Shown here in pieces: positions 1 through 64,000 of a stretch of DNA of 64,000 nt. Location of the stretch: the NCBI GenBank assembly GCA_030748415.1, contig JASMMA010000004.1, positions 86,501 through 150,500 of the forward strand, read 5' to 3'. The stretch's first letter is position 1. Each line of letters begins with the position of its first letter. The notes beneath the pieces are model-generated. The model made no database searches. It was given only the letters and a program-made list of their open reading frames with translations, and had not been told where the DNA came from. This DNA comes from Planctomycetota bacterium (GTDB lineage Bacteria; Planctomycetota; UBA1135). The translations under genes and the position numbers were made by a program.

Positions 1-1
1 C

Positions 2-481
2 TATGTTGCAAATGTTGCAGACGATGATCTAGATGGCGAATCCCTTCACGCACAAGCAGTTTCCGAGCACGCTTCTGAGAACGGTAGTGAGTGGATTCCT
101 ATTTGTGGAGATATTGAACACGAACTTCGCCGCATGGACGGAGAAGAAAAAGAAATGTTCATGGAAGAACTTGGCGTGAAAGAACTCGGGTTGGGTCGGC
201 TTTCTAAGGCTGTTTACACTCTGCTGGGTCTCCAAACTTACTTTACAGCTGGTGAAATCGAAATCCGAGCCTGGACCATTCACTCAGGGGACACTGCCCC
301 AGTTGCTGCGGGCGTGATTCACACGGACTTTCAACAAAAGTTTATCCGTGCCCAAATCTATGGGGTCGCCGATTTAGCGGAGCATGGTTCCGAGGCCGCC
401 GTAAAGGCTGCTGGGAAACTGCGCACAGAGGGAAAGGATTATGTAATGCGCGATGGAGATATCGCCCACTTCCTAATTTAG
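2..481 (+). CDS. ychF: Ribosome-binding ATPase YchF/OLA1, C-terminal part (5' truncated by window edge)
   Basis: Frame open from base 2 (YVANVADDDLDGESLHAQAV...) through the listed ORF at 134; C-terminal TGS region LGLQTYFTAGEIEIRAWTIHSGDTAPVAAGVIHTDFQQKFIRAQI...YVMRDGDIAHFLI is characteristic. Confidence 0.95.
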   Translation, partial: YVANVADDDLDGESLHAQAVSEHASENGSEWIPICGDIEHELRRMDGEEKEMFMEELGVKELGLGRLSKAVYTLLGLQTYFTAGEIEIRAWTIHSGDTAPVAAGVIHTDFQQKFIRAQIYGVADLAEHGSEAAVKAAGKLRTEGKDYVMRDGDIAHFLI

Positions 482-488
482 TTTTCTG

Positions 489-2420
489 TTATTGAACCGA
501 CAACTGGAAGGGATTAGAGTCATAATCGACTCCGTTGTCCGAAACTAAAGCCTCAAGGTAAACGGAACGGCCGGCAAGACCCGCAGGAAGAGGGGAACTG
601 AGCCAAGAAGCAGATCCGGTTGAATCGGTTTGACCAGTGGAAAGGACTTTAGCTTTATTGGAAAGATCTAGTGGGTGGAACCCATTTACCACAGAGCCTC
701 CCAAATCCCAAGACCAGAATAGGGTCCAATCGGAGTTGGCAGGGGCGGCAGCGATGTCGAGTGTGATGGTGCTCCCGACAGTTGAGGTCGCAGGGCCGGT
801 TAAGGAAACACTGTCAATGCGAGTAGCGGCAGAAACTGCAAGTGCGGCGTTGACTCGGCCATACCCATATAGGTTGGAGTGCCCCTGGAGGTCGTAGTTT
901 CCATTGGCTTGATCAATTTTGTCAGTACACCCTAAGAGAGTTGCAGTGGCTTCCCATCCTGTAATGCTGGGGTTTGCAGAAAGGAGAAGGAGCATCACGC
1001 CGGCGGCACAAGGAGAAGCGCTCGAGGTTCCACCGAAGGAATCGGTGTAGTCTCCCGCGCTGTAACCCTTCCCGCCCATGCGGTCGGTTGTCGTGATATC
1101 GTTAATGCCACCATTTGATGGGGCGCAAACATAAGTGCTTGCGCCGAATGAGGAATAGCTGGCAAGGGTTTCCTGGTCGGTGCAAGCAGTGACAGAAACC
1201 GTGCGAGGGTAAGAGGTATATCCATTGGATGAGTTGTTACTTCCGGAGTTGCCAGCTGCAAAAAAGACAACTGAGCCAAGTCCGCCTCGGCCATTTTCGA
1301 CGATGTCATCGATGGCAGCTCTCGTAGAAGCGGGAAGGGGGGCCGCACCTGATGGTCCCCAGGAATTATTTACAACGGCAGCACCGGCACTATTTGCAAA
1401 GTTGAAGGCGTCTGCTTCGTCTTGGAGAGTCGGTTGGTTTAAAATCCATTCTGACAAGAAACGAATGGGAATTATTCCGGACTCTTGGGAAACGCCAGAG
1501 ATTCCTTCATTGTTATTTCCGTGGCCGGCGGCAACACCACATACCGAGGTGGAATGGTTTTCGGTAATGAGTCCAAACAAATAATCTTCGGCCTTGGGGT
1601 TGTTGTCGTTGTCAAGGACATCAATCCCTTGCAAGAGATGATCACGAAGGTCTGGATGGTTGAGTTCTACACCAGTATCAATCACAGCAATTGTGACTGA
1701 GGCCAATCCACGAGTCGTGTCCCAAGCTTCTTCGACATCAATGTCGGCATCCACTTTTGCTCCATTTTGGCCAGTAGATTCCAAGTGCCACTGGTCAGGA
1801 TAAATCGGGTCATTGGTGCCACCCATGACGATTCGGTGTAGTTGGAAGTCTGGGATTGCAAATTCAACGAAACCTGATTGGGCAAGTTTGTTTGCAATCT
1901 GGAGAGGGTTAGACCCGTGGGGGACCCGGAACACTTCGCCTGGGTTTTCGGAATAGGCGAGGGTTGCCGTTTGAGTCAGGCCCTCAGTTTCAATGCGCCT
2001 TGCGAAGGCGGGTGCATCAGGAAGCCATCGAACTAAAATTTCTTCCGTGAGGTAGTAAGGATCTTCTAAAGCCCAAAGCCGTGGACTGGCGCAAAGGACA
2101 CCAGGCAATGAGCGAATAGTTTCAGCAAGCTCAAGGGCTTGGCCTGGGGAGGTCCCGAGCTGGGTGTCGAGATAAACCGTTTTTCCAGGAAGATAAATTG
2201 CTGTATCGGCCACGCCAGATGCAAGGAGTGGCAATTGGGCAAGCCGAACCCGAACCTCACTCTCAGATAGATTCGAATCAAAACGGACACCGAGAGACGA
2301 CCCATCCACCCGTAATTCAATTTCTTCACTGCCATTGTGGAAGAAAAGTTTCTCAGCCTGAATAGGGGACACTGGCAAAGCGAAGCCAGCCACGAGAGCA
2401 AAAAGGGGGGAGAGCAACAT
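489..2420 (-). CDS. Secreted subtilisin/kexin-like S8 serine protease with C-terminal shared domain
   Basis: Signal peptide; AVIDTGVELNHPDL (Asp), HSTSVCGVAAG (His), GGTSSASPCAAGVMLL (Ser) motifs; C-terminal domain ending QLSVQ. Confidence 0.9.
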   Translation of the reverse strand: MLLSPLFALVAGFALPVSPIQAEKLFFHNGSEEIELRVDGSSLGVRFDSNLSESEVRVRLAQLPLLASGVADTAIYLPGKTVYLDTQLGTSPGQALELAETIRSLPGVLCASPRLWALEDPYYLTEEILVRWLPDAPAFARRIETEGLTQTATLAYSENPGEVFRVPHGSNPLQIANKLAQSGFVEFAIPDFQLHRIVMGGTNDPIYPDQWHLESTGQNGAKVDADIDVEEAWDTTRGLASVTIAVIDTGVELNHPDLRDHLLQGIDVLDNDNNPKAEDYLFGLITENHSTSVCGVAAGHGNNNEGISGVSQESGIIPIRFLSEWILNQPTLQDEADAFNFANSAGAAVVNNSWGPSGAAPLPASTRAAIDDIVENGRGGLGSVVFFAAGNSGSNNSSNGYTSYPRTVSVTACTDQETLASYSSFGASTYVCAPSNGGINDITTTDRMGGKGYSAGDYTDSFGGTSSASPCAAGVMLLLLSANPSITGWEATATLLGCTDKIDQANGNYDLQGHSNLYGYGRVNAALAVSAATRIDSVSLTGPATSTVGSTITLDIAAAPANSDWTLFWSWDLGGSVVNGFHPLDLSNKAKVLSTGQTDSTGSASWLSSPLPAGLAGRSVYLEALVSDNGVDYDSNPFQLSVQ

Positions 2421-2469
2421 CCCCCAAGTTTACCACTAAGAAGGGGGCCCAGTTGGGGAGAATTTAGAG

Positions 2470-2727
2470 CTAAGAAGCCAGTAGGGCGTCTAATTCGCCC
2501 TTCTGAGCAAGCTCCGCGAGGTCGTCGTAGCCGCCAATGAGTTTGTCATCGATGAAAATTTCAGGAACAGTCATTTTGCCCCCAGCTCGAGCGACCATTT
2601 CATCCGTTTTTTCTGGATGGTCACTCAGGTTAATTTCTTCCCAAGAGGCTCCCTTGGACTCCAAAAGGCGCTTAGCCATGGTGCAGTAAGGGCAGACGGT
2701 TTTGGTGTAGATTTCGATTTTGGGCAT
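2470..2727 (-). CDS. grxC: Glutaredoxin (GrxC-type)
   Basis: MPKIEIYTKTVCPYCTMAKRLL...TVPEIFIDDKLIGGYDDLAEL; CPYC active site. Start taken at internal Met of the listed ORF. Confidence 0.9.
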   Translation of the reverse strand: MPKIEIYTKTVCPYCTMAKRLLESKGASWEEINLSDHPEKTDEMVARAGGKMTVPEIFIDDKLIGGYDDLAELAQKGELDALLAS

Positions 2728-2852
2728 GGTTGAATTGTAGGGGTGAATTTCGCTGATTGTTGTCCCATAAGTTATTCTCGATGGCAATTCTACAAAAAGA
2801 AAACCAAATAACACTTTCGGAGCCAGCAAGGTGGATGGAGTAGAATCTCAAC

Positions 2853-3866
2853 ATGGGTGATTCTCGTCTTCCTGATTCCATAACTTATGGTGAATGCTGG
2901 TGCCGTGATGGCCTCCAGTCCATTTCAACCATTGTCCCCACCGAATTGAAGCTGGAAATGCTTCATGGAATGATTGATGCGGGTATTCCCGAGATTGAGG
3001 TGACCTCATTTTCGAACCCGAAGCTCCTCCCTCAATTTGCTGATGCAGTTGATTTGCTGAAAGGTATTCGGCGGGATGGTCACAACACCAAGTTCCGGAT
3101 TCTCATGCCCAACATGAGGGGCTGGGAGCGGCTCGAAGAATGCATCGACCAAGGCTATGGCGCCGACAAAATCATTTTGATGATTTCCTCTTCCGAAGCG
3201 CATAACACTAAAAATTTCCGGGCGACCCACGAAGAGGCAATGGCCGACCATGCAGCCATCATGAAGCGAGCCCACGCGAAAGGTGTAGAAATTATTGGTT
3301 GCGTGGGCACGGTCTATGGATGCGCCATAATGGGAGATGTCCCTCAAAGTGAAATCGATAAGCTGGTCCACTTTTACCACGAAGAAGGGGCCCAAGTTTC
3401 GATGTTGGGAGATACGACTGGTCAAGCGAACCCGGTTCAAGTTAAACGGATTCTGGCCCATCTTCAGGAGACTTTCCCAGATACTGACTTCCTTGCTCAT
3501 TTCCATGATACCCGCGGAACTGGTGTAGCAAACTCCATGGCGGCCCTTGAAATGGGCCTCCGATGGGTGGATGGGTCGCTTGGTGCAATTGGTGGCCAAC
3601 CCAATACGGGGGCCGCTCTTTACCACTTGGGTTACAAAGGAAACACTTGCTCCGAAGATATGATTGCTATGTTTGAGGAGTGCGGAGTCCATACGGGAAT
3701 CGATATCGATAAACTTCTGGCCCTTGGCCGGCGAGCCGAGGAAGTTGTTGGCTTTCCCATGCGAGCAAATGTGATTCACGCCGGCAAAGTTGACCATTCT
3801 CCTAGTGGCGCCGAGAAAGGCTTCGGCCCAGGTGTTGGTGCCTCGACGGATACCGCTCAGGGTTAA
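2853..3866 (+). CDS. Hydroxymethylglutaryl-CoA lyase / HMGL-like aldolase
   Basis: CRDGLQSISTIVPTELKLEMLHGMIDAGIPEIEVTSF...FHDTRGTGVANSMAALEMGLRWVDGSLGAIGGQP...GNTCSEDMIAMFEECG, HMGL-like signature. Confidence 0.88.
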   Translation: MGDSRLPDSITYGECWCRDGLQSISTIVPTELKLEMLHGMIDAGIPEIEVTSFSNPKLLPQFADAVDLLKGIRRDGHNTKFRILMPNMRGWERLEECIDQGYGADKIILMISSSEAHNTKNFRATHEEAMADHAAIMKRAHAKGVEIIGCVGTVYGCAIMGDVPQSEIDKLVHFYHEEGAQVSMLGDTTGQANPVQVKRILAHLQETFPDTDFLAHFHDTRGTGVANSMAALEMGLRWVDGSLGAIGGQPNTGAALYHLGYKGNTCSEDMIAMFEECGVHTGIDIDKLLALGRRAEEVVGFPMRANVIHAGKVDHSPSGAEKGFGPGVGASTDTAQG

Positions 3867-5095
3867 TGAATATCCTTGTTGCTTACCGTGGTTTGCCTTG
3901 GCCAATCACTGAAGGCTACCACTTGCGAATTCTTCACTTGTTTCGGCACCTCGCTGAAGCTGGCCACAAAGTTCATCTCCTTTCTCTGATTCACCAACCG
4001 GAACAGGAACGGGGCCTAGCTCATTTGGAAGCCGAGGGAATTTTTTCCAGTATTCATCGAATGCGAATGCCATCCCGGAACTGGATTGGGAGACTTTATT
4101 CAAATATGGGCCTCGACCCAGCCCAGTCCCTGCTCTCAGAATATCCTGGATTCTCTGGAGCCATTCAAGCCAAGGTCAAGTCGCTAAAATTGAACCTGGG
4201 CCTGGATGTGGCATTTGTCTTTGACCCTTGGGTCGAGGTTCTTTTTTGTGACGCCCGCTTCGAGCTTCCTAGCTTGGTCGATATTTGTGACTGCCGAAGC
4301 CTGTACTACGAGCGCCAACTCGAGTCCAGGGAATTGAGCTTCGCGAAACGGATACGAACCCGCCAGCTCCTCAAGCGATTCCGTGGGATAGAGAGCTTTG
4401 CCTTAGCCAACTACCCGATTGCGGCGGCTGTCTCAGATGAGGATGCGCACTACCTGCAATCTCTTTGGCCAAGTGCTCGAATCGAGGTAATCCCCAATGG
4501 TGTCGACTTGGAGCAGTTTCAAGCAGATGAGGACTCTTTGCCCATTCCCGGTCGCATGATTCTCTTCGGGAATATGGACTTTCTCCCCAATGTGGACTCA
4601 GCCACTCGTTCTGCCAAAGAACTGTTGCCCGCCATTCAGGAACATGTGCGGGAAGCTCACCTAGTAATTGTGGGAACGAACCCACTCCCAGAAGTTGTCG
4701 CCCTAGATTCCATTCCAGGAGTTGAGGTGGTGGGCGCAGTTGAGGATATGGCCCCCTGGATTTCCTCCTCGCAACTTCTCCTCGCCCCGATGCGCTTCGG
4801 TGCCGGCATTAAGAACAAAGTCCTAGAAACCTTTGCCTGTGAGCGACCCGTAGTGACTACCCCCCGTGCCGGGGGAGCCCTCCACCCCGAGGCTGTAGAT
4901 TTGTTACGGGGTGGGGAAAGTGATCAGGAACTAGTACAAGCCGCTTCCGCCCTCCTAAGAGACCCAGAGGGTTCCCACCATTTGGGAGTAATTGGTCGCA
5001 AAGTAATGCGCCGCCACCACTCCTGGGGAGCGGCGGCGGCGCGGTATGGCGAGCTCCTTGCGGAGCTTGCGACTACTGAATGCTCAACTGAATGA
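3866..5095 (+). CDS. Glycosyltransferase (GT4/group 1, sugar transferase related to XrtA/PEP-CTERM-associated family)
   Basis: VAYRGLPWPITEGYHLRILHLFRHLAEAGHKVHLLSL; VIPNGVDLEQF; APMRFGAGIKNKVLETFACERPVVTTPRAGG; TAATG overlap with upstream gene. Confidence 0.82.
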   Translation: MNILVAYRGLPWPITEGYHLRILHLFRHLAEAGHKVHLLSLIHQPEQERGLAHLEAEGIFSSIHRMRMPSRNWIGRLYSNMGLDPAQSLLSEYPGFSGAIQAKVKSLKLNLGLDVAFVFDPWVEVLFCDARFELPSLVDICDCRSLYYERQLESRELSFAKRIRTRQLLKRFRGIESFALANYPIAAAVSDEDAHYLQSLWPSARIEVIPNGVDLEQFQADEDSLPIPGRMILFGNMDFLPNVDSATRSAKELLPAIQEHVREAHLVIVGTNPLPEVVALDSIPGVEVVGAVEDMAPWISSSQLLLAPMRFGAGIKNKVLETFACERPVVTTPRAGGALHPEAVDLLRGGESDQELVQAASALLRDPEGSHHLGVIGRKVMRRHHSWGAAAARYGELLAELATTECSTE

Positions 5096-7319
5096 TATTG
5101 CTATCGTAACCAACCCCATTTTTAATCGAGGCGGCCTCAAGCCAAATAGTCATACCTGCAGCAGATGGTGGCATTGGGGGGCTTGTAATGGAAGCGGAGC
5201 CACTGTTATCTGTTTTCGAGTTCCAAGCAATTTCGAATGGAGTCCCAATGTCGAAGGAGTGTCCATTTATGAGAGAGCCAGCATTCGATGTGGACCAGAG
5301 CAACCACGAGGTTGCCCTCGCAGGTGCTTGGGAAATGTTCCATGTTCCAGTAGAGCCAACGTTTAGGTTGGACGGACCAGTCAGTTGAATTGTGTCATTT
5401 AGGGACGAACCATCCAGAGAGATAATCTGGAAATCGTCAATGTTCCAGCCGCCTAGTTCCATGATCTCATCAGAGATGAGCTCGTAACGAACAACAACCG
5501 AAGAGTTGCCGTCTGCCCATTGCGAAATGTCCAATGTTTGTTGACGCCAGGAGGCATCCAAGATGTTGAACTTTTCACCTGAGTAGCCCACAGGGTTTTC
5601 CCATATAACGGTTCCATTAACAAGGATGCGGGCACTGTCAAAAGGAGCCCCCTCCACATTTAGCCAACGCTGGAACAAAAGTTTGGTGTTGGATGCATTG
5701 GAGCAATCAATAACAGGGGACTCGAGCCAGTTCTCCGTGTAGGAGGAGTAAGAGCCATTGTTGCCGCCATTTCCGAGGTCGTTGCCCCAACAGAGGGCAC
5801 CACTAAAGGCGGCGCCAGGGTCGTACCAAGAAGTTCCATTGTGGCGGTGACTGGTGCCACTTGCGCCAGCAGGCGCACCACGTTGCCAATCATCTTCTGT
5901 TTTGACCATACCGTGGGTCCAGCCCTCATCGGTCCATCCTTCAAAGTCATTGAAGTAAACAGTTCGCAGAACACCTACGGCGAAGGAGTATGTGTCGTCG
6001 CCGGGCCATGATGTTTGAGGGAACCAGCCCTTGTTTCCTTGGCTATCGGTTGCGTGAATGTAGTACTCAACAATGGATGGAGAAACTTGGCCAGGAATGT
6101 CTCCTACCCAGCGGTTGGCTGTTCCTGTAGAGGACATGGGCGAAGTTTGCCAGGAGCCACCCTCAACCCGCCACCAAACATCGGCAGAAGCAACAGAAGC
6201 GTTTGCTTTAAGCGGAGTGATGTCCGCTTCTACGGTGTAAGGCCCAACCTCATTTTGAGTATTTGGGAGGGGCGTATGATCGAAAGCAAGAGGGGCACCA
6301 TCAACCTTGATGATGTGGAAGCCCTCCTCGATATCCGAAATGTACATGACACCAGAGGGGGAGAATGGATAGCAACCCCATGCGCCGTGGTATCCAGAAC
6401 CTGGGTTGTATGGAGAGGTGTCGTAAGATGCCTCAAACTTGATGTTGGAAGGGTCGGAGATATCCGCGCAAACAAAACCTTCGGTGTACCAAGATGCATA
6501 TACCTTGTCGCCAATAATGTATGCATTGTGAACAATGGAGTTGGGATTAATGGTCCAAGTATCCAAGTGTTGAATGTTGTTCGGGTTGGAGATGTCGTAG
6601 GTAGCAATACTTCCGCCATTCACCTCATCCGTGGTCACGCAAACGGTATCCGTTGAATTTGCCCAGGCACTGTGAGTAAAGCGGCCCGGTGTGCTAATAG
6701 AATCTCGGGTCGGAAAGTTCGTGGAAACCGTTGAAATTTTGTAGCGCCCGTCATAAATTTCGCCGAGGTGAGCCTTGCCATTTTGAACATGAAGGTCATG
6801 AATATAGGGCGAGCTCTTCGTTGCCCACAAGGAAGGTGTTGTTGGGTTATTAAGGTTCAATACTCGCATTCCTTTGTTGGTGCCACATACATATGCCTTG
6901 GCATCAGGCACATCGATGTAGATGTTGTGGGCGTTCGTCCAGTAGTTTGTGCCCCAAGTTTTCACGAGGGTCGGGTTCTCTGGATTACCCAAGTCAACGA
7001 TTTGAACGCCGCCGCCACCTTCAGTCACGATGTAGGCATAGTGGTCATATGTTTTCATGTCTCGCCAAATGGAGCCCGGGCCAGCAATGAATGCAACTTC
7101 GTAGGGGTTGGAAGGATCGGTACAGTTGTAGAAAGCTGTCCCGGTGGTCGTTCCAACAATCGCGTATTCCCGGCCATCAGGAGCGGTGTATCCCCAAATG
7201 TCGTTGTACTCCGAGTAGCTTTTGACCTTCGCAAGGAGGGTGGTCCCATAATCCTGGGCGGCTAATGGAGCGAGAAGGAAGAGGGAAAGTAAGGTAGCTT
7301 TTATTTTCATCGTTGGCAT
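5073..7319 (-). CDS. Secreted choice-of-anchor B / LVIVD beta-propeller protein with jelly-roll and C-terminal shared domain
   Basis: Signal peptide; repeats such as VQIVDLGNPENPTLVKTW, MRVLNLNNPTTPSLWATKS, YISDIEEGFHIIKVDG; C-terminus homologous to neighbouring protease. Confidence 0.8.
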   Translation of the reverse strand: MPTMKIKATLLSLFLLAPLAAQDYGTTLLAKVKSYSEYNDIWGYTAPDGREYAIVGTTTGTAFYNCTDPSNPYEVAFIAGPGSIWRDMKTYDHYAYIVTEGGGGVQIVDLGNPENPTLVKTWGTNYWTNAHNIYIDVPDAKAYVCGTNKGMRVLNLNNPTTPSLWATKSSPYIHDLHVQNGKAHLGEIYDGRYKISTVSTNFPTRDSISTPGRFTHSAWANSTDTVCVTTDEVNGGSIATYDISNPNNIQHLDTWTINPNSIVHNAYIIGDKVYASWYTEGFVCADISDPSNIKFEASYDTSPYNPGSGYHGAWGCYPFSPSGVMYISDIEEGFHIIKVDGAPLAFDHTPLPNTQNEVGPYTVEADITPLKANASVASADVWWRVEGGSWQTSPMSSTGTANRWVGDIPGQVSPSIVEYYIHATDSQGNKGWFPQTSWPGDDTYSFAVGVLRTVYFNDFEGWTDEGWTHGMVKTEDDWQRGAPAGASGTSHRHNGTSWYDPGAAFSGALCWGNDLGNGGNNGSYSSYTENWLESPVIDCSNASNTKLLFQRWLNVEGAPFDSARILVNGTVIWENPVGYSGEKFNILDASWRQQTLDISQWADGNSSVVVRYELISDEIMELGGWNIDDFQIISLDGSSLNDTIQLTGPSNLNVGSTGTWNISQAPARATSWLLWSTSNAGSLINGHSFDIGTPFEIAWNSKTDNSGSASITSPPMPPSAAGMTIWLEAASIKNGVGYDSNIIQLSIQ

Positions 7320-7342
7320 GGAGGGAACTATTCTAGCAATCT

Positions 7343-10270
7343 CTACTGAATGGTGAGCTGGAGGGCATTTGAGTCATACCACTGGCCTGCGGAGAGGCAA
7401 GCGACTTCCAACCAAACAGAGTTGCCTGAAGCATTGGCCGAGAGCGGTGGGCTGGTCATGGTGGCCACACCAGAAGCATCGGTGTTGCCATTAAAGAGAA
7501 CGACTATCGGTGCACTGAGATCAAAGCTGTGCCCTTGGAAAATCTGACCATTGTTAGAGGCAGACCATGCAAGCCAGAAAGGAGAGTTCGATGGCGCGCC
7601 AGAGATGTCATAGGTCACAGTTGAACCTACGGTCGCTGCAGTTGGACCTTGAAGGGAAATGGTGTTGGAACCACCGGGAACTCCGTCAATGGTGAGGAGC
7701 TCAAAATCGTCGATGGCCCAGCCACCCAATTCCAGGCCACCATCCGAATCGAGAGTGAATCGGATCTTGACATTTGGATTGTTGTCAGCCCACTGAGAAA
7801 TATCGATTTCTTGCCCAGTCCAGGAAGTGTCCTGAATGTGGGAGCCTTGGGGGTTTTGCCAGGCAACATTTCCGTTCACCAAAATTTTGGCGTGGTCATA
7901 AACGCCCTGCTCCACTGAGAGCCATTGCTGGAAATGAAGCTTTACGCCGAAGGAACCTGTGCAATCGATGGCGGGAGATTCCAGCCAGTTATTAACATTG
8001 GGAGCGTAAGAACCATTCCAACCAGAATTGCCGAGGTCATTTGCCCAGCATTTAGTCCCACTAAAGGCCGATCCCGGATCTTGCCAGGCCACACCCCAAG
8101 AGTTCGTGCCTGAAGCGCCTTGTGGTGCGCCGCGCTGCCAGTCATCTTGGGTAGAAATTTGGCCATGGCTCCAGCCTTCATCACCAGTCCCTTCAAAATC
8201 ATTGAAGTGAAGTTGGGTCACAACTCCAATAATGAAGGAGTGGTCACCGTCGAATGGATTATTTACATTGTTGCCAGCGCTGTCATGAGCCTCGATTCGA
8301 TAACTCACTTTGGCGGGGGAGATTTGGCCGGGAATCGGTGCAGACCAATCGGAACCAGATGTGTTGGTCATCGGCAGAGTGCTTTCAGGGCCATCATTGA
8401 CGCTATAAACAACATCGGCACCCGTTATGGTTGCGCCAATCCAAGAACTGATTTGAGCGTCGACAACATAGGGGCCCGTTTCGTTTTGGGTATCTGGCAA
8501 AGTGGTATGAACAATATCGATTAACTGTAAATCGACCCCAGGGAAACCCTGGTCGCGGAAACCTAAATCAATGTCGGTGTAGTTTGGAGTGCCGTTGTAA
8601 ATATTGCCATCGTTGTCATCGAGGGCAAGCCAGTGTTCTTCAATGATGCTATGAATACTTCCATCGTTGTAAGCGTTCATCCAGGCGCTGTGCAGAGTAT
8701 CTGCCAAAAGGTCACCTGCGGCATTTCCGTGGGTAGTGTTCATGCGGTCGCGAACTTTCCAAAGCGCACCCATAAGGACTTCGCCATCAGCATGGACTTG
8801 ACCATAACAGCCGCCATTTCCATCACCACAATACTGCCGGGTGTTGAGGGCTGTTCGGATGTACCCACCACTTGTGAAAAAGTATTCGCCCGTAATCGGG
8901 TTGTCATAGATGTAGTTTCCATAAACGTCGGCATTGCCTTCACCAAACCCGTCGCCTCCGTTAAAGGAACCATACACATCGTTCGCCCAGTGGCCTTCTT
9001 CGTGGGCAACTACAGAGGAATAAGCGGTATTGTTGCAACCTCCACCGCTCGAATAGAAGTTGATTGAGCTTCCGTTGTAGTAGGCATTACAAGTCGATGA
9101 AATATTTACATTCGCGGTAACTTGGAAATCCATTTTGGTGTCGCTTGGATCAATCGCTTTAATCCAATTATTGAAATCAATAATGCCTCGATAGGCGTTC
9201 GCTTCAGCAGTGTCTGCCGTCGTTTTGTTGGCGTTCAAAGTGGCGTTCGCACTTACGCCGGGTTGGTAGCTTTGAGTAAGACTATGCTCAGCCCCACTGC
9301 TATCCAAAACGCGTGCTAGAGGGCCGCGGAATCTAAAAGTTAGGTCAACATTGCTGCTTCCGGAATAGGGAATACTGAAATCGCCATTAATATCAGTGGT
9401 GGTGTTTCCAGCGGAACTCGTTACATCCATAAAGCCCATAGCGAATAAAGTTTCTGGGTTGGAGGCCATGTCGGGGAGAGTTCCAGGACTTGCCCAGGCT
9501 TCGGCATGACCGCTCAGATTTTGATTGTGAATCAAGGAGCGGCGGTGCAAGATTTCGCCTGATATGTCATCAGCAGCGACATATAGAATTTCGGCAACGG
9601 GCTGGACAGTATTTGAACCTGCTCGAAGTTCTATTGCCCAAGTCAGTCGGGGAGCACGAATTTTGTTGGAAAGATGACCAATGATGGTCAACTCAGGAAA
9701 TGGAAGGGCCTCCGGGCGTTGGCCATGTTCCCCGATAAAGGCGCGGATAGCGTGCTGGCCAGAAACATAAGGGTCAGCGAGCGGGTTTGTGTTGAGGTTC
9801 TCTACGCCTGGAAGAGCATTACTATCTAGGGATAGGAGCCTGCCTTGGGAATCAAAGAGTACATTGGCAGTTCCTCTGAAAACAGGAACTCCATTCTTTG
9901 CCTGGGCAAATTCAACAGAGTATTTGTCGCTTGTACCAATGCGAGATAGGTTCAGAAACTTCACCTCCGAATCCACCAGAGTGGAGTCGTGGATTAGGAA
10001 TAAGTCGAATGCTTCGTTGAGAGCTTCTCGCCCGAGTTCAAACCAAGCCTCGTCACTGGCAGGAAGATAAGCCATGGGGAGAGCCTGGCCATAAAGGAAA
10101 CGAGCTGCGCCCGTTTCGGGCTGAAGTCGCATGCGCCAAGGACCGCCATTTTTTTCATTCCAGGCTTCTAAGGCAAGTTCAGTGGGATGTGGAGCTTGAA
10201 CAGCTGGGTCCTTTTCAAATTGTGGGCTAGACAGGCCGAGTACAGCCAATGCGAGGGGAGTCAGAATCAT
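7343..10270 (-). CDS. Secreted M36/fungalysin-like zinc metalloprotease with FTP-like propeptide and C-terminal modules
   Basis: SSVVAHEEGHWANDVYG (HExxH variant HEEGH) ... GFGEGNADVYGNYI; propeptide-like N-terminus; jelly-roll and C-terminal domain ending QLTIQ. Confidence 0.78.
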   Translation of the reverse strand: MILTPLALAVLGLSSPQFEKDPAVQAPHPTELALEAWNEKNGGPWRMRLQPETGAARFLYGQALPMAYLPASDEAWFELGREALNEAFDLFLIHDSTLVDSEVKFLNLSRIGTSDKYSVEFAQAKNGVPVFRGTANVLFDSQGRLLSLDSNALPGVENLNTNPLADPYVSGQHAIRAFIGEHGQRPEALPFPELTIIGHLSNKIRAPRLTWAIELRAGSNTVQPVAEILYVAADDISGEILHRRSLIHNQNLSGHAEAWASPGTLPDMASNPETLFAMGFMDVTSSAGNTTTDINGDFSIPYSGSSNVDLTFRFRGPLARVLDSSGAEHSLTQSYQPGVSANATLNANKTTADTAEANAYRGIIDFNNWIKAIDPSDTKMDFQVTANVNISSTCNAYYNGSSINFYSSGGGCNNTAYSSVVAHEEGHWANDVYGSFNGGDGFGEGNADVYGNYIYDNPITGEYFFTSGGYIRTALNTRQYCGDGNGGCYGQVHADGEVLMGALWKVRDRMNTTHGNAAGDLLADTLHSAWMNAYNDGSIHSIIEEHWLALDDNDGNIYNGTPNYTDIDLGFRDQGFPGVDLQLIDIVHTTLPDTQNETGPYVVDAQISSWIGATITGADVVYSVNDGPESTLPMTNTSGSDWSAPIPGQISPAKVSYRIEAHDSAGNNVNNPFDGDHSFIIGVVTQLHFNDFEGTGDEGWSHGQISTQDDWQRGAPQGASGTNSWGVAWQDPGSAFSGTKCWANDLGNSGWNGSYAPNVNNWLESPAIDCTGSFGVKLHFQQWLSVEQGVYDHAKILVNGNVAWQNPQGSHIQDTSWTGQEIDISQWADNNPNVKIRFTLDSDGGLELGGWAIDDFELLTIDGVPGGSNTISLQGPTAATVGSTVTYDISGAPSNSPFWLAWSASNNGQIFQGHSFDLSAPIVVLFNGNTDASGVATMTSPPLSANASGNSVWLEVACLSAGQWYDSNALQLTIQ

Positions 10271-10529
10271 GCTTCTACTTGGAGGATGTGGGGGAAATGG
10301 GGTGGGCTATTCGAAACCCGAGACGAGACCTCAAGTTCCAAGGAATGGGCCCCTCTATACTATATTCCACGCAGCGAGTACCCGGGGAGTTTGATGAAAT
10401 TTTCTAAGAATATTCATTCCGGGAGCAAGCGCGGTAACCTCTTTAAATATAAAAGGTTAGGACGACCTAAAGCCTGGGGACATTTTGGGTCGAATAAGGA
10501 TTGCACTTTCTTAACGAACCCCTCTCAAC

Positions 10530-11297
10530 ATGCGCTACTTAAGCTTTTTCTTTGCTCTTCTCTCAGCATGTCTGTCTAGCTGTGAAAACTCGACAAGTAA
10601 TCTCGGAGGACACGGGACCAATCCGCCTCCATCTGATTATCGCACGGAAGACCTTGCTGGGGAATGGGTTGGGACCTTTGAATCCTCTCATCCCAACCGA
10701 GAACCCATCCCTTTTTATTTCCGATGCATGTCAGATGGGTTCCCAGAAAGTGGCGCAGATGCCCTTTATCGTGACTGGAGTCTGGCCGACTCAGTGACCT
10801 ATTCCTGGGTTCGACCCATGGGCGCCATGAACCTGACGGTGATTCGCAGCGAGGAAATGATGTTCCTAAATGGGAATTTTGAACCTTCAAAAATGGCCAT
10901 TCAGGGTGATTTCGTCATGCTTTCAGCTGGAATCGAGGTTGATAACGGTACTTTTGATGTTGCGATAGGCCCGGGCTCAGGTGGATTCAACTCCTCGGAC
11001 CAACTGGTTGGCTCTTGGGGCGGAGAATGGAAAGTGGACGGAAGCGACCCCGAGCCAGTCTCTATCGAAATGGATCAGGAGGGTGTCCTCACTTCTGGAA
11101 CACTGGGAGCCGACTCCCTGGACCTATCCGGCCCCTGGTGGGACCACCAGCTCACCTTTTCTGAAGATTCAGTGGGTCGAATTGCCCCCATTCAGCTTTT
11201 TTCAATCTCTGGAGCCCAGTTATCACTGGATTATCTAATTGTTACCGAAGATGGAAGCCACCTCAGTGGACCAGGATTAACCTTAAAAAAGCAGTAG
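10530..11297 (+). CDS. Hypothetical lipoprotein
   Basis: N-terminal lipobox-like FFALLSACLSSCENS; no recognised domain. Confidence 0.65.
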   Translation: MRYLSFFFALLSACLSSCENSTSNLGGHGTNPPPSDYRTEDLAGEWVGTFESSHPNREPIPFYFRCMSDGFPESGADALYRDWSLADSVTYSWVRPMGAMNLTVIRSEEMMFLNGNFEPSKMAIQGDFVMLSAGIEVDNGTFDVAIGPGSGGFNSSDQLVGSWGGEWKVDGSDPEPVSIEMDQEGVLTSGTLGADSLDLSGPWWDHQLTFSEDSVGRIAPIQLFSISGAQLSLDYLIVTEDGSHLSGPGLTLKKQ

Positions 11298-11327
11298 GCC
11301 GAGCTTTTCTGGGAGTAGGATGGTGGG

Positions 11328-13103
11328 ATGCGCATTCCATTTATCTTGGCCCTTATCCTCTTCGGGGCCCAACTTTCAGCTCAGTCGACTCGCGTATCGA
11401 TTGAAGTGGCCCCAAGTTCTCCCGAGGCATTCTGGCTCGAATCACAGGGATTCCTCCTTGAAGATACTCCAGAAGAATCCAATGCTATTCAGATAATCCT
11501 CCCAGACACCGATCTCCCACGGCTAGAAGCAACTGGAGTTCCCTATCAGGTGCTGGAGCACTCTCAATCCCTCCGAGATCGGCTTGTTGGAAATCGTGCC
11601 CTAGACTCTCGGTTTTTTACTTGGGCTGAAATTAATCAAAAGTTGTTGGATTTAAACACGCAGTATCCAAATATTGCCCGCCGGCAAGATTTGAACGCGA
11701 TGCTTGGAACTGGAAAAACCCATGAGGGTCGTAGTATTTTTTCCCTAGTCATATCAGACAACCCTCAAGTGGCAGAAGATGAACAAAATGTTCTCTTTGT
11801 CGGTAATCATCACAGTCGTGAAATCGCAACGCCTGCGCATATGATTGCTGTTGCAGAACATTTGCTGTCCAACTATGGAGTTGACCCAGAAATTACCTCT
11901 TGGATTGACGAATACCAAATTTGGATTGCCCCAACATGGAACCCTGATGGTCTCGAACATGTTTGGAATGTCGATGAATGGTGGCGCAAAAACCGTCGAA
12001 ATAATGGTGGAGGAGTTTACGGAGTTGACCTAAATCGCAATTACTTGTTCGATTGGGCAAACTGCGGGAATTACTCTACGAGCCCTTCTTCCAATGTGTA
12101 TTGCGGCCCTTCACCAGGCTCAGAACCAGAAACCCAGACCATGTTGGCTTTTGGGCGACAGATGAACTTTGTAAAAGTGATTGATGTCCATCAATCTGGC
12201 CAGGAAGTGCTCTATCCCTACGCCTGTGGAAATATGGACAGTGCTGTCCAAGCTAGAGTTTGGGAAGCCCGCGACAATCTTGCAGCCGCAGCGAATTACT
12301 CAGACCGCTACGCAAGTGCTGGTGGGGAACACTTCGAATGGCAGTTCAATGAAATCGGCGCTCTTTCCTTCTTAATTGAATTGGATACCACTTTCTTTCC
12401 AACTTGGAATCAGTCCCAATCAGAAATAAATCGTGCGATGCCCTTGTACATGCAAATGCTTCGCGAGAAAGTTCCCATTTCTGGCCATATCCGAGATGCA
12501 TGGACCGGTGCCCCACTGGATGCTGATGTCTCCATTATGAGTGTAAGTATGCTAGAAAATGAAACTCGAATGAGTCGAGCTAGCAACGCTGGCCGTTGGC
12601 ACTTTTGGGTTGAGGACGGAAACTATGATTTCACAATCTCAGCTCCAGGCTATGAAACCTTGTTCCATTTTGAAAGCGTATTCGGGCCTCCGGTCCAGAG
12701 AGATATTTGGCTCATGCCGCAGACTCGCCCAACCCTCTCCGTTTCAACTCATACAACGGTAGGGAGTTGGATTGAGTTTCGGATGTCGAATGCTCAATCT
12801 TTTGCAGGAGAGACATTTACTGTTTTGTTTAGCTCCACAAACGGAGGCCCCTTCGGAGGAAGCACTACCCTCCCTGGCGGGCTTAGTTTGCCCTTAGTTT
12901 GGGATTCTGTATCGAACTGGACATTGGCAAATTCTGCTTCAATGTCGGATATTTTGGATGTTTCGGGCTTTGGCTCAACCCGTTGGATTAAGATCCCGCC
13001 AGGTGCTGCAGGAATGACAATCTGGGCCTCCGCGGCAATACACGATGGGCTCGGACAGGTTTTTTTTGATGTGAGCCCAGCATTGGTTTTTGAAGTTCAG
13101 TAA
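11328..13103 (+). CDS. Secreted M14 zinc carboxypeptidase with carboxypeptidase regulatory-like domain and C-terminal domain
   Basis: VGNHHSREIATPAHMI (HxxE zinc ligands), WIAPTWNPDGLEHVW, KNRRNNGGGVYGVDLNRNY; FLIELDT catalytic Glu region. Confidence 0.88.
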   Translation: MRIPFILALILFGAQLSAQSTRVSIEVAPSSPEAFWLESQGFLLEDTPEESNAIQIILPDTDLPRLEATGVPYQVLEHSQSLRDRLVGNRALDSRFFTWAEINQKLLDLNTQYPNIARRQDLNAMLGTGKTHEGRSIFSLVISDNPQVAEDEQNVLFVGNHHSREIATPAHMIAVAEHLLSNYGVDPEITSWIDEYQIWIAPTWNPDGLEHVWNVDEWWRKNRRNNGGGVYGVDLNRNYLFDWANCGNYSTSPSSNVYCGPSPGSEPETQTMLAFGRQMNFVKVIDVHQSGQEVLYPYACGNMDSAVQARVWEARDNLAAAANYSDRYASAGGEHFEWQFNEIGALSFLIELDTTFFPTWNQSQSEINRAMPLYMQMLREKVPISGHIRDAWTGAPLDADVSIMSVSMLENETRMSRASNAGRWHFWVEDGNYDFTISAPGYETLFHFESVFGPPVQRDIWLMPQTRPTLSVSTHTTVGSWIEFRMSNAQSFAGETFTVLFSSTNGGPFGGSTTLPGGLSLPLVWDSVSNWTLANSASMSDILDVSGFGSTRWIKIPPGAAGMTIWASAAIHDGLGQVFFDVSPALVFEVQ

Positions 13104-13134
13104 GTGATTTCGCGCCGTTAAAATCTCCGCCCCC

Positions 13135-14046
13135 ATGGATTCGTTTCACCTGATTTCCGACTTTGATGGTGTTTGGACTGAACCTGCTCGCGAATACATC
13201 GCAATCCAGGCAAAAGTCGTAAATGAATTGTCTATGGCATTGGGGGAATCACCAGAGAAAGCTCTGGAAAGGTACGAAGGATTTGCTGCCGCAGTCATGG
13301 AGAACCCTGATCAGTATGGTTGGCAAGCCAGGCCTGACGATAGACGGCTTTCCTCTTTTGTAGATGAAGATTTCTTCTGCATGCCGTCTGCAATTGGTCA
13401 ATTTATTGACCACGGAAATCGACTAGAAGCTGGAATTGTGAAGGAGGCGATTCTTGCGCGACACGAAACGATTACAGCCCTGATGGATCATTGTTTTCAT
13501 AGTACTTGCGAAGAGTTTCGGGGTGAAGTTGAGCACGACTTAACACATGGTGCGGATCGAGTACTCCAATGGCTAGTGGACCACAATGTTCGAGTCACTT
13601 GGGTCACAAACGCGCCAACTGAAAAAATAATCGATTGGTTTTCCCACCATGATTTTCAGGTTTCCGATGCGCGAGAGACTTCTCCTGAAGAAGCTAACTT
13701 GCGCGTTTATGGGCGTGCTGGAAAACAGTGGATTGGCGAGAGCAATCAGACCTTAGACTTTTGTGGTCGGCAGGTTCTGGTTGACCGGCCCCACTATCGA
13801 GAAATACTAAAGCGTGAGCAAGCGGACTTAGTGGTGGGGGATGTCCTATCCCTAGATTTAGCTCTACCTGTACAGCTGAAATCCATAGGCGAGTCATTTG
13901 CACCTCGCGAAACCGCCCTCGTCTGGAGGCGAGAAACCCCCGATTGGGTGCTGAACTCCGTGGGCGAAGGTTCAGAAAAAGTGACTCATCTGATTGGACA
14001 CCTAACGAGCTTGCCCCGCCTTGTCCTAGGCCTCGGTATCCTTTAG
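13135..14046 (+). CDS. HAD-superfamily-like hydrolase
   Basis: HLISDFDGVWTEPAREYIA (DxDG motif I), RVTWVTNAPTEKIIDWF, LVVGDVLSLDLALP. Confidence 0.55.
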   Translation: MDSFHLISDFDGVWTEPAREYIAIQAKVVNELSMALGESPEKALERYEGFAAAVMENPDQYGWQARPDDRRLSSFVDEDFFCMPSAIGQFIDHGNRLEAGIVKEAILARHETITALMDHCFHSTCEEFRGEVEHDLTHGADRVLQWLVDHNVRVTWVTNAPTEKIIDWFSHHDFQVSDARETSPEEANLRVYGRAGKQWIGESNQTLDFCGRQVLVDRPHYREILKREQADLVVGDVLSLDLALPVQLKSIGESFAPRETALVWRRETPDWVLNSVGEGSEKVTHLIGHLTSLPRLVLGLGIL

Positions 14047-14053
14047 CCCTCAA

Positions 14054-16174
14054 ATGGAATTCTTGCGCGTTTGGGCCCCCTACATTTACCTCTACGGAGT
14101 GGGTGGGATTTTCTTTTCAGTAGCCTTATGGCTTATCTTGAGAACGAAAGCCTGCCGCACAAATATAAAACGGGATCGCTTTTGGTTGGGCGCTCTAGCG
14201 TTCGGATTTCTTTGGTTTGCGGGCTTGCATGCATCTGGAATTGGTGCTGGCGCCCTTTCTGACGAGGCCAGTTTTACCACTGCCGCCCAGGAAGCCCTCA
14301 ATGCCAAAGCTGGGCCGAGCAACCCCTCTGCGCCCCTTTTTATGGCGATAATTTTGGGTTATATCCTCGTTGTTTTGGGCTTTGGAGCTTGGTTTTCACG
14401 CTTCAACAAAACGACATCCGACTTTTTCTTTGGCGGCCGCCGCTTTTCTTGGTGGCTCATTACGATGTCCATCGTTGCAACAGGAGTAGGCTCTCACTCC
14501 TTTCTGAAGTATTCAGCAAAAGGCTTTCAGCACGGGTTCTCCTCCTCTATGACCTACTTGAACGATTGGTTCTTTATGCCATTGTTCATGTTTGGTTGGT
14601 TGCCCATTATTTACTTCACCCGCGTAAAGTCGATTCCGGAATATTTTGAGCGCAGATTTGATTCCCGTGTTCGAAAATTGGCCACTGTGGCTCTTTTAGT
14701 TTACATGTTGGGTTACATCGCTATTGGCTTTTTAACTATGGCCAAAACACTTCAACCTGTTTTGCAGGATTACATGGGTTGGGACATCGGGCTGGATGGC
14801 ATTATCTGGGCGGTTGCAATTATCTCGGGCATCTACATTACCTTTGGTGGGCAAACTGCGGTCATCTTTACCGACCTCCTTCAAGGTTTTATCCTTCTTC
14901 TTGGTGGTGCTCTTCTCTTTATTCTTGGGCTGAACTGGTTAGGTGGGTTTGATGTTTTTTGGAATGCCCTTCCGCAAGATTTCAAACTACCACTTGCCCA
15001 CTTGAACAAACCTCAAGATTTTCACACCGTTGGCATCTTTTGGCAAGATGGCATCGCGGGCTCCATTGGATTCTTGTTCTTGAACCAAGGCCTACTTATG
15101 CGGTTTATGGCCTGCCGCTCAGTTGAAGATGGGCGCAAAGCTGCCGCCTTTAACACCTTGTTTCTTCTCCCGCTTTCCACCATTGTGGTCTGCAATGCAG
15201 GCTGGGTCGGGAGAGCTATATCCGGTGCACGACCCGATATTCTCCCACCTGAAACTTCCCCCGACGAAATCTTTACTCGTGTGACGGCGATTGTCTCTTC
15301 GCCTGCGGTGTTCTCCTTCTTGATTGCAGCTGTTGTTGCCGCCTTGATGTCCACTGTGGACACTTTAATCAATGCCGTTGCAGCAATTTCCATTAACGAT
15401 ATTTATCGACCTCTAGCCAAGAACCGTGGGGATAAGCATTACCTGAAAGCTGCAATGTGGATTTCCGCTATTGCCACGATTATTGGAGTCCTAGCAACTT
15501 ACCCCTTCAGGGGATTTGACACCTTATATGAAGCTCATGCGAAGTTCCATGGAACGGTGACCCCTCCTTTAGTGGCTGCAGTTTTTCTTGGCGCATTTTG
15601 GAAGAGGTTTACAACTCCAGCAGCGATTGCAACCTTTGTTGGAGGTGTGGCTTTGATTCTTGTGGGGCAGGCGAATCCTGAAATTTTTATTCAGCCTTTC
15701 GCTCACGGGGTTGCCATGGATCCAGAACATCCGTGGAAATATATGGGCGCTCTTTGGAACCTTTTGGCTTGCTTTGGCATCGGAATTACGGTCTCTCTGT
15801 TTACAAAACCAGAGAGCGAAGAAAAAGTCAAAGGCCTCACTTTATGGTCTGTTGAGGCTGCCCGTTGGATGTTCAAGGGCTCAAAGCCGAACGATAAAAT
15901 TGGATTCAAACTTCCACTCGTTTGGAAGGTGGACCCTGAACTCCCTTCGGGAACGGTGCAGGTTGACTCAGGCGCACAAGAAGGGCTTGCCGCAAATGAG
16001 GGTGACATGATTTACCTTTGCGACAAACGATGGTGGCTTGGTGGCTTGCGTTCGGCTCACGCCAAACTTGGCGCGAGCCATTCTGAAGCCAATACCGTAA
16101 TTCTGGCTTCCGATGTTGCAGACTCCGCGCATTTCATGCCTGGTCGCATGGTTACTGTCGAAAAAGAACTCTAG
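14054..16174 (+). CDS. Sodium:solute symporter (SSS family)
   Basis: Multi-TM; FFFGGRRFSWWLITMSIVATGVGSHSFL, YFERRFDSRVRKLATVALLVYMLGYIAIGF, AALMSTVDTLINAVAAISINDIYRP. Confidence 0.88.
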   Translation: MEFLRVWAPYIYLYGVGGIFFSVALWLILRTKACRTNIKRDRFWLGALAFGFLWFAGLHASGIGAGALSDEASFTTAAQEALNAKAGPSNPSAPLFMAIILGYILVVLGFGAWFSRFNKTTSDFFFGGRRFSWWLITMSIVATGVGSHSFLKYSAKGFQHGFSSSMTYLNDWFFMPLFMFGWLPIIYFTRVKSIPEYFERRFDSRVRKLATVALLVYMLGYIAIGFLTMAKTLQPVLQDYMGWDIGLDGIIWAVAIISGIYITFGGQTAVIFTDLLQGFILLLGGALLFILGLNWLGGFDVFWNALPQDFKLPLAHLNKPQDFHTVGIFWQDGIAGSIGFLFLNQGLLMRFMACRSVEDGRKAAAFNTLFLLPLSTIVVCNAGWVGRAISGARPDILPPETSPDEIFTRVTAIVSSPAVFSFLIAAVVAALMSTVDTLINAVAAISINDIYRPLAKNRGDKHYLKAAMWISAIATIIGVLATYPFRGFDTLYEAHAKFHGTVTPPLVAAVFLGAFWKRFTTPAAIATFVGGVALILVGQANPEIFIQPFAHGVAMDPEHPWKYMGALWNLLACFGIGITVSLFTKPESEEKVKGLTLWSVEAARWMFKGSKPNDKIGFKLPLVWKVDPELPSGTVQVDSGAQEGLAANEGDMIYLCDKRWWLGGLRSAHAKLGASHSEANTVILASDVADSAHFMPGRMVTVEKEL

Positions 16175-17589
16175 CTTTTCGGTGCCCGAACCAGGAGACG
16201 TGTCTCCTGCATGGCTTCCATTGCCCAACGAACGCCCTCTCGGCCACATCCGGATGCCTTGACGCCTCCATAGGGCATGTCATCTACCCGGAAAACGGTG
16301 CTATCTCCAATGATGACCTGTCCCACCTCTAAATTCCGAAAGGCGGAATTAATCCGTTGTTCATTATGCGTAAAGAGTGCCGCCTGAAGACCCCACCTTG
16401 TTTCGTTTACAGCATCCAGTGCCTTGGAGAAATCGGACCATTCTTCAACAACAAGAACAGGACCAAAAATTTCTTCATCCCATACTTTGGAGTTGTGGGA
16501 AACTTGGCTCAAAAGTGTAGGCTCGACAAAGTTGCCTACTCGATTTCCTCCGCAGTGAAGTTGAGCACCTTCTTGAATTGCTTCACGAATCCAACTTTCC
16601 ACACGAATAGCGGACGCTTCGTCAATCATGGGGCCAAAGTCGGTTTCCATTTCAGAAAGTGAACCTAAGCGAAGGTCTCGGATCCTTTGCCCGAGTCCAT
16701 CAATGACTTCACCTTGTATTCCTTGGGGCACCAGTAATCTTTGAAGAGAAATGCAAACTTGACCACTGTATGCAAAAGCTCCAATGGTGCATCGATTGAG
16801 AGCATCCTCCAGATTCCAGTCTTCGCATAGGATGGCAGCTGCATTCCCGCCGAGTTCTAGAGTCGTGTGAGCGTGTGCGGCGCGCCCCTTCAATTCCCAT
16901 CCCACACCTGCTGAACCAGTGAAGCTCAAATGCCTGACTAATGGGCTATCACTTAAGGGGCCGCACTCGTCAGGAAGTGCCGGGAGGATAGACCATGAAC
17001 CTTTAGGGAGGGGAGGGTCCACTCGGCAAAGAGCTTCTCCAAGAAGGAGAGCAGTAAGGGGAGTTTTTTCTGCAGGCTTTAGGACAAAAGGGCAGCCAGC
17101 CGCGAGTGCAGGGGCAATCTTGTGCATGGCAAGATTGAGTGGAAAATTGAAAGGGGTAATGAAGCTACAAACGCCAATTGGAAAGGGATGAATGACAGAT
17201 TCTCGATCCCCAAAGATGTTTTTTTTGCTCGTGTTAAGAAGTGCCTCTTCGGCCGCAATATTCAAAGTGCGAATTGCTCGAGCCACTTCGGAGGCAGCGT
17301 ACCGCTGAGGTTTTCCGGCTTCGTCTCGAATAGAAGAAGTAAAAGCATCCCCTTGGGAGTCCAGGATTTTAGAAAGGGACCGAATTCGTTTCGCTCGAGT
17401 GTCCGGAGTTTCGTTCAGTAGGGCTTGCCGTGAAGCTTCGGCCAACCGAATTGCCTCCTGTATATGAGTGGACTTGGCCAAGAATGCCAACCCCAAGAGA
17501 CTCCCATCCTCGGGTGCGTTGACAGGCAACTCGAAGAGTGAAGATTCTGGATTTCCAGCAAGGAAAAAAGGTCGTGGAGATTCAGGCAT
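16171..17589 (-). CDS. Aldehyde dehydrogenase family protein
   Basis: FITPFNFPLNLAMHKIAPALAAGCPFVLKPAEKTPLTA, LSFTGSAGVGWELK, TLELGGNAAAIL, FAYSGQVCISLQRLLV, EIFGPVLVVEEW. Confidence 0.93.
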   Translation of the reverse strand: MPESPRPFFLAGNPESSLFELPVNAPEDGSLLGLAFLAKSTHIQEAIRLAEASRQALLNETPDTRAKRIRSLSKILDSQGDAFTSSIRDEAGKPQRYAASEVARAIRTLNIAAEEALLNTSKKNIFGDRESVIHPFPIGVCSFITPFNFPLNLAMHKIAPALAAGCPFVLKPAEKTPLTALLLGEALCRVDPPLPKGSWSILPALPDECGPLSDSPLVRHLSFTGSAGVGWELKGRAAHAHTTLELGGNAAAILCEDWNLEDALNRCTIGAFAYSGQVCISLQRLLVPQGIQGEVIDGLGQRIRDLRLGSLSEMETDFGPMIDEASAIRVESWIREAIQEGAQLHCGGNRVGNFVEPTLLSQVSHNSKVWDEEIFGPVLVVEEWSDFSKALDAVNETRWGLQAALFTHNEQRINSAFRNLEVGQVIIGDSTVFRVDDMPYGGVKASGCGREGVRWAMEAMQETRLLVRAPKS

Positions 17590-17613
17590 AGGGGTAGGAT
17601 ACGCACTTATTGG

Positions 17614-19608
17614 ATGGGCTATGATGGTGCCAGGTCATTCCGCGCCTATTCAATTCCTCTCATGGAATCCGAAAACAAGAAAAAGAAACTGCAAGCTCTC
17701 TTGGACGCCGTTCAAGAATCGCAGAATCCTCCTCCAGTTGGAGATGAGACTGTCCAGGAAGATTCCGCCAATCGTTCAGGGTTGGATGTTGGCCAAACCT
17801 TGGGCGATTTTCGTTTAATCCGTGAGCTGGGTCGCGGAGGCATGGGTGTAGTTTATGAAGCTGAACAGATCAGTCTTCGCCGGAGGGTTGCCCTAAAGGT
17901 TTTATATCCAGGGCTTTCCAGTTCGGTTCGAACTCTTCACCGTTTTCACCGAGAAGCTGAGGCGGTCAGCCAAATAAGCCACCCAAGCATTATTTCCGTA
18001 TATGCAGTTGGCTCGGTGGGCTCGACACACTTTTTTGCCATGCGGTATTTGCCTGGCCCAAACCTAGCCCAACTTGTTGATCAGCTTCAGGAAGCCCAAG
18101 ATTCTGGGAAAAGTACAGTACTGATTGACTTGGGTGACGAGCCGATGGAAGCGCCAGGTGATGACAACGATTTCAGTTCAGTTGGTATTCCTGCAGCATC
18201 TCGTTTTCCTGTGCGAAACTATGTTTTTCAAGCAATCGAAGTCATCGCTCGAGTTGCAGAAGGTCTGAATGTTGCCCACAAAGAAGGGCTCATCCATAGA
18301 GATGTTAAGCCTGGTAACTTAGTCTTCGACCGAAGCGGTCAATTAGTCTTGACTGACTTTGGAATTGCAAAAGCATCCCACCAAACAACGATAACGCGTA
18401 CAGGAGAATTTATTGGCTCTCCTGGTTACATCAGCCCTGAGCAGGCGATGGCTCGTAGAGTTGAAGTGGACCACCGGACCGACATATATTCGCTAGGGGT
18501 CACGCTTTATGAATTCTTAACTTTAAAGCAGCCCTTTTTGGAGGATACCCTTGAAGCCACATTGAGAGCCATATTGACTCGTACTCCCTTGAGTCCTCGG
18601 AAACTGAACCCTCGTTTGCCGAAAGATATCGAGACTGTTGTCTTGAAGGCAATAGAAAAGGATCCGGACAAACGCTTTAATTCGGCTGGAGAAATGGCTG
18701 CCGAGTTGCGCAGGATTTTGAACTTTGAAGCCATTCAGAGTTCACCGATTGGCCCAATTACCCAGGCGGCGCGCTTAGTCCGCAGGCATCGGGCAGTAGC
18801 GGTTGCAATTTTATCTTCACTAGCTTTGGTAATTGGTGGATTTTGGATGTGGAGCCTTATGGAAAACAAACGCGAGGCTCAAAAGAAGCGCGAGGAAGTT
18901 GCGAGCTCAGTAATCCCGGAGGATCTGGGTGTTACAGAACTTCTTCATTTTGTCTCAAGTGAAGAAGGGATATTAGATGAAGAAATATTAGCGAAGATAG
19001 AAGATGCAAGAGGATCACTAAACGTGGAGAATCCTTCATTTTCCAAAACAGTCCAGAAAATTCGAGCAGCTGATACCCGTATTAAACTTGTAAAGAATGA
19101 AACCGGCGCCGCAGCCGACCGATTCTTGCCAAAGTTGGCAAGCGTGAAGATTCAAATGGTGAAAGCTCTTGAAAATAGAATCCTCCACGGCGACCTTCAG
19201 CCAGCTGGCGCGGCCGAGCTTCGACGCTATCTCAAAGAGTACCTCAATGACGCAGACACTTTAGTTGTGAAAAACACTGCCGTCACTCTTGGCCGTATTG
19301 GTGGTGGGATGGCAGTCGCAGCTCTCACCGATACTGTTTACCACTGGAATGAACGAATTCTTTCTGGTGATAAGGATTTACGCCCTGATTTTGTTGAAGC
19401 GATTGGATTTGTGGACCACCCTTCTGTTTTTGACGCCCTCGAAGAACTTTCCCGCCACGAAGAGGTGAAGGTTCGGCTTGAAGTCGTTCGAGCACTCCGA
19501 AATTCTAGCCATCCATCTAAATCAAAACTCCTTGAACGACTCGCAGAAAACGATTCCGACCCAGCCGTTTCAACTCTGGCACACGAAGTAATGAAGGAGC
19601 AACCATGA
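17614..19608 (+). CDS. Serine/threonine protein kinase with TM segment and C-terminal HEAT-repeat-like region (start may be 17662)
   Basis: ELGRGGMGVVYEAEQISLRRRVALKVL; HRDVKPGNLVFD; LTDFGIAKA; GSPGYISPEQAM; TM VAVAILSSLALVIGGFWMW. Confidence 0.93.
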   Translation: MGYDGARSFRAYSIPLMESENKKKKLQALLDAVQESQNPPPVGDETVQEDSANRSGLDVGQTLGDFRLIRELGRGGMGVVYEAEQISLRRRVALKVLYPGLSSSVRTLHRFHREAEAVSQISHPSIISVYAVGSVGSTHFFAMRYLPGPNLAQLVDQLQEAQDSGKSTVLIDLGDEPMEAPGDDNDFSSVGIPAASRFPVRNYVFQAIEVIARVAEGLNVAHKEGLIHRDVKPGNLVFDRSGQLVLTDFGIAKASHQTTITRTGEFIGSPGYISPEQAMARRVEVDHRTDIYSLGVTLYEFLTLKQPFLEDTLEATLRAILTRTPLSPRKLNPRLPKDIETVVLKAIEKDPDKRFNSAGEMAAELRRILNFEAIQSSPIGPITQAARLVRRHRAVAVAILSSLALVIGGFWMWSLMENKREAQKKREEVASSVIPEDLGVTELLHFVSSEEGILDEEILAKIEDARGSLNVENPSFSKTVQKIRAADTRIKLVKNETGAAADRFLPKLASVKIQMVKALENRILHGDLQPAGAAELRRYLKEYLNDADTLVVKNTAVTLGRIGGGMAVAALTDTVYHWNERILSGDKDLRPDFVEAIGFVDHPSVFDALEELSRHEEVKVRLEVVRALRNSSHPSKSKLLERLAENDSDPAVSTLAHEVMKEQP

Positions 19609-20750
19609 GGAAAATTAATTTCTGGAGCTTTTGCCTTTTGGTTTTATTGACGACCACCTGCGGAAAGGAGAAAGCCATTCGTATCGGAGTCATTCTTCCC
19701 CTGACCCCAAGTACCGAGGGTGGTGACGATCGAAGTGATGATGGGAAAGCGGCTCACAAGGGTTTGGAGCTTTTCTTAGAGGACTTGAAATCAAATATTA
19801 TTTTTGAAGTCCGCGACAATCGTGGCGACCCAGCCGAAAGTATTAGACTTGTTAGAGAGTTTGCTGATGCCAATGCCGCGATGATTATTGGTCCCTTTTA
19901 TTCAGATACAGCCCTAGCTGCAGGCGAAACCGCTCAATCAAAAGGCATTCCGATGCTTGCCCCATCTGCAACCTTGCCCTCAGTGACACAATCAGGTGAT
20001 TATGTTTTTCGTGCGTGCTTTCTTGACCGCCAACAAGCTGTGGAAATGGCGCGATTTGCCTATCAGGAGCGGGGACTTCGTCGGATGGTCTCTTTTTCTG
20101 ACTTGAATTATCCCTATTGCCTTGGCTTGAGCGAGGATTTTGAATCCGAATTTGCCCGACTCGGCGGAAGAGTTCTCCAGCGATACTATTTCCGATCTGA
20201 TAAAGAAGCTATTGAACAAATAGAGGAGATTGCAGCCGTGCATCCGGATCTTATTTATTTTTCTGCCTACGCAAAAGTAGTGGTTTCTGTTTTAGGGGCG
20301 GTCGGTCCTCGGTGGCGAGGGATTACCGTTCTTGGTGCTGATGGTTGGGACACTCCCGAACTTAAAAATGTCCATCCACCCCTTCCAAACGAAGTTTCCT
20401 TTTTTATTACCAACCACTTTGACCCTAATGAAGAAAACCCCCGCACGATTGATTTCTTAAATCGATTTGAGGAGTCATTCGAAGAACCTCCCGGACAATT
20501 ATCCGCTTTGGCCTACGACGCTTGCTTGCTTGCCGAGGCTGCTTGTCAGGCCGCTGGGGTTCGACTTACCCGCGATTCGGTGCAACGGAAACTCATGGAG
20601 TTGAGGGGGATTTCAGGTTTAACGGGCACCTTCTCATTTGATGAAGATGGAAACCCAAAGAAGTCTCTCGTTATCCAGCAACTTGTTATTCGAAATGAGG
20701 ATCCAAGTTTAGAGCTGGTAAAAAGGACCGCCGTACCCGACAAAAATTAG
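19605..20750 (+). CDS. Periplasmic amino-acid-binding-like protein (LivJ-type ABC substrate-binding fold), probable lipoprotein
   Basis: LLTTTCGKEKAIRIGVILPLTP...GLELFLEDLKSNIIFEVRDNRGDPAESIRLVREFADANAAMIIGPFYSDTALAAGETAQSKGIPMLAPSAT; ATGA overlap with kinase. Confidence 0.85.
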   Translation: MRKINFWSFCLLVLLTTTCGKEKAIRIGVILPLTPSTEGGDDRSDDGKAAHKGLELFLEDLKSNIIFEVRDNRGDPAESIRLVREFADANAAMIIGPFYSDTALAAGETAQSKGIPMLAPSATLPSVTQSGDYVFRACFLDRQQAVEMARFAYQERGLRRMVSFSDLNYPYCLGLSEDFESEFARLGGRVLQRYYFRSDKEAIEQIEEIAAVHPDLIYFSAYAKVVVSVLGAVGPRWRGITVLGADGWDTPELKNVHPPLPNEVSFFITNHFDPNEENPRTIDFLNRFEESFEEPPGQLSALAYDACLLAEAACQAAGVRLTRDSVQRKLMELRGISGLTGTFSFDEDGNPKKSLVIQQLVIRNEDPSLELVKRTAVPDKN

Positions 20751-21670
20751 TCTTTTGTCCACTCGGTTGGGAGCTCACCTTGGAAAGAGTAGGACTCTTC
20801 CTCTGAAGGGAATTCGCCCTCTCGAATATCATCGGCGAGATGTCCGAGCGCTTTTCTGATTTCATCAGCGAGATTTGCGTAGCGACGCACGAACTTGGGT
20901 TGAGGCCCAACAGACAATCCAACGACATCGTGGAAGACCAAGATTTGCCCATCGCAGCCATCGCCAGCTCCAATGCCTATCGTTGGGATTTGTATTTTTT
21001 GAGTGATTGCGGATGCGACTTCAGTGGGGACCCCTTCCAAAACAACTGCAAACGCGCCAGCTTCCTGAAGAGCAAAGGCATCTTGAAGAAGTCCTTCGGC
21101 TCCATCAAGGTTGCGTCCTTGTATGCGGTAGCCGCCGCGGAGGTTGTAGGACTGGGGGAGAAGGCCAATGTGTCCAAGGACTGGAATATCTGCATTGACA
21201 AGGGCCTCAACTAAATGGGCTCGCTTTTGACCGCCTTCAATTTTAACTGCTTGAGCGCCGCCTTCTCGAACTAGGCGGAAAGCATTGCGGAGTGTTTCTT
21301 CTTGGCTAATGTGGTAAGTGCCAAAAGGCATATCGGCTACAACAAGTGGTCGGTCAACTGCTCGTTTCACGGCGCGAGTCGCTGAAATGATTTGATCCAA
21401 TGAAATTTTTAAAGTTGTTGCATGGCCCAAAACCACATTGGCCATGCTGTCGCCAACTAGGATTAAATCGAATCCAGCTTCATCCACTAGGCGGGCCGTT
21501 GGAGAATCATAAGCCGTCAAAGCCAGAATCTTTTGCCCTGTCCCCTTTCGGGCAAGAATTCCAGGGGCGGTTACCTTGGAGGGGATTGGCTTTTCCGCAG
21601 TTTGCGAAGCGGGGTTTGAGGTCTTGGGCATGTGCCCACCGTAGAGGGATGTTTCCTGGGAGTCGGTCAT
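20747..21670 (-). CDS. panB: 3-methyl-2-oxobutanoate hydroxymethyltransferase
   Basis: ILALTAYDSPTARLVDEAGFDLILVGDSMANVVLGHATTLKISLDQIISATRAVKRA...VADMPFGTY...GHIGLLPQS...VLVFHD. Confidence 0.95.
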   Translation of the reverse strand: MTDSQETSLYGGHMPKTSNPASQTAEKPIPSKVTAPGILARKGTGQKILALTAYDSPTARLVDEAGFDLILVGDSMANVVLGHATTLKISLDQIISATRAVKRAVDRPLVVADMPFGTYHISQEETLRNAFRLVREGGAQAVKIEGGQKRAHLVEALVNADIPVLGHIGLLPQSYNLRGGYRIQGRNLDGAEGLLQDAFALQEAGAFAVVLEGVPTEVASAITQKIQIPTIGIGAGDGCDGQILVFHDVVGLSVGPQPKFVRRYANLADEIRKALGHLADDIREGEFPSEEESYSFQGELPTEWTKD

Positions 21671-21732
21671 GGCAGGGAGGGGGGATGTCCCCGGATGCGT
21701 AGTTTAGCCATCCATGGTTACAATGGGGGCCC

Positions 21733-23004
21733 ATGTCTTTCCCCTCTAAATTCCTCCTTCTGACTTGGATGGCTCCGTTATTGATGGCTTCTTGCTCTTC
21801 TTCGGGAGAACGAGACCCATCTCCCTGGTTCATTGACGATCAATTGCCCTCAGCCTTCGAACAAACACAACCTGGTGTTTCAAATGAAAACCAGGCGAAT
21901 AGTTTTATTGAAGAACCTGTGCAAGGGGAGCAGAAAACAAGCCTAAATGAGCTTGCTCAACAAATCCTACATACGCCCGGTGAGGAGGACTCAGGTTTTC
22001 AATTCGGTACTGTGCTGGAGGCAGCAGGAGATTTCTCTTCGGCAGACCGTTCTCCTGGTATCCCTCGTTCAGGCCGGTTTAATAAAATCCGCATGAGGAG
22101 TGTAGAAATCAATGGCGAAGGCTCTGTTGGAGATTATGCCGATGCAAGATTTGCAATTGACATGTCTGATGGTGGTTCGGGTTCGGACTTTATTCTCAGA
22201 GAAGCAACCGCCTGGCTGAACATCATGCCATCTGGCTATCGATTGCGTGTCGGGAAGTACTTTGCCGATGTCGGTTCATGGAATGGCGTATATCTTCGCG
22301 ACTTTCCGTCTCCGAACTTGGATGGAGTGCGCCGAGAATTTTTGGGTGGAAACATGGCCGTTACAGGCGCTGAGCTTCATGGCGGCGAATCTGAAGATGG
22401 GTTCCGCTGGTCTTTGGGAATAGCAACTGATGTTGAGCGCCAGGATCCCGATGAGCCAGAGAATGGAACTGGAAGGACTGTTTCCTTGAACCGGATGGGA
22501 TTGAAAAATTGGGGCGCAAGCACCCGCCTTCAGTGGGGAGAACCGGAATCGGTTCAATTTGGAACTAGCGCATGGTTCTCGCCGGGAGAGGTCTGGACCG
22601 CAGATGGAACCACCGAAGAATTGCAAACAGTTTTATTGGATGTCGATGCCAGTCTCCCATTCCTTGGTGGCCAGCTCTCTGGTGAAATTTGGATGAAGCG
22701 TGGCGAGACCTATGACTCTGCTGGCGATGATCGTGCGAGCGCAACAGGATATTGGGGGACTTGGAGTACGGATCTCAGCACAAATTGGTTCTTGAATGCC
22801 CTCGGATCTCACTGGGAACATTTCCGGTCTCTGGAAAATAACGCTGGCCATTACTACTCGGGTAGCCTCGGTTACCGAATCAACGACAACCAACGCCTCC
22901 GCCTCTCCCTCTCCCACGAAAACCCCGGCCTCGGCTGGCAAAAATATTACGCCATCGGCTTCCAATGGATACTGAACCCGACCCTTTTTAACGATAAAAA
23001 ATGA
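21733..23004 (+). CDS. Porin-like outer-membrane beta-barrel protein (putative lipoprotein)
   Basis: Lipobox-like LLMASCSSS; alternating beta-strand pattern, FILREATAWLNIMPSGYRLRVGKYFADVG, C-terminal YYAIGFQWILNPTLFNDKK. Confidence 0.6.
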   Translation: MSFPSKFLLLTWMAPLLMASCSSSGERDPSPWFIDDQLPSAFEQTQPGVSNENQANSFIEEPVQGEQKTSLNELAQQILHTPGEEDSGFQFGTVLEAAGDFSSADRSPGIPRSGRFNKIRMRSVEINGEGSVGDYADARFAIDMSDGGSGSDFILREATAWLNIMPSGYRLRVGKYFADVGSWNGVYLRDFPSPNLDGVRREFLGGNMAVTGAELHGGESEDGFRWSLGIATDVERQDPDEPENGTGRTVSLNRMGLKNWGASTRLQWGEPESVQFGTSAWFSPGEVWTADGTTEELQTVLLDVDASLPFLGGQLSGEIWMKRGETYDSAGDDRASATGYWGTWSTDLSTNWFLNALGSHWEHFRSLENNAGHYYSGSLGYRINDNQRLRLSLSHENPGLGWQKYYAIGFQWILNPTLFNDKK

Positions 23005-23012
23005 CCCGGCTC
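22969..23012 (+). repeat. Left arm of 44-bp inverted repeat
   Basis: atactgaacccgaccctttttaacgataaaaaatgacccggctc; reverse complement of 24116-24159 with 2 mismatches. Confidence 0.95.
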
Positions 23013-24095
23013 CCAGAGCCTCACGAGGTATGCCCGTCGAAGGGGCGGCTTGAAGGGCTCGATCTCGCTCGCTGCTTGGCCATCTTTGCAATGGTGTATG
23101 TGAATTATGAAGTGGTCTTGGCCTTTGGGGTGAAAGAGCCGTTCTGGATGCGCTCCCTGGCTTCGGCTTTTGAGGGTAGGGCATCTGCTTTGTTTGTCAT
23201 GCTGGCTGGTATCGGGCTCACGATGCTAAATTGCCCACGGTCAATCTTTCGCCGAGGTGTTTTTCTTCTTGTTTTTGGGTATTTATGGCAAGTTGTGTGG
23301 CCTGGCGACATTTTGCATTTCTATGCTTTTTATCTTTTTGCCGGCGCAGCAGTTCTAAAGTGCTCAGCTAAGGCTCTTCTCTTTTTTGCCTTGTTGGTTA
23401 CCTTGGGTTTTCTTGCCATGTTCAACTTGTTAGATTACGGGGCGGGATGGGACTGGTTGAATTTGGAATACACATCCTTCTGGGAACCTTCGGGTCAAAT
23501 TCGAAACTTGTTTTTCAATGGTTGGCATCCGCTTTTCCCTTGGCTAGCCTTTCTTTTTGTGGGAATGGCCCTTGGAAAATGGGGGATTGCTGAAGAAAAA
23601 AAATGCCGCAAGGCTCTTCTCTGGAGTGCCATTGTCTTTCTTGTTGTTTCCGTTGCTTCCAACTTCCTTAGCCAGCTTGAAGATAATCGCCCTCCTTTTG
23701 AAAAGATTGATTTCTGGTACAAATCGCCTGAATCCCTTTTTGGAACTGACTCGCTCCCCCCAGTTCCAGGCTATGTTATTTCGGCGGGAGCAAGCTCGGT
23801 TTTCATTATGGCTATTTGTTTAGAATTGGGGCGGCGAGAGATCCTCAAGAAATACCTCCAGCCTCTTGTCGTGACTGGGCAATTTGCCCTTAGCCTATAT
23901 ATCGCTCATATCCTATTTCTTTACGGGGGAGACTTAAATCCAAGCCCTGGGACAGAGCTTTCGACCGCTGGATGGAGGGCCCTTTATTTTTGTGTCTTTG
24001 CCCTCCTATTCGCAAACCTATGGCCTCGCCGCTGGCGAAAAGGCCCACTGGAATATCTCATGCGGCTTACTACGAAACCTGATAAAGCAAGATAG
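23001..24095 (+). CDS. Multi-TM acyltransferase-like membrane protein (heparan-alpha-glucosaminide N-acetyltransferase-like / DUF1624-DUF418-like)
   Basis: RLEGLDLARCLAIFAMVYVNYEVVLAFG...FEGRASALFVMLAGIGLTML; many TM helices; start ATGA overlaps porin stop inside the inverted repeat. Confidence 0.65.
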   Translation: MTRLPEPHEVCPSKGRLEGLDLARCLAIFAMVYVNYEVVLAFGVKEPFWMRSLASAFEGRASALFVMLAGIGLTMLNCPRSIFRRGVFLLVFGYLWQVVWPGDILHFYAFYLFAGAAVLKCSAKALLFFALLVTLGFLAMFNLLDYGAGWDWLNLEYTSFWEPSGQIRNLFFNGWHPLFPWLAFLFVGMALGKWGIAEEKKCRKALLWSAIVFLVVSVASNFLSQLEDNRPPFEKIDFWYKSPESLFGTDSLPPVPGYVISAGASSVFIMAICLELGRREILKKYLQPLVVTGQFALSLYIAHILFLYGGDLNPSPGTELSTAGWRALYFCVFALLFANLWPRRWRKGPLEYLMRLTTKPDKAR

Positions 24096-24115
24096 GTCTG
24101 GAAACTGAGCAACCT

Positions 24116-24159
24116 GAGCCGGGTTATTTTTTATCGGTAAAAAGGGTCGGGTTCAGTAT
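24116..24159 (-). repeat. Right arm of 44-bp inverted repeat
   Basis: gagccgggttattttttatcggtaaaaagggtcgggttcagtat. Confidence 0.95.
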
Positions 24160-25503
24160 GAGGGCGGTGGAGGTTCGGCCGTGGGAGCCTTTGGGGAGAG
24201 AGGTGTTTTGGGAGATATAGGGCATAGGGGCGCGGAAGCCGAGTTTTTTGGCGAGGAGTTTGAATGCAATACGAGCCTTGACCAGAGGAATGGAGTTGTC
24301 CAAGAAAAGTTCGCAGGGGTCGAAGCCAGGTTTTTTGTGAATATTGACCGTGCGAGCGAAGTCCGGCTCCGGTTCATCTTCAAGCCAGTAGGGGTAAGCA
24401 AACCACCAGCCTTCTTTTGCAATGCAAAACAACTCCCCTGAGCGAGGATGGTTTAAACCCAGTCCGCTTTGTTCTTTTTTATCAAGAACTTTTTCTACAC
24501 CATCCTGGTGAGAAAGAAGTTCCTTTACGAGCGGAAGATCGGTTTCCTTCGACACATAAACATGGGCGCATTGGTGGTCGCAAACGGCGAAGGCGCGCGA
24601 ATTGCCAGGGTCCAACAAGGAACCGTTTCGCGCAGGGTGGATTTTCAGAAATCCCTCTCTTCGAAGGCAACGATTAAGGAATGCTGCCTGAGAAACAGCT
24701 TCAATTCCATATTCAGAAAGAACAACGACATCGATTCCGTTTCCATTCGCATAATCTAAAAGCCGCCCAGCTTGATTGTCCACTTCCTTGCAAGCCCGCC
24801 GAGCTTCCAAACTATCAGGCCCGAACCTTTGAAGGTCATAATCCAAGTGCGGAAGATAGGAAAGGCAAAGGCCCGGTCGCTCCTCTTTCAAAACATCCAA
24901 GGTGGCATCCACAATCCACCGAGTACTTTGGATGCCGGCGGCGGGCCCCCAGAAATTAAAGAGGGGGAAATCCCCGTATCGTTGAATGAGCCGGTTTCGT
25001 ACTTTGCTCGGGTTGGAGTGAATGTCTGGCCCCTTACGGCCGTCTGCCCAGTAAGTCGGGCGTGGAGTCACGCTGATGTCTGCTCGGCTGGGAAGATTCC
25101 ACCACCAAAACAACTGAGCAGTTTGGGAGCCGGGATGAGCTTGCCGCCATTTTTCGTGAATGGTGTCACCTTGGAGAAGGTTCGCGGACTGGGGCCACAT
25201 CCGAACCTCTCCATAATCCCGGTCGTACCAACCATTTCCCACGATTCCATGTTGCGCAGGCCGTGCATCCGTCAATAAATCTGCCTGCACCGAAGCAGTT
25301 ACCGCCGGAAGACCAGGGTTCCATTCTTTTAAACCATGAAGAGTTGCGAACGCCTCCAGCCTCGGCATGGCTCCGTTTTTCAGCAAGCTGGATGTCAGAC
25401 CGACGACATTTAGGATGAGGAGGCGTTTCACAGCCGAAAATCCTATCATTTGCTGCAATGTGGCATGTTCCAAATCCCTAGAAGATGAGAAAGAACCCAC
25501 CAC
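24124..25503 (-). CDS. Alkaline phosphatase superfamily protein (type I phosphodiesterase/nucleotide pyrophosphatase-like)
   Basis: LLILNVVGLTSSLLKNGAMPRLEAF; SVQADLLTDARPAQHGIVGNGWYDRDYGEV; VVVLSEYGIEAVSQ; LPKGSHGRT. Confidence 0.82.
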   Translation of the reverse strand: MVGSFSSSRDLEHATLQQMIGFSAVKRLLILNVVGLTSSLLKNGAMPRLEAFATLHGLKEWNPGLPAVTASVQADLLTDARPAQHGIVGNGWYDRDYGEVRMWPQSANLLQGDTIHEKWRQAHPGSQTAQLFWWWNLPSRADISVTPRPTYWADGRKGPDIHSNPSKVRNRLIQRYGDFPLFNFWGPAAGIQSTRWIVDATLDVLKEERPGLCLSYLPHLDYDLQRFGPDSLEARRACKEVDNQAGRLLDYANGNGIDVVVLSEYGIEAVSQAAFLNRCLRREGFLKIHPARNGSLLDPGNSRAFAVCDHQCAHVYVSKETDLPLVKELLSHQDGVEKVLDKKEQSGLGLNHPRSGELFCIAKEGWWFAYPYWLEDEPEPDFARTVNIHKKPGFDPCELFLDNSIPLVKARIAFKLLAKKLGFRAPMPYISQNTSLPKGSHGRTSTALILNPTLFTDKK

Positions 25504-25527
25504 TAAGGCTCGTCTAGACTGAAGGAA

Positions 25528-26016
25528 ATGATGACACGCCTCCTCCCAGCCTTCTGCTTATTTCTTTTAGCTGCCGGTGCATTGCAGGCGGTTCTATCCC
25601 AGGAACCCCAAGACATGCAAGCACCCGGTATTGTCCAAGTATCCCCACCTCAATTGCCGCATTGGGATTCCTTTGTTCTTCAGAGCGGTGTCCCCGAGAC
25701 CTTGCTCACCGTTCCTGCCGGGTCCCGTTTTGTGTTGACCGACCTTTGGACCATGCGTCATGAAGAATTCCAAGACCATGTTATTTCAGACAAAGATCGC
25801 TTTTGGCTTGAAAGGGTTCTGGTTGAATCTCGCAAGGTGGCTTTTGATGCCCGTATGGATGAAGCTCCCAACCCCATTTCGTGGACCACTGGAATTTCTT
25901 TTGGCCCCGGTAGCCGCCTTGTATTTCAGTATGAATTTGCCGGCGAGGGCAAAGAGAATTGGCTGCGCCGCATCCACTTCACCGGCTACTTTGAGAAAAT
26001 CAGGGCAAACTCCTAG
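25528..26016 (+). CDS. Hypothetical secreted protein
   Basis: N-terminal signal peptide (LLPAFCLFLLAAGALQAVLS); no recognised domain. Confidence 0.6.
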   Translation: MMTRLLPAFCLFLLAAGALQAVLSQEPQDMQAPGIVQVSPPQLPHWDSFVLQSGVPETLLTVPAGSRFVLTDLWTMRHEEFQDHVISDKDRFWLERVLVESRKVAFDARMDEAPNPISWTTGISFGPGSRLVFQYEFAGEGKENWLRRIHFTGYFEKIRANS

Positions 26017-26035
26017 CCGGTTCTCAAAACACAAC

Positions 26036-26614
26036 TTAGTCTCTGAGCTTCAGTAAGGGTTGTCCTTCTTGGACATCTTCCCCGTCTTGAACCAAAAACT
26101 TTTCAATCACAGCAGATTCTGGAAAATCCGAGCTTGAAGGATATTTCACAGGGTTAAAAGTTTTCATAACCTCTAACAAGCCAACGGTCTTCCCAGGAGA
26201 AAGGGAATCTCCGTCCTCAGCATAAAGTGGAGAACTTGGATCGGGGCGCCTGTAAAACCTGCCCGCTTGAGGAGCGCGCATTTGAAGAGCACCCTCTGAC
26301 TCGGCTTCACTTTCAGCCGGAGAAATCTCTGCAGGCTTTCCTTCACGAAGGATGCGAAGCATCGTTTGGCCATATTCCAATGGAAGGTTCTTTTGTTCAG
26401 GGGCTGAGGAGTCCACAAAGCCTTGAACTCCTTTTGGGAGTATCAATGCCCAAGCTCGATTCAAAACAAAAAGGGTACCAGCACCCGTTGTGGAATCTAG
26501 GCGATCTCCTTTTTCAGGAACATTTCCCCAGAGGCCTACTCCAGGAGAGCAAAGCTCCCAACCGCTTCCATCGGCAAGGGGTTTTAGCAATAGCTCAAGT
26601 TGAAGTTTGGGCAT
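26036..26614 (-). CDS. Biotin carboxyl carrier protein-like (biotin/lipoyl attachment domain)
   Basis: GLLEVMKTFNPVKYPSSSDFPESAVIEKFLVQDGEDVQEGQPLLKL, biotinyl-lysine motif; TGATG overlap with carboxyltransferase. Confidence 0.85.
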   Translation of the reverse strand: MPKLQLELLLKPLADGSGWELCSPGVGLWGNVPEKGDRLDSTTGAGTLFVLNRAWALILPKGVQGFVDSSAPEQKNLPLEYGQTMLRILREGKPAEISPAESEAESEGALQMRAPQAGRFYRRPDPSSPLYAEDGDSLSPGKTVGLLEVMKTFNPVKYPSSSDFPESAVIEKFLVQDGEDVQEGQPLLKLRD

Positions 26615-28350
26615 CAGGATTTCTCGGTCAGAACAGCCAAGTCGTGGAGCGACCAGATTCGTGGGTTTTTAATACGACGAACACCTTGGGCTTGATAGCT
26701 CGCTTCAACTAAACACTCGAGCCATGGCCGAAGTTCGGATGGGAGAACAATTTCATCGGTATCCCTTTGACTTGCAGCTTTGTAAGGATCCATATCGCCT
26801 TCGATGCGGGCTTCTACAGCAGCCATGCCCGATTCAATCGCCGCCCGCTCATCAGGGTCGTCGGTCGCAATTCCAAACTCATCATCAAGTTTGGTGTTGT
26901 AAGTCGCAATCGCCAAAGTGCGCCCCTCCATTACGGATTGTCTGGAAATGGGAGTCGATAATTGTAAAACCGGTTCATAGGGAAGGCCCGCCATGGCGTA
27001 GTAGCCAGCTCCCGATGCTTTCCGAAGGAGGACCGTAAACATCGGAGTGGAGTTAGTGCTATTGGTGTAAATCAGATTAGAGCCATAACCCAATAAACCA
27101 TGTGCTTCGGCTTCGGCACCGATATCAAAACCACTTACATCTTGAAGCCATACAACAGGAATTCCATCGGAATCACAAGCCCGAGAAAAAGCCGAACACT
27201 TTGCAATTCCTTCTTTGTAGAGAATTCCGCCAGGCTTCACTTTCCCTTTATGTTCTGGGTCGGGAACCGGCCCTTGAACATTGGCAATAAAACCGCAGTA
27301 AAGACCATTGATTCGGCCCACTCCGGTCACGATTTCTTGACCACGGTGGGGGAGGATTTCCCAAAAAAGAGAGCGGTCAACTAAGCGGGCAAGGACTTCC
27401 CGAACATCATAAAAAGTGCGGTGATCGCTGGGAAAGAGCGAGTCCAGCTCAGAAGGAGGGAATTGAGGAGGAGCAGGTGCCACGCCACCGCGACGAAAAT
27501 CTGCGCCGCATGCTGAAGTGCGAGAAACTTCGGCCCGAAGGGCTGTAATACAAGCATCATCATCAGGAACGCGCTCATCGGCGCATGCGGATTGATGCAC
27601 ATGAACTTCAGGGCCACCGATGTCCAGCGAAGTTAAATTTTGAGATTTGGCACCCTTAATAAGAGCGGCACCAGCAATCACCATGTAAGCTTGTTCAGTC
27701 ATATAAACTCGATCAGAAATAATGGGCATGTAGCCGCCACCCGCAATGCAATCTCCAAAGACACCTGCAATTTGCGGAACGCCCTCAGCGGAGAGCTGGG
27801 AGTTTTTCATAAAAATATGGCCCGCACCTGTCCGCCCTGGGAAGGAACGGGATTGCTCTGGTAAGAAGAGACCAGAGCAATCCACCAGATAAACAACGGG
27901 AATCCGTAATCGTAGAGCTACTTCTTGGGCGCGTTCAATTTTTTCTGGTGTTTGCGGCCACCATGAACCAGAGGCAACGGTGTTGTCATTTGCAATCACC
28001 ATCACCCACCGCTCTTCGACTTTAGTCAGAACGGTGAGAACCCCGGCACCAGGGGACTCAAGAGTTCGTCCTGCCTGGTCAAAGTCCACACTCCAGTTGA
28101 CAAAAGAACCAACGGGGTGCACTGGAGAGTTTGTGTCACGAAGAGCATCGACCCGTTCCCAAGCGGTCAGTTTTCCTTTTTGGTGGACCCGCTGGGAATA
28201 TTTCTCTCCCCACCCCACCTGAACTGTTGTGCGGCGTTCAAAAAGCTCTTCTGCCTTCTTGTCAAGGTATGCAGTGTTCCTTTCGATTTCATCAACTTCA
28301 AGGAACTGGTTTCGTTGAGAACCAAGCGGATGGAGGGGGACATGAGCCAT
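26614..28350 (-). CDS. Acyl-CoA carboxylase carboxyltransferase subunit, glutaconyl-CoA decarboxylase alpha (GcdA)-like
   Basis: [104 protein letters not shown]. Confidence 0.9.
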
Positions 28351-28362
28351 GTGTCGTTTAAT

Positions 28363-29985
28363 CTATCGTGGCGATGGTTCCGGAAACGCGGAATAAGGGG
28401 CAGCGGTTCTTTCGCTTTGAGCCTCTTCTGCGTAGCCCAGGGCCTCAAGAAACTCGCGTTCCTCTTCAGTTTGGTGTGGTGGCCGAAGAAGTGAAGCATC
28501 GGAGCGTGGCACTTTCAATGCCGCAGATTCTGACCGAGAGAAATCAGATTGGAATGCAGCCATTGCCTTAAGCCAACGAGGGTCATTCGAGGAAAGCGGT
28601 GAACGCTCTTTGGGGTCAACTCTCAAATCAAAAACTTGAATTGCAGGCTGTCCGGTGGATGGGTGTCGAATCACTTGCAATGAGCCCGAAGCATCGTTTG
28701 AAGTGAAGGCGCGCAATATGCTGAAGTTCTGGTTTCGCCACGAATCCTGGATGTTCATGCCACGAGTCGAGAAAACTTGGAGTCGTGAAAGGGCGCCACC
28801 GTTACCAGGGCTTCCATGAATCAATGGGCGAAGGCTTCGGCCTTCCCCGAAAGGCATCTGTGAAAGGCCCGAATAGTCCAAGAGAGTGTCTGCCACGTCA
28901 TGGATTCTTGCTACTGCCCCGACGCGCTTGCTTGCTTTGGTTTTCAGTGCATTTGGAAGCTTCAAAATCAAGGGGATTTGGACCATTTCTGAATGCAAAG
29001 TACGCGCGTGGGTAATGCCCCCATGGTCAAAGAACTCTTCACCGTGGTCTGATGTCAAAATAACGAGTGTGTTTTCCCAGAGCCCCTTTTCTTTTAGCGC
29101 ATTAAAAACACGCTCCAATTGTGAATCCAGAAGGTGGATTTCGGCATCGTAGAGTGCACGAATGTGAGCTAGGTCACGGTTCGTAACGGCTTGTTGTCGA
29201 TGGGGACCAACGACTGCTTTTTCAGTCCAGTCACGACCATTCACCGAGCCAGCATAAGTAGGGTCAAATTGGTGGGCAATTTCAGAATCAACTTCTTCTG
29301 GTACATAGTCGTGGTGGACATCAAAGTAGTGAAGGAAAAGGAAAAAGGGCTTGCTGTCATCGGAAGAGTTGAGTTGAGCAAGAGCCATATCGGTAATGCG
29401 TTCGCCACTTGAGTCGTAGCGAAGAATTATTTTTCTGAGCCGCGCTAATCGCCGAGAATCCCACTCAATCCCTGGTGCTATTTCTTGAACACGCTCCTGT
29501 TCTTTCATCACGCGCTCTCGAGTTTCTTCGGCATTCAGGATTCCAGATTGATATATGTCGAAACCTCGATCAAACCCATGGCGTGGATCTAGCCATCCAC
29601 CACTAAAGAAACCCCAAGTTTGCCAACCACCTTCCCGAAATTTTTCCGCCAGCATAGGGTGGAGGGGGTCAACCATTCGGCTTGCTGCCTCCACGCCATG
29701 GGCGCGGTCATCCATTCCGGTCATGAGTGCAGCATGAGAAGGCAATGTCCACGAAGAAGTTGAGAACGCGTTTTCAAAGAGAATCCCCTCATCTGCAAGT
29801 TGGTCGATGGCAGGGGAAACCGGAATTGTTGGGGCAAACTCAGGAGCGTGCCCATAGCACCCTAAGTGGTCTCTTCTCAAAGAATCGATGCTAATTACGA
29901 CCACATTGTGAGCAGGGCTACGCGAAGACGTGCTGCACTCGCAAAAAAGAAGAGCAAAGAAAACAGGAATGCAGACCTTAGGCAT
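28363..29985 (-). CDS. Sulfatase-family (alkaline phosphatase superfamily) hydrolase, probable lipoprotein
   Basis: VVVISIDSLRRDHLGCYG; FSTSSWTLPSHAALMTG; LVILTSDHGEEFFDHGGITHARTLHSEMVQIPLILK. Canonical CxPxR formylglycine motif absent. Confidence 0.88.
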   Translation of the reverse strand: MPKVCIPVFFALLFCECSTSSRSPAHNVVVISIDSLRRDHLGCYGHAPEFAPTIPVSPAIDQLADEGILFENAFSTSSWTLPSHAALMTGMDDRAHGVEAASRMVDPLHPMLAEKFREGGWQTWGFFSGGWLDPRHGFDRGFDIYQSGILNAEETRERVMKEQERVQEIAPGIEWDSRRLARLRKIILRYDSSGERITDMALAQLNSSDDSKPFFLFLHYFDVHHDYVPEEVDSEIAHQFDPTYAGSVNGRDWTEKAVVGPHRQQAVTNRDLAHIRALYDAEIHLLDSQLERVFNALKEKGLWENTLVILTSDHGEEFFDHGGITHARTLHSEMVQIPLILKLPNALKTKASKRVGAVARIHDVADTLLDYSGLSQMPFGEGRSLRPLIHGSPGNGGALSRLQVFSTRGMNIQDSWRNQNFSILRAFTSNDASGSLQVIRHPSTGQPAIQVFDLRVDPKERSPLSSNDPRWLKAMAAFQSDFSRSESAALKVPRSDASLLRPPHQTEEEREFLEALGYAEEAQSERTAAPYSAFPEPSPR

Positions 29986-31324
29986 CCAGTAATCGGCTCA
30001 GCCAAAGGGTGTCATAGTCGCCAGCTTGAAAATCTTCATGCGCAAGCACTTTTCGATGCAAGGGTGAAGTTGTGGGTGGCCCGTCAATTCTTGCGGACTC
30101 TAATGCGGAGTCTAGCCTTTGGATTGCCTCCTTTCGGTTCCCGCCATGGGCGATAACCTTGGCCATCAACGAGTCATAGAAGGGAGGGATGACTGATTCA
30201 TCAACGAGATGTGTGTCCACCCGAATTCCTTCGCCCTGAATTTGAAATTGTTTCACGGTACCAGGGCAAGGGCGGAAGTTGTCAGTGGAGTCTTCGGCAT
30301 TGATTCGCACTTCAATGGCATGACCCTGAATCTGGAGTTCTTCTTGAGACCAGGGCAAGTCTTGCCCTGCGGCCACTCGAAACTGAGCCTGAGCGAGATC
30401 GGTTCCAGTGACCAATTCCGTCACAGGGTGCTCCACCTGCAGTCGAGTATTCATCTCCAAAAAATACAATTCGCCCGAAGGAGCCATCAGATATTCCATC
30501 GTTCCGGCACCCGAGTACTTCCATGCAGCGGTTGCCCGAGCACTCAACTCCCCATAGTGCTCTCTTTGTTCGGGAGTGATGGCTGGGGATGGAGACTCTT
30601 CAATTAGTTTTTGGTGCCGCCTTTGAACAGAGCATTCCCTTTCAAAAAGGTGAACGGCATTACCTCGACCATCGCCAAAGACTTGAAACTCAATATGTCG
30701 CCCACCCTCCAAGTATTTTTCTAAGTAAAGAGTGGCATTGCCAAAAGCAGATGCGGCTTCGCGTGAAGCTTCCACAAATGCAGTTCGAACTTCGGCCTCA
30801 GTTTCGCAGCGGCGGATACCTCGACCGCCACCACCGGCGTCTGCTTTCAGGGCAATGGGATACCCAACTTCTTCTGCCACGCGAACAGCTTCATCGACAT
30901 TCTCAAGGGATCCGAGAGAGCCCGGCACCACGGGAAGTCCGACCTCTCGGGCGGCTGCGCGAGCGGGGAGTTTGAGCCCCATTTTGTCCATAAGGGATGC
31001 TGATGGCCCAATGAAAACAATGCCATGTTGCTTGCATAGAGCTGCAAAGTTGGCATTCTCTGCCAAAAATCCCCAACCCGGATGCAATGCGGAGCAGTTC
31101 GTCTGTTTAGCCGCCTGGATTACGCGCTCCATGTGTAAGTAAGACTCGCTCGCAGAGCTCGGGCCCAGGCAAACAACTTCGGCAGCCTGATCCAAGTAAG
31201 GGAACTTAGCGGCAGCATCGGCTTCTGATACTCCGCAAACAGGCTCAATTCCTAGTTCGCGGCAAGCGCGCACCATCCGCGCGGCAACTTCCCCTCGATT
31301 TGCAATGAAGACTCGATGAAACAT
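29978..31324 (-). CDS. accC: Biotin carboxylase (acetyl/acyl-CoA carboxylase BC subunit)
   Basis: FIANRGEVAARMVRACRELGIEPVCGVSEADAAAKF; ALKADAGGGGRGIRRC; FERECSVQRRHQKLIEESPSPAI; FLEMNTRLQVEHPVTELVTGTDLAQAQFRVAAGQDLP. Confidence 0.95.
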   Translation of the reverse strand: MFHRVFIANRGEVAARMVRACRELGIEPVCGVSEADAAAKFPYLDQAAEVVCLGPSSASESYLHMERVIQAAKQTNCSALHPGWGFLAENANFAALCKQHGIVFIGPSASLMDKMGLKLPARAAAREVGLPVVPGSLGSLENVDEAVRVAEEVGYPIALKADAGGGGRGIRRCETEAEVRTAFVEASREAASAFGNATLYLEKYLEGGRHIEFQVFGDGRGNAVHLFERECSVQRRHQKLIEESPSPAITPEQREHYGELSARATAAWKYSGAGTMEYLMAPSGELYFLEMNTRLQVEHPVTELVTGTDLAQAQFRVAAGQDLPWSQEELQIQGHAIEVRINAEDSTDNFRPCPGTVKQFQIQGEGIRVDTHLVDESVIPPFYDSLMAKVIAHGGNRKEAIQRLDSALESARIDGPPTTSPLHRKVLAHEDFQAGDYDTLWLSRLLDA

Positions 31325-31366
31325 GTCAGAGATTTTAGGTGCTCCTACCCCTTTGGTCTGCGCTTC

Positions 31367-32773
31367 CTAAAACTGGAAGTAGATAAAAGGTTGGAAATCG
31401 GCTCGAGTGAAAGCGAGAGCGATGGCAAAAGCGGCGCCGAGACTCAGGGCGAGGAACCAATCGGGAGTGCGGCGGAGGCGGTCTGCAGCCGTGGTCCAGT
31501 AGGAGAGCATGTGGAGGAAGAGCAGGATTGGGAATAGCCAAAGGAGTGATGCGTCAAATTGGTTTTCGCCGAAAGATTTAAAAAAGGCAAAGGCGCGAAC
31601 CCCCGTCCAAGCATCGGCGAAGGAGTTTGCACGGAAGAAAATCCAGCAGAGGCATACGAACCAAAATGTGAGGATAGGAGAAAGGAACGAGACCAGCCGA
31701 GAGATTTTCCACTGAGACCAAGAGATGCGCGACCATTCTCGTTGAAGAATTAAAGCGGATCCATGCAACGCTCCCCAAACCACAAAAGTCCATGCCGCGC
31801 CATGCCAAAGCCCACCCAGCAACATTGTTAGAAATAAATTTCGATAAGTGAATATCCGAGAGCCGCGCGAGCCACCGAGTGGAATATAGAGGTAATCCCG
31901 CAACCAGGTCGAGAGGCTGATATGCCAACGCCGCCAAAAATCTCGAATGTCGCTTGCCAGATAAGGGAAGTTGAAGTTCAAGCAAAGGCGATAACCCAAA
32001 AGAGCGGCGCAGGCAATTGCCATATCTGAATAGCCAGAGAAATCACAATAAATTTGGGCGGTGTATGCCAGGATTCCCGTCCAAGCGGCACCTGCAGTCC
32101 AGGCTTCGGGATTTTCGAAATAAGCATCCGCGATGGGGGCGAGGTTGTCCGAAAGGCAGGCCTTTTTGATGAAGCCTGAAAGGAAAAGGAGGAAAGCACC
32201 TCGAGCTCCAACCTCGGCCCATTTTCGAGGGACGGATAGCTGAGGAAGGAAGTCCGCCGCACGGACAATTGGCCCAGCCACCAATTGAGGGAAGAATCCC
32301 ACAAAGAGGGCAAGGTCCAAGAAGGATTTTGTGGGTTTCAGTTTTCCATAGTAAATGTCCAAGGAATAGGACATCGTTTGAAAGGTAAAGAAAGAAATCC
32401 CCACCGGAAGAATGATGTCAAGGGTTGTTGGCCAGACATTAAAGCCCAACCATGAAAGAAAAACGGACCCGGAGGAAGTAAAAAAGTTGAAGTACTTAAA
32501 GAAACCTAAAATTCCTAAATTCGCAAACAATGACGCTCTCAGCCACCACTTTCGTTTGGCACCGACTGGCAAAGAAGAGATTTTGAGTCCCGCGAAGTAA
32601 TCCACCAGGGTGGAAATCCAAATTAAAGATAAGAAGCGCCAATCCCACGCGGCATAAAAAGCCCAACTCGTGAGCAAAAGCCACGACTTGCGGAGCCGAG
32701 GGCCACGCAAAGCCCAATGAACCGCAAAAACTAATAAAAAGAAAGGCAGAAAACGAAACTCAGTGAACAACAT
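31367..32773 (-). CDS. MBOAT-family O-acyltransferase (AlgI-like)
   Basis: FFPQLVAGPIVRAADFLPQL; YCDFSGYSDMAIACAALLGYRLCLNFNFPYLASDIRDFWRRWHISLSTWLRDYLYIPLGGSRG; MLLGGLWHGAAWTFVVWGALHG. Confidence 0.95.
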   Translation of the reverse strand: MLFTEFRFLPFFLLVFAVHWALRGPRLRKSWLLLTSWAFYAAWDWRFLSLIWISTLVDYFAGLKISSLPVGAKRKWWLRASLFANLGILGFFKYFNFFTSSGSVFLSWLGFNVWPTTLDIILPVGISFFTFQTMSYSLDIYYGKLKPTKSFLDLALFVGFFPQLVAGPIVRAADFLPQLSVPRKWAEVGARGAFLLFLSGFIKKACLSDNLAPIADAYFENPEAWTAGAAWTGILAYTAQIYCDFSGYSDMAIACAALLGYRLCLNFNFPYLASDIRDFWRRWHISLSTWLRDYLYIPLGGSRGSRIFTYRNLFLTMLLGGLWHGAAWTFVVWGALHGSALILQREWSRISWSQWKISRLVSFLSPILTFWFVCLCWIFFRANSFADAWTGVRAFAFFKSFGENQFDASLLWLFPILLFLHMLSYWTTAADRLRRTPDWFLALSLGAAFAIALAFTRADFQPFIYFQF

Positions 32774-33821
32774 GAGTATTCTCCTGAGTGTCGCGTGTTT
32801 CTAGCCAATTGGCCAATTCATTTGCAAGAGCATGGGAGAGCAAGTAGGCACCCGCTTCATTCAGATGAAATAAATCCCATCGATGCTTTGCAAGATAAAG
32901 TTCAGAGTATGCATCGGGATCATTAAAGGCCAAGAATAAGGGGATATGCCCGTCTTGGTGAAGTTGAAGCCAACCCTCAGGCTTCTCGTACCCTGGCAAC
33001 ACTACATAAAGAACTTCAACGCCTAAGGACTCTCCATGCTTTCGGAGCCCATCAATGGCGTTGGCAAGATAAGAATCCTTTTCGCCGCCCCATTCTTTTT
33101 GGCGAAGCTCAGTCTTGGCCTTGCGGAATCCTGGAAGATCATTTAGGAATTCTTGACGCCTCTGCCGAAAAGTTTTTTTCTTGGACTCTAAGTCAAGAGG
33201 CCGATACCCATTCCCACCTTGGCCCAATCCTGGTCGCAGTATTCCATTTCCCTGTTGGAATGGTTCTCGTTCTCCTTTGGAAAGGAAATTCCAAAGGGAA
33301 AGACCTTGGTCCACATTTCCCAAACGCAAGCCCATGTGGTGTAAATGAGTCCAGGAGCGAAGAAAGCGTTCTTCGATGCGCAGGTCTTCGCTCCAGATTG
33401 CGGAGACGAGCTGAAGAGTGATGGGCAAGGAATGCCAATAAATCATGCGTTCCGTGAGCAGGTTCTCTTCACGAATATCAGTGCGCCAATCACCCAACTC
33501 GACAACCAAAAACCGTAAATTTTTCGGTGCTAAATCTAAGATTCGATGCGCCATGTAAAGGGCTTCAGGGAAACGCATCCCAGGAACCCCAAAGTTGAAT
33601 GAGCGAAGGTCATGCCCCCGAGCACTTAATGATGAATCTAGAACCTCTGGGTCAATTTGCCGGTAAACATGGCTCGACCCCAAAAAAACCATTTCATAAG
33701 CATCTTTGTGTTTTTTGAACCACTCATTTTTGAGGCGCTCGGGAGCAGCTTCGCGAATCGCCCCCGTTGTCGCGGAAAAAGCAACAAGGAAAAGGGCAAC
33801 ATTGGCAAGGCTTCGAAACAC
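32760..33821 (-). CDS. SGNH-hydrolase-like / AlgJ-like acetylation partner (GTG start)
   Basis: EMVFLGSSHVYRQIDPEVLDSSL (GSSH), WDLFHLNEAGAYLLSHAL; overlaps the MBOAT gene start. Confidence 0.65.
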   Translation of the reverse strand: MFRSLANVALFLVAFSATTGAIREAAPERLKNEWFKKHKDAYEMVFLGSSHVYRQIDPEVLDSSLSARGHDLRSFNFGVPGMRFPEALYMAHRILDLAPKNLRFLVVELGDWRTDIREENLLTERMIYWHSLPITLQLVSAIWSEDLRIEERFLRSWTHLHHMGLRLGNVDQGLSLWNFLSKGEREPFQQGNGILRPGLGQGGNGYRPLDLESKKKTFRQRRQEFLNDLPGFRKAKTELRQKEWGGEKDSYLANAIDGLRKHGESLGVEVLYVVLPGYEKPEGWLQLHQDGHIPLFLAFNDPDAYSELYLAKHRWDLFHLNEAGAYLLSHALANELANWLETRDTQENTHVVH

Positions 33822-33854
33822 AGTTCCCCACTTTAAGCTTGCGGGGGGAAGGAT

Positions 33855-34781
33855 TTATACCCCTGCAAGTCCAAGAACGGCCACACCTGTCATGACTAGG
33901 GCAGCGCCTAACCACCCGCGGAGTCCTGCTTTTTCACCCAACCATACCCGCGCAAGGGGCAGAGAAAAGAGTGCGGTTGCCGCGGCCATGGCGGCGGCAA
34001 CTCCTTGCTTTGCCCAAGTCAGGCCGCCCATAAGAAAAGCCATTCCGCACCAAGTTCCCAGAGCAGAGGGAATCAAAAATGTTTTCCAGGTTGCGCCCTG
34101 GAAGGGAGTTTTCAATACACCGAAACCTTCGCCTCGAAAAAATGAAATAAGAACAAGACCGACCGCGCCACCGGCCAATCGCCAGGCAGAAGAGGTCACC
34201 ATGCCGGTGTGTGTAACACCACCCCGAGTCATGACATTGCTGATGGCGAAAGTAGTTGCGCACCCCAAGGCGGCAAGAACCCCAATGGTGTCTGCTTGAG
34301 TGCGTTGGCTGGAACCTAATCGCCTAGATTCGGCAAGAACACCGCCCGCCACTACGAGCAAAGCACCCAGCCATTGATTACTGCTCAACTGTTCTCCAAA
34401 ACTTAACCAAGCAAAACACGCGGTGAGGACAGGAGTAATCATGGTCAGGATGACTGTTCGACCAGACCCGATGTGGGAGAGGGCTACAAAATAAAGAAGG
34501 TCGCCACATGCCATGCCGAGTGCGCCCGAAGCCAATAGCCAGAGAAGGTTGCCCTCTCCAACGGGCCCGCCACCCCGTTCAGCTCCAAGGGCCCAGGCCA
34601 GAAGTCCCAAGGCAAGAGCGCCGAAGCCGTTTTTGAAAAGGACAGCATCGGAAGGGCGGCCCTTTTTGAATGCTCGAGTAAATAAAACCGTAGCGACTCC
34701 CCAACAAACAGCGCTTGCGAGGGCGGAGTATTCCCCGGCACCGGGGAAGGGCGGTTCAGCCGCTTGGGGGAAGAGGGACAA
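33855..34781 (-). CDS. EamA/DMT-family transporter
   Basis: Ten TM-like segments with duplicated halves; SALASAVCWGVATVLFTRAFKKGRPSDAVLFKNGFGALALGLL, ITPVLTACFAWLSFGEQLSSNQWLGALLVVAGGVL. Confidence 0.87.
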   Translation of the reverse strand: MSLFPQAAEPPFPGAGEYSALASAVCWGVATVLFTRAFKKGRPSDAVLFKNGFGALALGLLAWALGAERGGGPVGEGNLLWLLASGALGMACGDLLYFVALSHIGSGRTVILTMITPVLTACFAWLSFGEQLSSNQWLGALLVVAGGVLAESRRLGSSQRTQADTIGVLAALGCATTFAISNVMTRGGVTHTGMVTSSAWRLAGGAVGLVLISFFRGEGFGVLKTPFQGATWKTFLIPSALGTWCGMAFLMGGLTWAKQGVAAAMAAATALFSLPLARVWLGEKAGLRGWLGAALVMTGVAVLGLAGV

Positions 34782-34786
34782 CAGGA

Positions 34787-37700
34787 TTAGTACTCGATTT
34801 CGAACCGCATTTCTGGAACACCGGGTTCGATGGTGATTTTCTGTCGCTTATTCTGCCCTCCCGAATCACTTAAGAGAAGAATATATTCTCCTGGAGCAAA
34901 GGGTCCGATGCTTTGTTCGCCGCCGGACATGGAATTCATACCGTAAGAAATGGCTTCAGGGCCAGCCATCATATTGGAAACCGGAATATTGGCTTGGTTT
35001 AAAAGAACCGCAATAACACCAGGCTTAGGTTGTTGCTCGGAGTCCAAGACTTGGATTTTTAGCATACAGCCCGCCTGGAGAATCAGTTCGATTTCTTCCC
35101 TTTGACCTACCTGCAGGTGGACAGTTTTTTGGACGGTTCCAAAAGAAGAGTGGCGGGCCAGAATTACAAGTTCTCCCTCGGGCAAAGAACCCAACTTGAG
35201 CTGCCCCTTTGCATCGGTAGTATTTAGGGAGAATGGCCCAATGGCTTGACCAGAAGGAGAGCAAGCAAAAACGCCGGCCCCTTGAATGGGTTCCCCAAAG
35301 CTATCGAGGACAGTGGCTTCTACTTGAGCAGCTGGGCTTAAGGGAACGACGACCTCTCGAGTCTCATTTTCTCCGACATAAAAATCTTCCAAAATAACCG
35401 TGGAATAGGATTGGCCTCCTCCAAATATGGGCATGGCCGAATGCCCGACGCTCAAGACATAGTTAGCGGGTTCAAGCAAATCAAAGTAGGCAATGCCGTC
35501 TGGGTCTGAATTGAGATAGCCTCCTCCTGCAGAACCTAAGCTGGGGCGCAACATAACTGGAATATTGGAGAGTGGCTCCCCCGTTTGCGAATCTTGCACC
35601 AAGACACGAACCCGAGTGGCGGGAATATCAATGTCATGCTGAATGGCTTCGCCAGGGGAAACGTGAAGGGTTTGATAAATCCCCACACCACTACCGAGGC
35701 CAAATTGGCCCACTAGAAGCATGTAATCTCCTTCGCGGACATTTTCCAACTCGTAATATCCAATGTCATCGGTTTTTGCGGTTTTCATACCCGATAGAGA
35801 GTTCAACATGATGGTCAAGCCTTCAACAGGTTGATCCGCGCGGGTTACAAATCCGCTAATCGAACTTGGAAGGATGGCGCCGCCGAGTTCAAGCTCGTAT
35901 ATCTTCTCCTCATCAATTCTCAGAAAAGTGGAAAGAGTTTCCAGCCCACTGAGGTCGCCTTGCATCGCCGCCAGGGCACCCGATTGAAAGCCAGGTTGAA
36001 ATGCTTGGAATTGGTAGTAGCCCATGGGGAGATGTTCAAAGGTTGCCAGACCGTTTGAATCCGTTTGCTTGCCGTCAGGGCTAGCCGGGCCTTCAAAACT
36101 GTTGAGCGCAAGAAGAGAACCGGCTTGAGGTAGTCCGTGGTCATCCAGAACAGTAATAAGAACCGTGGCTCCAGGTCCCATGGGGATTTCCAAATCCTGA
36201 ATGGGGGCCTCGGGGCTGAGGCGAATGGGGCCCAGAGTTTGAGGAGCATAGTCCTCGGCCTCTGCTCGGATGTTCCACTCGCCCGGGCCGAGGCCATCCA
36301 ATGTGAACCGGCCATCTTTTCCGGCATTGATGGAAGGATAGTTTGAGGCATCTCCCATCCCGCCCATCATGGAGCCAAGGAGATCCCCTTTTTCTTGCCA
36401 TGCGCGGATTTCAGCTTGCGCAATGGGCTGGAGAGTATGTTTGTCAAAGACTTTCCCGGTGACGGAAATCGCGGGATAAAGTTCGATTCGGAGAGATTTG
36501 GAGTCTGGGTTCGACGAGGCCTGACTCGCAGAGAATCCTTCAGCGCGGGCTCGTACCTGAACGCCCAAGAGGGGCATGTTTTCTAGCTGTAATCGGCCCT
36601 GGGAGTCTGTCTCCCCTCCTTTTTCCCAAGGAATCAATGAACTCACCATGCTCGTGAGAGGGTTGTTGCCCAGCCAAGAAACCTCGGCATGAGGGATAGG
36701 GGATTGATCCACAGCATGGACCACTTCCACTAAAAGCCCAGGGCCTCTTTGGAGGATTTGGGGTGGAAGAGACTTCTCGCTTCCAATTGCTATTTCGAAA
36801 GGGTCGCTAATCCAAGCTTGGAATCCCTCGGCGCCGAGTTGAAGCCGATAAGTTCCGGCTTCAACGGGGCCAACTCGGAACTTACCCTTAGAGTCGGTCT
36901 CGGTTTTTCCGTTGGTGGGGGAAAGGAAACCCCGCTCGTCAGGTGGAACGAGCTCCAAATAGGACTCTGCACCGTCCCGAAGAAGCATGGCAACAGCTCC
37001 AGCAAGGGGGGAGTCTTCACCCTGAAGAGCTTGACCTTGGACAAAGGCACCCTCCACCAAAAGGAGCGAGAGTGTTTTAGAATCCCCTGGGAGAAGTTCT
37101 AGCGAAGCAGTAGCCTCGGCCATGCCATCCGCTTGAGCCTTGAAGGTCCATTTGCCGGGGGGAAGTTGGAGGTAGTCGGTAGTACCAAGGGAACCGATTT
37201 CCCAATCATGAACCCGGGTCCATAAGGTGCCTCGCCGCGCTTCACTGAGAGACTCTGCTTCCAACTGGCCGGCCCAACGCGCTTGTACGCGAAAGTTTTG
37301 AACAGGCGTTTGGTCGGAGTGATGAATCCATAAGTGGGCCTTTGCGCTTTGGGTTTCAATCAAAAGAAGAGATTCACTCTTTTCGGTTCGTTCCAAAGCC
37401 TGAAGAGTGTGTACTTTGGACCAAAGACCATCGCAGAGGGCGGCCACGCGCAAACTTGGACCGTCTGCGGGAATCGTCAGAGTCCCATCGTTGCTAATAG
37501 ATTTCCAGTTGCGGCCATCTTCTTCGAGGAAGAAGGTAGTTTTCGAGGTAGGGGTGCCATCGAGGTGAAGGGCCCTGAGGAGATGAATTGCTTCCGTTGG
37601 CTTTCGTTCCTCGACCCCTAGAGGGGCATCAATTTCCGCTGATTCTCCAAGAGATGTCTCCAACTGGGGGTCCTGCAGGAATCCCAGCGGAGAAGGTGTC

Positions 37701-37789
37701 GAGCTGGTCTCCTCACCGTTCTTTAAAAGCAGGAAGGCCAAAAGGGCGGCGATGATGGGGAGGAGGATTCGTAGAGATTTCACAGGCAC
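34787..37789 (-). CDS. Large carboxypeptidase regulatory-like (CarboxypepD_reg/Ig-like) repeat protein, single N-terminal TM
   Basis: Repeated modules e.g. ISVTGKVFDKHTLQPIAQAEIRAW, DGRFTLDGLGPGEWNIRAEAEDYAP, SGFVTRADQPVEGLTIMLNSL; TM LRILLPIIAALLAFLLL. Confidence 0.82.
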   Translation of the reverse strand: MPVKSLRILLPIIAALLAFLLLKNGEETSSTPSPLGFLQDPQLETSLGESAEIDAPLGVEERKPTEAIHLLRALHLDGTPTSKTTFFLEEDGRNWKSISNDGTLTIPADGPSLRVAALCDGLWSKVHTLQALERTEKSESLLLIETQSAKAHLWIHHSDQTPVQNFRVQARWAGQLEAESLSEARRGTLWTRVHDWEIGSLGTTDYLQLPPGKWTFKAQADGMAEATASLELLPGDSKTLSLLLVEGAFVQGQALQGEDSPLAGAVAMLLRDGAESYLELVPPDERGFLSPTNGKTETDSKGKFRVGPVEAGTYRLQLGAEGFQAWISDPFEIAIGSEKSLPPQILQRGPGLLVEVVHAVDQSPIPHAEVSWLGNNPLTSMVSSLIPWEKGGETDSQGRLQLENMPLLGVQVRARAEGFSASQASSNPDSKSLRIELYPAISVTGKVFDKHTLQPIAQAEIRAWQEKGDLLGSMMGGMGDASNYPSINAGKDGRFTLDGLGPGEWNIRAEAEDYAPQTLGPIRLSPEAPIQDLEIPMGPGATVLITVLDDHGLPQAGSLLALNSFEGPASPDGKQTDSNGLATFEHLPMGYYQFQAFQPGFQSGALAAMQGDLSGLETLSTFLRIDEEKIYELELGGAILPSSISGFVTRADQPVEGLTIMLNSLSGMKTAKTDDIGYYELENVREGDYMLLVGQFGLGSGVGIYQTLHVSPGEAIQHDIDIPATRVRVLVQDSQTGEPLSNIPVMLRPSLGSAGGGYLNSDPDGIAYFDLLEPANYVLSVGHSAMPIFGGGQSYSTVILEDFYVGENETREVVVPLSPAAQVEATVLDSFGEPIQGAGVFACSPSGQAIGPFSLNTTDAKGQLKLGSLPEGELVILARHSSFGTVQKTVHLQVGQREEIELILQAGCMLKIQVLDSEQQPKPGVIAVLLNQANIPVSNMMAGPEAISYGMNSMSGGEQSIGPFAPGEYILLLSDSGGQNKRQKITIEPGVPEMRFEIEY

Positions 37790-37805
37790 AAGCTATGCTA
37801 CGCAC

Positions 37806-38474
37806 ATGCCGCTTGCGCATTCTTGGAAAACTCTCCTCTGTTTTAGTCTTTCTCTAATTTCGGGGGAATTGGAGCCCTCTTTGGTGAATGGAAGAGGGGT
37901 TGCCTGGAATCCAAACACAGGCGAGACCGCAGTTTTGATGGAGTCTGGAGATTCAGTCGCCGTTTTCAATTCCTTCCTGCATTTCCAAGAAATTATTGCT
38001 CTGGAGCAAAAAACCCCAGGAATCCGATGGGAGGAAGGTGGGTGGGCGCCCGATATCCAGCCAAATCCCCACTCTGTGCTGGGGCCCGCAGGTCGCTCGA
38101 TTCAACTTGACCCTCAAAGAGGCCATCTCTCAATAGCCCCTTCAAGCTGGGAGTCCTCCCCTTGGATTACTTATGGAAAAGGGTGGGTCCATGTTTCCTA
38201 CCGCTCCAGTTGGGTGCCGACTCAACCGTTGGAGTGGGAGATTCTTGGGGGTGAACGGAGAATCTCAAAATGGGAATCCAATGTAGATGATGTCCTCAAG
38301 CGGCAATGCATTCTGCGTGGAATTCACCACGGAAGCAAAATCAGAATCCGTCTTTTTCATACGGGGCCGTATTTCCCAACAGGAATTAAATCCGATTGGG
38401 TGGAATTTGAAGTGCCTCAAGTTGGGCCCGTGGGGCCATTTCCCACTCAGGAAATCAAGTTTACTTTAGAGTAA
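37806..38474 (+). CDS. Hypothetical protein
   Basis: Open frame, signal-like N-terminus MPLAHSWKTLLCFSLSLISG; no recognised domain. Confidence 0.5.
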   Translation: MPLAHSWKTLLCFSLSLISGELEPSLVNGRGVAWNPNTGETAVLMESGDSVAVFNSFLHFQEIIALEQKTPGIRWEEGGWAPDIQPNPHSVLGPAGRSIQLDPQRGHLSIAPSSWESSPWITYGKGWVHVSYRSSWVPTQPLEWEILGGERRISKWESNVDDVLKRQCILRGIHHGSKIRIRLFHTGPYFPTGIKSDWVEFEVPQVGPVGPFPTQEIKFTLE

Positions 38475-39750
38475 CTTCTGTGGCGTGCTCCTTTCCCTGG
38501 CGAAGGTAGGAGACTTGGATGACATCGCCTTTGACTTTTCCGCCTAATGCTCGGCGGAGGTCATCTTTTGATTTCAATACAGTGTTGGCTATTGAAAGAA
38601 GAGTGTCATCTACTTGGAGACCACCAGCTTGTGCGGCACTCGATGAGCGTACTTTGGAAATGCGAAGGCCTGCTGCTTCTGCTTCAACTTCGACACTAAC
38701 TCCCAGCTTTCCACGGTTCCGTTTCCGTTCACTAATGGCCATGAAGTGTTCCATCATCTTCTGGTTAAAGTCAGCAGGCATTGCCATTCCTGGTGCACTG
38801 ACAAAATTCAAGGAGGCATCTCTGGCATCCAAAGCAAGTGCACAATCCCGCACAAGTTCTAAAATTTTGACTTCGGCATCGTATTGAATCTTGTCTGCAT
38901 CATCACCCGGCATGTGGTAGTCCTCGTGAATGTGCGTGAAAAAGAAAAGGGAAGGAACGCCCCCGTGGTAGAAAGAGGTGTTGTCGCTTGGAGCTTCCCC
39001 GGCATCGCCCATTTCAACATCCATGCCACTTTCTTTCAGAATGTCATCGAGGAGGGGGTGAAACTCTTCCGATGTTCCAAGACCACCGACATAAAGGTAG
39101 TCGTTCACGCTTCGGCCAATCATGTCACAGTTAATCATGGCGTACATGTTTTCCGTTGGGATAGGGCCATCTTCAACAAAAGCTTTACTCCCTAAAAGCC
39201 CGCGCTCTTCTGCGCTAAATGTCATAAACAAAATGGGTCGCCGAATGGGATGGGCAACAAACCATTCTGCAAGTTCTGCAACGCCAGAGGAGCCCGAAGC
39301 GTTGTCGTCAGCACCGTTATGGATTTCACCGGGCGAACCCATCGCGCCAGGTCCGCCAACGCCAGCGTGGTCGTGATGTCCACCAATCACCAAGATTTGG
39401 TCCGCCAAACTTGGGTCAGTTCCTGCTAAAAGGCCGGCGGTATTCAAGCACTCCAAGCGCCGGACATTAAAAGGAAGCAAATAGTCTTTTGCGATTGCCT
39501 GCTTTCGGTCGTCAGGCAGAACGGAAAGGGGCTCAAGCCCCAAGCGAAGCCATTGCTCTGCAAAGTAGTTGGCGGCGGCGTGTCCACCTTCCTTGCCTGA
39601 TTCACGACCCTTGAGTTTATCACTTGCAAGATAGGAAATGTGCTCGCGCAAATCCTCGGCGCGAATGGCAGTTCGGTCACTTTGGGCGGTGAGGGAAGAG
39701 CCCACGCCATAAAGGAGCAGGAAGGGGAGAAGGATGGTGGTGCGGTTCAT
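38461..39750 (-). CDS. M28-family metallopeptidase with PA-like and C-terminal PDZ domains
   Basis: LVIGGHHDHAGVGG, HNGADDNASGSSGVAELAEWF, LFMTFSAEERGLLGSKAFVE; PDZ ...LGVSVEVEAEAAGLRISKVRSSSAAQAGGLQVDDTLLSI. Confidence 0.92.
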   Translation of the reverse strand: MNRTTILLPFLLLYGVGSSLTAQSDRTAIRAEDLREHISYLASDKLKGRESGKEGGHAAANYFAEQWLRLGLEPLSVLPDDRKQAIAKDYLLPFNVRRLECLNTAGLLAGTDPSLADQILVIGGHHDHAGVGGPGAMGSPGEIHNGADDNASGSSGVAELAEWFVAHPIRRPILFMTFSAEERGLLGSKAFVEDGPIPTENMYAMINCDMIGRSVNDYLYVGGLGTSEEFHPLLDDILKESGMDVEMGDAGEAPSDNTSFYHGGVPSLFFFTHIHEDYHMPGDDADKIQYDAEVKILELVRDCALALDARDASLNFVSAPGMAMPADFNQKMMEHFMAISERKRNRGKLGVSVEVEAEAAGLRISKVRSSSAAQAGGLQVDDTLLSIANTVLKSKDDLRRALGGKVKGDVIQVSYLRQGKEHATEVTLK

Positions 39751-39824
39751 GAGTAAAAGGGAAGAGCCGAAGACAGGGGTGTGCCAACGGCCCTTCCAAG
39801 ATAATGTACGCGAATGCTCGGAGT

Positions 39825-41819
39825 TTATTGGCCAGAAATTAAATCAACTTGGGTCGTAGCACCTGGATTCACATATACGCTGGTCGTAGAGCCAGCAGCT
39901 TCGCTCATAAAGAGGAGTGCGCCATTTTGGCCGGAAGAGATGCTGACTTTGTAGTCTCCTGATTTCAGGCCCTCGAATCGGAATCGGCCCTGGGAATCGA
40001 GGCGGACATTCTTAGAGAAATATCCAAATCCATGATTGACTTGAAGAGTTAAGAAGGCGGTTCCCCCGGCCAAGGGTTCACCACTACTATTTTTTCCAGT
40101 TCCCGTAATAACCCCTCCGCGGGTAAGTCGGAAAGCGCCGGCGTCAATATTGCTTCCATTCGAGCAATTAACAGAGGAAATTGAACTCAAATAAGCAGGG
40201 TGTTTGACTTCGATTTGCAGGGAGTCTGGATAGGCGTTGCTGAAATGGAAAATGCCACTTTTGTTTGTGGCGACCTCTTGTTTTGGGACATTGTTGGGGT
40301 CAGGGCCAACGCCGCCAAATAAGCCATAAGAGTTTTCTTCTTTCCAGTCTTTTCCGTGAAGAATGACTTGTGCACCGGCGACGGGTTCGCCACTAAAGGT
40401 GTCGATTACAAGGCCGGAGATTTTTCCACCCTTTTGAAGATGAATGTCAATTCCGTGAACAGTTTCTCGTTGAACAGTGAAGCCTGTTGAGTAAGTCGAA
40501 GAAAAACCATCAGCAACAGCCATCAAGCGATAAGAGCCGGGATTGATTCCTTCGAACAAGAAATTGCCATTATCGTCTTGAAAGGTTTTTGGACGGCCAT
40601 TCTGGACGTAAAGAGCGGTACCTCGGTTCACGGATAATAGGGATAGTTGAAAGTTGCGAAGGGGTGCACCATCATCAGACAGAACGCGCCCTGCTACAGA
40701 TCCCAAACGGTGCATCACAACTTCAATATCGGTTTTGTCCGCCTTGATGCGAGGGAGATTGGACGCTGAATAGCCAGCAGCTTGAACGGAAAGTCCATAA
40801 AGGCCCTCGGGGAGGCCACCGACTTTGAATGTCCCATCTTGCTCCGAGATTCCAGTCGAACTAAACATCGGCTTAGGGCGCATCCGAGAGACTTGAATTT
40901 TCGCGCCAGGTACTAAAGTGCCGTCATCAGTCCGAACAACGCCAGAAAGAAAGTGCTCAGTTCCAAGCTCAATTTTCTTTTCAAGGGAGCGGTTATCTCC
41001 CATCATGACTAATGGGTGGATTCGAGTTGCTGCGTAGCCCTCATGGGAAACGGAAAGAGTCCACAACCCCTGAGGGAGTAGGTCGGCGATAAAACTGCCA
41101 TCCTGTTGGGCGACCATTTGGATTCGGCGACCCATCTCTTCATCTTCGATTTCGAGTTCTTCGACATCGCGAGGGACGAAGCGGCTGGCCTGGCGTTGGA
41201 ATATGAGCGAAGCGGGGAGGGGGTTTCCAGCCGTATCGGTGACGACTCCAGAGATTTGATAACCCTTATTCAGGATAATTGGATTCAATGTTTGGTTTTC
41301 GAGAAGGGTCGTGACAGGAACTCCTTCCTTGGCCGCATATTCAGGGTGGCGAACCCACATGTCATAATCGGTATCCGCTTGTAAGCGGGTGAATCGAAAG
41401 AGCCCCTTTTCATTCGTCTTCACCTTAAAAGATGGAATCGAGGCGAATTCTTCTGGGGTTAAAGAAAAGGCGGCGGATTGTTCAAGGCGCTCGGTGAGGG
41501 CAACAAGGGCGTTGGAAACAGGCTCACCAGATTCATTGGTTACGGACCCATGAATTTCCCCGCGAGAGAGCTTGTCGGCAGTGGGGGACGAGCCCGCCTG
41601 CGTGCGCCGGCCGGGACTCTGGGTCAATCTAGGGGAGTCCACTTGGGCGCCGACGCCGTCTTCAATATTGAAGGAATCCAAGGTAGGGCCATCTGAGTCG
41701 TTGCTGGAGTCCTCAGAGGGGCTCAGGGTGAGCATAAAGGCAATTGCTGCTAGGACAGCAAGCAAGATGGCAATCGGAATGAGGGCGGCACTCCCGCGGG
41801 TCTTTTTTCTGTAATTCAT
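39825..41819 (-). CDS. Carboxypeptidase regulatory-like repeat protein, single N-terminal TM
   Basis: GEIHGSVTNESGEPVSNALVALTE, ISGVVTDTAGNPLPASLIFQR, LSGVVRTDDGTLVPGAKIQVSRM, VAGRVLSDDGAPLRNFQLSLL; TM LIPIAILLAVLAAIAFML. Confidence 0.85.
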   Translation of the reverse strand: MNYRKKTRGSAALIPIAILLAVLAAIAFMLTLSPSEDSSNDSDGPTLDSFNIEDGVGAQVDSPRLTQSPGRRTQAGSSPTADKLSRGEIHGSVTNESGEPVSNALVALTERLEQSAAFSLTPEEFASIPSFKVKTNEKGLFRFTRLQADTDYDMWVRHPEYAAKEGVPVTTLLENQTLNPIILNKGYQISGVVTDTAGNPLPASLIFQRQASRFVPRDVEELEIEDEEMGRRIQMVAQQDGSFIADLLPQGLWTLSVSHEGYAATRIHPLVMMGDNRSLEKKIELGTEHFLSGVVRTDDGTLVPGAKIQVSRMRPKPMFSSTGISEQDGTFKVGGLPEGLYGLSVQAAGYSASNLPRIKADKTDIEVVMHRLGSVAGRVLSDDGAPLRNFQLSLLSVNRGTALYVQNGRPKTFQDDNGNFLFEGINPGSYRLMAVADGFSSTYSTGFTVQRETVHGIDIHLQKGGKISGLVIDTFSGEPVAGAQVILHGKDWKEENSYGLFGGVGPDPNNVPKQEVATNKSGIFHFSNAYPDSLQIEVKHPAYLSSISSVNCSNGSNIDAGAFRLTRGGVITGTGKNSSGEPLAGGTAFLTLQVNHGFGYFSKNVRLDSQGRFRFEGLKSGDYKVSISSGQNGALLFMSEAAGSTTSVYVNPGATTQVDLISGQ

Positions 41820-41829
41820 GAGTCAATGA

Positions 41830-41867
41830 AGGGGGGCGGAAATAGTTTAGTCGTTTCCTGCCCCCCT
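41830..41867. promoter_or_regulatory. Strong hairpin in divergent intergenic region
   Basis: AGGGGGGC-GGAAA-tagtttagtcg-TTTCC-t-GCCCCCCT: 13 bp stem with 1-nt bulge, followed by T-rich TTTCTTTC on + strand. Confidence 0.6.
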
Positions 41868-41875
41868 TTTCTTTC

Positions 41876-41918
41876 GCTCGGAGTCAAATCGTTTCATTTG
41901 CAACGCAAAGGTTTTCTG
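41876..41918 (+). repeat. Copy A of direct repeat flanking pgi-trpS, containing near-palindrome CGTTTCATTTGCAACG
   Basis: gctcggagtcaaatcgtttcatttgcaacgcaaaggttttctg; 26/30 matches to 44303-44332 over the ungapped part. Confidence 0.65.
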
Positions 41919-41933
41919 TAACGATTCCTTAGA

Positions 41934-43322
41934 ATGCCAGCCACCATGGCTCTCAAGCTCGATTTGACTGGACTTTTTGCTGGTGGACTGTCCCGCGAGG
42001 ATTTTGCCACCCGCCTGCCTCAGGCGGCTGCTGCTCGCGATGCCCACCTGCAGACCATGCCTGCCTGGCGGAAACTCCATGAAGCAACCCACCATTTGGA
42101 AAGCTGCCGCGCCCGGGCCGAGGCTGTAAAGGCAGAGCAGGCGCCCGAATTCTTCGTTGTACTGGGGATTGGCGGGTCTGCACTTGGGAATTCAGCGGTT
42201 CTCGCTGCTTTGGCCCCTGTTTACCAAGAATGGGCACCTGCCGAAGGGCAACCCAAGTGCATGGTCTTGGATTCCATCGACCCAGACTGGATAGGGGAGT
42301 TTTTGGCCACCGTTCCCATAGACAGGTGCCATTTCAATGTGATTTCAAAGTCGGGCGGCACCATTGAAACCTCCAGTGAGTTTTTGGTCTTTTACCAAGC
42401 TGTTCGAGATGCCTTGGGTAGCGATGAGGAAGCTTGCAAGCGGTTTACGGTAACCACTGACCCAGTGGGGGGGCACTTCCGAAAGCTCTGTGATGAGCTC
42501 GACCTTTTTACTCTTGAGGTCCCTGATGGGGTTGGTGGTCGGTTTTCCGTTCTTTCTCCGGTGGGCCTTTTTAATTTCGAAATGGCCGGATTGGATTCTC
42601 AAAGCATGCTCGAGGGGGCCGCTCGCGTGGACAACATGTGTGCCACTCTTCCTGCCGATCAGGATCCAACCTTGGCTTATGCCCTCGCCCATGTCATGCA
42701 CATGGAATCCGGCAGGCCGATTCATGTGCATTTCCCATATGCGCATCGACTCCGTTTACTTGCGGATTGGTACAAACAACTTTGGGCTGAATCTCTTGGC
42801 AAGAAACAAAACTTGGCCGGAGAAGTTGTGCATGTCGGTCCGACTCCAGTCAAAGCGGTTGGCCCAACGGATCAACATAGCCAATGCCAACTCTACATCG
42901 AAGGTCCCGATGACAAGGTTTACACCATGGTGAAGCTTGGCAAGCACACACATACCGTAAACATTGGCAAGCCCTTTGCGGATTCACCTGCATTTAGCCA
43001 CTTGGCAAATCGAAGCTTGAATGAACTCATCGAAGTAGAGCGCCAAGGAACTGAAGTTGCCCTCCTGGACTCCGGTCGCCCGATTTGCACCCTTGAACTT
43101 TGCAAACTGGATGCCTTCCATGTTGGACAGTACTTTGCCTTTTTCGAGATTGCTACCTCCATTGCGGGCGGCATCATGGGGATTGACCCCTTTGACCAAC
43201 CCGGGGTAGAGTCTGGGAAAATTGCAGCTCTGTCTCTAATGGGGTGTACTGGTTATGAAGACCGCGCTGCTGAAATTCGCGCCTCCGCCGCCTCCCGAGA
43301 GCCCTTTGTTTTAACTTGCTAA
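41934..43322 (+). CDS. pgi: Glucose-6-phosphate isomerase
   Basis: FFVVLGIGGSALGNSAVLAAL; VISKSGGTIETSSEFLVFYQAV; VGGRFSVLSPVGLFNFEMAGLD; GKKQNLAGEVVHVGPTPVKAVGPTDQHSQCQLYIEGP. Confidence 0.95.
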   Translation: MPATMALKLDLTGLFAGGLSREDFATRLPQAAAARDAHLQTMPAWRKLHEATHHLESCRARAEAVKAEQAPEFFVVLGIGGSALGNSAVLAALAPVYQEWAPAEGQPKCMVLDSIDPDWIGEFLATVPIDRCHFNVISKSGGTIETSSEFLVFYQAVRDALGSDEEACKRFTVTTDPVGGHFRKLCDELDLFTLEVPDGVGGRFSVLSPVGLFNFEMAGLDSQSMLEGAARVDNMCATLPADQDPTLAYALAHVMHMESGRPIHVHFPYAHRLRLLADWYKQLWAESLGKKQNLAGEVVHVGPTPVKAVGPTDQHSQCQLYIEGPDDKVYTMVKLGKHTHTVNIGKPFADSPAFSHLANRSLNELIEVERQGTEVALLDSGRPICTLELCKLDAFHVGQYFAFFEIATSIAGGIMGIDPFDQPGVESGKIAALSLMGCTGYEDRAAEIRASAASREPFVLTC

Positions 43323-44314
43323 TGCCTACCTACCTTTCTGGAATTCAGCCTAGTGGCCTTCAGCACATTGGGAATTACTTTGGAGCGATTCGCCAGCACA
43401 TTTCATTGCAAGAAGAAGCTGGCGAACACTATTACTTCATTGCAGACTTTCACGCTTTAACTAGCGTGCGAGATGCAGAAGAATTGCGCACTTACACACG
43501 CGAAACTGCGGTCGCCTACCTTGCCCTTGGTTTGGACCCTGAAAAGGCAGTTTTGTGGCGCCAATCGGATGTACCCGAAGTGCATGAAATCGCTTGGTTA
43601 CTGGCAACACAAACGGGTATGGGATTGTTGGAGCGGGCCCATTCATATAAAGATAAAATTGCTCAAGGGGTCAAGCCCAGTGTAGGTTTGTTCACTTACC
43701 CGATTTTGATGGCGGCTGATATTTTGGCTTATGACTCTACTCATGTTCCAGTGGGGAAAGATCAAGTTCAACATTTGGAAATGACTCAAGACATGGCGGG
43801 TTATTTCAACAATCACTACGGTGAGGTTTTTGTGCGACCGGAGTGTTTGTTGGCCTCGACTGAGCAAGCGCAGAAAGTGGTTGGCTTGGATGGGCAGAAA
43901 ATGTCCAAGTCTTATGGGAACACGATTTGGATTTTTGAAGAGGGCAAAAAACTAAAGAAAATCATCAATAAAATTGTGACGGATTCTCGCCCACCTGAGG
44001 AACCCAAAAACCCGGACGAGCTTTTCTTGTTCGACATCATGTCCCTTTTTATGGAAGAAAGCGAGGTGAACGAATGGAAAGAAAAGGTGAGCTCTGGTGG
44101 CGAAGGAGCTCCGGGCTACGGCCATTTGAAGGGCGCAATCTTTGAGGCCATGGAGGCCTATTTCGCTCCAGCTCGTGAGCGCAGGAAAGAGCTACTTGCC
44201 GACCCCTCCGAGGTGGACCGTATTCTCGCTGAGGGTGCTGAAAAAGCTGGCACTCGCGCCCGCGAGGTCCGCAACCGCGCCTTTGCGGCTTGCGGCCTTA
44301 TTGCTCGGAGTTAA
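43322..44314 (+). CDS. trpS: Tryptophanyl-tRNA synthetase
   Basis: SGIQPSGLQHIGNYFGAIRQHISLQ (HIGN), LDGQKMSKSYGNTIWIF (KMSKS); TAATG overlap with pgi; listed TTG at 43316 less likely. Confidence 0.96.
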   Translation: MPTYLSGIQPSGLQHIGNYFGAIRQHISLQEEAGEHYYFIADFHALTSVRDAEELRTYTRETAVAYLALGLDPEKAVLWRQSDVPEVHEIAWLLATQTGMGLLERAHSYKDKIAQGVKPSVGLFTYPILMAADILAYDSTHVPVGKDQVQHLEMTQDMAGYFNNHYGEVFVRPECLLASTEQAQKVVGLDGQKMSKSYGNTIWIFEEGKKLKKIINKIVTDSRPPEEPKNPDELFLFDIMSLFMEESEVNEWKEKVSSGGEGAPGYGHLKGAIFEAMEAYFAPARERRKELLADPSEVDRILAEGAEKAGTRAREVRNRAFAACGLIARS

Positions 44315-44341
44315 ATCGTTGCAAATGCAACGGGCTTTCTG
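44303..44341 (+). repeat. Copy B of direct repeat flanking pgi-trpS, containing perfect palindrome CGTTGCA-AA-TGCAACG
   Basis: gctcggagttaaatcgttgcaaatgcaacgggctttctg, overlapping the trpS stop codon. Confidence 0.65.
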
Positions 44342-44345
44342 AAGG

Positions 44346-45668
44346 TCAATAGGTGACATCCGAGAGCAGGGACTCTCGCAGTTCCTCATGCTTGCTTCGC
44401 CGGACGAGCTCACGAAAAACAACTTCGTCTGGGCGGGGGCGAATTTGGTGGACTAAAAGAATCGCCATCCCTTCCTTTGTGCGAAAGGGGTCGGAAATGT
44501 TGTTGATGTCGGAATCGAAAGCAACTTTGCAAACAGCTTCATCGATTACCCCTGGTTCATTTCTGTGGAGCCAACCCAACATTCCGTCTCTTGTGCGCGT
44601 GGGTTCGTGTTCTGACAACTTACTAGCAAGCTTGCCAAAGTTATGAGGCCCCTCCATTTCCTTGCGATAGGCTAACAGTTCATTGCGAGCATCGTTGAAA
44701 TCCAAGTCGAGTGGATCTGACTTCTCATTTTTTGCATGCAAGAACAGCCACGATACTTGTCGGCTTTCTCCAAACTTGGCATTGTGAGCGGCGCGCACTT
44801 CTGGGCTTAAAGAATCAAACCAAGCATCGTTCCAACGTTCACGCGCGAGGAGCCGCAAGAAGCCGACAGCCCGCAATTCAGCTCCATGCTTGACAGCTTC
44901 CAGGCTTGAGCCCTGAGAGGAGAGTAGTTTTTCATAGGTCATGCCACCAAAGGCAGGATTCTGGGAAACTCTATTTCGCCGCCATTCAATTTCTGCTTGG
45001 AGGATTTCGGGAGTCAATATCGTTCCGGTTTCTTTTGCCCAGGCTTCTAGTTTGTCCTGGATGATGAGCTGCTCTAAGTATTCTTGAATGCGGTTCGAAG
45101 AGAGAGCGGAGTGGATAGAAGCCCCAAGCTCTTCCAAGGAAATTTCCCAGTTTCCTTCAGAGAGAGCCCAGCCCGGAGGAGATTTCAGTGATGCTGCAAT
45201 CAGCTCTCCAACTTTGGACTCAGTCCATTCCTTTTGTTGTTCGACGGTTGGAGTCGTAGTTAAACTCAAGTCTTGTCGCACTAACTCTTCATGCAAAAGA
45301 GAATCGCGAATGAGCTTTTGAAAATGTTCCCTGGACATGCCGCGCTGGGCGATGGCAGCGTACAAATCAATGCCCGCGCTCTCGGATTGTTGTTCTGCTA
45401 AATGAATCCGTTCAGAAACAGCGGATTCGGGAATGGCCAAGCCACGCGCACTCGCTTCGCGTTCTACGAGCTGAATCTGAAGGAGGTGGCGAAGGGCCTC
45501 TTGGCCCACCGGTTTGCGGTGAAAAGTGTGACCCAAGAACCTCTCTAGTCGAAGAGCGCTAATGGAGCCGCCATCCCATTGCGCAACAATGCCTTCTGGC
45601 AATTTTGCGCTTGGCTCAGACGCGCTTTGAAGCGGGAAAGAGAGAAGGAGGGGGAGCAGTGCAAACAT
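44346..45668 (-). CDS. Parvulin/SurA-like peptidylprolyl isomerase
   Basis: SurA-like N-terminal architecture; C-terminal PPIC region EPTRTRDGMLGWLHRNEPGVIDEAVCKVAFDSDINNISDPFRTKEGMAILLVHQIRP. Confidence 0.75.
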   Translation of the reverse strand: MFALLPLLLSFPLQSASEPSAKLPEGIVAQWDGGSISALRLERFLGHTFHRKPVGQEALRHLLQIQLVEREASARGLAIPESAVSERIHLAEQQSESAGIDLYAAIAQRGMSREHFQKLIRDSLLHEELVRQDLSLTTTPTVEQQKEWTESKVGELIAASLKSPPGWALSEGNWEISLEELGASIHSALSSNRIQEYLEQLIIQDKLEAWAKETGTILTPEILQAEIEWRRNRVSQNPAFGGMTYEKLLSSQGSSLEAVKHGAELRAVGFLRLLARERWNDAWFDSLSPEVRAAHNAKFGESRQVSWLFLHAKNEKSDPLDLDFNDARNELLAYRKEMEGPHNFGKLASKLSEHEPTRTRDGMLGWLHRNEPGVIDEAVCKVAFDSDINNISDPFRTKEGMAILLVHQIRPRPDEVVFRELVRRSKHEELRESLLSDVTY

Positions 45669-45820
45669 TTCGCAACAGGATAAGCCCCCTCTTGGTTTGG
45701 GTTTCAGGAAAGGAGGACTGGGTTTGTTTTCAGAACCTGGAGAGACCCATTTGATTAGGTGCGGTTTCTTGCCTTCGGAAGTTCAGACCCCTGCTAAGAA
45801 GCGATTTGTGATTTCGTAAT

Positions 45821-45862
45821 GGGAAAACAAAAAACAGGGGCCAACCTGAAAGAAAGCCCCTG
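45821..45862 (-). terminator. Rho-independent terminator of the Clp-like ATPase gene
   Basis: Minus strand: CAGGGGC-tttctttcaggttg-GCCCCTG-ttttttgtttt; perfect 7-bp stem followed by T-tract, directly 3' of the gene ending at 45883. Confidence 0.85.
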
Positions 45863-45882
45863 CGAACCTAGGAGAAAGTGGT

Positions 45883-47286
45883 TCAAGCCGACTTGCGGCG
45901 TCGGCGGGAGGTTGCTTTTTTGACAAAGCGAACACCGTTCTTTGTCCAGCGCGCACTTAGGTGGGCGCCGCGACTGTGTTGACCATCTAGGATTTCGTTG
46001 GTGAGTGGATCTTCCACCAAGCGGCTAACAGTTCTGCGAACTTCACGAGCTCCGTACTCTTCGCTGTAACCTTCACTCGCGAGGATAGAAGGGAGTTTCG
46101 CTGACCATTCCAGCTGTACTCCAGCGTTGCAAAGTCGGGAAGAGACTTCTTCCAACTTCATTTCCGCGATTCGCGCGGCCGCCTTCCTGCTCAAAGCGCC
46201 GAAAACTTGTACCCCGTCAAGGCGGTTCAAAAGTTCTGGCTTGAAGTAGCGGCGCATGGCGGCTTGAGTGAGTTGGACGAAATCTTGTTCCTCGAGGCAC
46301 CCTTCGCGTCCGAATCCCAATCGAGAGGAAGCTTCCGCGTAGTCAGCAGTGCCAACATTTGAAGTCATGAGCACAACAGCGTTCCGGAAACTAACGGTGT
46401 TCCCTTTAGAGTCAGTCAAGCGACCGTCATCCAGGATTTGCAACAACATGTTGTGGAGTTTTTCGTGCCCCTTTTCAACTTCATCGAAAAGAACAACAGC
46501 GTTCGGGTTTTCGATGAGAGCTTCAGTCAAGGTCCCGCCTTCATTGTGACCCACATACCCGGGAGGGGCTCCAATGAGCTTTGCAGTTTCGTGGGGGAGT
46601 GCGAACTCCGAACAATCAAGCCGCACGAGGGACTTATCATCCCATAAATTGCGTGCAAGTGATTTTGCCAACTCGGTTTTCCCGGTCCCAGTTCGACCAA
46701 CCATTAAGAAGGACCCGATGGGACGAGTTGGATCATTCAATCCAACTGATGCTTTGCGAACTGCGCGACAGATTGCGCGGACATGATCGTCCTGGCCAAC
46801 AACCTCACTAAGAATCTTGGCTTCCAAGTTTTCTGCACGGTCGCGGAGTTCTTCCAGCGACTGTTCTTTTTGGGCTTCGACTTCGGCCTCTGCTTCCGCA
46901 GGAAGGGCAACAGTGTGAATTTCCAAACGAGGATTGACATCCACACAGATTTGATAAAGCAAATCTTCTGCAGCTGCGGCATCATCAGGATAAATTTCCT
47001 GAACGCGAGGAAGAACGGTTTCGTTCAGACCAACCACGCAGGCATCCACAATGAGATGGCGATATTCACGACGATCTGGAGGGTCGTCTCCGCCGCCGCG
47101 TGGAATGCGAACAGCTTCTTCGTCCGAGAGGATTCGAACGCGAATGAAACCATCGATGAGGTCGAAGTATTTGTAAACTAGGCCGCTTTCGTTGAGCACT
47201 TGATTCTTTCTCCTGCCCGAGGGGTTCGTCGGGCTATTTCTCTGTCGGCCGGTTCCCTTGGGAACCTTTAGGATGTTCCGCCCCAT
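45883..47286 (-). CDS. ClpA/ClpB-type AAA+ ATPase with a single AAA module and unusual N-terminal region
   Basis: FLMVGRTGTGKTELAKSLAR (Walker A), AVVLFDEVEKGHEKLHNMLLQILDDGRLTD (Walker B), NAVVLMTSNVG, YGAREVRRTVSRLVEDPL; GGAGGA Shine-Dalgarno 7 nt upstream of ATG at 47286. Confidence 0.9.
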   Translation of the reverse strand: MGRNILKVPKGTGRQRNSPTNPSGRRKNQVLNESGLVYKYFDLIDGFIRVRILSDEEAVRIPRGGGDDPPDRREYRHLIVDACVVGLNETVLPRVQEIYPDDAAAAEDLLYQICVDVNPRLEIHTVALPAEAEAEVEAQKEQSLEELRDRAENLEAKILSEVVGQDDHVRAICRAVRKASVGLNDPTRPIGSFLMVGRTGTGKTELAKSLARNLWDDKSLVRLDCSEFALPHETAKLIGAPPGYVGHNEGGTLTEALIENPNAVVLFDEVEKGHEKLHNMLLQILDDGRLTDSKGNTVSFRNAVVLMTSNVGTADYAEASSRLGFGREGCLEEQDFVQLTQAAMRRYFKPELLNRLDGVQVFGALSRKAAARIAEMKLEEVSSRLCNAGVQLEWSAKLPSILASEGYSEEYGAREVRRTVSRLVEDPLTNEILDGQHSRGAHLSARWTKNGVRFVKKATSRRRRKSA

Positions 47287-48289
47287 GACCGAATCCTCCG
47301 CCACCCAAGAAGACCAACAGTTCCTAGCTCTGCTGGTTCATCGCGGTTTTTTCGCTAAAGCCGACGCCGTGCGGGTTCTGCAAAGTGCTTCGGCTAAAGG
47401 GTTTACGGCTGCCCTAATGGCGGCCACCGGCTGGGATTCTAAGAAGCTAAACTACCTTCGGATGACCAAGGGCTTGCTGGAGCCAGTCATCCCCGGTTTT
47501 GATGATGCCGAGCGCATTGGCACCGGTGGAACCGCGGACGTTTTTAAAGCACGGAGAAAGAAAGACTTCGCCACAGTCGCCCTCAAGGTCCTTTTGCCAC
47601 GCCTCGCCCTTGACCCTCCATCGGTGAAACGCTTTCTGGAGGAGGGCAAGCTTCTTCAAACTCTTCAACATCCTTCAATCGTGTCGGGCCATCGGGTGTT
47701 CAAGTTTATGGATACCTATGTTTTGGAAATGGATTTCATTCCGGGAAAGACTCTGGAAGAAATCTTGGATGAAGGCGATCCAATTGAAGAGGAAACAGCC
47801 TTATCGGTAGTTCTTCAAGCGGCTCGCGCCCTGGAATACTTGCGTACTCAAGAAATTGTGCATCGTGACATGAAACCGGGAAACCTCATGTTGAAACCAG
47901 ATGGAACCATCATTTTGATTGACCTTGGTTTTGCGGGCGCGGGAATGGAGGGCCGCGTTTCGGAAGATTCCACTTTGGGAACACCCTCCTACCTTGCGCC
48001 CGAGCAGGCGCTCGGAGATGAAAGCCTTGATGCGCGCGCCGACATCTACTCTTTAGGTGTTACTCTTTACCATCTGGTCATGGGAAGCCTGCCCTTTACC
48101 GGCGAGAGCGAGGGCGAGGTCATGCGCAAGCAGATTCTCGAAGGCTTAAAGGGATCCGCAATGAAAGGCCGCGATATTTCTCCGCGGATGCACTATGTCA
48201 TTGAAAAAATGATGGCAAAGGACCGAGAAATTCGATACGCGTCGCCTGCAGAACTCGTTGAAGATTTAGAATCGTTTGGCCCAGCTTAG
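47285..48289 (+). CDS. Serine/threonine protein kinase
   Basis: ERIGTGGTADVFKARRKKDFATVALKVLLP; HRDMKPGNLMLKPDG; LIDLGFAGAG (DLG instead of DFG); GTPSYLAPEQALGDESLDARADIYSLGVTLY. Confidence 0.93.
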   Translation: MTESSATQEDQQFLALLVHRGFFAKADAVRVLQSASAKGFTAALMAATGWDSKKLNYLRMTKGLLEPVIPGFDDAERIGTGGTADVFKARRKKDFATVALKVLLPRLALDPPSVKRFLEEGKLLQTLQHPSIVSGHRVFKFMDTYVLEMDFIPGKTLEEILDEGDPIEEETALSVVLQAARALEYLRTQEIVHRDMKPGNLMLKPDGTIILIDLGFAGAGMEGRVSEDSTLGTPSYLAPEQALGDESLDARADIYSLGVTLYHLVMGSLPFTGESEGEVMRKQILEGLKGSAMKGRDISPRMHYVIEKMMAKDREIRYASPAELVEDLESFGPA

Positions 48290-49470
48290 GGCTGATAACC
48301 AAAGCCAAAATTGAGCCAAAGCCAGCTCTGAGAATCCGAACCAGGTAGGGCAGGCCCAGGATTAAAATGGCTCAAACCCAATAGAAGTTTGGTTTTGGTT
48401 TTGGTTTCGAAAGTGTGATGGAAAACCAGATCCATCTCGGTACCGATGTACTTTTCGGTTTCATCTTGGGGAAGGGGCTCGTGTGGATTTTCTGCGCCCG
48501 GCAATAGTGAAGCGGGGCCCGATGCGGCTTTGTTCAGGAAATGAACTCCTGCGCTCCAAAATCCGGAATCGGAAGCGCGGGTCCTGAGGCGCAAACTCAA
48601 ATCTAAGAGGTTCGACCAATTAACAATTCCAGAATGGCCCAAGTCATAGAACCAAGAGTTGTAAAGCGGTTGAAAGCCTGAGCCGCCACTAGATGGACCC
48701 GCAGCGTAGTCCAAGCCGAGCCCCAACCAAGTCACGTATCCGAGTTTCCACTCCGACAGAGCAGCAAGAGCCAAACCGCCGCTGGAACCGGTGGTCATGT
48801 CCCCCGTTTGGAAAGCAGTCTCAAGGTTCCAATTCCACTCACCAGAAGCGCTGGGGGGCGAGCTCTGAAGGAGAATGCCAACAGTAGTGTCCGAAAGGTC
48901 AAGATTGCCTTGTGTGCGGAATAACCCATAAATATCCACCGGCATGTCCTGAAAATAACCTGTAGCGTAAACCCCACCAAGGCCGTCGTCGGCATGTTCC
49001 CACCCCTTATTTGGGGCGGGCTCAAACTGAAAAAAATCTGCCTTCCAACTCCCAACGGGGATTTGAAGCAAAGCCCCTCTCCAAGCAAGGCCATTAATCG
49101 AAAAATACCTCCGAGAGAGCATCCTTTCCTTCCCCCGGCTGAATTCCATTTGACCCAATCGAAGAGAGGACCCTTTAAGGGAATCCAGGTGAAAATCCAA
49201 GTAAGCTTGATGAAACTGGTCATCGGTATCTTCGCCAGAATCCAAATGTTCCCCCTCCAATGTCACCGAAAGAAAGGAAGTTGGGTGAATGTCCGTGGCC
49301 ATTCTGAACCGGGCGGTTCCACGGTTTAAAGTGCTTGAGCCGTCTAAGGGCCAGGGGCTTCGAGTATCCATGGCGTACCGGCCATTAAACTTCCAATTAA
49401 AAAGAGGAGGTGCATCAGGCTCGCTCTGAAGGAAAAGCGGCGCGGCAAGGAGGAGGAGAGGGGAAAACAT
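48286..49470 (-). CDS. Porin-like outer-membrane beta-barrel protein
   Basis: Signal peptide; alternating strand pattern; SSLRLGQMEFSRGKERMLSRRYFSINGLAWRGALLQIPVG; C-terminal WLWLNFGFGYQP. Confidence 0.55.
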   Translation of the reverse strand: MFSPLLLLAAPLFLQSEPDAPPLFNWKFNGRYAMDTRSPWPLDGSSTLNRGTARFRMATDIHPTSFLSVTLEGEHLDSGEDTDDQFHQAYLDFHLDSLKGSSLRLGQMEFSRGKERMLSRRYFSINGLAWRGALLQIPVGSWKADFFQFEPAPNKGWEHADDGLGGVYATGYFQDMPVDIYGLFRTQGNLDLSDTTVGILLQSSPPSASGEWNWNLETAFQTGDMTTGSSGGLALAALSEWKLGYVTWLGLGLDYAAGPSSGGSGFQPLYNSWFYDLGHSGIVNWSNLLDLSLRLRTRASDSGFWSAGVHFLNKAASGPASLLPGAENPHEPLPQDETEKYIGTEMDLVFHHTFETKTKTKLLLGLSHFNPGPALPGSDSQSWLWLNFGFGYQP

Positions 49471-49529
49471 GAAACTCTAGAAATCTAATCCTACAAGAAA
49501 TCGCCACTTTCGTTAGGCTAAAGGTAGCT

Positions 49530-49694
49530 TTGCCAGAAACCCCACAACCTTTTGAATTCAAGTGCCAACAATCCGGAAATTGTTGTCGCCCGGAGCAGTG
49601 CAGTACCTTTCCGTATGGGGACTCCATTTTGAATGAGCCGCTAGGTCTTCAGCGTGCAGCCCAATCCTGTCCAGGCATTAAGATTAAATGTTGA
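49530..49694 (+). CDS. Small Cys-rich protein (54 aa, TTG start), YkgJ/zinc-iron-chelating-like CC motif; not in the ORF track
   Basis: MPETPQPFEFKCQQSGNCCRPEQCSTFPYGDSILNEPLGLQRAAQSCPGIKIKC*; AAAGG 5 nt upstream of TTG; overlaps next gene start by 7 nt. Confidence 0.55.
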   Translation: MPETPQPFEFKCQQSGNCCRPEQCSTFPYGDSILNEPLGLQRAAQSCPGIKIKC

Positions 49695-50899
49695 CGAGTC
49701 TTCTTCTTATCGGCTTGTTGCAAGACCCTTTGCCGGAAAAGCCAAGCCCACCCAAAACTGGAGCCGAGTGGAATCAGGCTGGCGTATCGGCACTTGAGAA
49801 AGGTCAACTTCGTTATTCCCTCCAGTGCTTCGAGGAAGCAAAGGCCCTTCTTCCAAAAGACGAAACGGTTTCGGTGAACTTGTCCCGAGCTCTTGGGCAA
49901 CTCGCCCTTGTTGACTACCGAGAGAACCGATTGCCAGAAGCTCTGATCGGCTTCCAAGCCGCCACCCAAGCTCATCGCGACAACGGCACCCCCGAGCTTT
50001 TAGCAGCGCGTTGTCTATTGCGACTAGGCAGGCGTGAAGAGGCTCTGGAACAGGCACTTCTTTTGCACCAAGATTTTCCTAAAAAAGAACAGCCACCTCT
50101 TTTGGCGGCTGACATTTATGCTCTTCGAATGCAGCTTGATTTGGGAGTCCAACTCCTGAAGAAAATTGAAGAGCCAACGAAAAAGATATTGGACCGCATG
50201 AAGCAGCTTCAAGAAGAACAACTCGCATGGAAATCCTATTTGCGAGATTACTCTTTGCATTTCGAAGTTTTGTATAACCCGAACCAACAAGCTATTGTTG
50301 GTGCAATCCCTTTAATTATTCAGGATTTAGAAAACGCATGCACCGATGTGTCGAGTCATTTCGGATTGTTGCCTACGGAAAATCTTGTAGTCCTTGTTTT
50401 GGATAAGGATAGATACAAAGAACAAGCACCTGAATGGTCGGCAGGCTTATACGACGGTCGGATTCGCTTATCAGTTGGAGATTACCAAAAAGAAAAGAAG
50501 AACCTTAGAACGACCATTCGTCATGAGTACGCCCACGCAGTCCTTCACAATCTTGGCGCCCAGCTTCCATCGTGGTTCCAAGAGGGAATTGCACAGTCCG
50601 TGGAGAACCGTTCCCTTGAAGTCGCCACCCGTAGAACTCGGCAAAGTTTGGAGGCAGGGATTCGATTAGCAAATCTTCAAGGGGATTGGACATCCTGGGA
50701 AGGTGCCAGCAGAGTTCGCGCCGCCTATTCCTACTCCTTGTGTTTTGTTCAGTGGATTGAAACAAAATTCGGCGCCCATGCTTGGCCTTTGCTCTTTGAT
50801 GCGATTCGCCAGCGCGGCCTAGAGAAAGCTACCGAATCTGTCCTCGGTTACTCGGTCGATGAATTAGACGAACAGTTTTCTGCGAGTTTTAGTCAATAG
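49688..50899 (+). CDS. TPR protein with C-terminal gluzincin (peptidase MA-like) domain
   Basis: TTIRHEYAHAVLHNLGAQLPSWFQEGIAQSVENRS (HExxH...E); N-terminal TPR-like helices. Confidence 0.82.
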   Translation: MLTSLLLIGLLQDPLPEKPSPPKTGAEWNQAGVSALEKGQLRYSLQCFEEAKALLPKDETVSVNLSRALGQLALVDYRENRLPEALIGFQAATQAHRDNGTPELLAARCLLRLGRREEALEQALLLHQDFPKKEQPPLLAADIYALRMQLDLGVQLLKKIEEPTKKILDRMKQLQEEQLAWKSYLRDYSLHFEVLYNPNQQAIVGAIPLIIQDLENACTDVSSHFGLLPTENLVVLVLDKDRYKEQAPEWSAGLYDGRIRLSVGDYQKEKKNLRTTIRHEYAHAVLHNLGAQLPSWFQEGIAQSVENRSLEVATRRTRQSLEAGIRLANLQGDWTSWEGASRVRAAYSYSLCFVQWIETKFGAHAWPLLFDAIRQRGLEKATESVLGYSVDELDEQFSASFSQ

Positions 50900-50928
50900 G
50901 CTAAGGAGGATTCGTTGTGTAACCATGG

Positions 50929-51558
50929 GTGTGGAAAACCGTCACCTTTGGCATGCTTGTTTCTTCGGAGAACGATACCAACCTTTTGTCATTGGCCCTT
51001 GGGGCAAAAGTAGAACTAGAATCCTGTAATGACTTCTTGGGGATTGAAGGGACTGCGGGCCTTCTTCGGCGATGCCCAATAGAGCTTGGTTCCAAACTTA
51101 AGATCAACACAAAGTTGGCCACCCAACTTGCTGCGGCTTTGGAATTGGGGCGGCGAGCGGTTTTAACATCTTTTAATCCCAAAACTCGTTTTCGAGGGGG
51201 AGGGGATGTCCATCGATATCTTGCTCCCCGATTTGCAGGTCAGCGAAAGGAACAGTTTTACGCTCTGTACCTTGATGCCAAGGGGGGAGTTCTCCACGAG
51301 GAACGGCTAAGTGAAGGCACCTTAACCACATCCTTAGTTCACCCTCGGGAAGTCTTTGCACCAGCTGTCCTTCACCGAGCCGCAACCATTGTTGTTGCAC
51401 ACAATCATCCATCAGGTGATGCAGAGGTTTCCGCCGAAGATCGTTCAACAACAAGAAGGCTCCAAAGGGTCGGACGCCTATTGGGAATCGAAATCTTGGA
51501 CCATGTTGTATTGGGGGCAGGTTGCTACACCTCTTTTTTGGAAGAGGGCTGGCTCTAA
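50929..51558 (+). CDS. radC: RadC-family JAB/MPN-domain protein
   Basis: EQFYALYLDAKGGVLHEERLSEGTLTTSLVHPREVFAPAVLHRAATIVVAHNHPSGDAEVSAEDRSTTRRLQRVGRLLGIEILDHVVLG; HxHPSGx... JAMM signature. Confidence 0.9.
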   Translation: MWKTVTFGMLVSSENDTNLLSLALGAKVELESCNDFLGIEGTAGLLRRCPIELGSKLKINTKLATQLAAALELGRRAVLTSFNPKTRFRGGGDVHRYLAPRFAGQRKEQFYALYLDAKGGVLHEERLSEGTLTTSLVHPREVFAPAVLHRAATIVVAHNHPSGDAEVSAEDRSTTRRLQRVGRLLGIEILDHVVLGAGCYTSFLEEGWL

Positions 51559-51582
51559 AGCCCTTTCCCTGATTCGGAAGAG

Positions 51583-52305
51583 CTAACTTGCATTCAGCTG
51601 AAAAAACCAGTGTTGGCAAATAGTTGCTGCGGCTGGGCCAGCTGATTCGATGCGCAAAATAGTTGGGAGAATCCCAACGCGTTGAATCCCCTCGCTTTGA
51701 AAGTAAGTCATTTCCTCTGGGCTGAAGCCGCCCTCAGGACCCACGAGCAACATGATTTCTTTTGGAGGCTCCAATGTAAGGCTCATTCCTAAAGGAAAAG
51801 AATCAGGTTGCAAGACAAGGGGCTTGGCTGGAGGAGCCTCTTCAATGGCCTGCTTTAATGGCACAGGTTCTTCTGAAAGAATGGGCGGGAAGGGGCGGTT
51901 GCATTGTTGGCAGGTTTCCCGGGCCAATTTATTCCAACGGTCTAAGCGGCTTTTGGAGAAGCCTTTTCGCCCAGCAATGCTCCGCTCACAAATCAGAGGC
52001 ACAATGCGCTCCACCCCAGCCTCGGTGGCTCGGACGATCAAGTCGTCCGCCCGAGAGCCTTTAGGCCAAGCAGTTGCCAAAGTAATCGGAAGGAGGGGAA
52101 GCCTTGGAATTTCGCATAAACCAGCCAATTCCAAAAAATCAAAGCCGTTCCATGTGGCCTTGAGAGCACCTCCATGAGGAAGGAGCAGGAGAATTTCCTG
52201 GCCATCCTCCAATCTGAGGGCTTTCAGATGCCTATAAAGGTCCGGTTGAGGGGACCACGGGCCAGTCAAGTGCTCGGGTGCTTCGGTGAGGAAAAAGAAG
52301 CGCAT
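51583..52305 (-). CDS. rsmE: 16S rRNA (uracil1498-N3)-methyltransferase family (RsmE)
   Basis: MRFFFLTEAPEHLTG...LATAWPKGSRADDLIVRATEAGVERIVPLICERSIAG...LLVGPEGGFSPEEMTYFQSEGIQRVGILPTILRIESAGPAA. Upstream part of the listed 560-aa ORF is antisense to the FHA gene and excluded. Confidence 0.93.
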   Translation of the reverse strand: MRFFFLTEAPEHLTGPWSPQPDLYRHLKALRLEDGQEILLLLPHGGALKATWNGFDFLELAGLCEIPRLPLLPITLATAWPKGSRADDLIVRATEAGVERIVPLICERSIAGRKGFSKSRLDRWNKLARETCQQCNRPFPPILSEEPVPLKQAIEEAPPAKPLVLQPDSFPLGMSLTLEPPKEIMLLVGPEGGFSPEEMTYFQSEGIQRVGILPTILRIESAGPAAATICQHWFFQLNAS

Positions 52306-52433
52306 GGGGTGAGGATGATAGTAACCTCGACTCTCTTGAGAGGTACTCTGGGGAGCGGTTTTGGCGATTTCCCTAGCTGGGTAGGTGCCTCTAAACTGCC
52401 CCTCTACGGATTCCCCGTTAGCTTCCTTCCCGA

Positions 52434-54179
52434 ATGATTCGCATTGAGATCCTGAGCGGCCAGGATGCCGGCCGCTTGGTCGAGCTTGAGCCCGGCTCCC
52501 ACACCCTTGGCAGGCGTGAGGGGGTGGATTTATTGATTCAGGGCGATGCCGTTTCTGGAAAGCACTTGGAACTGACCATTTCCGAAGATGGAACTGTTCA
52601 CTTTCGCGACCTAGGCTCGACCAATGGCACTTGGTCCGGCGGGCTGAAAGTGGAGGAAGGCGAGTGGTTTCGAGGGACCGAACTTCAGTTGGGGAATCTC
52701 CAGCTTCGACTTGTTTCCGAAGATGAATCCCCAGGCGAGTCCACCACTCCCGCCACGACATCCCAACAAGATTCCGATGCTGAAATCCATCGCCGTGCTG
52801 TGCGGGAAGCCCTTCAGGAAAAAAGCCGAGGTGGTTCCTGGATGATGTGGGTTCTTTTCGCCGTTGTCCTTTTGGCTGGTGGCCTCTATTGGTTTTTGAA
52901 TCGCCCGGCGGCCATTGAAGTAGATCGCAGCGCTGGACCCCGCCGGGTGGCAGCTGCGCAACTTGATGCAATCGATGACCTCGGAAAATTTGAAAACGCC
53001 GTTTCAGAATCCTGGAAGTTGAGCAAAGGGCTTGAGATGGTTGGTGGGCAGTTGAGGAGCGATGGGGGGAGCCGGCGCGCTGAACTCTTGCCCCGTTTTG
53101 AAACCGCTCCATGCCGCCTTCGATTCGAGGCTCAAGTTGAGGGTAATCTTCAGGTGTGGCCCCTTTTAACTTGTGGCAACTCTGAAACTGAAATCGCCCC
53201 ATCCATATGGTCGGGAGATTCTCTGGCAAATGGCGCCGTAGAGCTTGATTTACCCTGCGACTCATTTGAGTGGTTCCAACTTCAGCTCCAAATCAAGGGT
53301 GCAGGTTCCCTTTCAAACTTGAGCGTTTCGGCCGTCGATGGTGATGGCATCGCTTTGAGGAAAGTGGGCGGTAGCCGAAAAGTAATTCAGGCTGGAGCGA
53401 ACTTGGCTCTATATGGCTTAGGGGGCTTGATTTTTGAATCCCACGGAGCAGGGGGTCAATGGGAATCCGATCCCAAAGGACTTCGCTTTATTCCAAAAGA
53501 ATCTGCATGGATTCGTGTGTCCGGTAAGAATCCATTGGTTCTTACTGGGCTTGAGCCTGTCGGCGCGACAACCGGTTTGAAGGTCATGGGTGCGAAAGGT
53601 CTCCTATTCCGAGGAGAGCGCCCTTTCTGGCTTTCATTTGAACAACCCATGGATGCGGCGGTTGGTAGCGATGGTATTTATCTTCAACCCACGAAACCCC
53701 TCCTATTGGATTGGGATTTTACTTTTCCTTTAGGAGAGGCAGCGCGCCTTGAAAGTGAGATTCGTCGAAGTTCTCGTCAAAACGATACCGCCAGATTGCT
53801 TCAAGTAACCCAGGAGCTTCTCTTCAACTGGCCCTTCAATGAAGAGCAAGTTTCCCTTGCCGAAAGCAAACGCGCTGAATTGATGACCAATGGTCAAAAA
53901 CAACTCAGCATATTGGAAAGTTCAGTTGCAGAAGCGGTTTTCCTTGCTTCCCCGGAAGAAATGAAGCGAGTTCTTGCCGATGTGGCCCAATTTGTTGATG
54001 GCCTTCCGGGGACCCGAGTCGCCGAAGAGGCCACGGACATGATTCAAGTTTTGGAAAATGAAATTTCCCAGGTCCTTGAAGACCGGCAAACTGAACTCAA
54101 TGCCTACAACAAGCGGCTTCTTGGAGGACTCATGCGAAGTTATCCCCACCTTGCCCAATGGCTGGAGGTTCAGGAATGA
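52434..54179 (+). CDS. FHA-domain protein with TM and jelly-roll-like central region
   Basis: GSHTLGRREGVDLLIQGDAVSGKHLELTISEDGTVHFRDLGSTNGTWSGGLKV; TM WMMWVLFAVVLLAGGLYWFL. Confidence 0.88.
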   Translation: MIRIEILSGQDAGRLVELEPGSHTLGRREGVDLLIQGDAVSGKHLELTISEDGTVHFRDLGSTNGTWSGGLKVEEGEWFRGTELQLGNLQLRLVSEDESPGESTTPATTSQQDSDAEIHRRAVREALQEKSRGGSWMMWVLFAVVLLAGGLYWFLNRPAAIEVDRSAGPRRVAAAQLDAIDDLGKFENAVSESWKLSKGLEMVGGQLRSDGGSRRAELLPRFETAPCRLRFEAQVEGNLQVWPLLTCGNSETEIAPSIWSGDSLANGAVELDLPCDSFEWFQLQLQIKGAGSLSNLSVSAVDGDGIALRKVGGSRKVIQAGANLALYGLGGLIFESHGAGGQWESDPKGLRFIPKESAWIRVSGKNPLVLTGLEPVGATTGLKVMGAKGLLFRGERPFWLSFEQPMDAAVGSDGIYLQPTKPLLLDWDFTFPLGEAARLESEIRRSSRQNDTARLLQVTQELLFNWPFNEEQVSLAESKRAELMTNGQKQLSILESSVAEAVFLASPEEMKRVLADVAQFVDGLPGTRVAEEATDMIQVLENEISQVLEDRQTELNAYNKRLLGGLMRSYPHLAQWLEVQE

Positions 54180-55828
54180 CTCGTGGGGCTGGACTCGACC
54201 CGGGCCGCACAGTTGTGCGCCTTGCGGAGGTGCAAGCCCGAAAGGGAGTTGTCACTTTGACGCGCTACCATTCGGTAGAAGTCGAATCAGGCGAGACATC
54301 GATTGAAGTTACCGAAGATGCTTTCGGAAACCTGAGGAAAAAGACTGCTCCTCTTCGAGTGGGCTTAACCGGCTCGGATGTAATGGTTCGGTACCTTCCC
54401 GTCCCACCTGTGGAAGATTGGCGCCTTGAGCGTTTGATGGAATTTGAAGTCCGCGAAATTGAAGCCCGCTCTGGTTCCCCGCTGGCGACTTCTTTTAACC
54501 TTCTTCCGGTACCCAAAGAACTGGATGAAGATGACACAGTTTTGTTGGGGCTCATCAAGGAAGAATTGTTGGGCGAATGGTTAGAAGCTTGCGGAAAACT
54601 TCCCGTGCAAGGCTTTACGCCGAACTCGATTGCCCTTTACAACGCCTTTCTCGCTTTGGGCGACCATGCTCCAAGTGTGACCCTGCTCGCAAACATTGGT
54701 GCAGGCACAATTGACCTTGCCTTGGTTCGCGGGTCTGAGTTGTACTTTGCCCGATCGGTTACCACTGGATTGGACCAGCGTGATTCGACTTTGGGAGGTC
54801 GTCTTGGCGTTGATTCTCTTCGCGCCCGCCGCTTAATACACAAGCATCTGGATTTGCGCGGCGCCTTAGGGGAACGGCTTTCTTCCGACGCTGAAAGGGT
54901 GACTCGACCTTTGTTGCCCCTTTACGATTCCATGCCGACTCTTCTTTCGGGTGTGATTACGCTTTGCAAAGCTCAAGCGAGGTTGCGTGACTTGAGCTTA
55001 GATCGGATTCTTCTTACCGGCGGCGGGGCTTTAGCCAATGGGCTTGAAGAGTTCCTGAACAAAAGAACGGGCGTTCCTGTTGAAGTTTGGAATCCAGTAG
55101 AAATGTTAGATTCAGATGGCCTTCTGGATGACCAATTCGATGACCTTGAAGCCGATGGAACAGCCGCAACTGTGGCAATCGGGTTGGCATTGAGTGCTGC
55201 AGACCCTGAGCTTTATGCATTGGAAGTCCTTCCAGCATCAGCTCGAAAGAAGAGGGATTTCCAAGAGAAGGGAATATTTTCTGTAATTGCCGCCGTACTT
55301 GCGGTCATCTTTCTACTGGTAGAACTTCAGGTCTATTCCGGGCAAGCCACTGAATTGTCAAATCGCTCGAGGTTGCTTTCTGCTCAAGCGAAATCTGCTC
55401 AAGACAATGATCGAATCGCCGACGACCTTGCGCTTCAACTTGAAACCGAAACCAAGCTTTATCAAGAACTTGTGGCTCGTCATGCGATTCAACGAAGTGC
55501 TCAAGAAATCTTAGCCGCATTGGAACAATGGCTTCCCGACAACTTGTGGGTCGATAGTTTCGAAGTAGGCATGGCCCCTGGCGAAGATTGGGATTTGTCC
55601 GGTCGAAGCGTGCCCGTTGTCACGATTCGCATCCGAGGTGAAAACCGCGCCCGCCGAGCTGCCGATGCCTTTACTGAGTTCAGCGAGAAGGTAAAAGAGG
55701 TCCTTCCAGGAAAAGAACAAGCCATTCAAATTGCGAGCAAGGAACGGGGTCGCAACCCTGAATGGACTTTGACCGCTGTTCTACTTGAAGATGGCCCAGA
55801 CAGCCGCCCAGAGGGGGTAGAAGAATGA
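54176..55828 (+). CDS. PilM-like ATPase fused to PilN/GspL-like domain
   Basis: GLDPGRTVVRLAEVQARKG...; LLANIGAGTIDLALVRGSELYFARSVTTG; LLTGGGALANGLEEFLNKRTGVPVEVWNP; C-terminal TM and coiled coil then ILAALEQWLPDNLWVDSFEV; ATGA overlap with FHA gene. Confidence 0.82.
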   Translation: MTRGAGLDPGRTVVRLAEVQARKGVVTLTRYHSVEVESGETSIEVTEDAFGNLRKKTAPLRVGLTGSDVMVRYLPVPPVEDWRLERLMEFEVREIEARSGSPLATSFNLLPVPKELDEDDTVLLGLIKEELLGEWLEACGKLPVQGFTPNSIALYNAFLALGDHAPSVTLLANIGAGTIDLALVRGSELYFARSVTTGLDQRDSTLGGRLGVDSLRARRLIHKHLDLRGALGERLSSDAERVTRPLLPLYDSMPTLLSGVITLCKAQARLRDLSLDRILLTGGGALANGLEEFLNKRTGVPVEVWNPVEMLDSDGLLDDQFDDLEADGTAATVAIGLALSAADPELYALEVLPASARKKRDFQEKGIFSVIAAVLAVIFLLVELQVYSGQATELSNRSRLLSAQAKSAQDNDRIADDLALQLETETKLYQELVARHAIQRSAQEILAALEQWLPDNLWVDSFEVGMAPGEDWDLSGRSVPVVTIRIRGENRARRAADAFTEFSEKVKEVLPGKEQAIQIASKERGRNPEWTLTAVLLEDGPDSRPEGVEE

Positions 55829-56586
55829 ACCTCGACGCATTCTGGCAAGCGAACCGTCGGTTTCTAATCGGAGTCGCCATCGGCCTTGTGAGCTTTCTCA
55901 TATTGGGTTCTATTTTGGTGAGTGGTCCAAAGAAAGCTGCAGCATCTTCTCGCAGGAGCATCATGACCGCAACTCGCACTCTGCGGGGGAAACACGTTTC
56001 CTCACAGGATGTAGCTCGAGCTCGCACACGATTAGAGGCGCTTAAGAAACAAGGCCGAAAGTTGGCGGAACTAGCCTTGCCAATTGCAACTGATGGCTTT
56101 GTGATTCCCGAAGGGCAATCCCCATCGAAGCATTACATAGAGTTCACGGGCGCTCGGCGGCAAGAGCTCATATCTGCAGGTCTGCTTCGGGACATGGAAA
56201 TTGACGAGTCTTTAGGTCTTCCTGCGGTTTCTCCTTCCCAACCTCAAATTATTGCCAAAGTCCTACATGGCTTTTTTGTTGTTGACCAAATGATGCGCCT
56301 AGCAATTGACTACGGCGCTGAGTCAGTTGATGACATTGCCATCTCTACTCGCTCAAGTCGCCCTGGTACTTTGCGTGCATCGCTATTAGACATCACAACT
56401 GTAGAGTTGGAAGTTAGTATTCAAGAGGAGCGTCTTCGCCCACTTCTCCAGAAGGTTGTTGCGCATGACCCGCCATTGGGCCTTGTGCGAATGGAAGTTC
56501 TCCCCGTCGATAAGAAAGGTAGTCGAAGTATCTTGTTTGAGTTTGGAGTCGGTTCGATTCCTGAAACCCAAGGAGAGGAAGAATGA
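55825..56586 (+). CDS. Single-TM protein, PilO/GspM-like by position and topology
   Basis: RFLIGVAIGLVSFLILGSILVSG TM then helical and alpha/beta periplasmic region; ATGA overlaps both neighbours. Confidence 0.5.
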   Translation: MNLDAFWQANRRFLIGVAIGLVSFLILGSILVSGPKKAAASSRRSIMTATRTLRGKHVSSQDVARARTRLEALKKQGRKLAELALPIATDGFVIPEGQSPSKHYIEFTGARRQELISAGLLRDMEIDESLGLPAVSPSQPQIIAKVLHGFFVVDQMMRLAIDYGAESVDDIAISTRSSRPGTLRASLLDITTVELEVSIQEERLRPLLQKVVAHDPPLGLVRMEVLPVDKKGSRSILFEFGVGSIPETQGEEE

Positions 56587-59237
56587 ACAGAGAAAAAATT
56601 CTCCTGCTTTGCGTAATTTTGATTCTGGCGCTCATGAGTTGGTCTCTTTTTTCTGAAGAGGGAACATCTCGAGTGCGACCTGGAGTTCGAACCATGGAAC
56701 TTCCTGAAGCCGGCGGGGAAAATGTTGTCGTTGATTTCGATTTGAAGACGGGCAATCGCGATGTTTTCCGCGAACCACGCGAAACGGAACCCCTCGAGCC
56801 ATTGCCGCTCGTTCTTCCACCCTTGGATGAAATGGCGATTTTATTTCCGCCACCCATCCCAGACTCGGGAGCCGATTTCTGGAGCCGACATCTTCTTCAA
56901 TACCCACCCGAACTCCCTGGCGATATCGACGAACTTGTGACGGAGTTTGACGACTCGAATGAAGAAAAATACGAAGCTCCAACTGGAGAATCCTCTCCGG
57001 ACATCTTTGAGAGTTCGGAAGATGACTTATTGAAGCTTTACGACCTTGTGAAAATAAATGTAGTTGATGTCCGATGGGGCCGCATATTGAACGAGGATCG
57101 CTATTCCTTGGTTTCAGGTCGCTCTACGCTCAAGTTTCAAGATGTTGATCCAAAAACAGGAGCCGACCGATTTGAACCCTACACATTTGCTCCAGATGAA
57201 TACCATTCATTTAAGTTTGCCGATACTCTTAGGAATCGCATTGAGTTAAAAATAAGAAATCTTCCGAAATCTTCGGGTAGTATCCCTGAAAGATTAGAAG
57301 CCATCGCATGGCTTCTAGAGCAAGCTGATTCCGATTCCCTTGCTTTTATTCGCGCCGAATCGGTTGCCATTGCAACAACGGAGCTTGGTCGAGATGACAT
57401 TCAAACTTGGTTAGCCTTGGGCGATGTTTGGGAAAGGACATTTCAGTGGGATCGCGCCTTTAGCTTGTATTCTGCAATGGCTGGTTTTTCTGTTTCCCGT
57501 GAGCCACTCGACGGGATTAATCCAAGGCCCTTCGCTCGTTCTTCCGCACCCCAAGCTCGGTTGGGTCGGATTCTAGAACGACTGGGAATGGATCAGGAAG
57601 CCGAAAGTCAATACCGCGAAGCGGCAGCACTTTCGGATGGCAATCCCGAAGTCTTGCGGCTGCTTGGCGAGCTCCTCACTCGCACAGGCAGGGCGTCAGA
57701 AGCTCTTCCCGTTTTACTTCGGGGGGAACCTTTGTATCGGTCTCGTTCCGCTCCCAGTGCCTTATCTCATGGTGTTGCAATCGGGAAAGCTCGTTTAGCA
57801 AATGGCGACTTTTCTGGAGCCACCCAAAGTTTTAGAGAAGTTTACCGAGCAGGCGGCGCCGCTCCCCAAGCCTTGCCCGCAGCAGCTGGTGAATCTTCGT
57901 CTGCCTATTTGCAGGGAGATTTCCGAGCTGCTTTTCAGCTTGCCGATGACGCGATTTCCGTTTTTGGTGCTGATTGGAGACTTCTCTACATGCGTGGAAT
58001 TAGCGCTGCTGCCTTTGGACAACCTGCCGGAGAGGTTGTGCGCGATTTGCGTGCTGCTGTTGAGGGCGCTGAATTGGATGCTGCCCCCGCATTGGCCGCG
58101 CTTGCATTTTGGTTGAACACACTCGGTCATTCTGCCGATGCTCAAGAGAGCTTAAATCAAGCGCTACAACTCAGCCCAAACCTTCATTACGCTCGATACC
58201 TTCGAGCAAGGTGGGCCCGTGAAAACCATGACCTGACTTCTGCAAATGAGGATTTGAGTTTTCTGATTTCAGAATCTCCACGGTGCGGCGCAGTTCTTGG
58301 CGAACTTGCTTGGTTACTTAATCAAGAGTCTCGACACGGATTGGCCGAAGTTGCTTTCCGTCGAGCTATTTTGGAAGCTCCTCACTGGGCGGACGCTTCT
58401 CTTCGTAGAGGCCTTAACTTCTTACAACTCAACCAAGTTGAGGAAGCTCGAATGAGCCTCGACCAAGTGTCCGGGGCGGGTCTGGAGAATGCGCGCCAAA
58501 ATGCCCTCGCGTGGGCCGCTTATCTTGAGGGCGATGTTCAAGCCGCAGTAGGGGAGTTTGCACTTCTTCAAGACAATCTTCGTTCCCAAGAAGAAGACCC
58601 TCAAGCTCTTTTCGCCAAGACTTGGCAACGGCGAATCCAAGAGCGGGCCAGCATGGTTCGGTGGACTGATGCCTTTAGTGGCCGCATTCCTCGGCCGCAG
58701 TGGGATGTCCGTACTTCGGCGCGGAATGGTGTTGAGCCCCGGGTTCGCGACGGTGCTTTGCGCCTGACCGGCACTCATGCAAAAGCAGGAGAAACCAGCG
58801 CTTTCCGCTCTCTTCGAGCTCTTTCATTCCGTTCCGCAAGTTGTATCTGGACCGTAGGCCCTGACCACCGCGGAGAGGCAGGTGTTGGAATCGCCCTTGA
58901 ATCCCGCCGCCGGCGAAGTTGGGGCTTCCAGGTATTCCGTGGCCACGACGGAGGAGTTCGCTGGAAAATGACAAGCGGTACCAAGGGAGTTATGGGCGAG
59001 CTCAATCAACAAGTGATACCGGGTCAAGCCGTCGAAGTTCGTTTTGTGCTTGACCGCGAATCTTCTCCACCTGAGCTCACAGTTTGGGTTGGCTCAGAAG
59101 AAGCCTATCGTGCGCCGGAGCCGCGATTGAAAACTCCAACCGGGGACATCATCCTTGAGGTTTTTGCAAAAACTGTGAATGCTCTTCCCATTGATGTTTC
59201 TCTGGATCACACCGAACTCGTTTACACCCAGAACTAA
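56583..59237 (+). CDS. TPR-repeat protein with N-terminal TM and C-terminal jelly-roll-like domain
   Basis: TM LLLCVILILALMSWSLF; TPR-like segments (ARLGRILERLGMDQEAESQYREAAALSDGNPEVLRLLGELLTRTGRASEALPVL...); C-terminal ~190 aa beta-rich. Confidence 0.75.
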   Translation: MNREKILLLCVILILALMSWSLFSEEGTSRVRPGVRTMELPEAGGENVVVDFDLKTGNRDVFREPRETEPLEPLPLVLPPLDEMAILFPPPIPDSGADFWSRHLLQYPPELPGDIDELVTEFDDSNEEKYEAPTGESSPDIFESSEDDLLKLYDLVKINVVDVRWGRILNEDRYSLVSGRSTLKFQDVDPKTGADRFEPYTFAPDEYHSFKFADTLRNRIELKIRNLPKSSGSIPERLEAIAWLLEQADSDSLAFIRAESVAIATTELGRDDIQTWLALGDVWERTFQWDRAFSLYSAMAGFSVSREPLDGINPRPFARSSAPQARLGRILERLGMDQEAESQYREAAALSDGNPEVLRLLGELLTRTGRASEALPVLLRGEPLYRSRSAPSALSHGVAIGKARLANGDFSGATQSFREVYRAGGAAPQALPAAAGESSSAYLQGDFRAAFQLADDAISVFGADWRLLYMRGISAAAFGQPAGEVVRDLRAAVEGAELDAAPALAALAFWLNTLGHSADAQESLNQALQLSPNLHYARYLRARWARENHDLTSANEDLSFLISESPRCGAVLGELAWLLNQESRHGLAEVAFRRAILEAPHWADASLRRGLNFLQLNQVEEARMSLDQVSGAGLENARQNALAWAAYLEGDVQAAVGEFALLQDNLRSQEEDPQALFAKTWQRRIQERASMVRWTDAFSGRIPRPQWDVRTSARNGVEPRVRDGALRLTGTHAKAGETSAFRSLRALSFRSASCIWTVGPDHRGEAGVGIALESRRRRSWGFQVFRGHDGGVRWKMTSGTKGVMGELNQQVIPGQAVEVRFVLDRESSPPELTVWVGSEEAYRAPEPRLKTPTGDIILEVFAKTVNALPIDVSLDHTELVYTQN

Positions 59238-59845
59238 TGCCTAAAAATTCCCAATCAGCATTTACCATTTTGGAACTCATGGTTGTTCTTGTGATTATTG
59301 GCATTTTGATGTCGGTATTCGTAATCGGTGGTGGGCGAATGTTCTCTTCCTCAAATAAGCGCAAAGCTCAAGCTCAACTAACCGCCTTGTCTGCTGCCAT
59401 TGAGGAGTTTCGTCAGATTGAAAACCAATACCCTGACGATCGCCTACCAGCAGGCATTACGGGCAATGTTCAAAACTCCTGCGCCGAGGCTTTGTTCTTA
59501 GCCCTTTACGACTCTGAATACTCTGGTCGCCGCCCTGACCAAGAGTGGTTGATTAATCTAGACGGCGATACTTTGCGCAAGGCCATGACTTCCTTGCCAA
59601 GCCGCGAACTTTTCGAGTTTGGGGACCCTTGGATGAATCCTATCGTCTACTTTGAGAGCCTTCACTATGGCGACCAAGTGGTTGTGCTAGCAGGTGCTGA
59701 GGGCGCAATTGAGGAACAGACGGTGACTGCCTTGCGAAACGAACGAACAGGTGCCTGGGAAGCGTCTGGCGGATTCCAACTGATTTCCGCTGGAGAAGAT
59801 GGTTTTTTTGGAACTGAAGACGACATCTCTCAACTCGGGAGCTGA
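59237..59845 (+). CDS. GspG-like major pseudopilin / prepilin-type protein
   Basis: SAFTILELMVVLVIIGILMSVFVIGGGRMF; KRKAQAQLTALSAAIEEFRQIENQYPDD; ISAGEDGFFGTEDDI C-terminal GspG-like motif. Confidence 0.88.
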   Translation: MPKNSQSAFTILELMVVLVIIGILMSVFVIGGGRMFSSSNKRKAQAQLTALSAAIEEFRQIENQYPDDRLPAGITGNVQNSCAEALFLALYDSEYSGRRPDQEWLINLDGDTLRKAMTSLPSRELFEFGDPWMNPIVYFESLHYGDQVVVLAGAEGAIEEQTVTALRNERTGAWEASGGFQLISAGEDGFFGTEDDISQLGS

Positions 59846-60840
59846 TGCGCGGATTCACTCTCGCCGAACTTCTTCTCGTCTTGTTCTTGCTCGGCGTCTT
59901 GCTGGGCCTCCCGATTGCACTTGTTGACCGTGCCGATCCAGGCGCTCGGGGTTTGGCGACATCTCTTTCAAGTTTTATTGAAAGCTCCCGTGACCGCGCC
60001 CGCACAACCGGTCAACCTGTCCGACTTGAACAGTTGCCAGAGGACCTTGAACATTCGGCTCGTTTTACGCGTCTCGTTTTTCGGCCTGTTTTGGAGGCTA
60101 GCTTTGAGCCTGGCTTAGTTCGAAGAGAAGGCCTCATGGCGACAGGTTCTGCTCTTGTTGGAGAGACATCGGGTCGTTTCGGTGCCTGTTTGGATTTGAG
60201 AGAAGGCGGGGGCGTAACTGTTTCTGGCCGGGGTGGCCAACCTAAATTGACAGAAGGCTTCGTTCTAGAGTTTCACTTTTTGAATGAACTTGGTGGTGAA
60301 GGGAATTTATTGGAGTGGCCGGGTCTTTGCCAGGTTTGGGTAGATCGAAGTGCTGGACTTCGTGCACGCGTTGAGATTCAAGCAAGCCAGACTCCTGAGC
60401 TTGCAACCGCACCTTCAATTTCAGCCTCTACTGATTTGGCCTCTTTACCAAACTTAGTCTCACCTGGGCGTTGGCATCATGTTCGCCTGAGTGCTTTGAG
60501 TGGTTCGATTCAACTGTACTTTGACGGAAAGTTAGAAGCTACCCAGCCCTGGGAGGGCACCTTAAGAACCCCCGATAGCGAGCCGTTTTTAGGTGACTCC
60601 CGCGGGCGTTTTCAGGGCCTTTTGGATGAGTTTCAGGTCCTTGCTCGATATCGAGAAAGCGGTCCTGAGCTCCGAGATGGGGTTGAGGTTTTCGTGGATA
60701 CAACCTTCTTGGAAATCGATAGGGATGGTTTTTTGGATCCCATTCAGCACCCTGATTCTGTTTCCGTCCGCATTATGGAGCTCGACTCCGAGGTGGCCTC
60801 CTTTGTGGTGGGCCGCTTTACCCAGGAGGCAGTGCAGTGA
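59845..60840 (+). CDS. GspH-like pseudopilin fused to LamG/concanavalin-like domain
   Basis: MRGFTLAELLLVLFLLGVLLGLPIAL; LamG-like GRFGACLDLREGGGVTVSG...GRWHHVRLSALSGSIQLYFDGKLEATQPWEG...FLGDSRGRFQGLLDEFQVLAR. Confidence 0.82.
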   Translation: MRGFTLAELLLVLFLLGVLLGLPIALVDRADPGARGLATSLSSFIESSRDRARTTGQPVRLEQLPEDLEHSARFTRLVFRPVLEASFEPGLVRREGLMATGSALVGETSGRFGACLDLREGGGVTVSGRGGQPKLTEGFVLEFHFLNELGGEGNLLEWPGLCQVWVDRSAGLRARVEIQASQTPELATAPSISASTDLASLPNLVSPGRWHHVRLSALSGSIQLYFDGKLEATQPWEGTLRTPDSEPFLGDSRGRFQGLLDEFQVLARYRESGPELRDGVEVFVDTTFLEIDRDGFLDPIQHPDSVSVRIMELDSEVASFVVGRFTQEAVQ

Positions 60841-63800
60841 ACGATTGGGGTTCCGTTCAACATAAATCAAAAGGCTCTGCCCTCATCATGGTCATATTGG
60901 CTTTGGCGCTCATGATGTCTCTGGGTATTCCCTATCTCATGACATCTAAGCTTCGCTCTGCAGCTGCGCGCGAAGCCTGGGCACGCGCAGAAGCTCGAGA
61001 AGTAGCAACATCGGCTTCCACAGTTGCGGTCTTCATGGAAGCAGAAACGCACCCCGCGTTGGACCCAACTCCACTTTGGGATGATTCTACTGAATGGGAT
61101 CCCAATCAAGGCGGTCCGCTTCCGGCTGCTTTGGGCGATGTGTGGAAAGGATGGCGGCAAACATGGGGATTGGAAGTCGAAGATCTTCAAGGCCGCATTT
61201 CTTTAGCGACTGCCTCGCCTGGTTTGATTCAGAATATTTTGCGCCCTTGTTTTGTGACATCCGATACGGATTTTATGTCTTTGGAATTGCCCGTAACAAC
61301 TACGGATGGTTTTCCAGACGCTGGCGTTTTGTTTATGAATGGAAACTGGTTGGAATATAGCGGTCGGACATCTCGGAGTTTTACTGGACTCAGCGGAGTC
61401 CCTGAAGATGAAATGCCAGATGACACGAGTCAAACACGCTTCCGCGAGGGAACTGTGGTCATTGACCCACGCATATGGAACTTGGCCTTTGCTCGTTTGA
61501 AGGATGGGCTGTTTTCTCCACCCGAAATGCTGGACGATCTTTTCGAGGCAGACATTTTAGGTGTCGGCACATTGCCAGAGTCAGATCGCCACATGCTTTC
61601 TAGAACTTGTTCCTTGCGCACGAGCCGCATGGGACAAGCCCCCTTTGGGCCTGCAGTTTGGCTTGCACGAGATATCAATCCGGACAACCCTGAGTATGCG
61701 GCTGTGACCGACTCAAGCGGTTTCTCTACGGCATCTCTTGTTCGTTTCGAACCAGAGGAGGGAGAGCCCCTGGACATGTATGCATTGTCTGCAACAACGG
61801 GCGGTTGGATTCATCTTGCTGCAGGTCTTCCCTCGGGCTTGATGCCCCTCTCGACTCGAGTTCGGTGTTTATTGCGCGAGCCTGTGAATATCAACTCTGC
61901 TTCTCCCGAAGTTTTGAAAGCTCTCGTTGCAGGTCTCCGGTGGCGAACTCGACCCAGCTTGCCCACTTATGACGATGATTTGCCTTCTGGGAATTGGCGA
62001 CGAGATTGGGTTCATCCATCTCAAGCAGTTTTGTTTGCTTCCCGGGTAATTGCTGCCCGCCCCCTCACAGGCGCTGCAGATCTTTGGGCGCGGGTGTTGG
62101 CGCCCATGGCGGAAGAAGCTGAATTAAGTGATTGGGAAGCATGGGCTATTCATCAAAACGGTCTCGACCCCGACCAGGGTGATTTGCTTCACACCACTGC
62201 CCCCTTCGAGTACCGAAGTGGGAACCGCTTTCTTCAACGAGCGAATGGTGCACTCCGTTCCCGTTTGGGCTCCACTTTGGCGCGCGTTTCCTACCGCGAA
62301 TCTGTTCGCGCTGCGCCAGCAGGTCCTTTGCTTCAAATGTTTCGAACGCAAGCAGAGTTTGAGGTGGCCACTCAATGGTCACGCGACTTGGTTGGAATGC
62401 GCACGACCCCCAATAACACCGGTAGTTTCGGGGGGGCGCATGAGCCACGAACGGGTTTAGCCCTTCGAGTTGGCGCCAAGCGGAATACTGGAATCGTGAT
62501 GCCGTCCATCGAGGCTGAAACTTCGGGGGTGATTCCAGTTCTTGCTCGCGAAAGCGAGACTGGTCCTGGATACGCAATCGGAGCATTTGAGCATTTTGAC
62601 TTTGAGCCCTCTCCTTTTGGTTGGGATTTGGGAGCTCGTGGCCCTCGCACGGATGACTTGTTTGAATGGGGCCTCTATGGGGAGGGTCAGACGGCCAGTC
62701 GAGTGGAACCACTTAGCTTGGAAGCTTGGTTCCGATTGGATGCCGGAAGCGCGGATGGCACTTTGATGGACCTCGCCGGTCCTTTTACAGAGTCCCAGCG
62801 CGTTGAAGCATCCCTGCTCGCAGGGGCTTTGGAAGTAAGAGCTTGGGATAATGCCGGTGAAGACCCCGCCGACCCCGACAACATGGAAGAAGCCCTTACC
62901 GTCCGTTTGGACCCTTCTCTTTATTCCATTTCGGATCGCTGGTTCCATTTAGGTTTACTTCTTCGAGCGGTGAGCCCACGGGGGGTTCAAGTTGCTGTTG
63001 ACGGAGTTCCTCGTGGCGAGGTTGATGGACTGACTTGGACGACTTCAGCAATTCCTGGATACGCTCCCGGTTCCCCTGATGATGTCATTCCGGTGGAATC
63101 TACGGAGGGCTTCCCAGCTAGGGGAGTACTGAAAATTGGTGATGAGATTCTTGAGTATTCTTCGAAAACAGCCACCAGTTTTATTACAACCCGAATTTCG
63201 GGCCCCACGGATTACATCGGTGGCCGAGTTGCTCGGGAATCGGACGACATTTCGGCCGGAGTGGTTGATTCCGATCACCCATCAGGTTCAGCCGTTGAGC
63301 GTTATGGTTACTCCAGCTTTCTAGCCTCGGATATTCCAACTGGTGGCGGCACACTTTCTGGTGGCATTGGCCCCTTCTCGGTTGCTTCTGGTGTTGACGG
63401 ACCTGACACGATTACTGTCACCACTTTGGGCGGATTTACTGTTGATATCGGAACGGGAATATCTGCAGATTACCTGGGGGAAATTATTTTGGAACCCATT
63501 GTTGAATCTGATCCTTTTTATCTTGAGGCTTTCCAAGAGGACGGCGGCTACGCAGCTATTTTTCAAGTGCGAACCGGGTGGTTAGATCAAGATGGAAACA
63601 ATCAAGGTGGGTTGGAGATTGTGCGCTACTCTTCCCGAACGGAAACAGGAATCAACATTATCGAGCGGGATGTCCAAAGCCCAGGTGTCCTTCGAGCCCC
63701 GGCCAACGCTTTTAATAACGGAAGTTTTGTTTTTGAATGGGATGACAACATTTCGAATCAAGCAGGGGAGCAATTATTAACCCTCCCGTTTTGGCAATGC

Positions 63801-64000
63801 TACATCATGCCGATTTCCATTAAGGGGAGTGGCGTTTCTGACTTGAGCTATTCCTGGACTGATGATGAACATTCTGAATTTGTCCAACTATATACTCCCG
63901 GAGATTCCAGCCTGACTGAATGGGTTCGTTACGACTCTATCCTGAATGGGTGTCTGGTTCGGGATGACTATGGTGCCATCAGTGCCGCAGTCGGAACTTA
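60837..64000 (+). CDS. Very large GspK-like minor pseudopilin with LamG-like domain, 3' truncated by window edge; not in the ORF track
   Basis: GTG start preceded by AGGAGG (7-nt spacing), GTGA overlap; N-terminus KGSALIMVILALALMMSLGIPYLMTSKLR; LREPVNINSASPEVLKALVAGL GspK motif; LamG-like LSLEAWFRLD...RWFHLGLLLRAVSPRGVQVAVDGVPRGEVDG; open to base 64000. Confidence 0.85.
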   Translation, partial: MNDWGSVQHKSKGSALIMVILALALMMSLGIPYLMTSKLRSAAAREAWARAEAREVATSASTVAVFMEAETHPALDPTPLWDDSTEWDPNQGGPLPAALGDVWKGWRQTWGLEVEDLQGRISLATASPGLIQNILRPCFVTSDTDFMSLELPVTTTDGFPDAGVLFMNGNWLEYSGRTSRSFTGLSGVPEDEMPDDTSQTRFREGTVVIDPRIWNLAFARLKDGLFSPPEMLDDLFEADILGVGTLPESDRHMLSRTCSLRTSRMGQAPFGPAVWLARDINPDNPEYAAVTDSSGFSTASLVRFEPEEGEPLDMYALSATTGGWIHLAAGLPSGLMPLSTRVRCLLREPVNINSASPEVLKALVAGLRWRTRPSLPTYDDDLPSGNWRRDWVHPSQAVLFASRVIAARPLTGAADLWARVLAPMAEEAELSDWEAWAIHQNGLDPDQGDLLHTTAPFEYRSGNRFLQRANGALRSRLGSTLARVSYRESVRAAPAGPLLQMFRTQAEFEVATQWSRDLVGMRTTPNNTGSFGGAHEPRTGLALRVGAKRNTGIVMPSIEAETSGVIPVLARESETGPGYAIGAFEHFDFEPSPFGWDLGARGPRTDDLFEWGLYGEGQTASRVEPLSLEAWFRLDAGSADGTLMDLAGPFTESQRVEASLLAGALEVRAWDNAGEDPADPDNMEEALTVRLDPSLYSISDRWFHLGLLLRAVSPRGVQVAVDGVPRGEVDGLTWTTSAIPGYAPGSPDDVIPVESTEGFPARGVLKIGDEILEYSSKTATSFITTRISGPTDYIGGRVARESDDISAGVVDSDHPSGSAVERYGYSSFLASDIPTGGGTLSGGIGPFSVASGVDGPDTITVTTLGGFTVDIGTGISADYLGEIILEPIVESDPFYLEAFQEDGGYAAIFQVRTGWLDQDGNNQGGLEIVRYSSRTETGINIIERDVQSPGVLRAPANAFNNGSFVFEWDDNISNQAGEQLLTLPFWQCYIMPISIKGSGVSDLSYSWTDDEHSEFVQLYTPGDSSLTEWVRYDSILNGCLVRDDYGAISAAVGT

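Follow-up and report, generated by a model that had tools for sequence, protein, structure and literature searches.

A conserved ten-gene planctomycete operon probably encodes the platform and pseudopilus of a split type II secretion-like machine

An operon of ten genes in a planctomycete genome probably encodes the assembly platform and pseudopilus of a split machine resembling the type II secretion system (T2SS), whose motor (GspE), platform protein (GspF) and outer-membrane secretin (GspD) would be supplied by a separate operon elsewhere in the genome (contig C68). The DNA analyzed here, referred to as the window, is a 64,000-nt stretch (C44:86501-150500) within a 2.46-Mb genome assembly; the closest named genome is that of Planctomycetes bacterium UBA7888, in which the L protein of the operon is 80% identical. 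A preliminary description of the window had proposed a pseudopilus or secretion-like locus built from altered T2SS and type IV pilus parts, and profile matches, fold matches and deep conservation now bear this out.

All seven of the co-oriented open reading frames (ORFs) first reported were confirmed in position and strand, as were their six junctions, which overlap by 1-4 nt (ATGA, ATGA, ATGA, TAATG, TGATG and GTGA). The locus was found not to end at position 64000, where K continues. Reading on along the contig revealed genes for GspJ-like and GspI-like proteins and for a protein designated X, joined by three further ATGA overlaps, so the full unit is FHA-L-M-TPR-G-H-K-J-I-X, ten genes with nine overlaps of 1-4 nt. 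On the 3' side, X is followed by a lipoprotein-like PPIase-type ORF and then by scpB. Upstream of the operon lies a divergent neighbor outside the machine, an RsmE-like rRNA methyltransferase gene on the minus strand (51583..52320, start approximate), which is reversed and upstream in most related loci and serves as a conserved upstream marker. Pfam Methyltrans_RNA matched only residues 389-550 of the long ORF at 51583-53265, which was rejected as a spurious extension of the RsmE-like gene. It was also considered whether the FHA gene might itself be false, lying as it does opposite a longer ORF on the other strand; this was rejected, as Pfam backs only the rsmE end of the antisense ORF. Frame or assembly artifacts, including in the LamG regions discussed below, were excluded because the genes are conserved in 20 related loci.

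As first described, the operon is led by an FHA protein (52434..54179, plus strand), with E-values of 3e-10 for the Pfam FHA domain and 3e-12 for Yop-YscD_cpl; it also matched the SctD/YscD cytoplasmic-domain family (Pfam/NCBIfam) at its N terminus. The N-terminal FHA domain is followed by one transmembrane (TM) helix at about residues 136-156, an extracytoplasmic β-rich region and C-terminal helices. The phospho-binding residues GR, SxxH and STNG are retained across the FHA homologs with one exception, a single homolog in which the called ORF does not include the FHA N terminus, and the FHA structures of GarA and OdhI match the FHA profile. The domain suggests that the machine is controlled by Ser/Thr kinases, and two Ser/Thr protein kinases encoded in the window, at 17614-19608 (with HEAT repeats) and 47258-48289, are candidate partners. 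Two large proteins made of repeated CarboxypepD_reg/Ig-like modules are also encoded in the window (34787-37789 and 39825-41819) and are probably surface or secreted proteins.

The second gene encodes L, a PilM::PilN fusion of GspL/Amuc_1101 type (54176..55828, plus strand). Its true start is most likely the internal ATG at 54176, which creates an ATGA overlap, because the alignment of homologs favors it. L consists of an actin-fold cytoplasmic domain, a PilN-like motif, a TM segment and an extracytoplasmic domain. Pfam PilM_2 was matched at 6e-10, and a profile of 17 L homologs searched against the PDB retrieved PilM (1.5e-21, positions 6-343) and Myxococcus xanthus PilN (0.0039, positions 350-466). 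The alignment retains GLDxG, GxGTxDLA and TGGGA, and also aLEiLPxxxrkkrxF immediately before the TM segment, which, given what is known of other actin-fold and PilN proteins, we take to be a nucleotide-site pattern and a PilN-like motif, respectively. The PDB profiles uphold the PilM-PilN fusion noted earlier, the unusualness of which had been overstated: GspL is known to be built in this way, and the fusion also occurs in the Amuc_1101 family. L had no direct match to any GspL model. NCBIfam Amuc_1101 was matched by all 17 L homologs (best 3.5e-40), and the L of the window scored 3.8e-25 and 88.8 bits against an equivalog cut-off of 650. Judged by these scores, L is homologous to Amuc_1101 but, being below the family cut-off, is not an equivalog.

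The adjoining gene encodes M, a predicted inner-membrane protein (55825..56586, plus strand) with a TM segment, a coiled coil and an α-β-β-α-β-β domain, which had no convincing match in Pfam/NCBIfam or in a PDB sequence search. Its structure was predicted with AlphaFold (pLDDT 80.2), and in a Foldseek search the top ten matches were all crystal structures of Amuc_1100 (6kny_A, E 1.7e-6, TM 0.70 by target), followed by M. xanthus PilO (2.9e-4). By predicted fold, M is PilO/GspM-like, closest to Amuc_1100 and then to PilO. In Akkermansia muciniphila, MUL2 comprises Amuc_1098-1102, i.e., a secretin, 1099, Amuc_1100, the PilM-like Amuc_1101 and the pilin Amuc_1102. MUL2 is reported to take part in mul-dependent accumulation of glycans and to be conserved in Verrucomicrobiales (PMC13174399), and published work presents Amuc_1100 as a pilus-associated protein of the outer membrane (PMC5332112, PMC10688800). 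The corresponding two genes adjoin in both systems and, as far as sequence and modeling can tell, the L-M core is homologous to that of MUL2. Unlike MUL2, the planctomycete locus has no recognized Amuc_1102-type pilin and no secretin, and it adds FHA and TPR proteins, GspG/H/K/J/I with LamG, and X.

The TPR protein (56583..59237, plus strand) has an N-terminal hydrophobic anchor, a TPR array recognized by Pfam and a C-terminal region that looks β-rich; its position is kept in loci of the order. It is followed by a GspG-like pseudopilin (59237..59845, plus strand) that matched N_methyl and T2SSG in Pfam and, below cut-off, typeII_sec_gspG in NCBIfam (3e-12). The GspH-like minor pseudopilin (59845..60840, plus strand) matched NCBIfam gspH below cut-off (1e-6) and carries an inserted LamG (ConA-like) module, which was detected as Laminin_G_3 (6e-9), is present in 18/18 H homologs and can be regarded as solid. 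Beyond the window, the GspJ-like (65642-66562 in extended coordinates) and GspI-like (66559-66975) pilins were recognized by their prepilin N termini and position, and X (66972-68441) is a protein of 489 aa with a CxxC-rich C terminus. With K, the locus encodes a complete G/H/I/J/K pseudopilin set with five prepilin-type N termini, most model matches being below curated cut-offs. The gene set is noncanonical, as had been claimed, and fuller than first described, with J and I downstream.

K (60837..64000 in the window, on to 65645 in extended coordinates; C44:147337-152145, plus strand) is a giant GspK-like minor pseudopilin of 1602 aa, and a usual GspK is about one fifth of this length. Its N terminus, GSALIMVILALALM, is of GspK type and has no Glu5, and the protein carries the motif VNINSASPEVLKAL. 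NCBIfam T2SS_GspK was matched at 2.9e-4 and T2SSK at 0.011-0.025, both below curated cut-offs, and a PDB sequence search gave nothing convincing. The last 1043 residues were modeled as all-β with modest confidence (pLDDT 67.6), and the best PDB match of this model by Foldseek was a laminin G pair (2.7e-4). Because of the strength of this fold match and the detection of Pfam LamG in only 3/16 K homologs, LamG is likely present in K but weaker than in H. The proposal that both minor pseudopilins carry LamG is therefore secure for H and weak for K, and the design is not unusual: LamG_3/ConA modules are known from pilins, LamG_3 being one of the most frequent choices in modular pilins, and GspK too has a modular build (PMC8179133). 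The locus resembles modular pilins of the Streptococcus sanguinis PilC type (PMC8179133) in having a lectin-like module on minor pilin H, and probably on K, and differs from them in being a conserved operon of ten genes that also encodes an assembly platform, and in the much larger K.

Motifs of the form RG..GT....H..GT.V were observed at about residues 1348-1364 and 1443-1459 of K (L006:1338-6146), and Pfam Rcc01698_C was matched in 4/16 K homologs, so that these modules resemble the β modules of phage tails and gene transfer agents (GTA). A phage-derived tail protein was rejected as an identity for K: the motifs, Rcc01698_C and low-quality viral Foldseek matches, the latter uninformative because their rmsd is high, suggest shared β modules and no prophage. 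K had no NCBIfam match as a Verru_Chthon cassette protein either. G and I resemble that cassette (TIGR02596/TIGR02598) in weak matches, mostly to the N-terminal helix; these are far below cut-off, and the other cassette proteins were unmatched.

In silico analysis showed that L was matched in 99/101 relatives and in 43/43 relatives of good quality. Over the available sequence, gene order was unchanged in 20/20 loci of the order (14 from the same family and six from other families, with L045 and L053 ending at contig ends). The order FHA-L-M-TPR-G-(H)-K was found in 13/20 loci from further planctomycete families, some genes of which were missed by the simple ORF caller. The arrangement in L128 was L-TPR-G-H-K-J-I, with FHA undetected; in L118 and L121, K was located away from the locus; L127 ended at a contig end, and L129-L131 retained mainly the first half. 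The K profile matched 156/294 genomes of the phylum at E <= 1e-3 and 76/241 genomes outside the order at E < 1e-8. The conservation of the locus is far beyond chance; the machine is ancient and, within a large section of the planctomycetes, widespread. As noted in the preliminary description, GspE, GspF and GspD are missing from the locus: none was found in any locus examined, from the order or from further families, and family searches found no GspE, GspF or secretin on the 217-kb contig.

The source genome was sampled by the same family searches, which found three GspF proteins, on contigs that also carry GspE-type ATPases (C68, C6 and C67), besides five genes with secretin domains and a single prepilin peptidase. 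A search for paired GspE/F/D, as suggested earlier, identified a GspD-E-F-G-H-I-J operon at C68:5125-12873 with no recognized C, K, L or M. D, E and F occurred together in 16 of the 18 K-positive genomes examined, usually with pseudopilins after F, and K, L and M lay beside them in none of the 18. The two operons were adjacent in no locus examined; in G115, where one contig carries both, about 36 kb separates them. Profile scores for the C68-type GspE fell into two groups, and outside the order this ATPase was present in 66/76 K-positive vs. 4/165 K-negative genomes, counts that are inflated by shared ancestry and depend on E-value cut-offs set after the scores were seen and on lists transcribed by hand. 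The safer counts by family, in which the effect of ancestry is only reduced, were 28/33 K-positive vs. 4/29 K-negative (Fisher 2e-8). Ten K-positive genomes had no strong C68-type GspE match; four of these belong to family f38, where the D-E-F operon is diverged in at least one genome (L151).

Several further observations concern these and other regions. Two filaments could exist, as a separate G/H/I/J set is encoded in the D-E-F operon. Some families have two neighboring gspD-type genes in this operon (L140 = G113; G127 contig C162 = L143), and one motor may work with two different secretins there. A second FHA protein of about 660 aa adjoins the D-E-F operon and another lies upstream of the L locus; both are present in G205 (L149:15608-17587 and L132:18013-19998), where the pair is a possible link between the operons. 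Two secretin-domain, lipoprotein-like genes of about 900 aa (L159:7307-10057 and 16037-18724; G000 contig C7) lie near a gene for an ExbB/TolQ-looking protein of 251 aa, without ATPase or GspF, and could be another envelope system. Finally, a secretin gene on contig C14 lies away from other machinery beside a gene whose 524-aa product has a hydrophobic N terminus resembling that of PilX/GspK (L160:7661-9235 and 9281-10603).

Taken as a whole, the machine would operate as follows. L (PilM::PilN) and M (PilO/GspM-like) would form a clamp reaching from the cytoplasm to the periplasm, and the GspE of the C68 operon would dock on L and, via GspF, extend a short G/H/I/J/K filament whose pseudopilins may be processed by the single prepilin peptidase that the genome searches detected. 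This filament would be capped by the giant K together with H, I and J, which would display LamG and other β modules facing the GspD pore or passing through it, LamG plausibly being a glycan-binding tip. GspC (PF11356) was found in 0/21 genomes, with positive controls in E. coli and Caulobacter, and for this reason we infer that the FHA or TPR protein may bridge platform and secretin. The FHA protein would read Thr phosphorylation and either replace the missing GspC/PilP linker or gate L, and the TPR protein would act as a periplasmic scaffold. As to cargo, extracellular polysaccharide, gripped for attachment or periplasmic import, is slightly favored, in line with what has been proposed for the homologous MUL2 system, over classical exoprotein secretion, because of the LamG on the filament, the MUL2-like L-M pair and the dextran-binding fibers of planctomycetes. 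Such fibers have been reported in P. limnophila and G. obscuriglobus (PMC5394234), and would bear on this machine only if these species carry the locus.

Protein secretion is suggested by the T2SS complement itself, and it is possible, if less probable, that the locus belongs to a classical protein-secreting T2SS that has diverged and been split over two operons, without uptake, its LamG modules selecting or holding exoproteins. This reading shares the architecture proposed above and differs from it in cargo. D, E, F, G, H, I, J, K, L and M are complete across the two operons, with pseudopilins of GspG, H, I, J and K type, an L/M-type platform and a co-occurring GspD/E/F operon as in a T2SS; scattered T2SS loci are known, e.g., in Legionella, and very few T2SS have been found outside Proteobacteria (Abby et al., PMC4793230). 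The planctomycete system differs from the T2SS in lacking a detected GspC, in an L that is PilM-like in sequence, in its additional FHA and TPR proteins and in its two unlinked operons with a pseudopilin set in each. Its K is about five times the usual size of GspK, and the nearest relatives of L and M are Akkermansia MUL2 proteins tied to glycan uptake.

It is improbable that the locus instead serves the type IVa pilus of this genome as its platform, supplying the missing PilM/N/O and LamG tip adhesins to the C6 cluster (PilB-PilT-PilB-PilC), which as fetched has ATPases and PilC and no recognized PilM/N/O/Q. L is PilM-type in sequence and its profile matches PilM and PilN structures, as the fold of M matches PilO; unlike in the type IVa platform, PilM and PilN are fused, and the set includes GspK/I/J/H-type pseudopilins. 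No PilP, Q, B, C or T was found within the loci examined. The retraction ATPase PilT, used as the control, occurs almost throughout the phylum and is unassociated with K (55/76 K-positive vs. 131/165 K-negative genomes, p = 0.25). The f36 genomes (G133, G148 and G172) have the locus with PilT matches of only about 1e-70 to 1e-74, which suggests that this family lost a true retraction ATPase, and C67 already carries a cluster of PilM type in which three small unassigned genes take the PilN/O/P position, together with a secretin, TPR, PilB and PilC. A self-contained, non-filamentous FHA/TPR/LamG envelope scaffold that recruited pilin parts and uses no ATPase is very unlikely: E, F and D are lacking from every locus examined and K is away from the locus in some families, but the five prepilin-type N termini, the conserved actin-fold nucleotide motifs of L and the strong co-occurrence with GspE argue against it.

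PilM-PilN fusions and LamG pilins are known separately. We found no description of the combined planctomycete set in the open-access literature, and the earlier designation of the locus as undescribed stands on that basis. With the split T2SS-like machine proposed here, much of a little-studied phylum acquires a well-defined, conserved envelope machine. Frequent failures to annotate T2SS outside Proteobacteria may have their cause in features of this kind: parts that are fused, giant or split over two operons, and no GspC. The machine also places Amuc_1101 and Amuc_1100 of Akkermansia in a platform context, as PilM::PilN and PilO-like proteins, and its named gene set makes it possible to test how whole polysaccharides enter the periplasm of planctomycetes and Verrucomicrobia. 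A wider and rather doubtful extension is a kinase-gated, glycan-gripping machine shared across the PVC superphylum, in which an Amuc_1101/Amuc_1100-type platform, already present in the last ancestor shared by the planctomycete and Akkermansia lineages, would drive a lectin-tipped pseudopilus through a GspD pore to capture polysaccharide and bring it into the periplasm. If this were true, Amuc_1100, studied as a pilus or outer-membrane probiotic protein, would be a PilO/GspM-like platform component of that machine.
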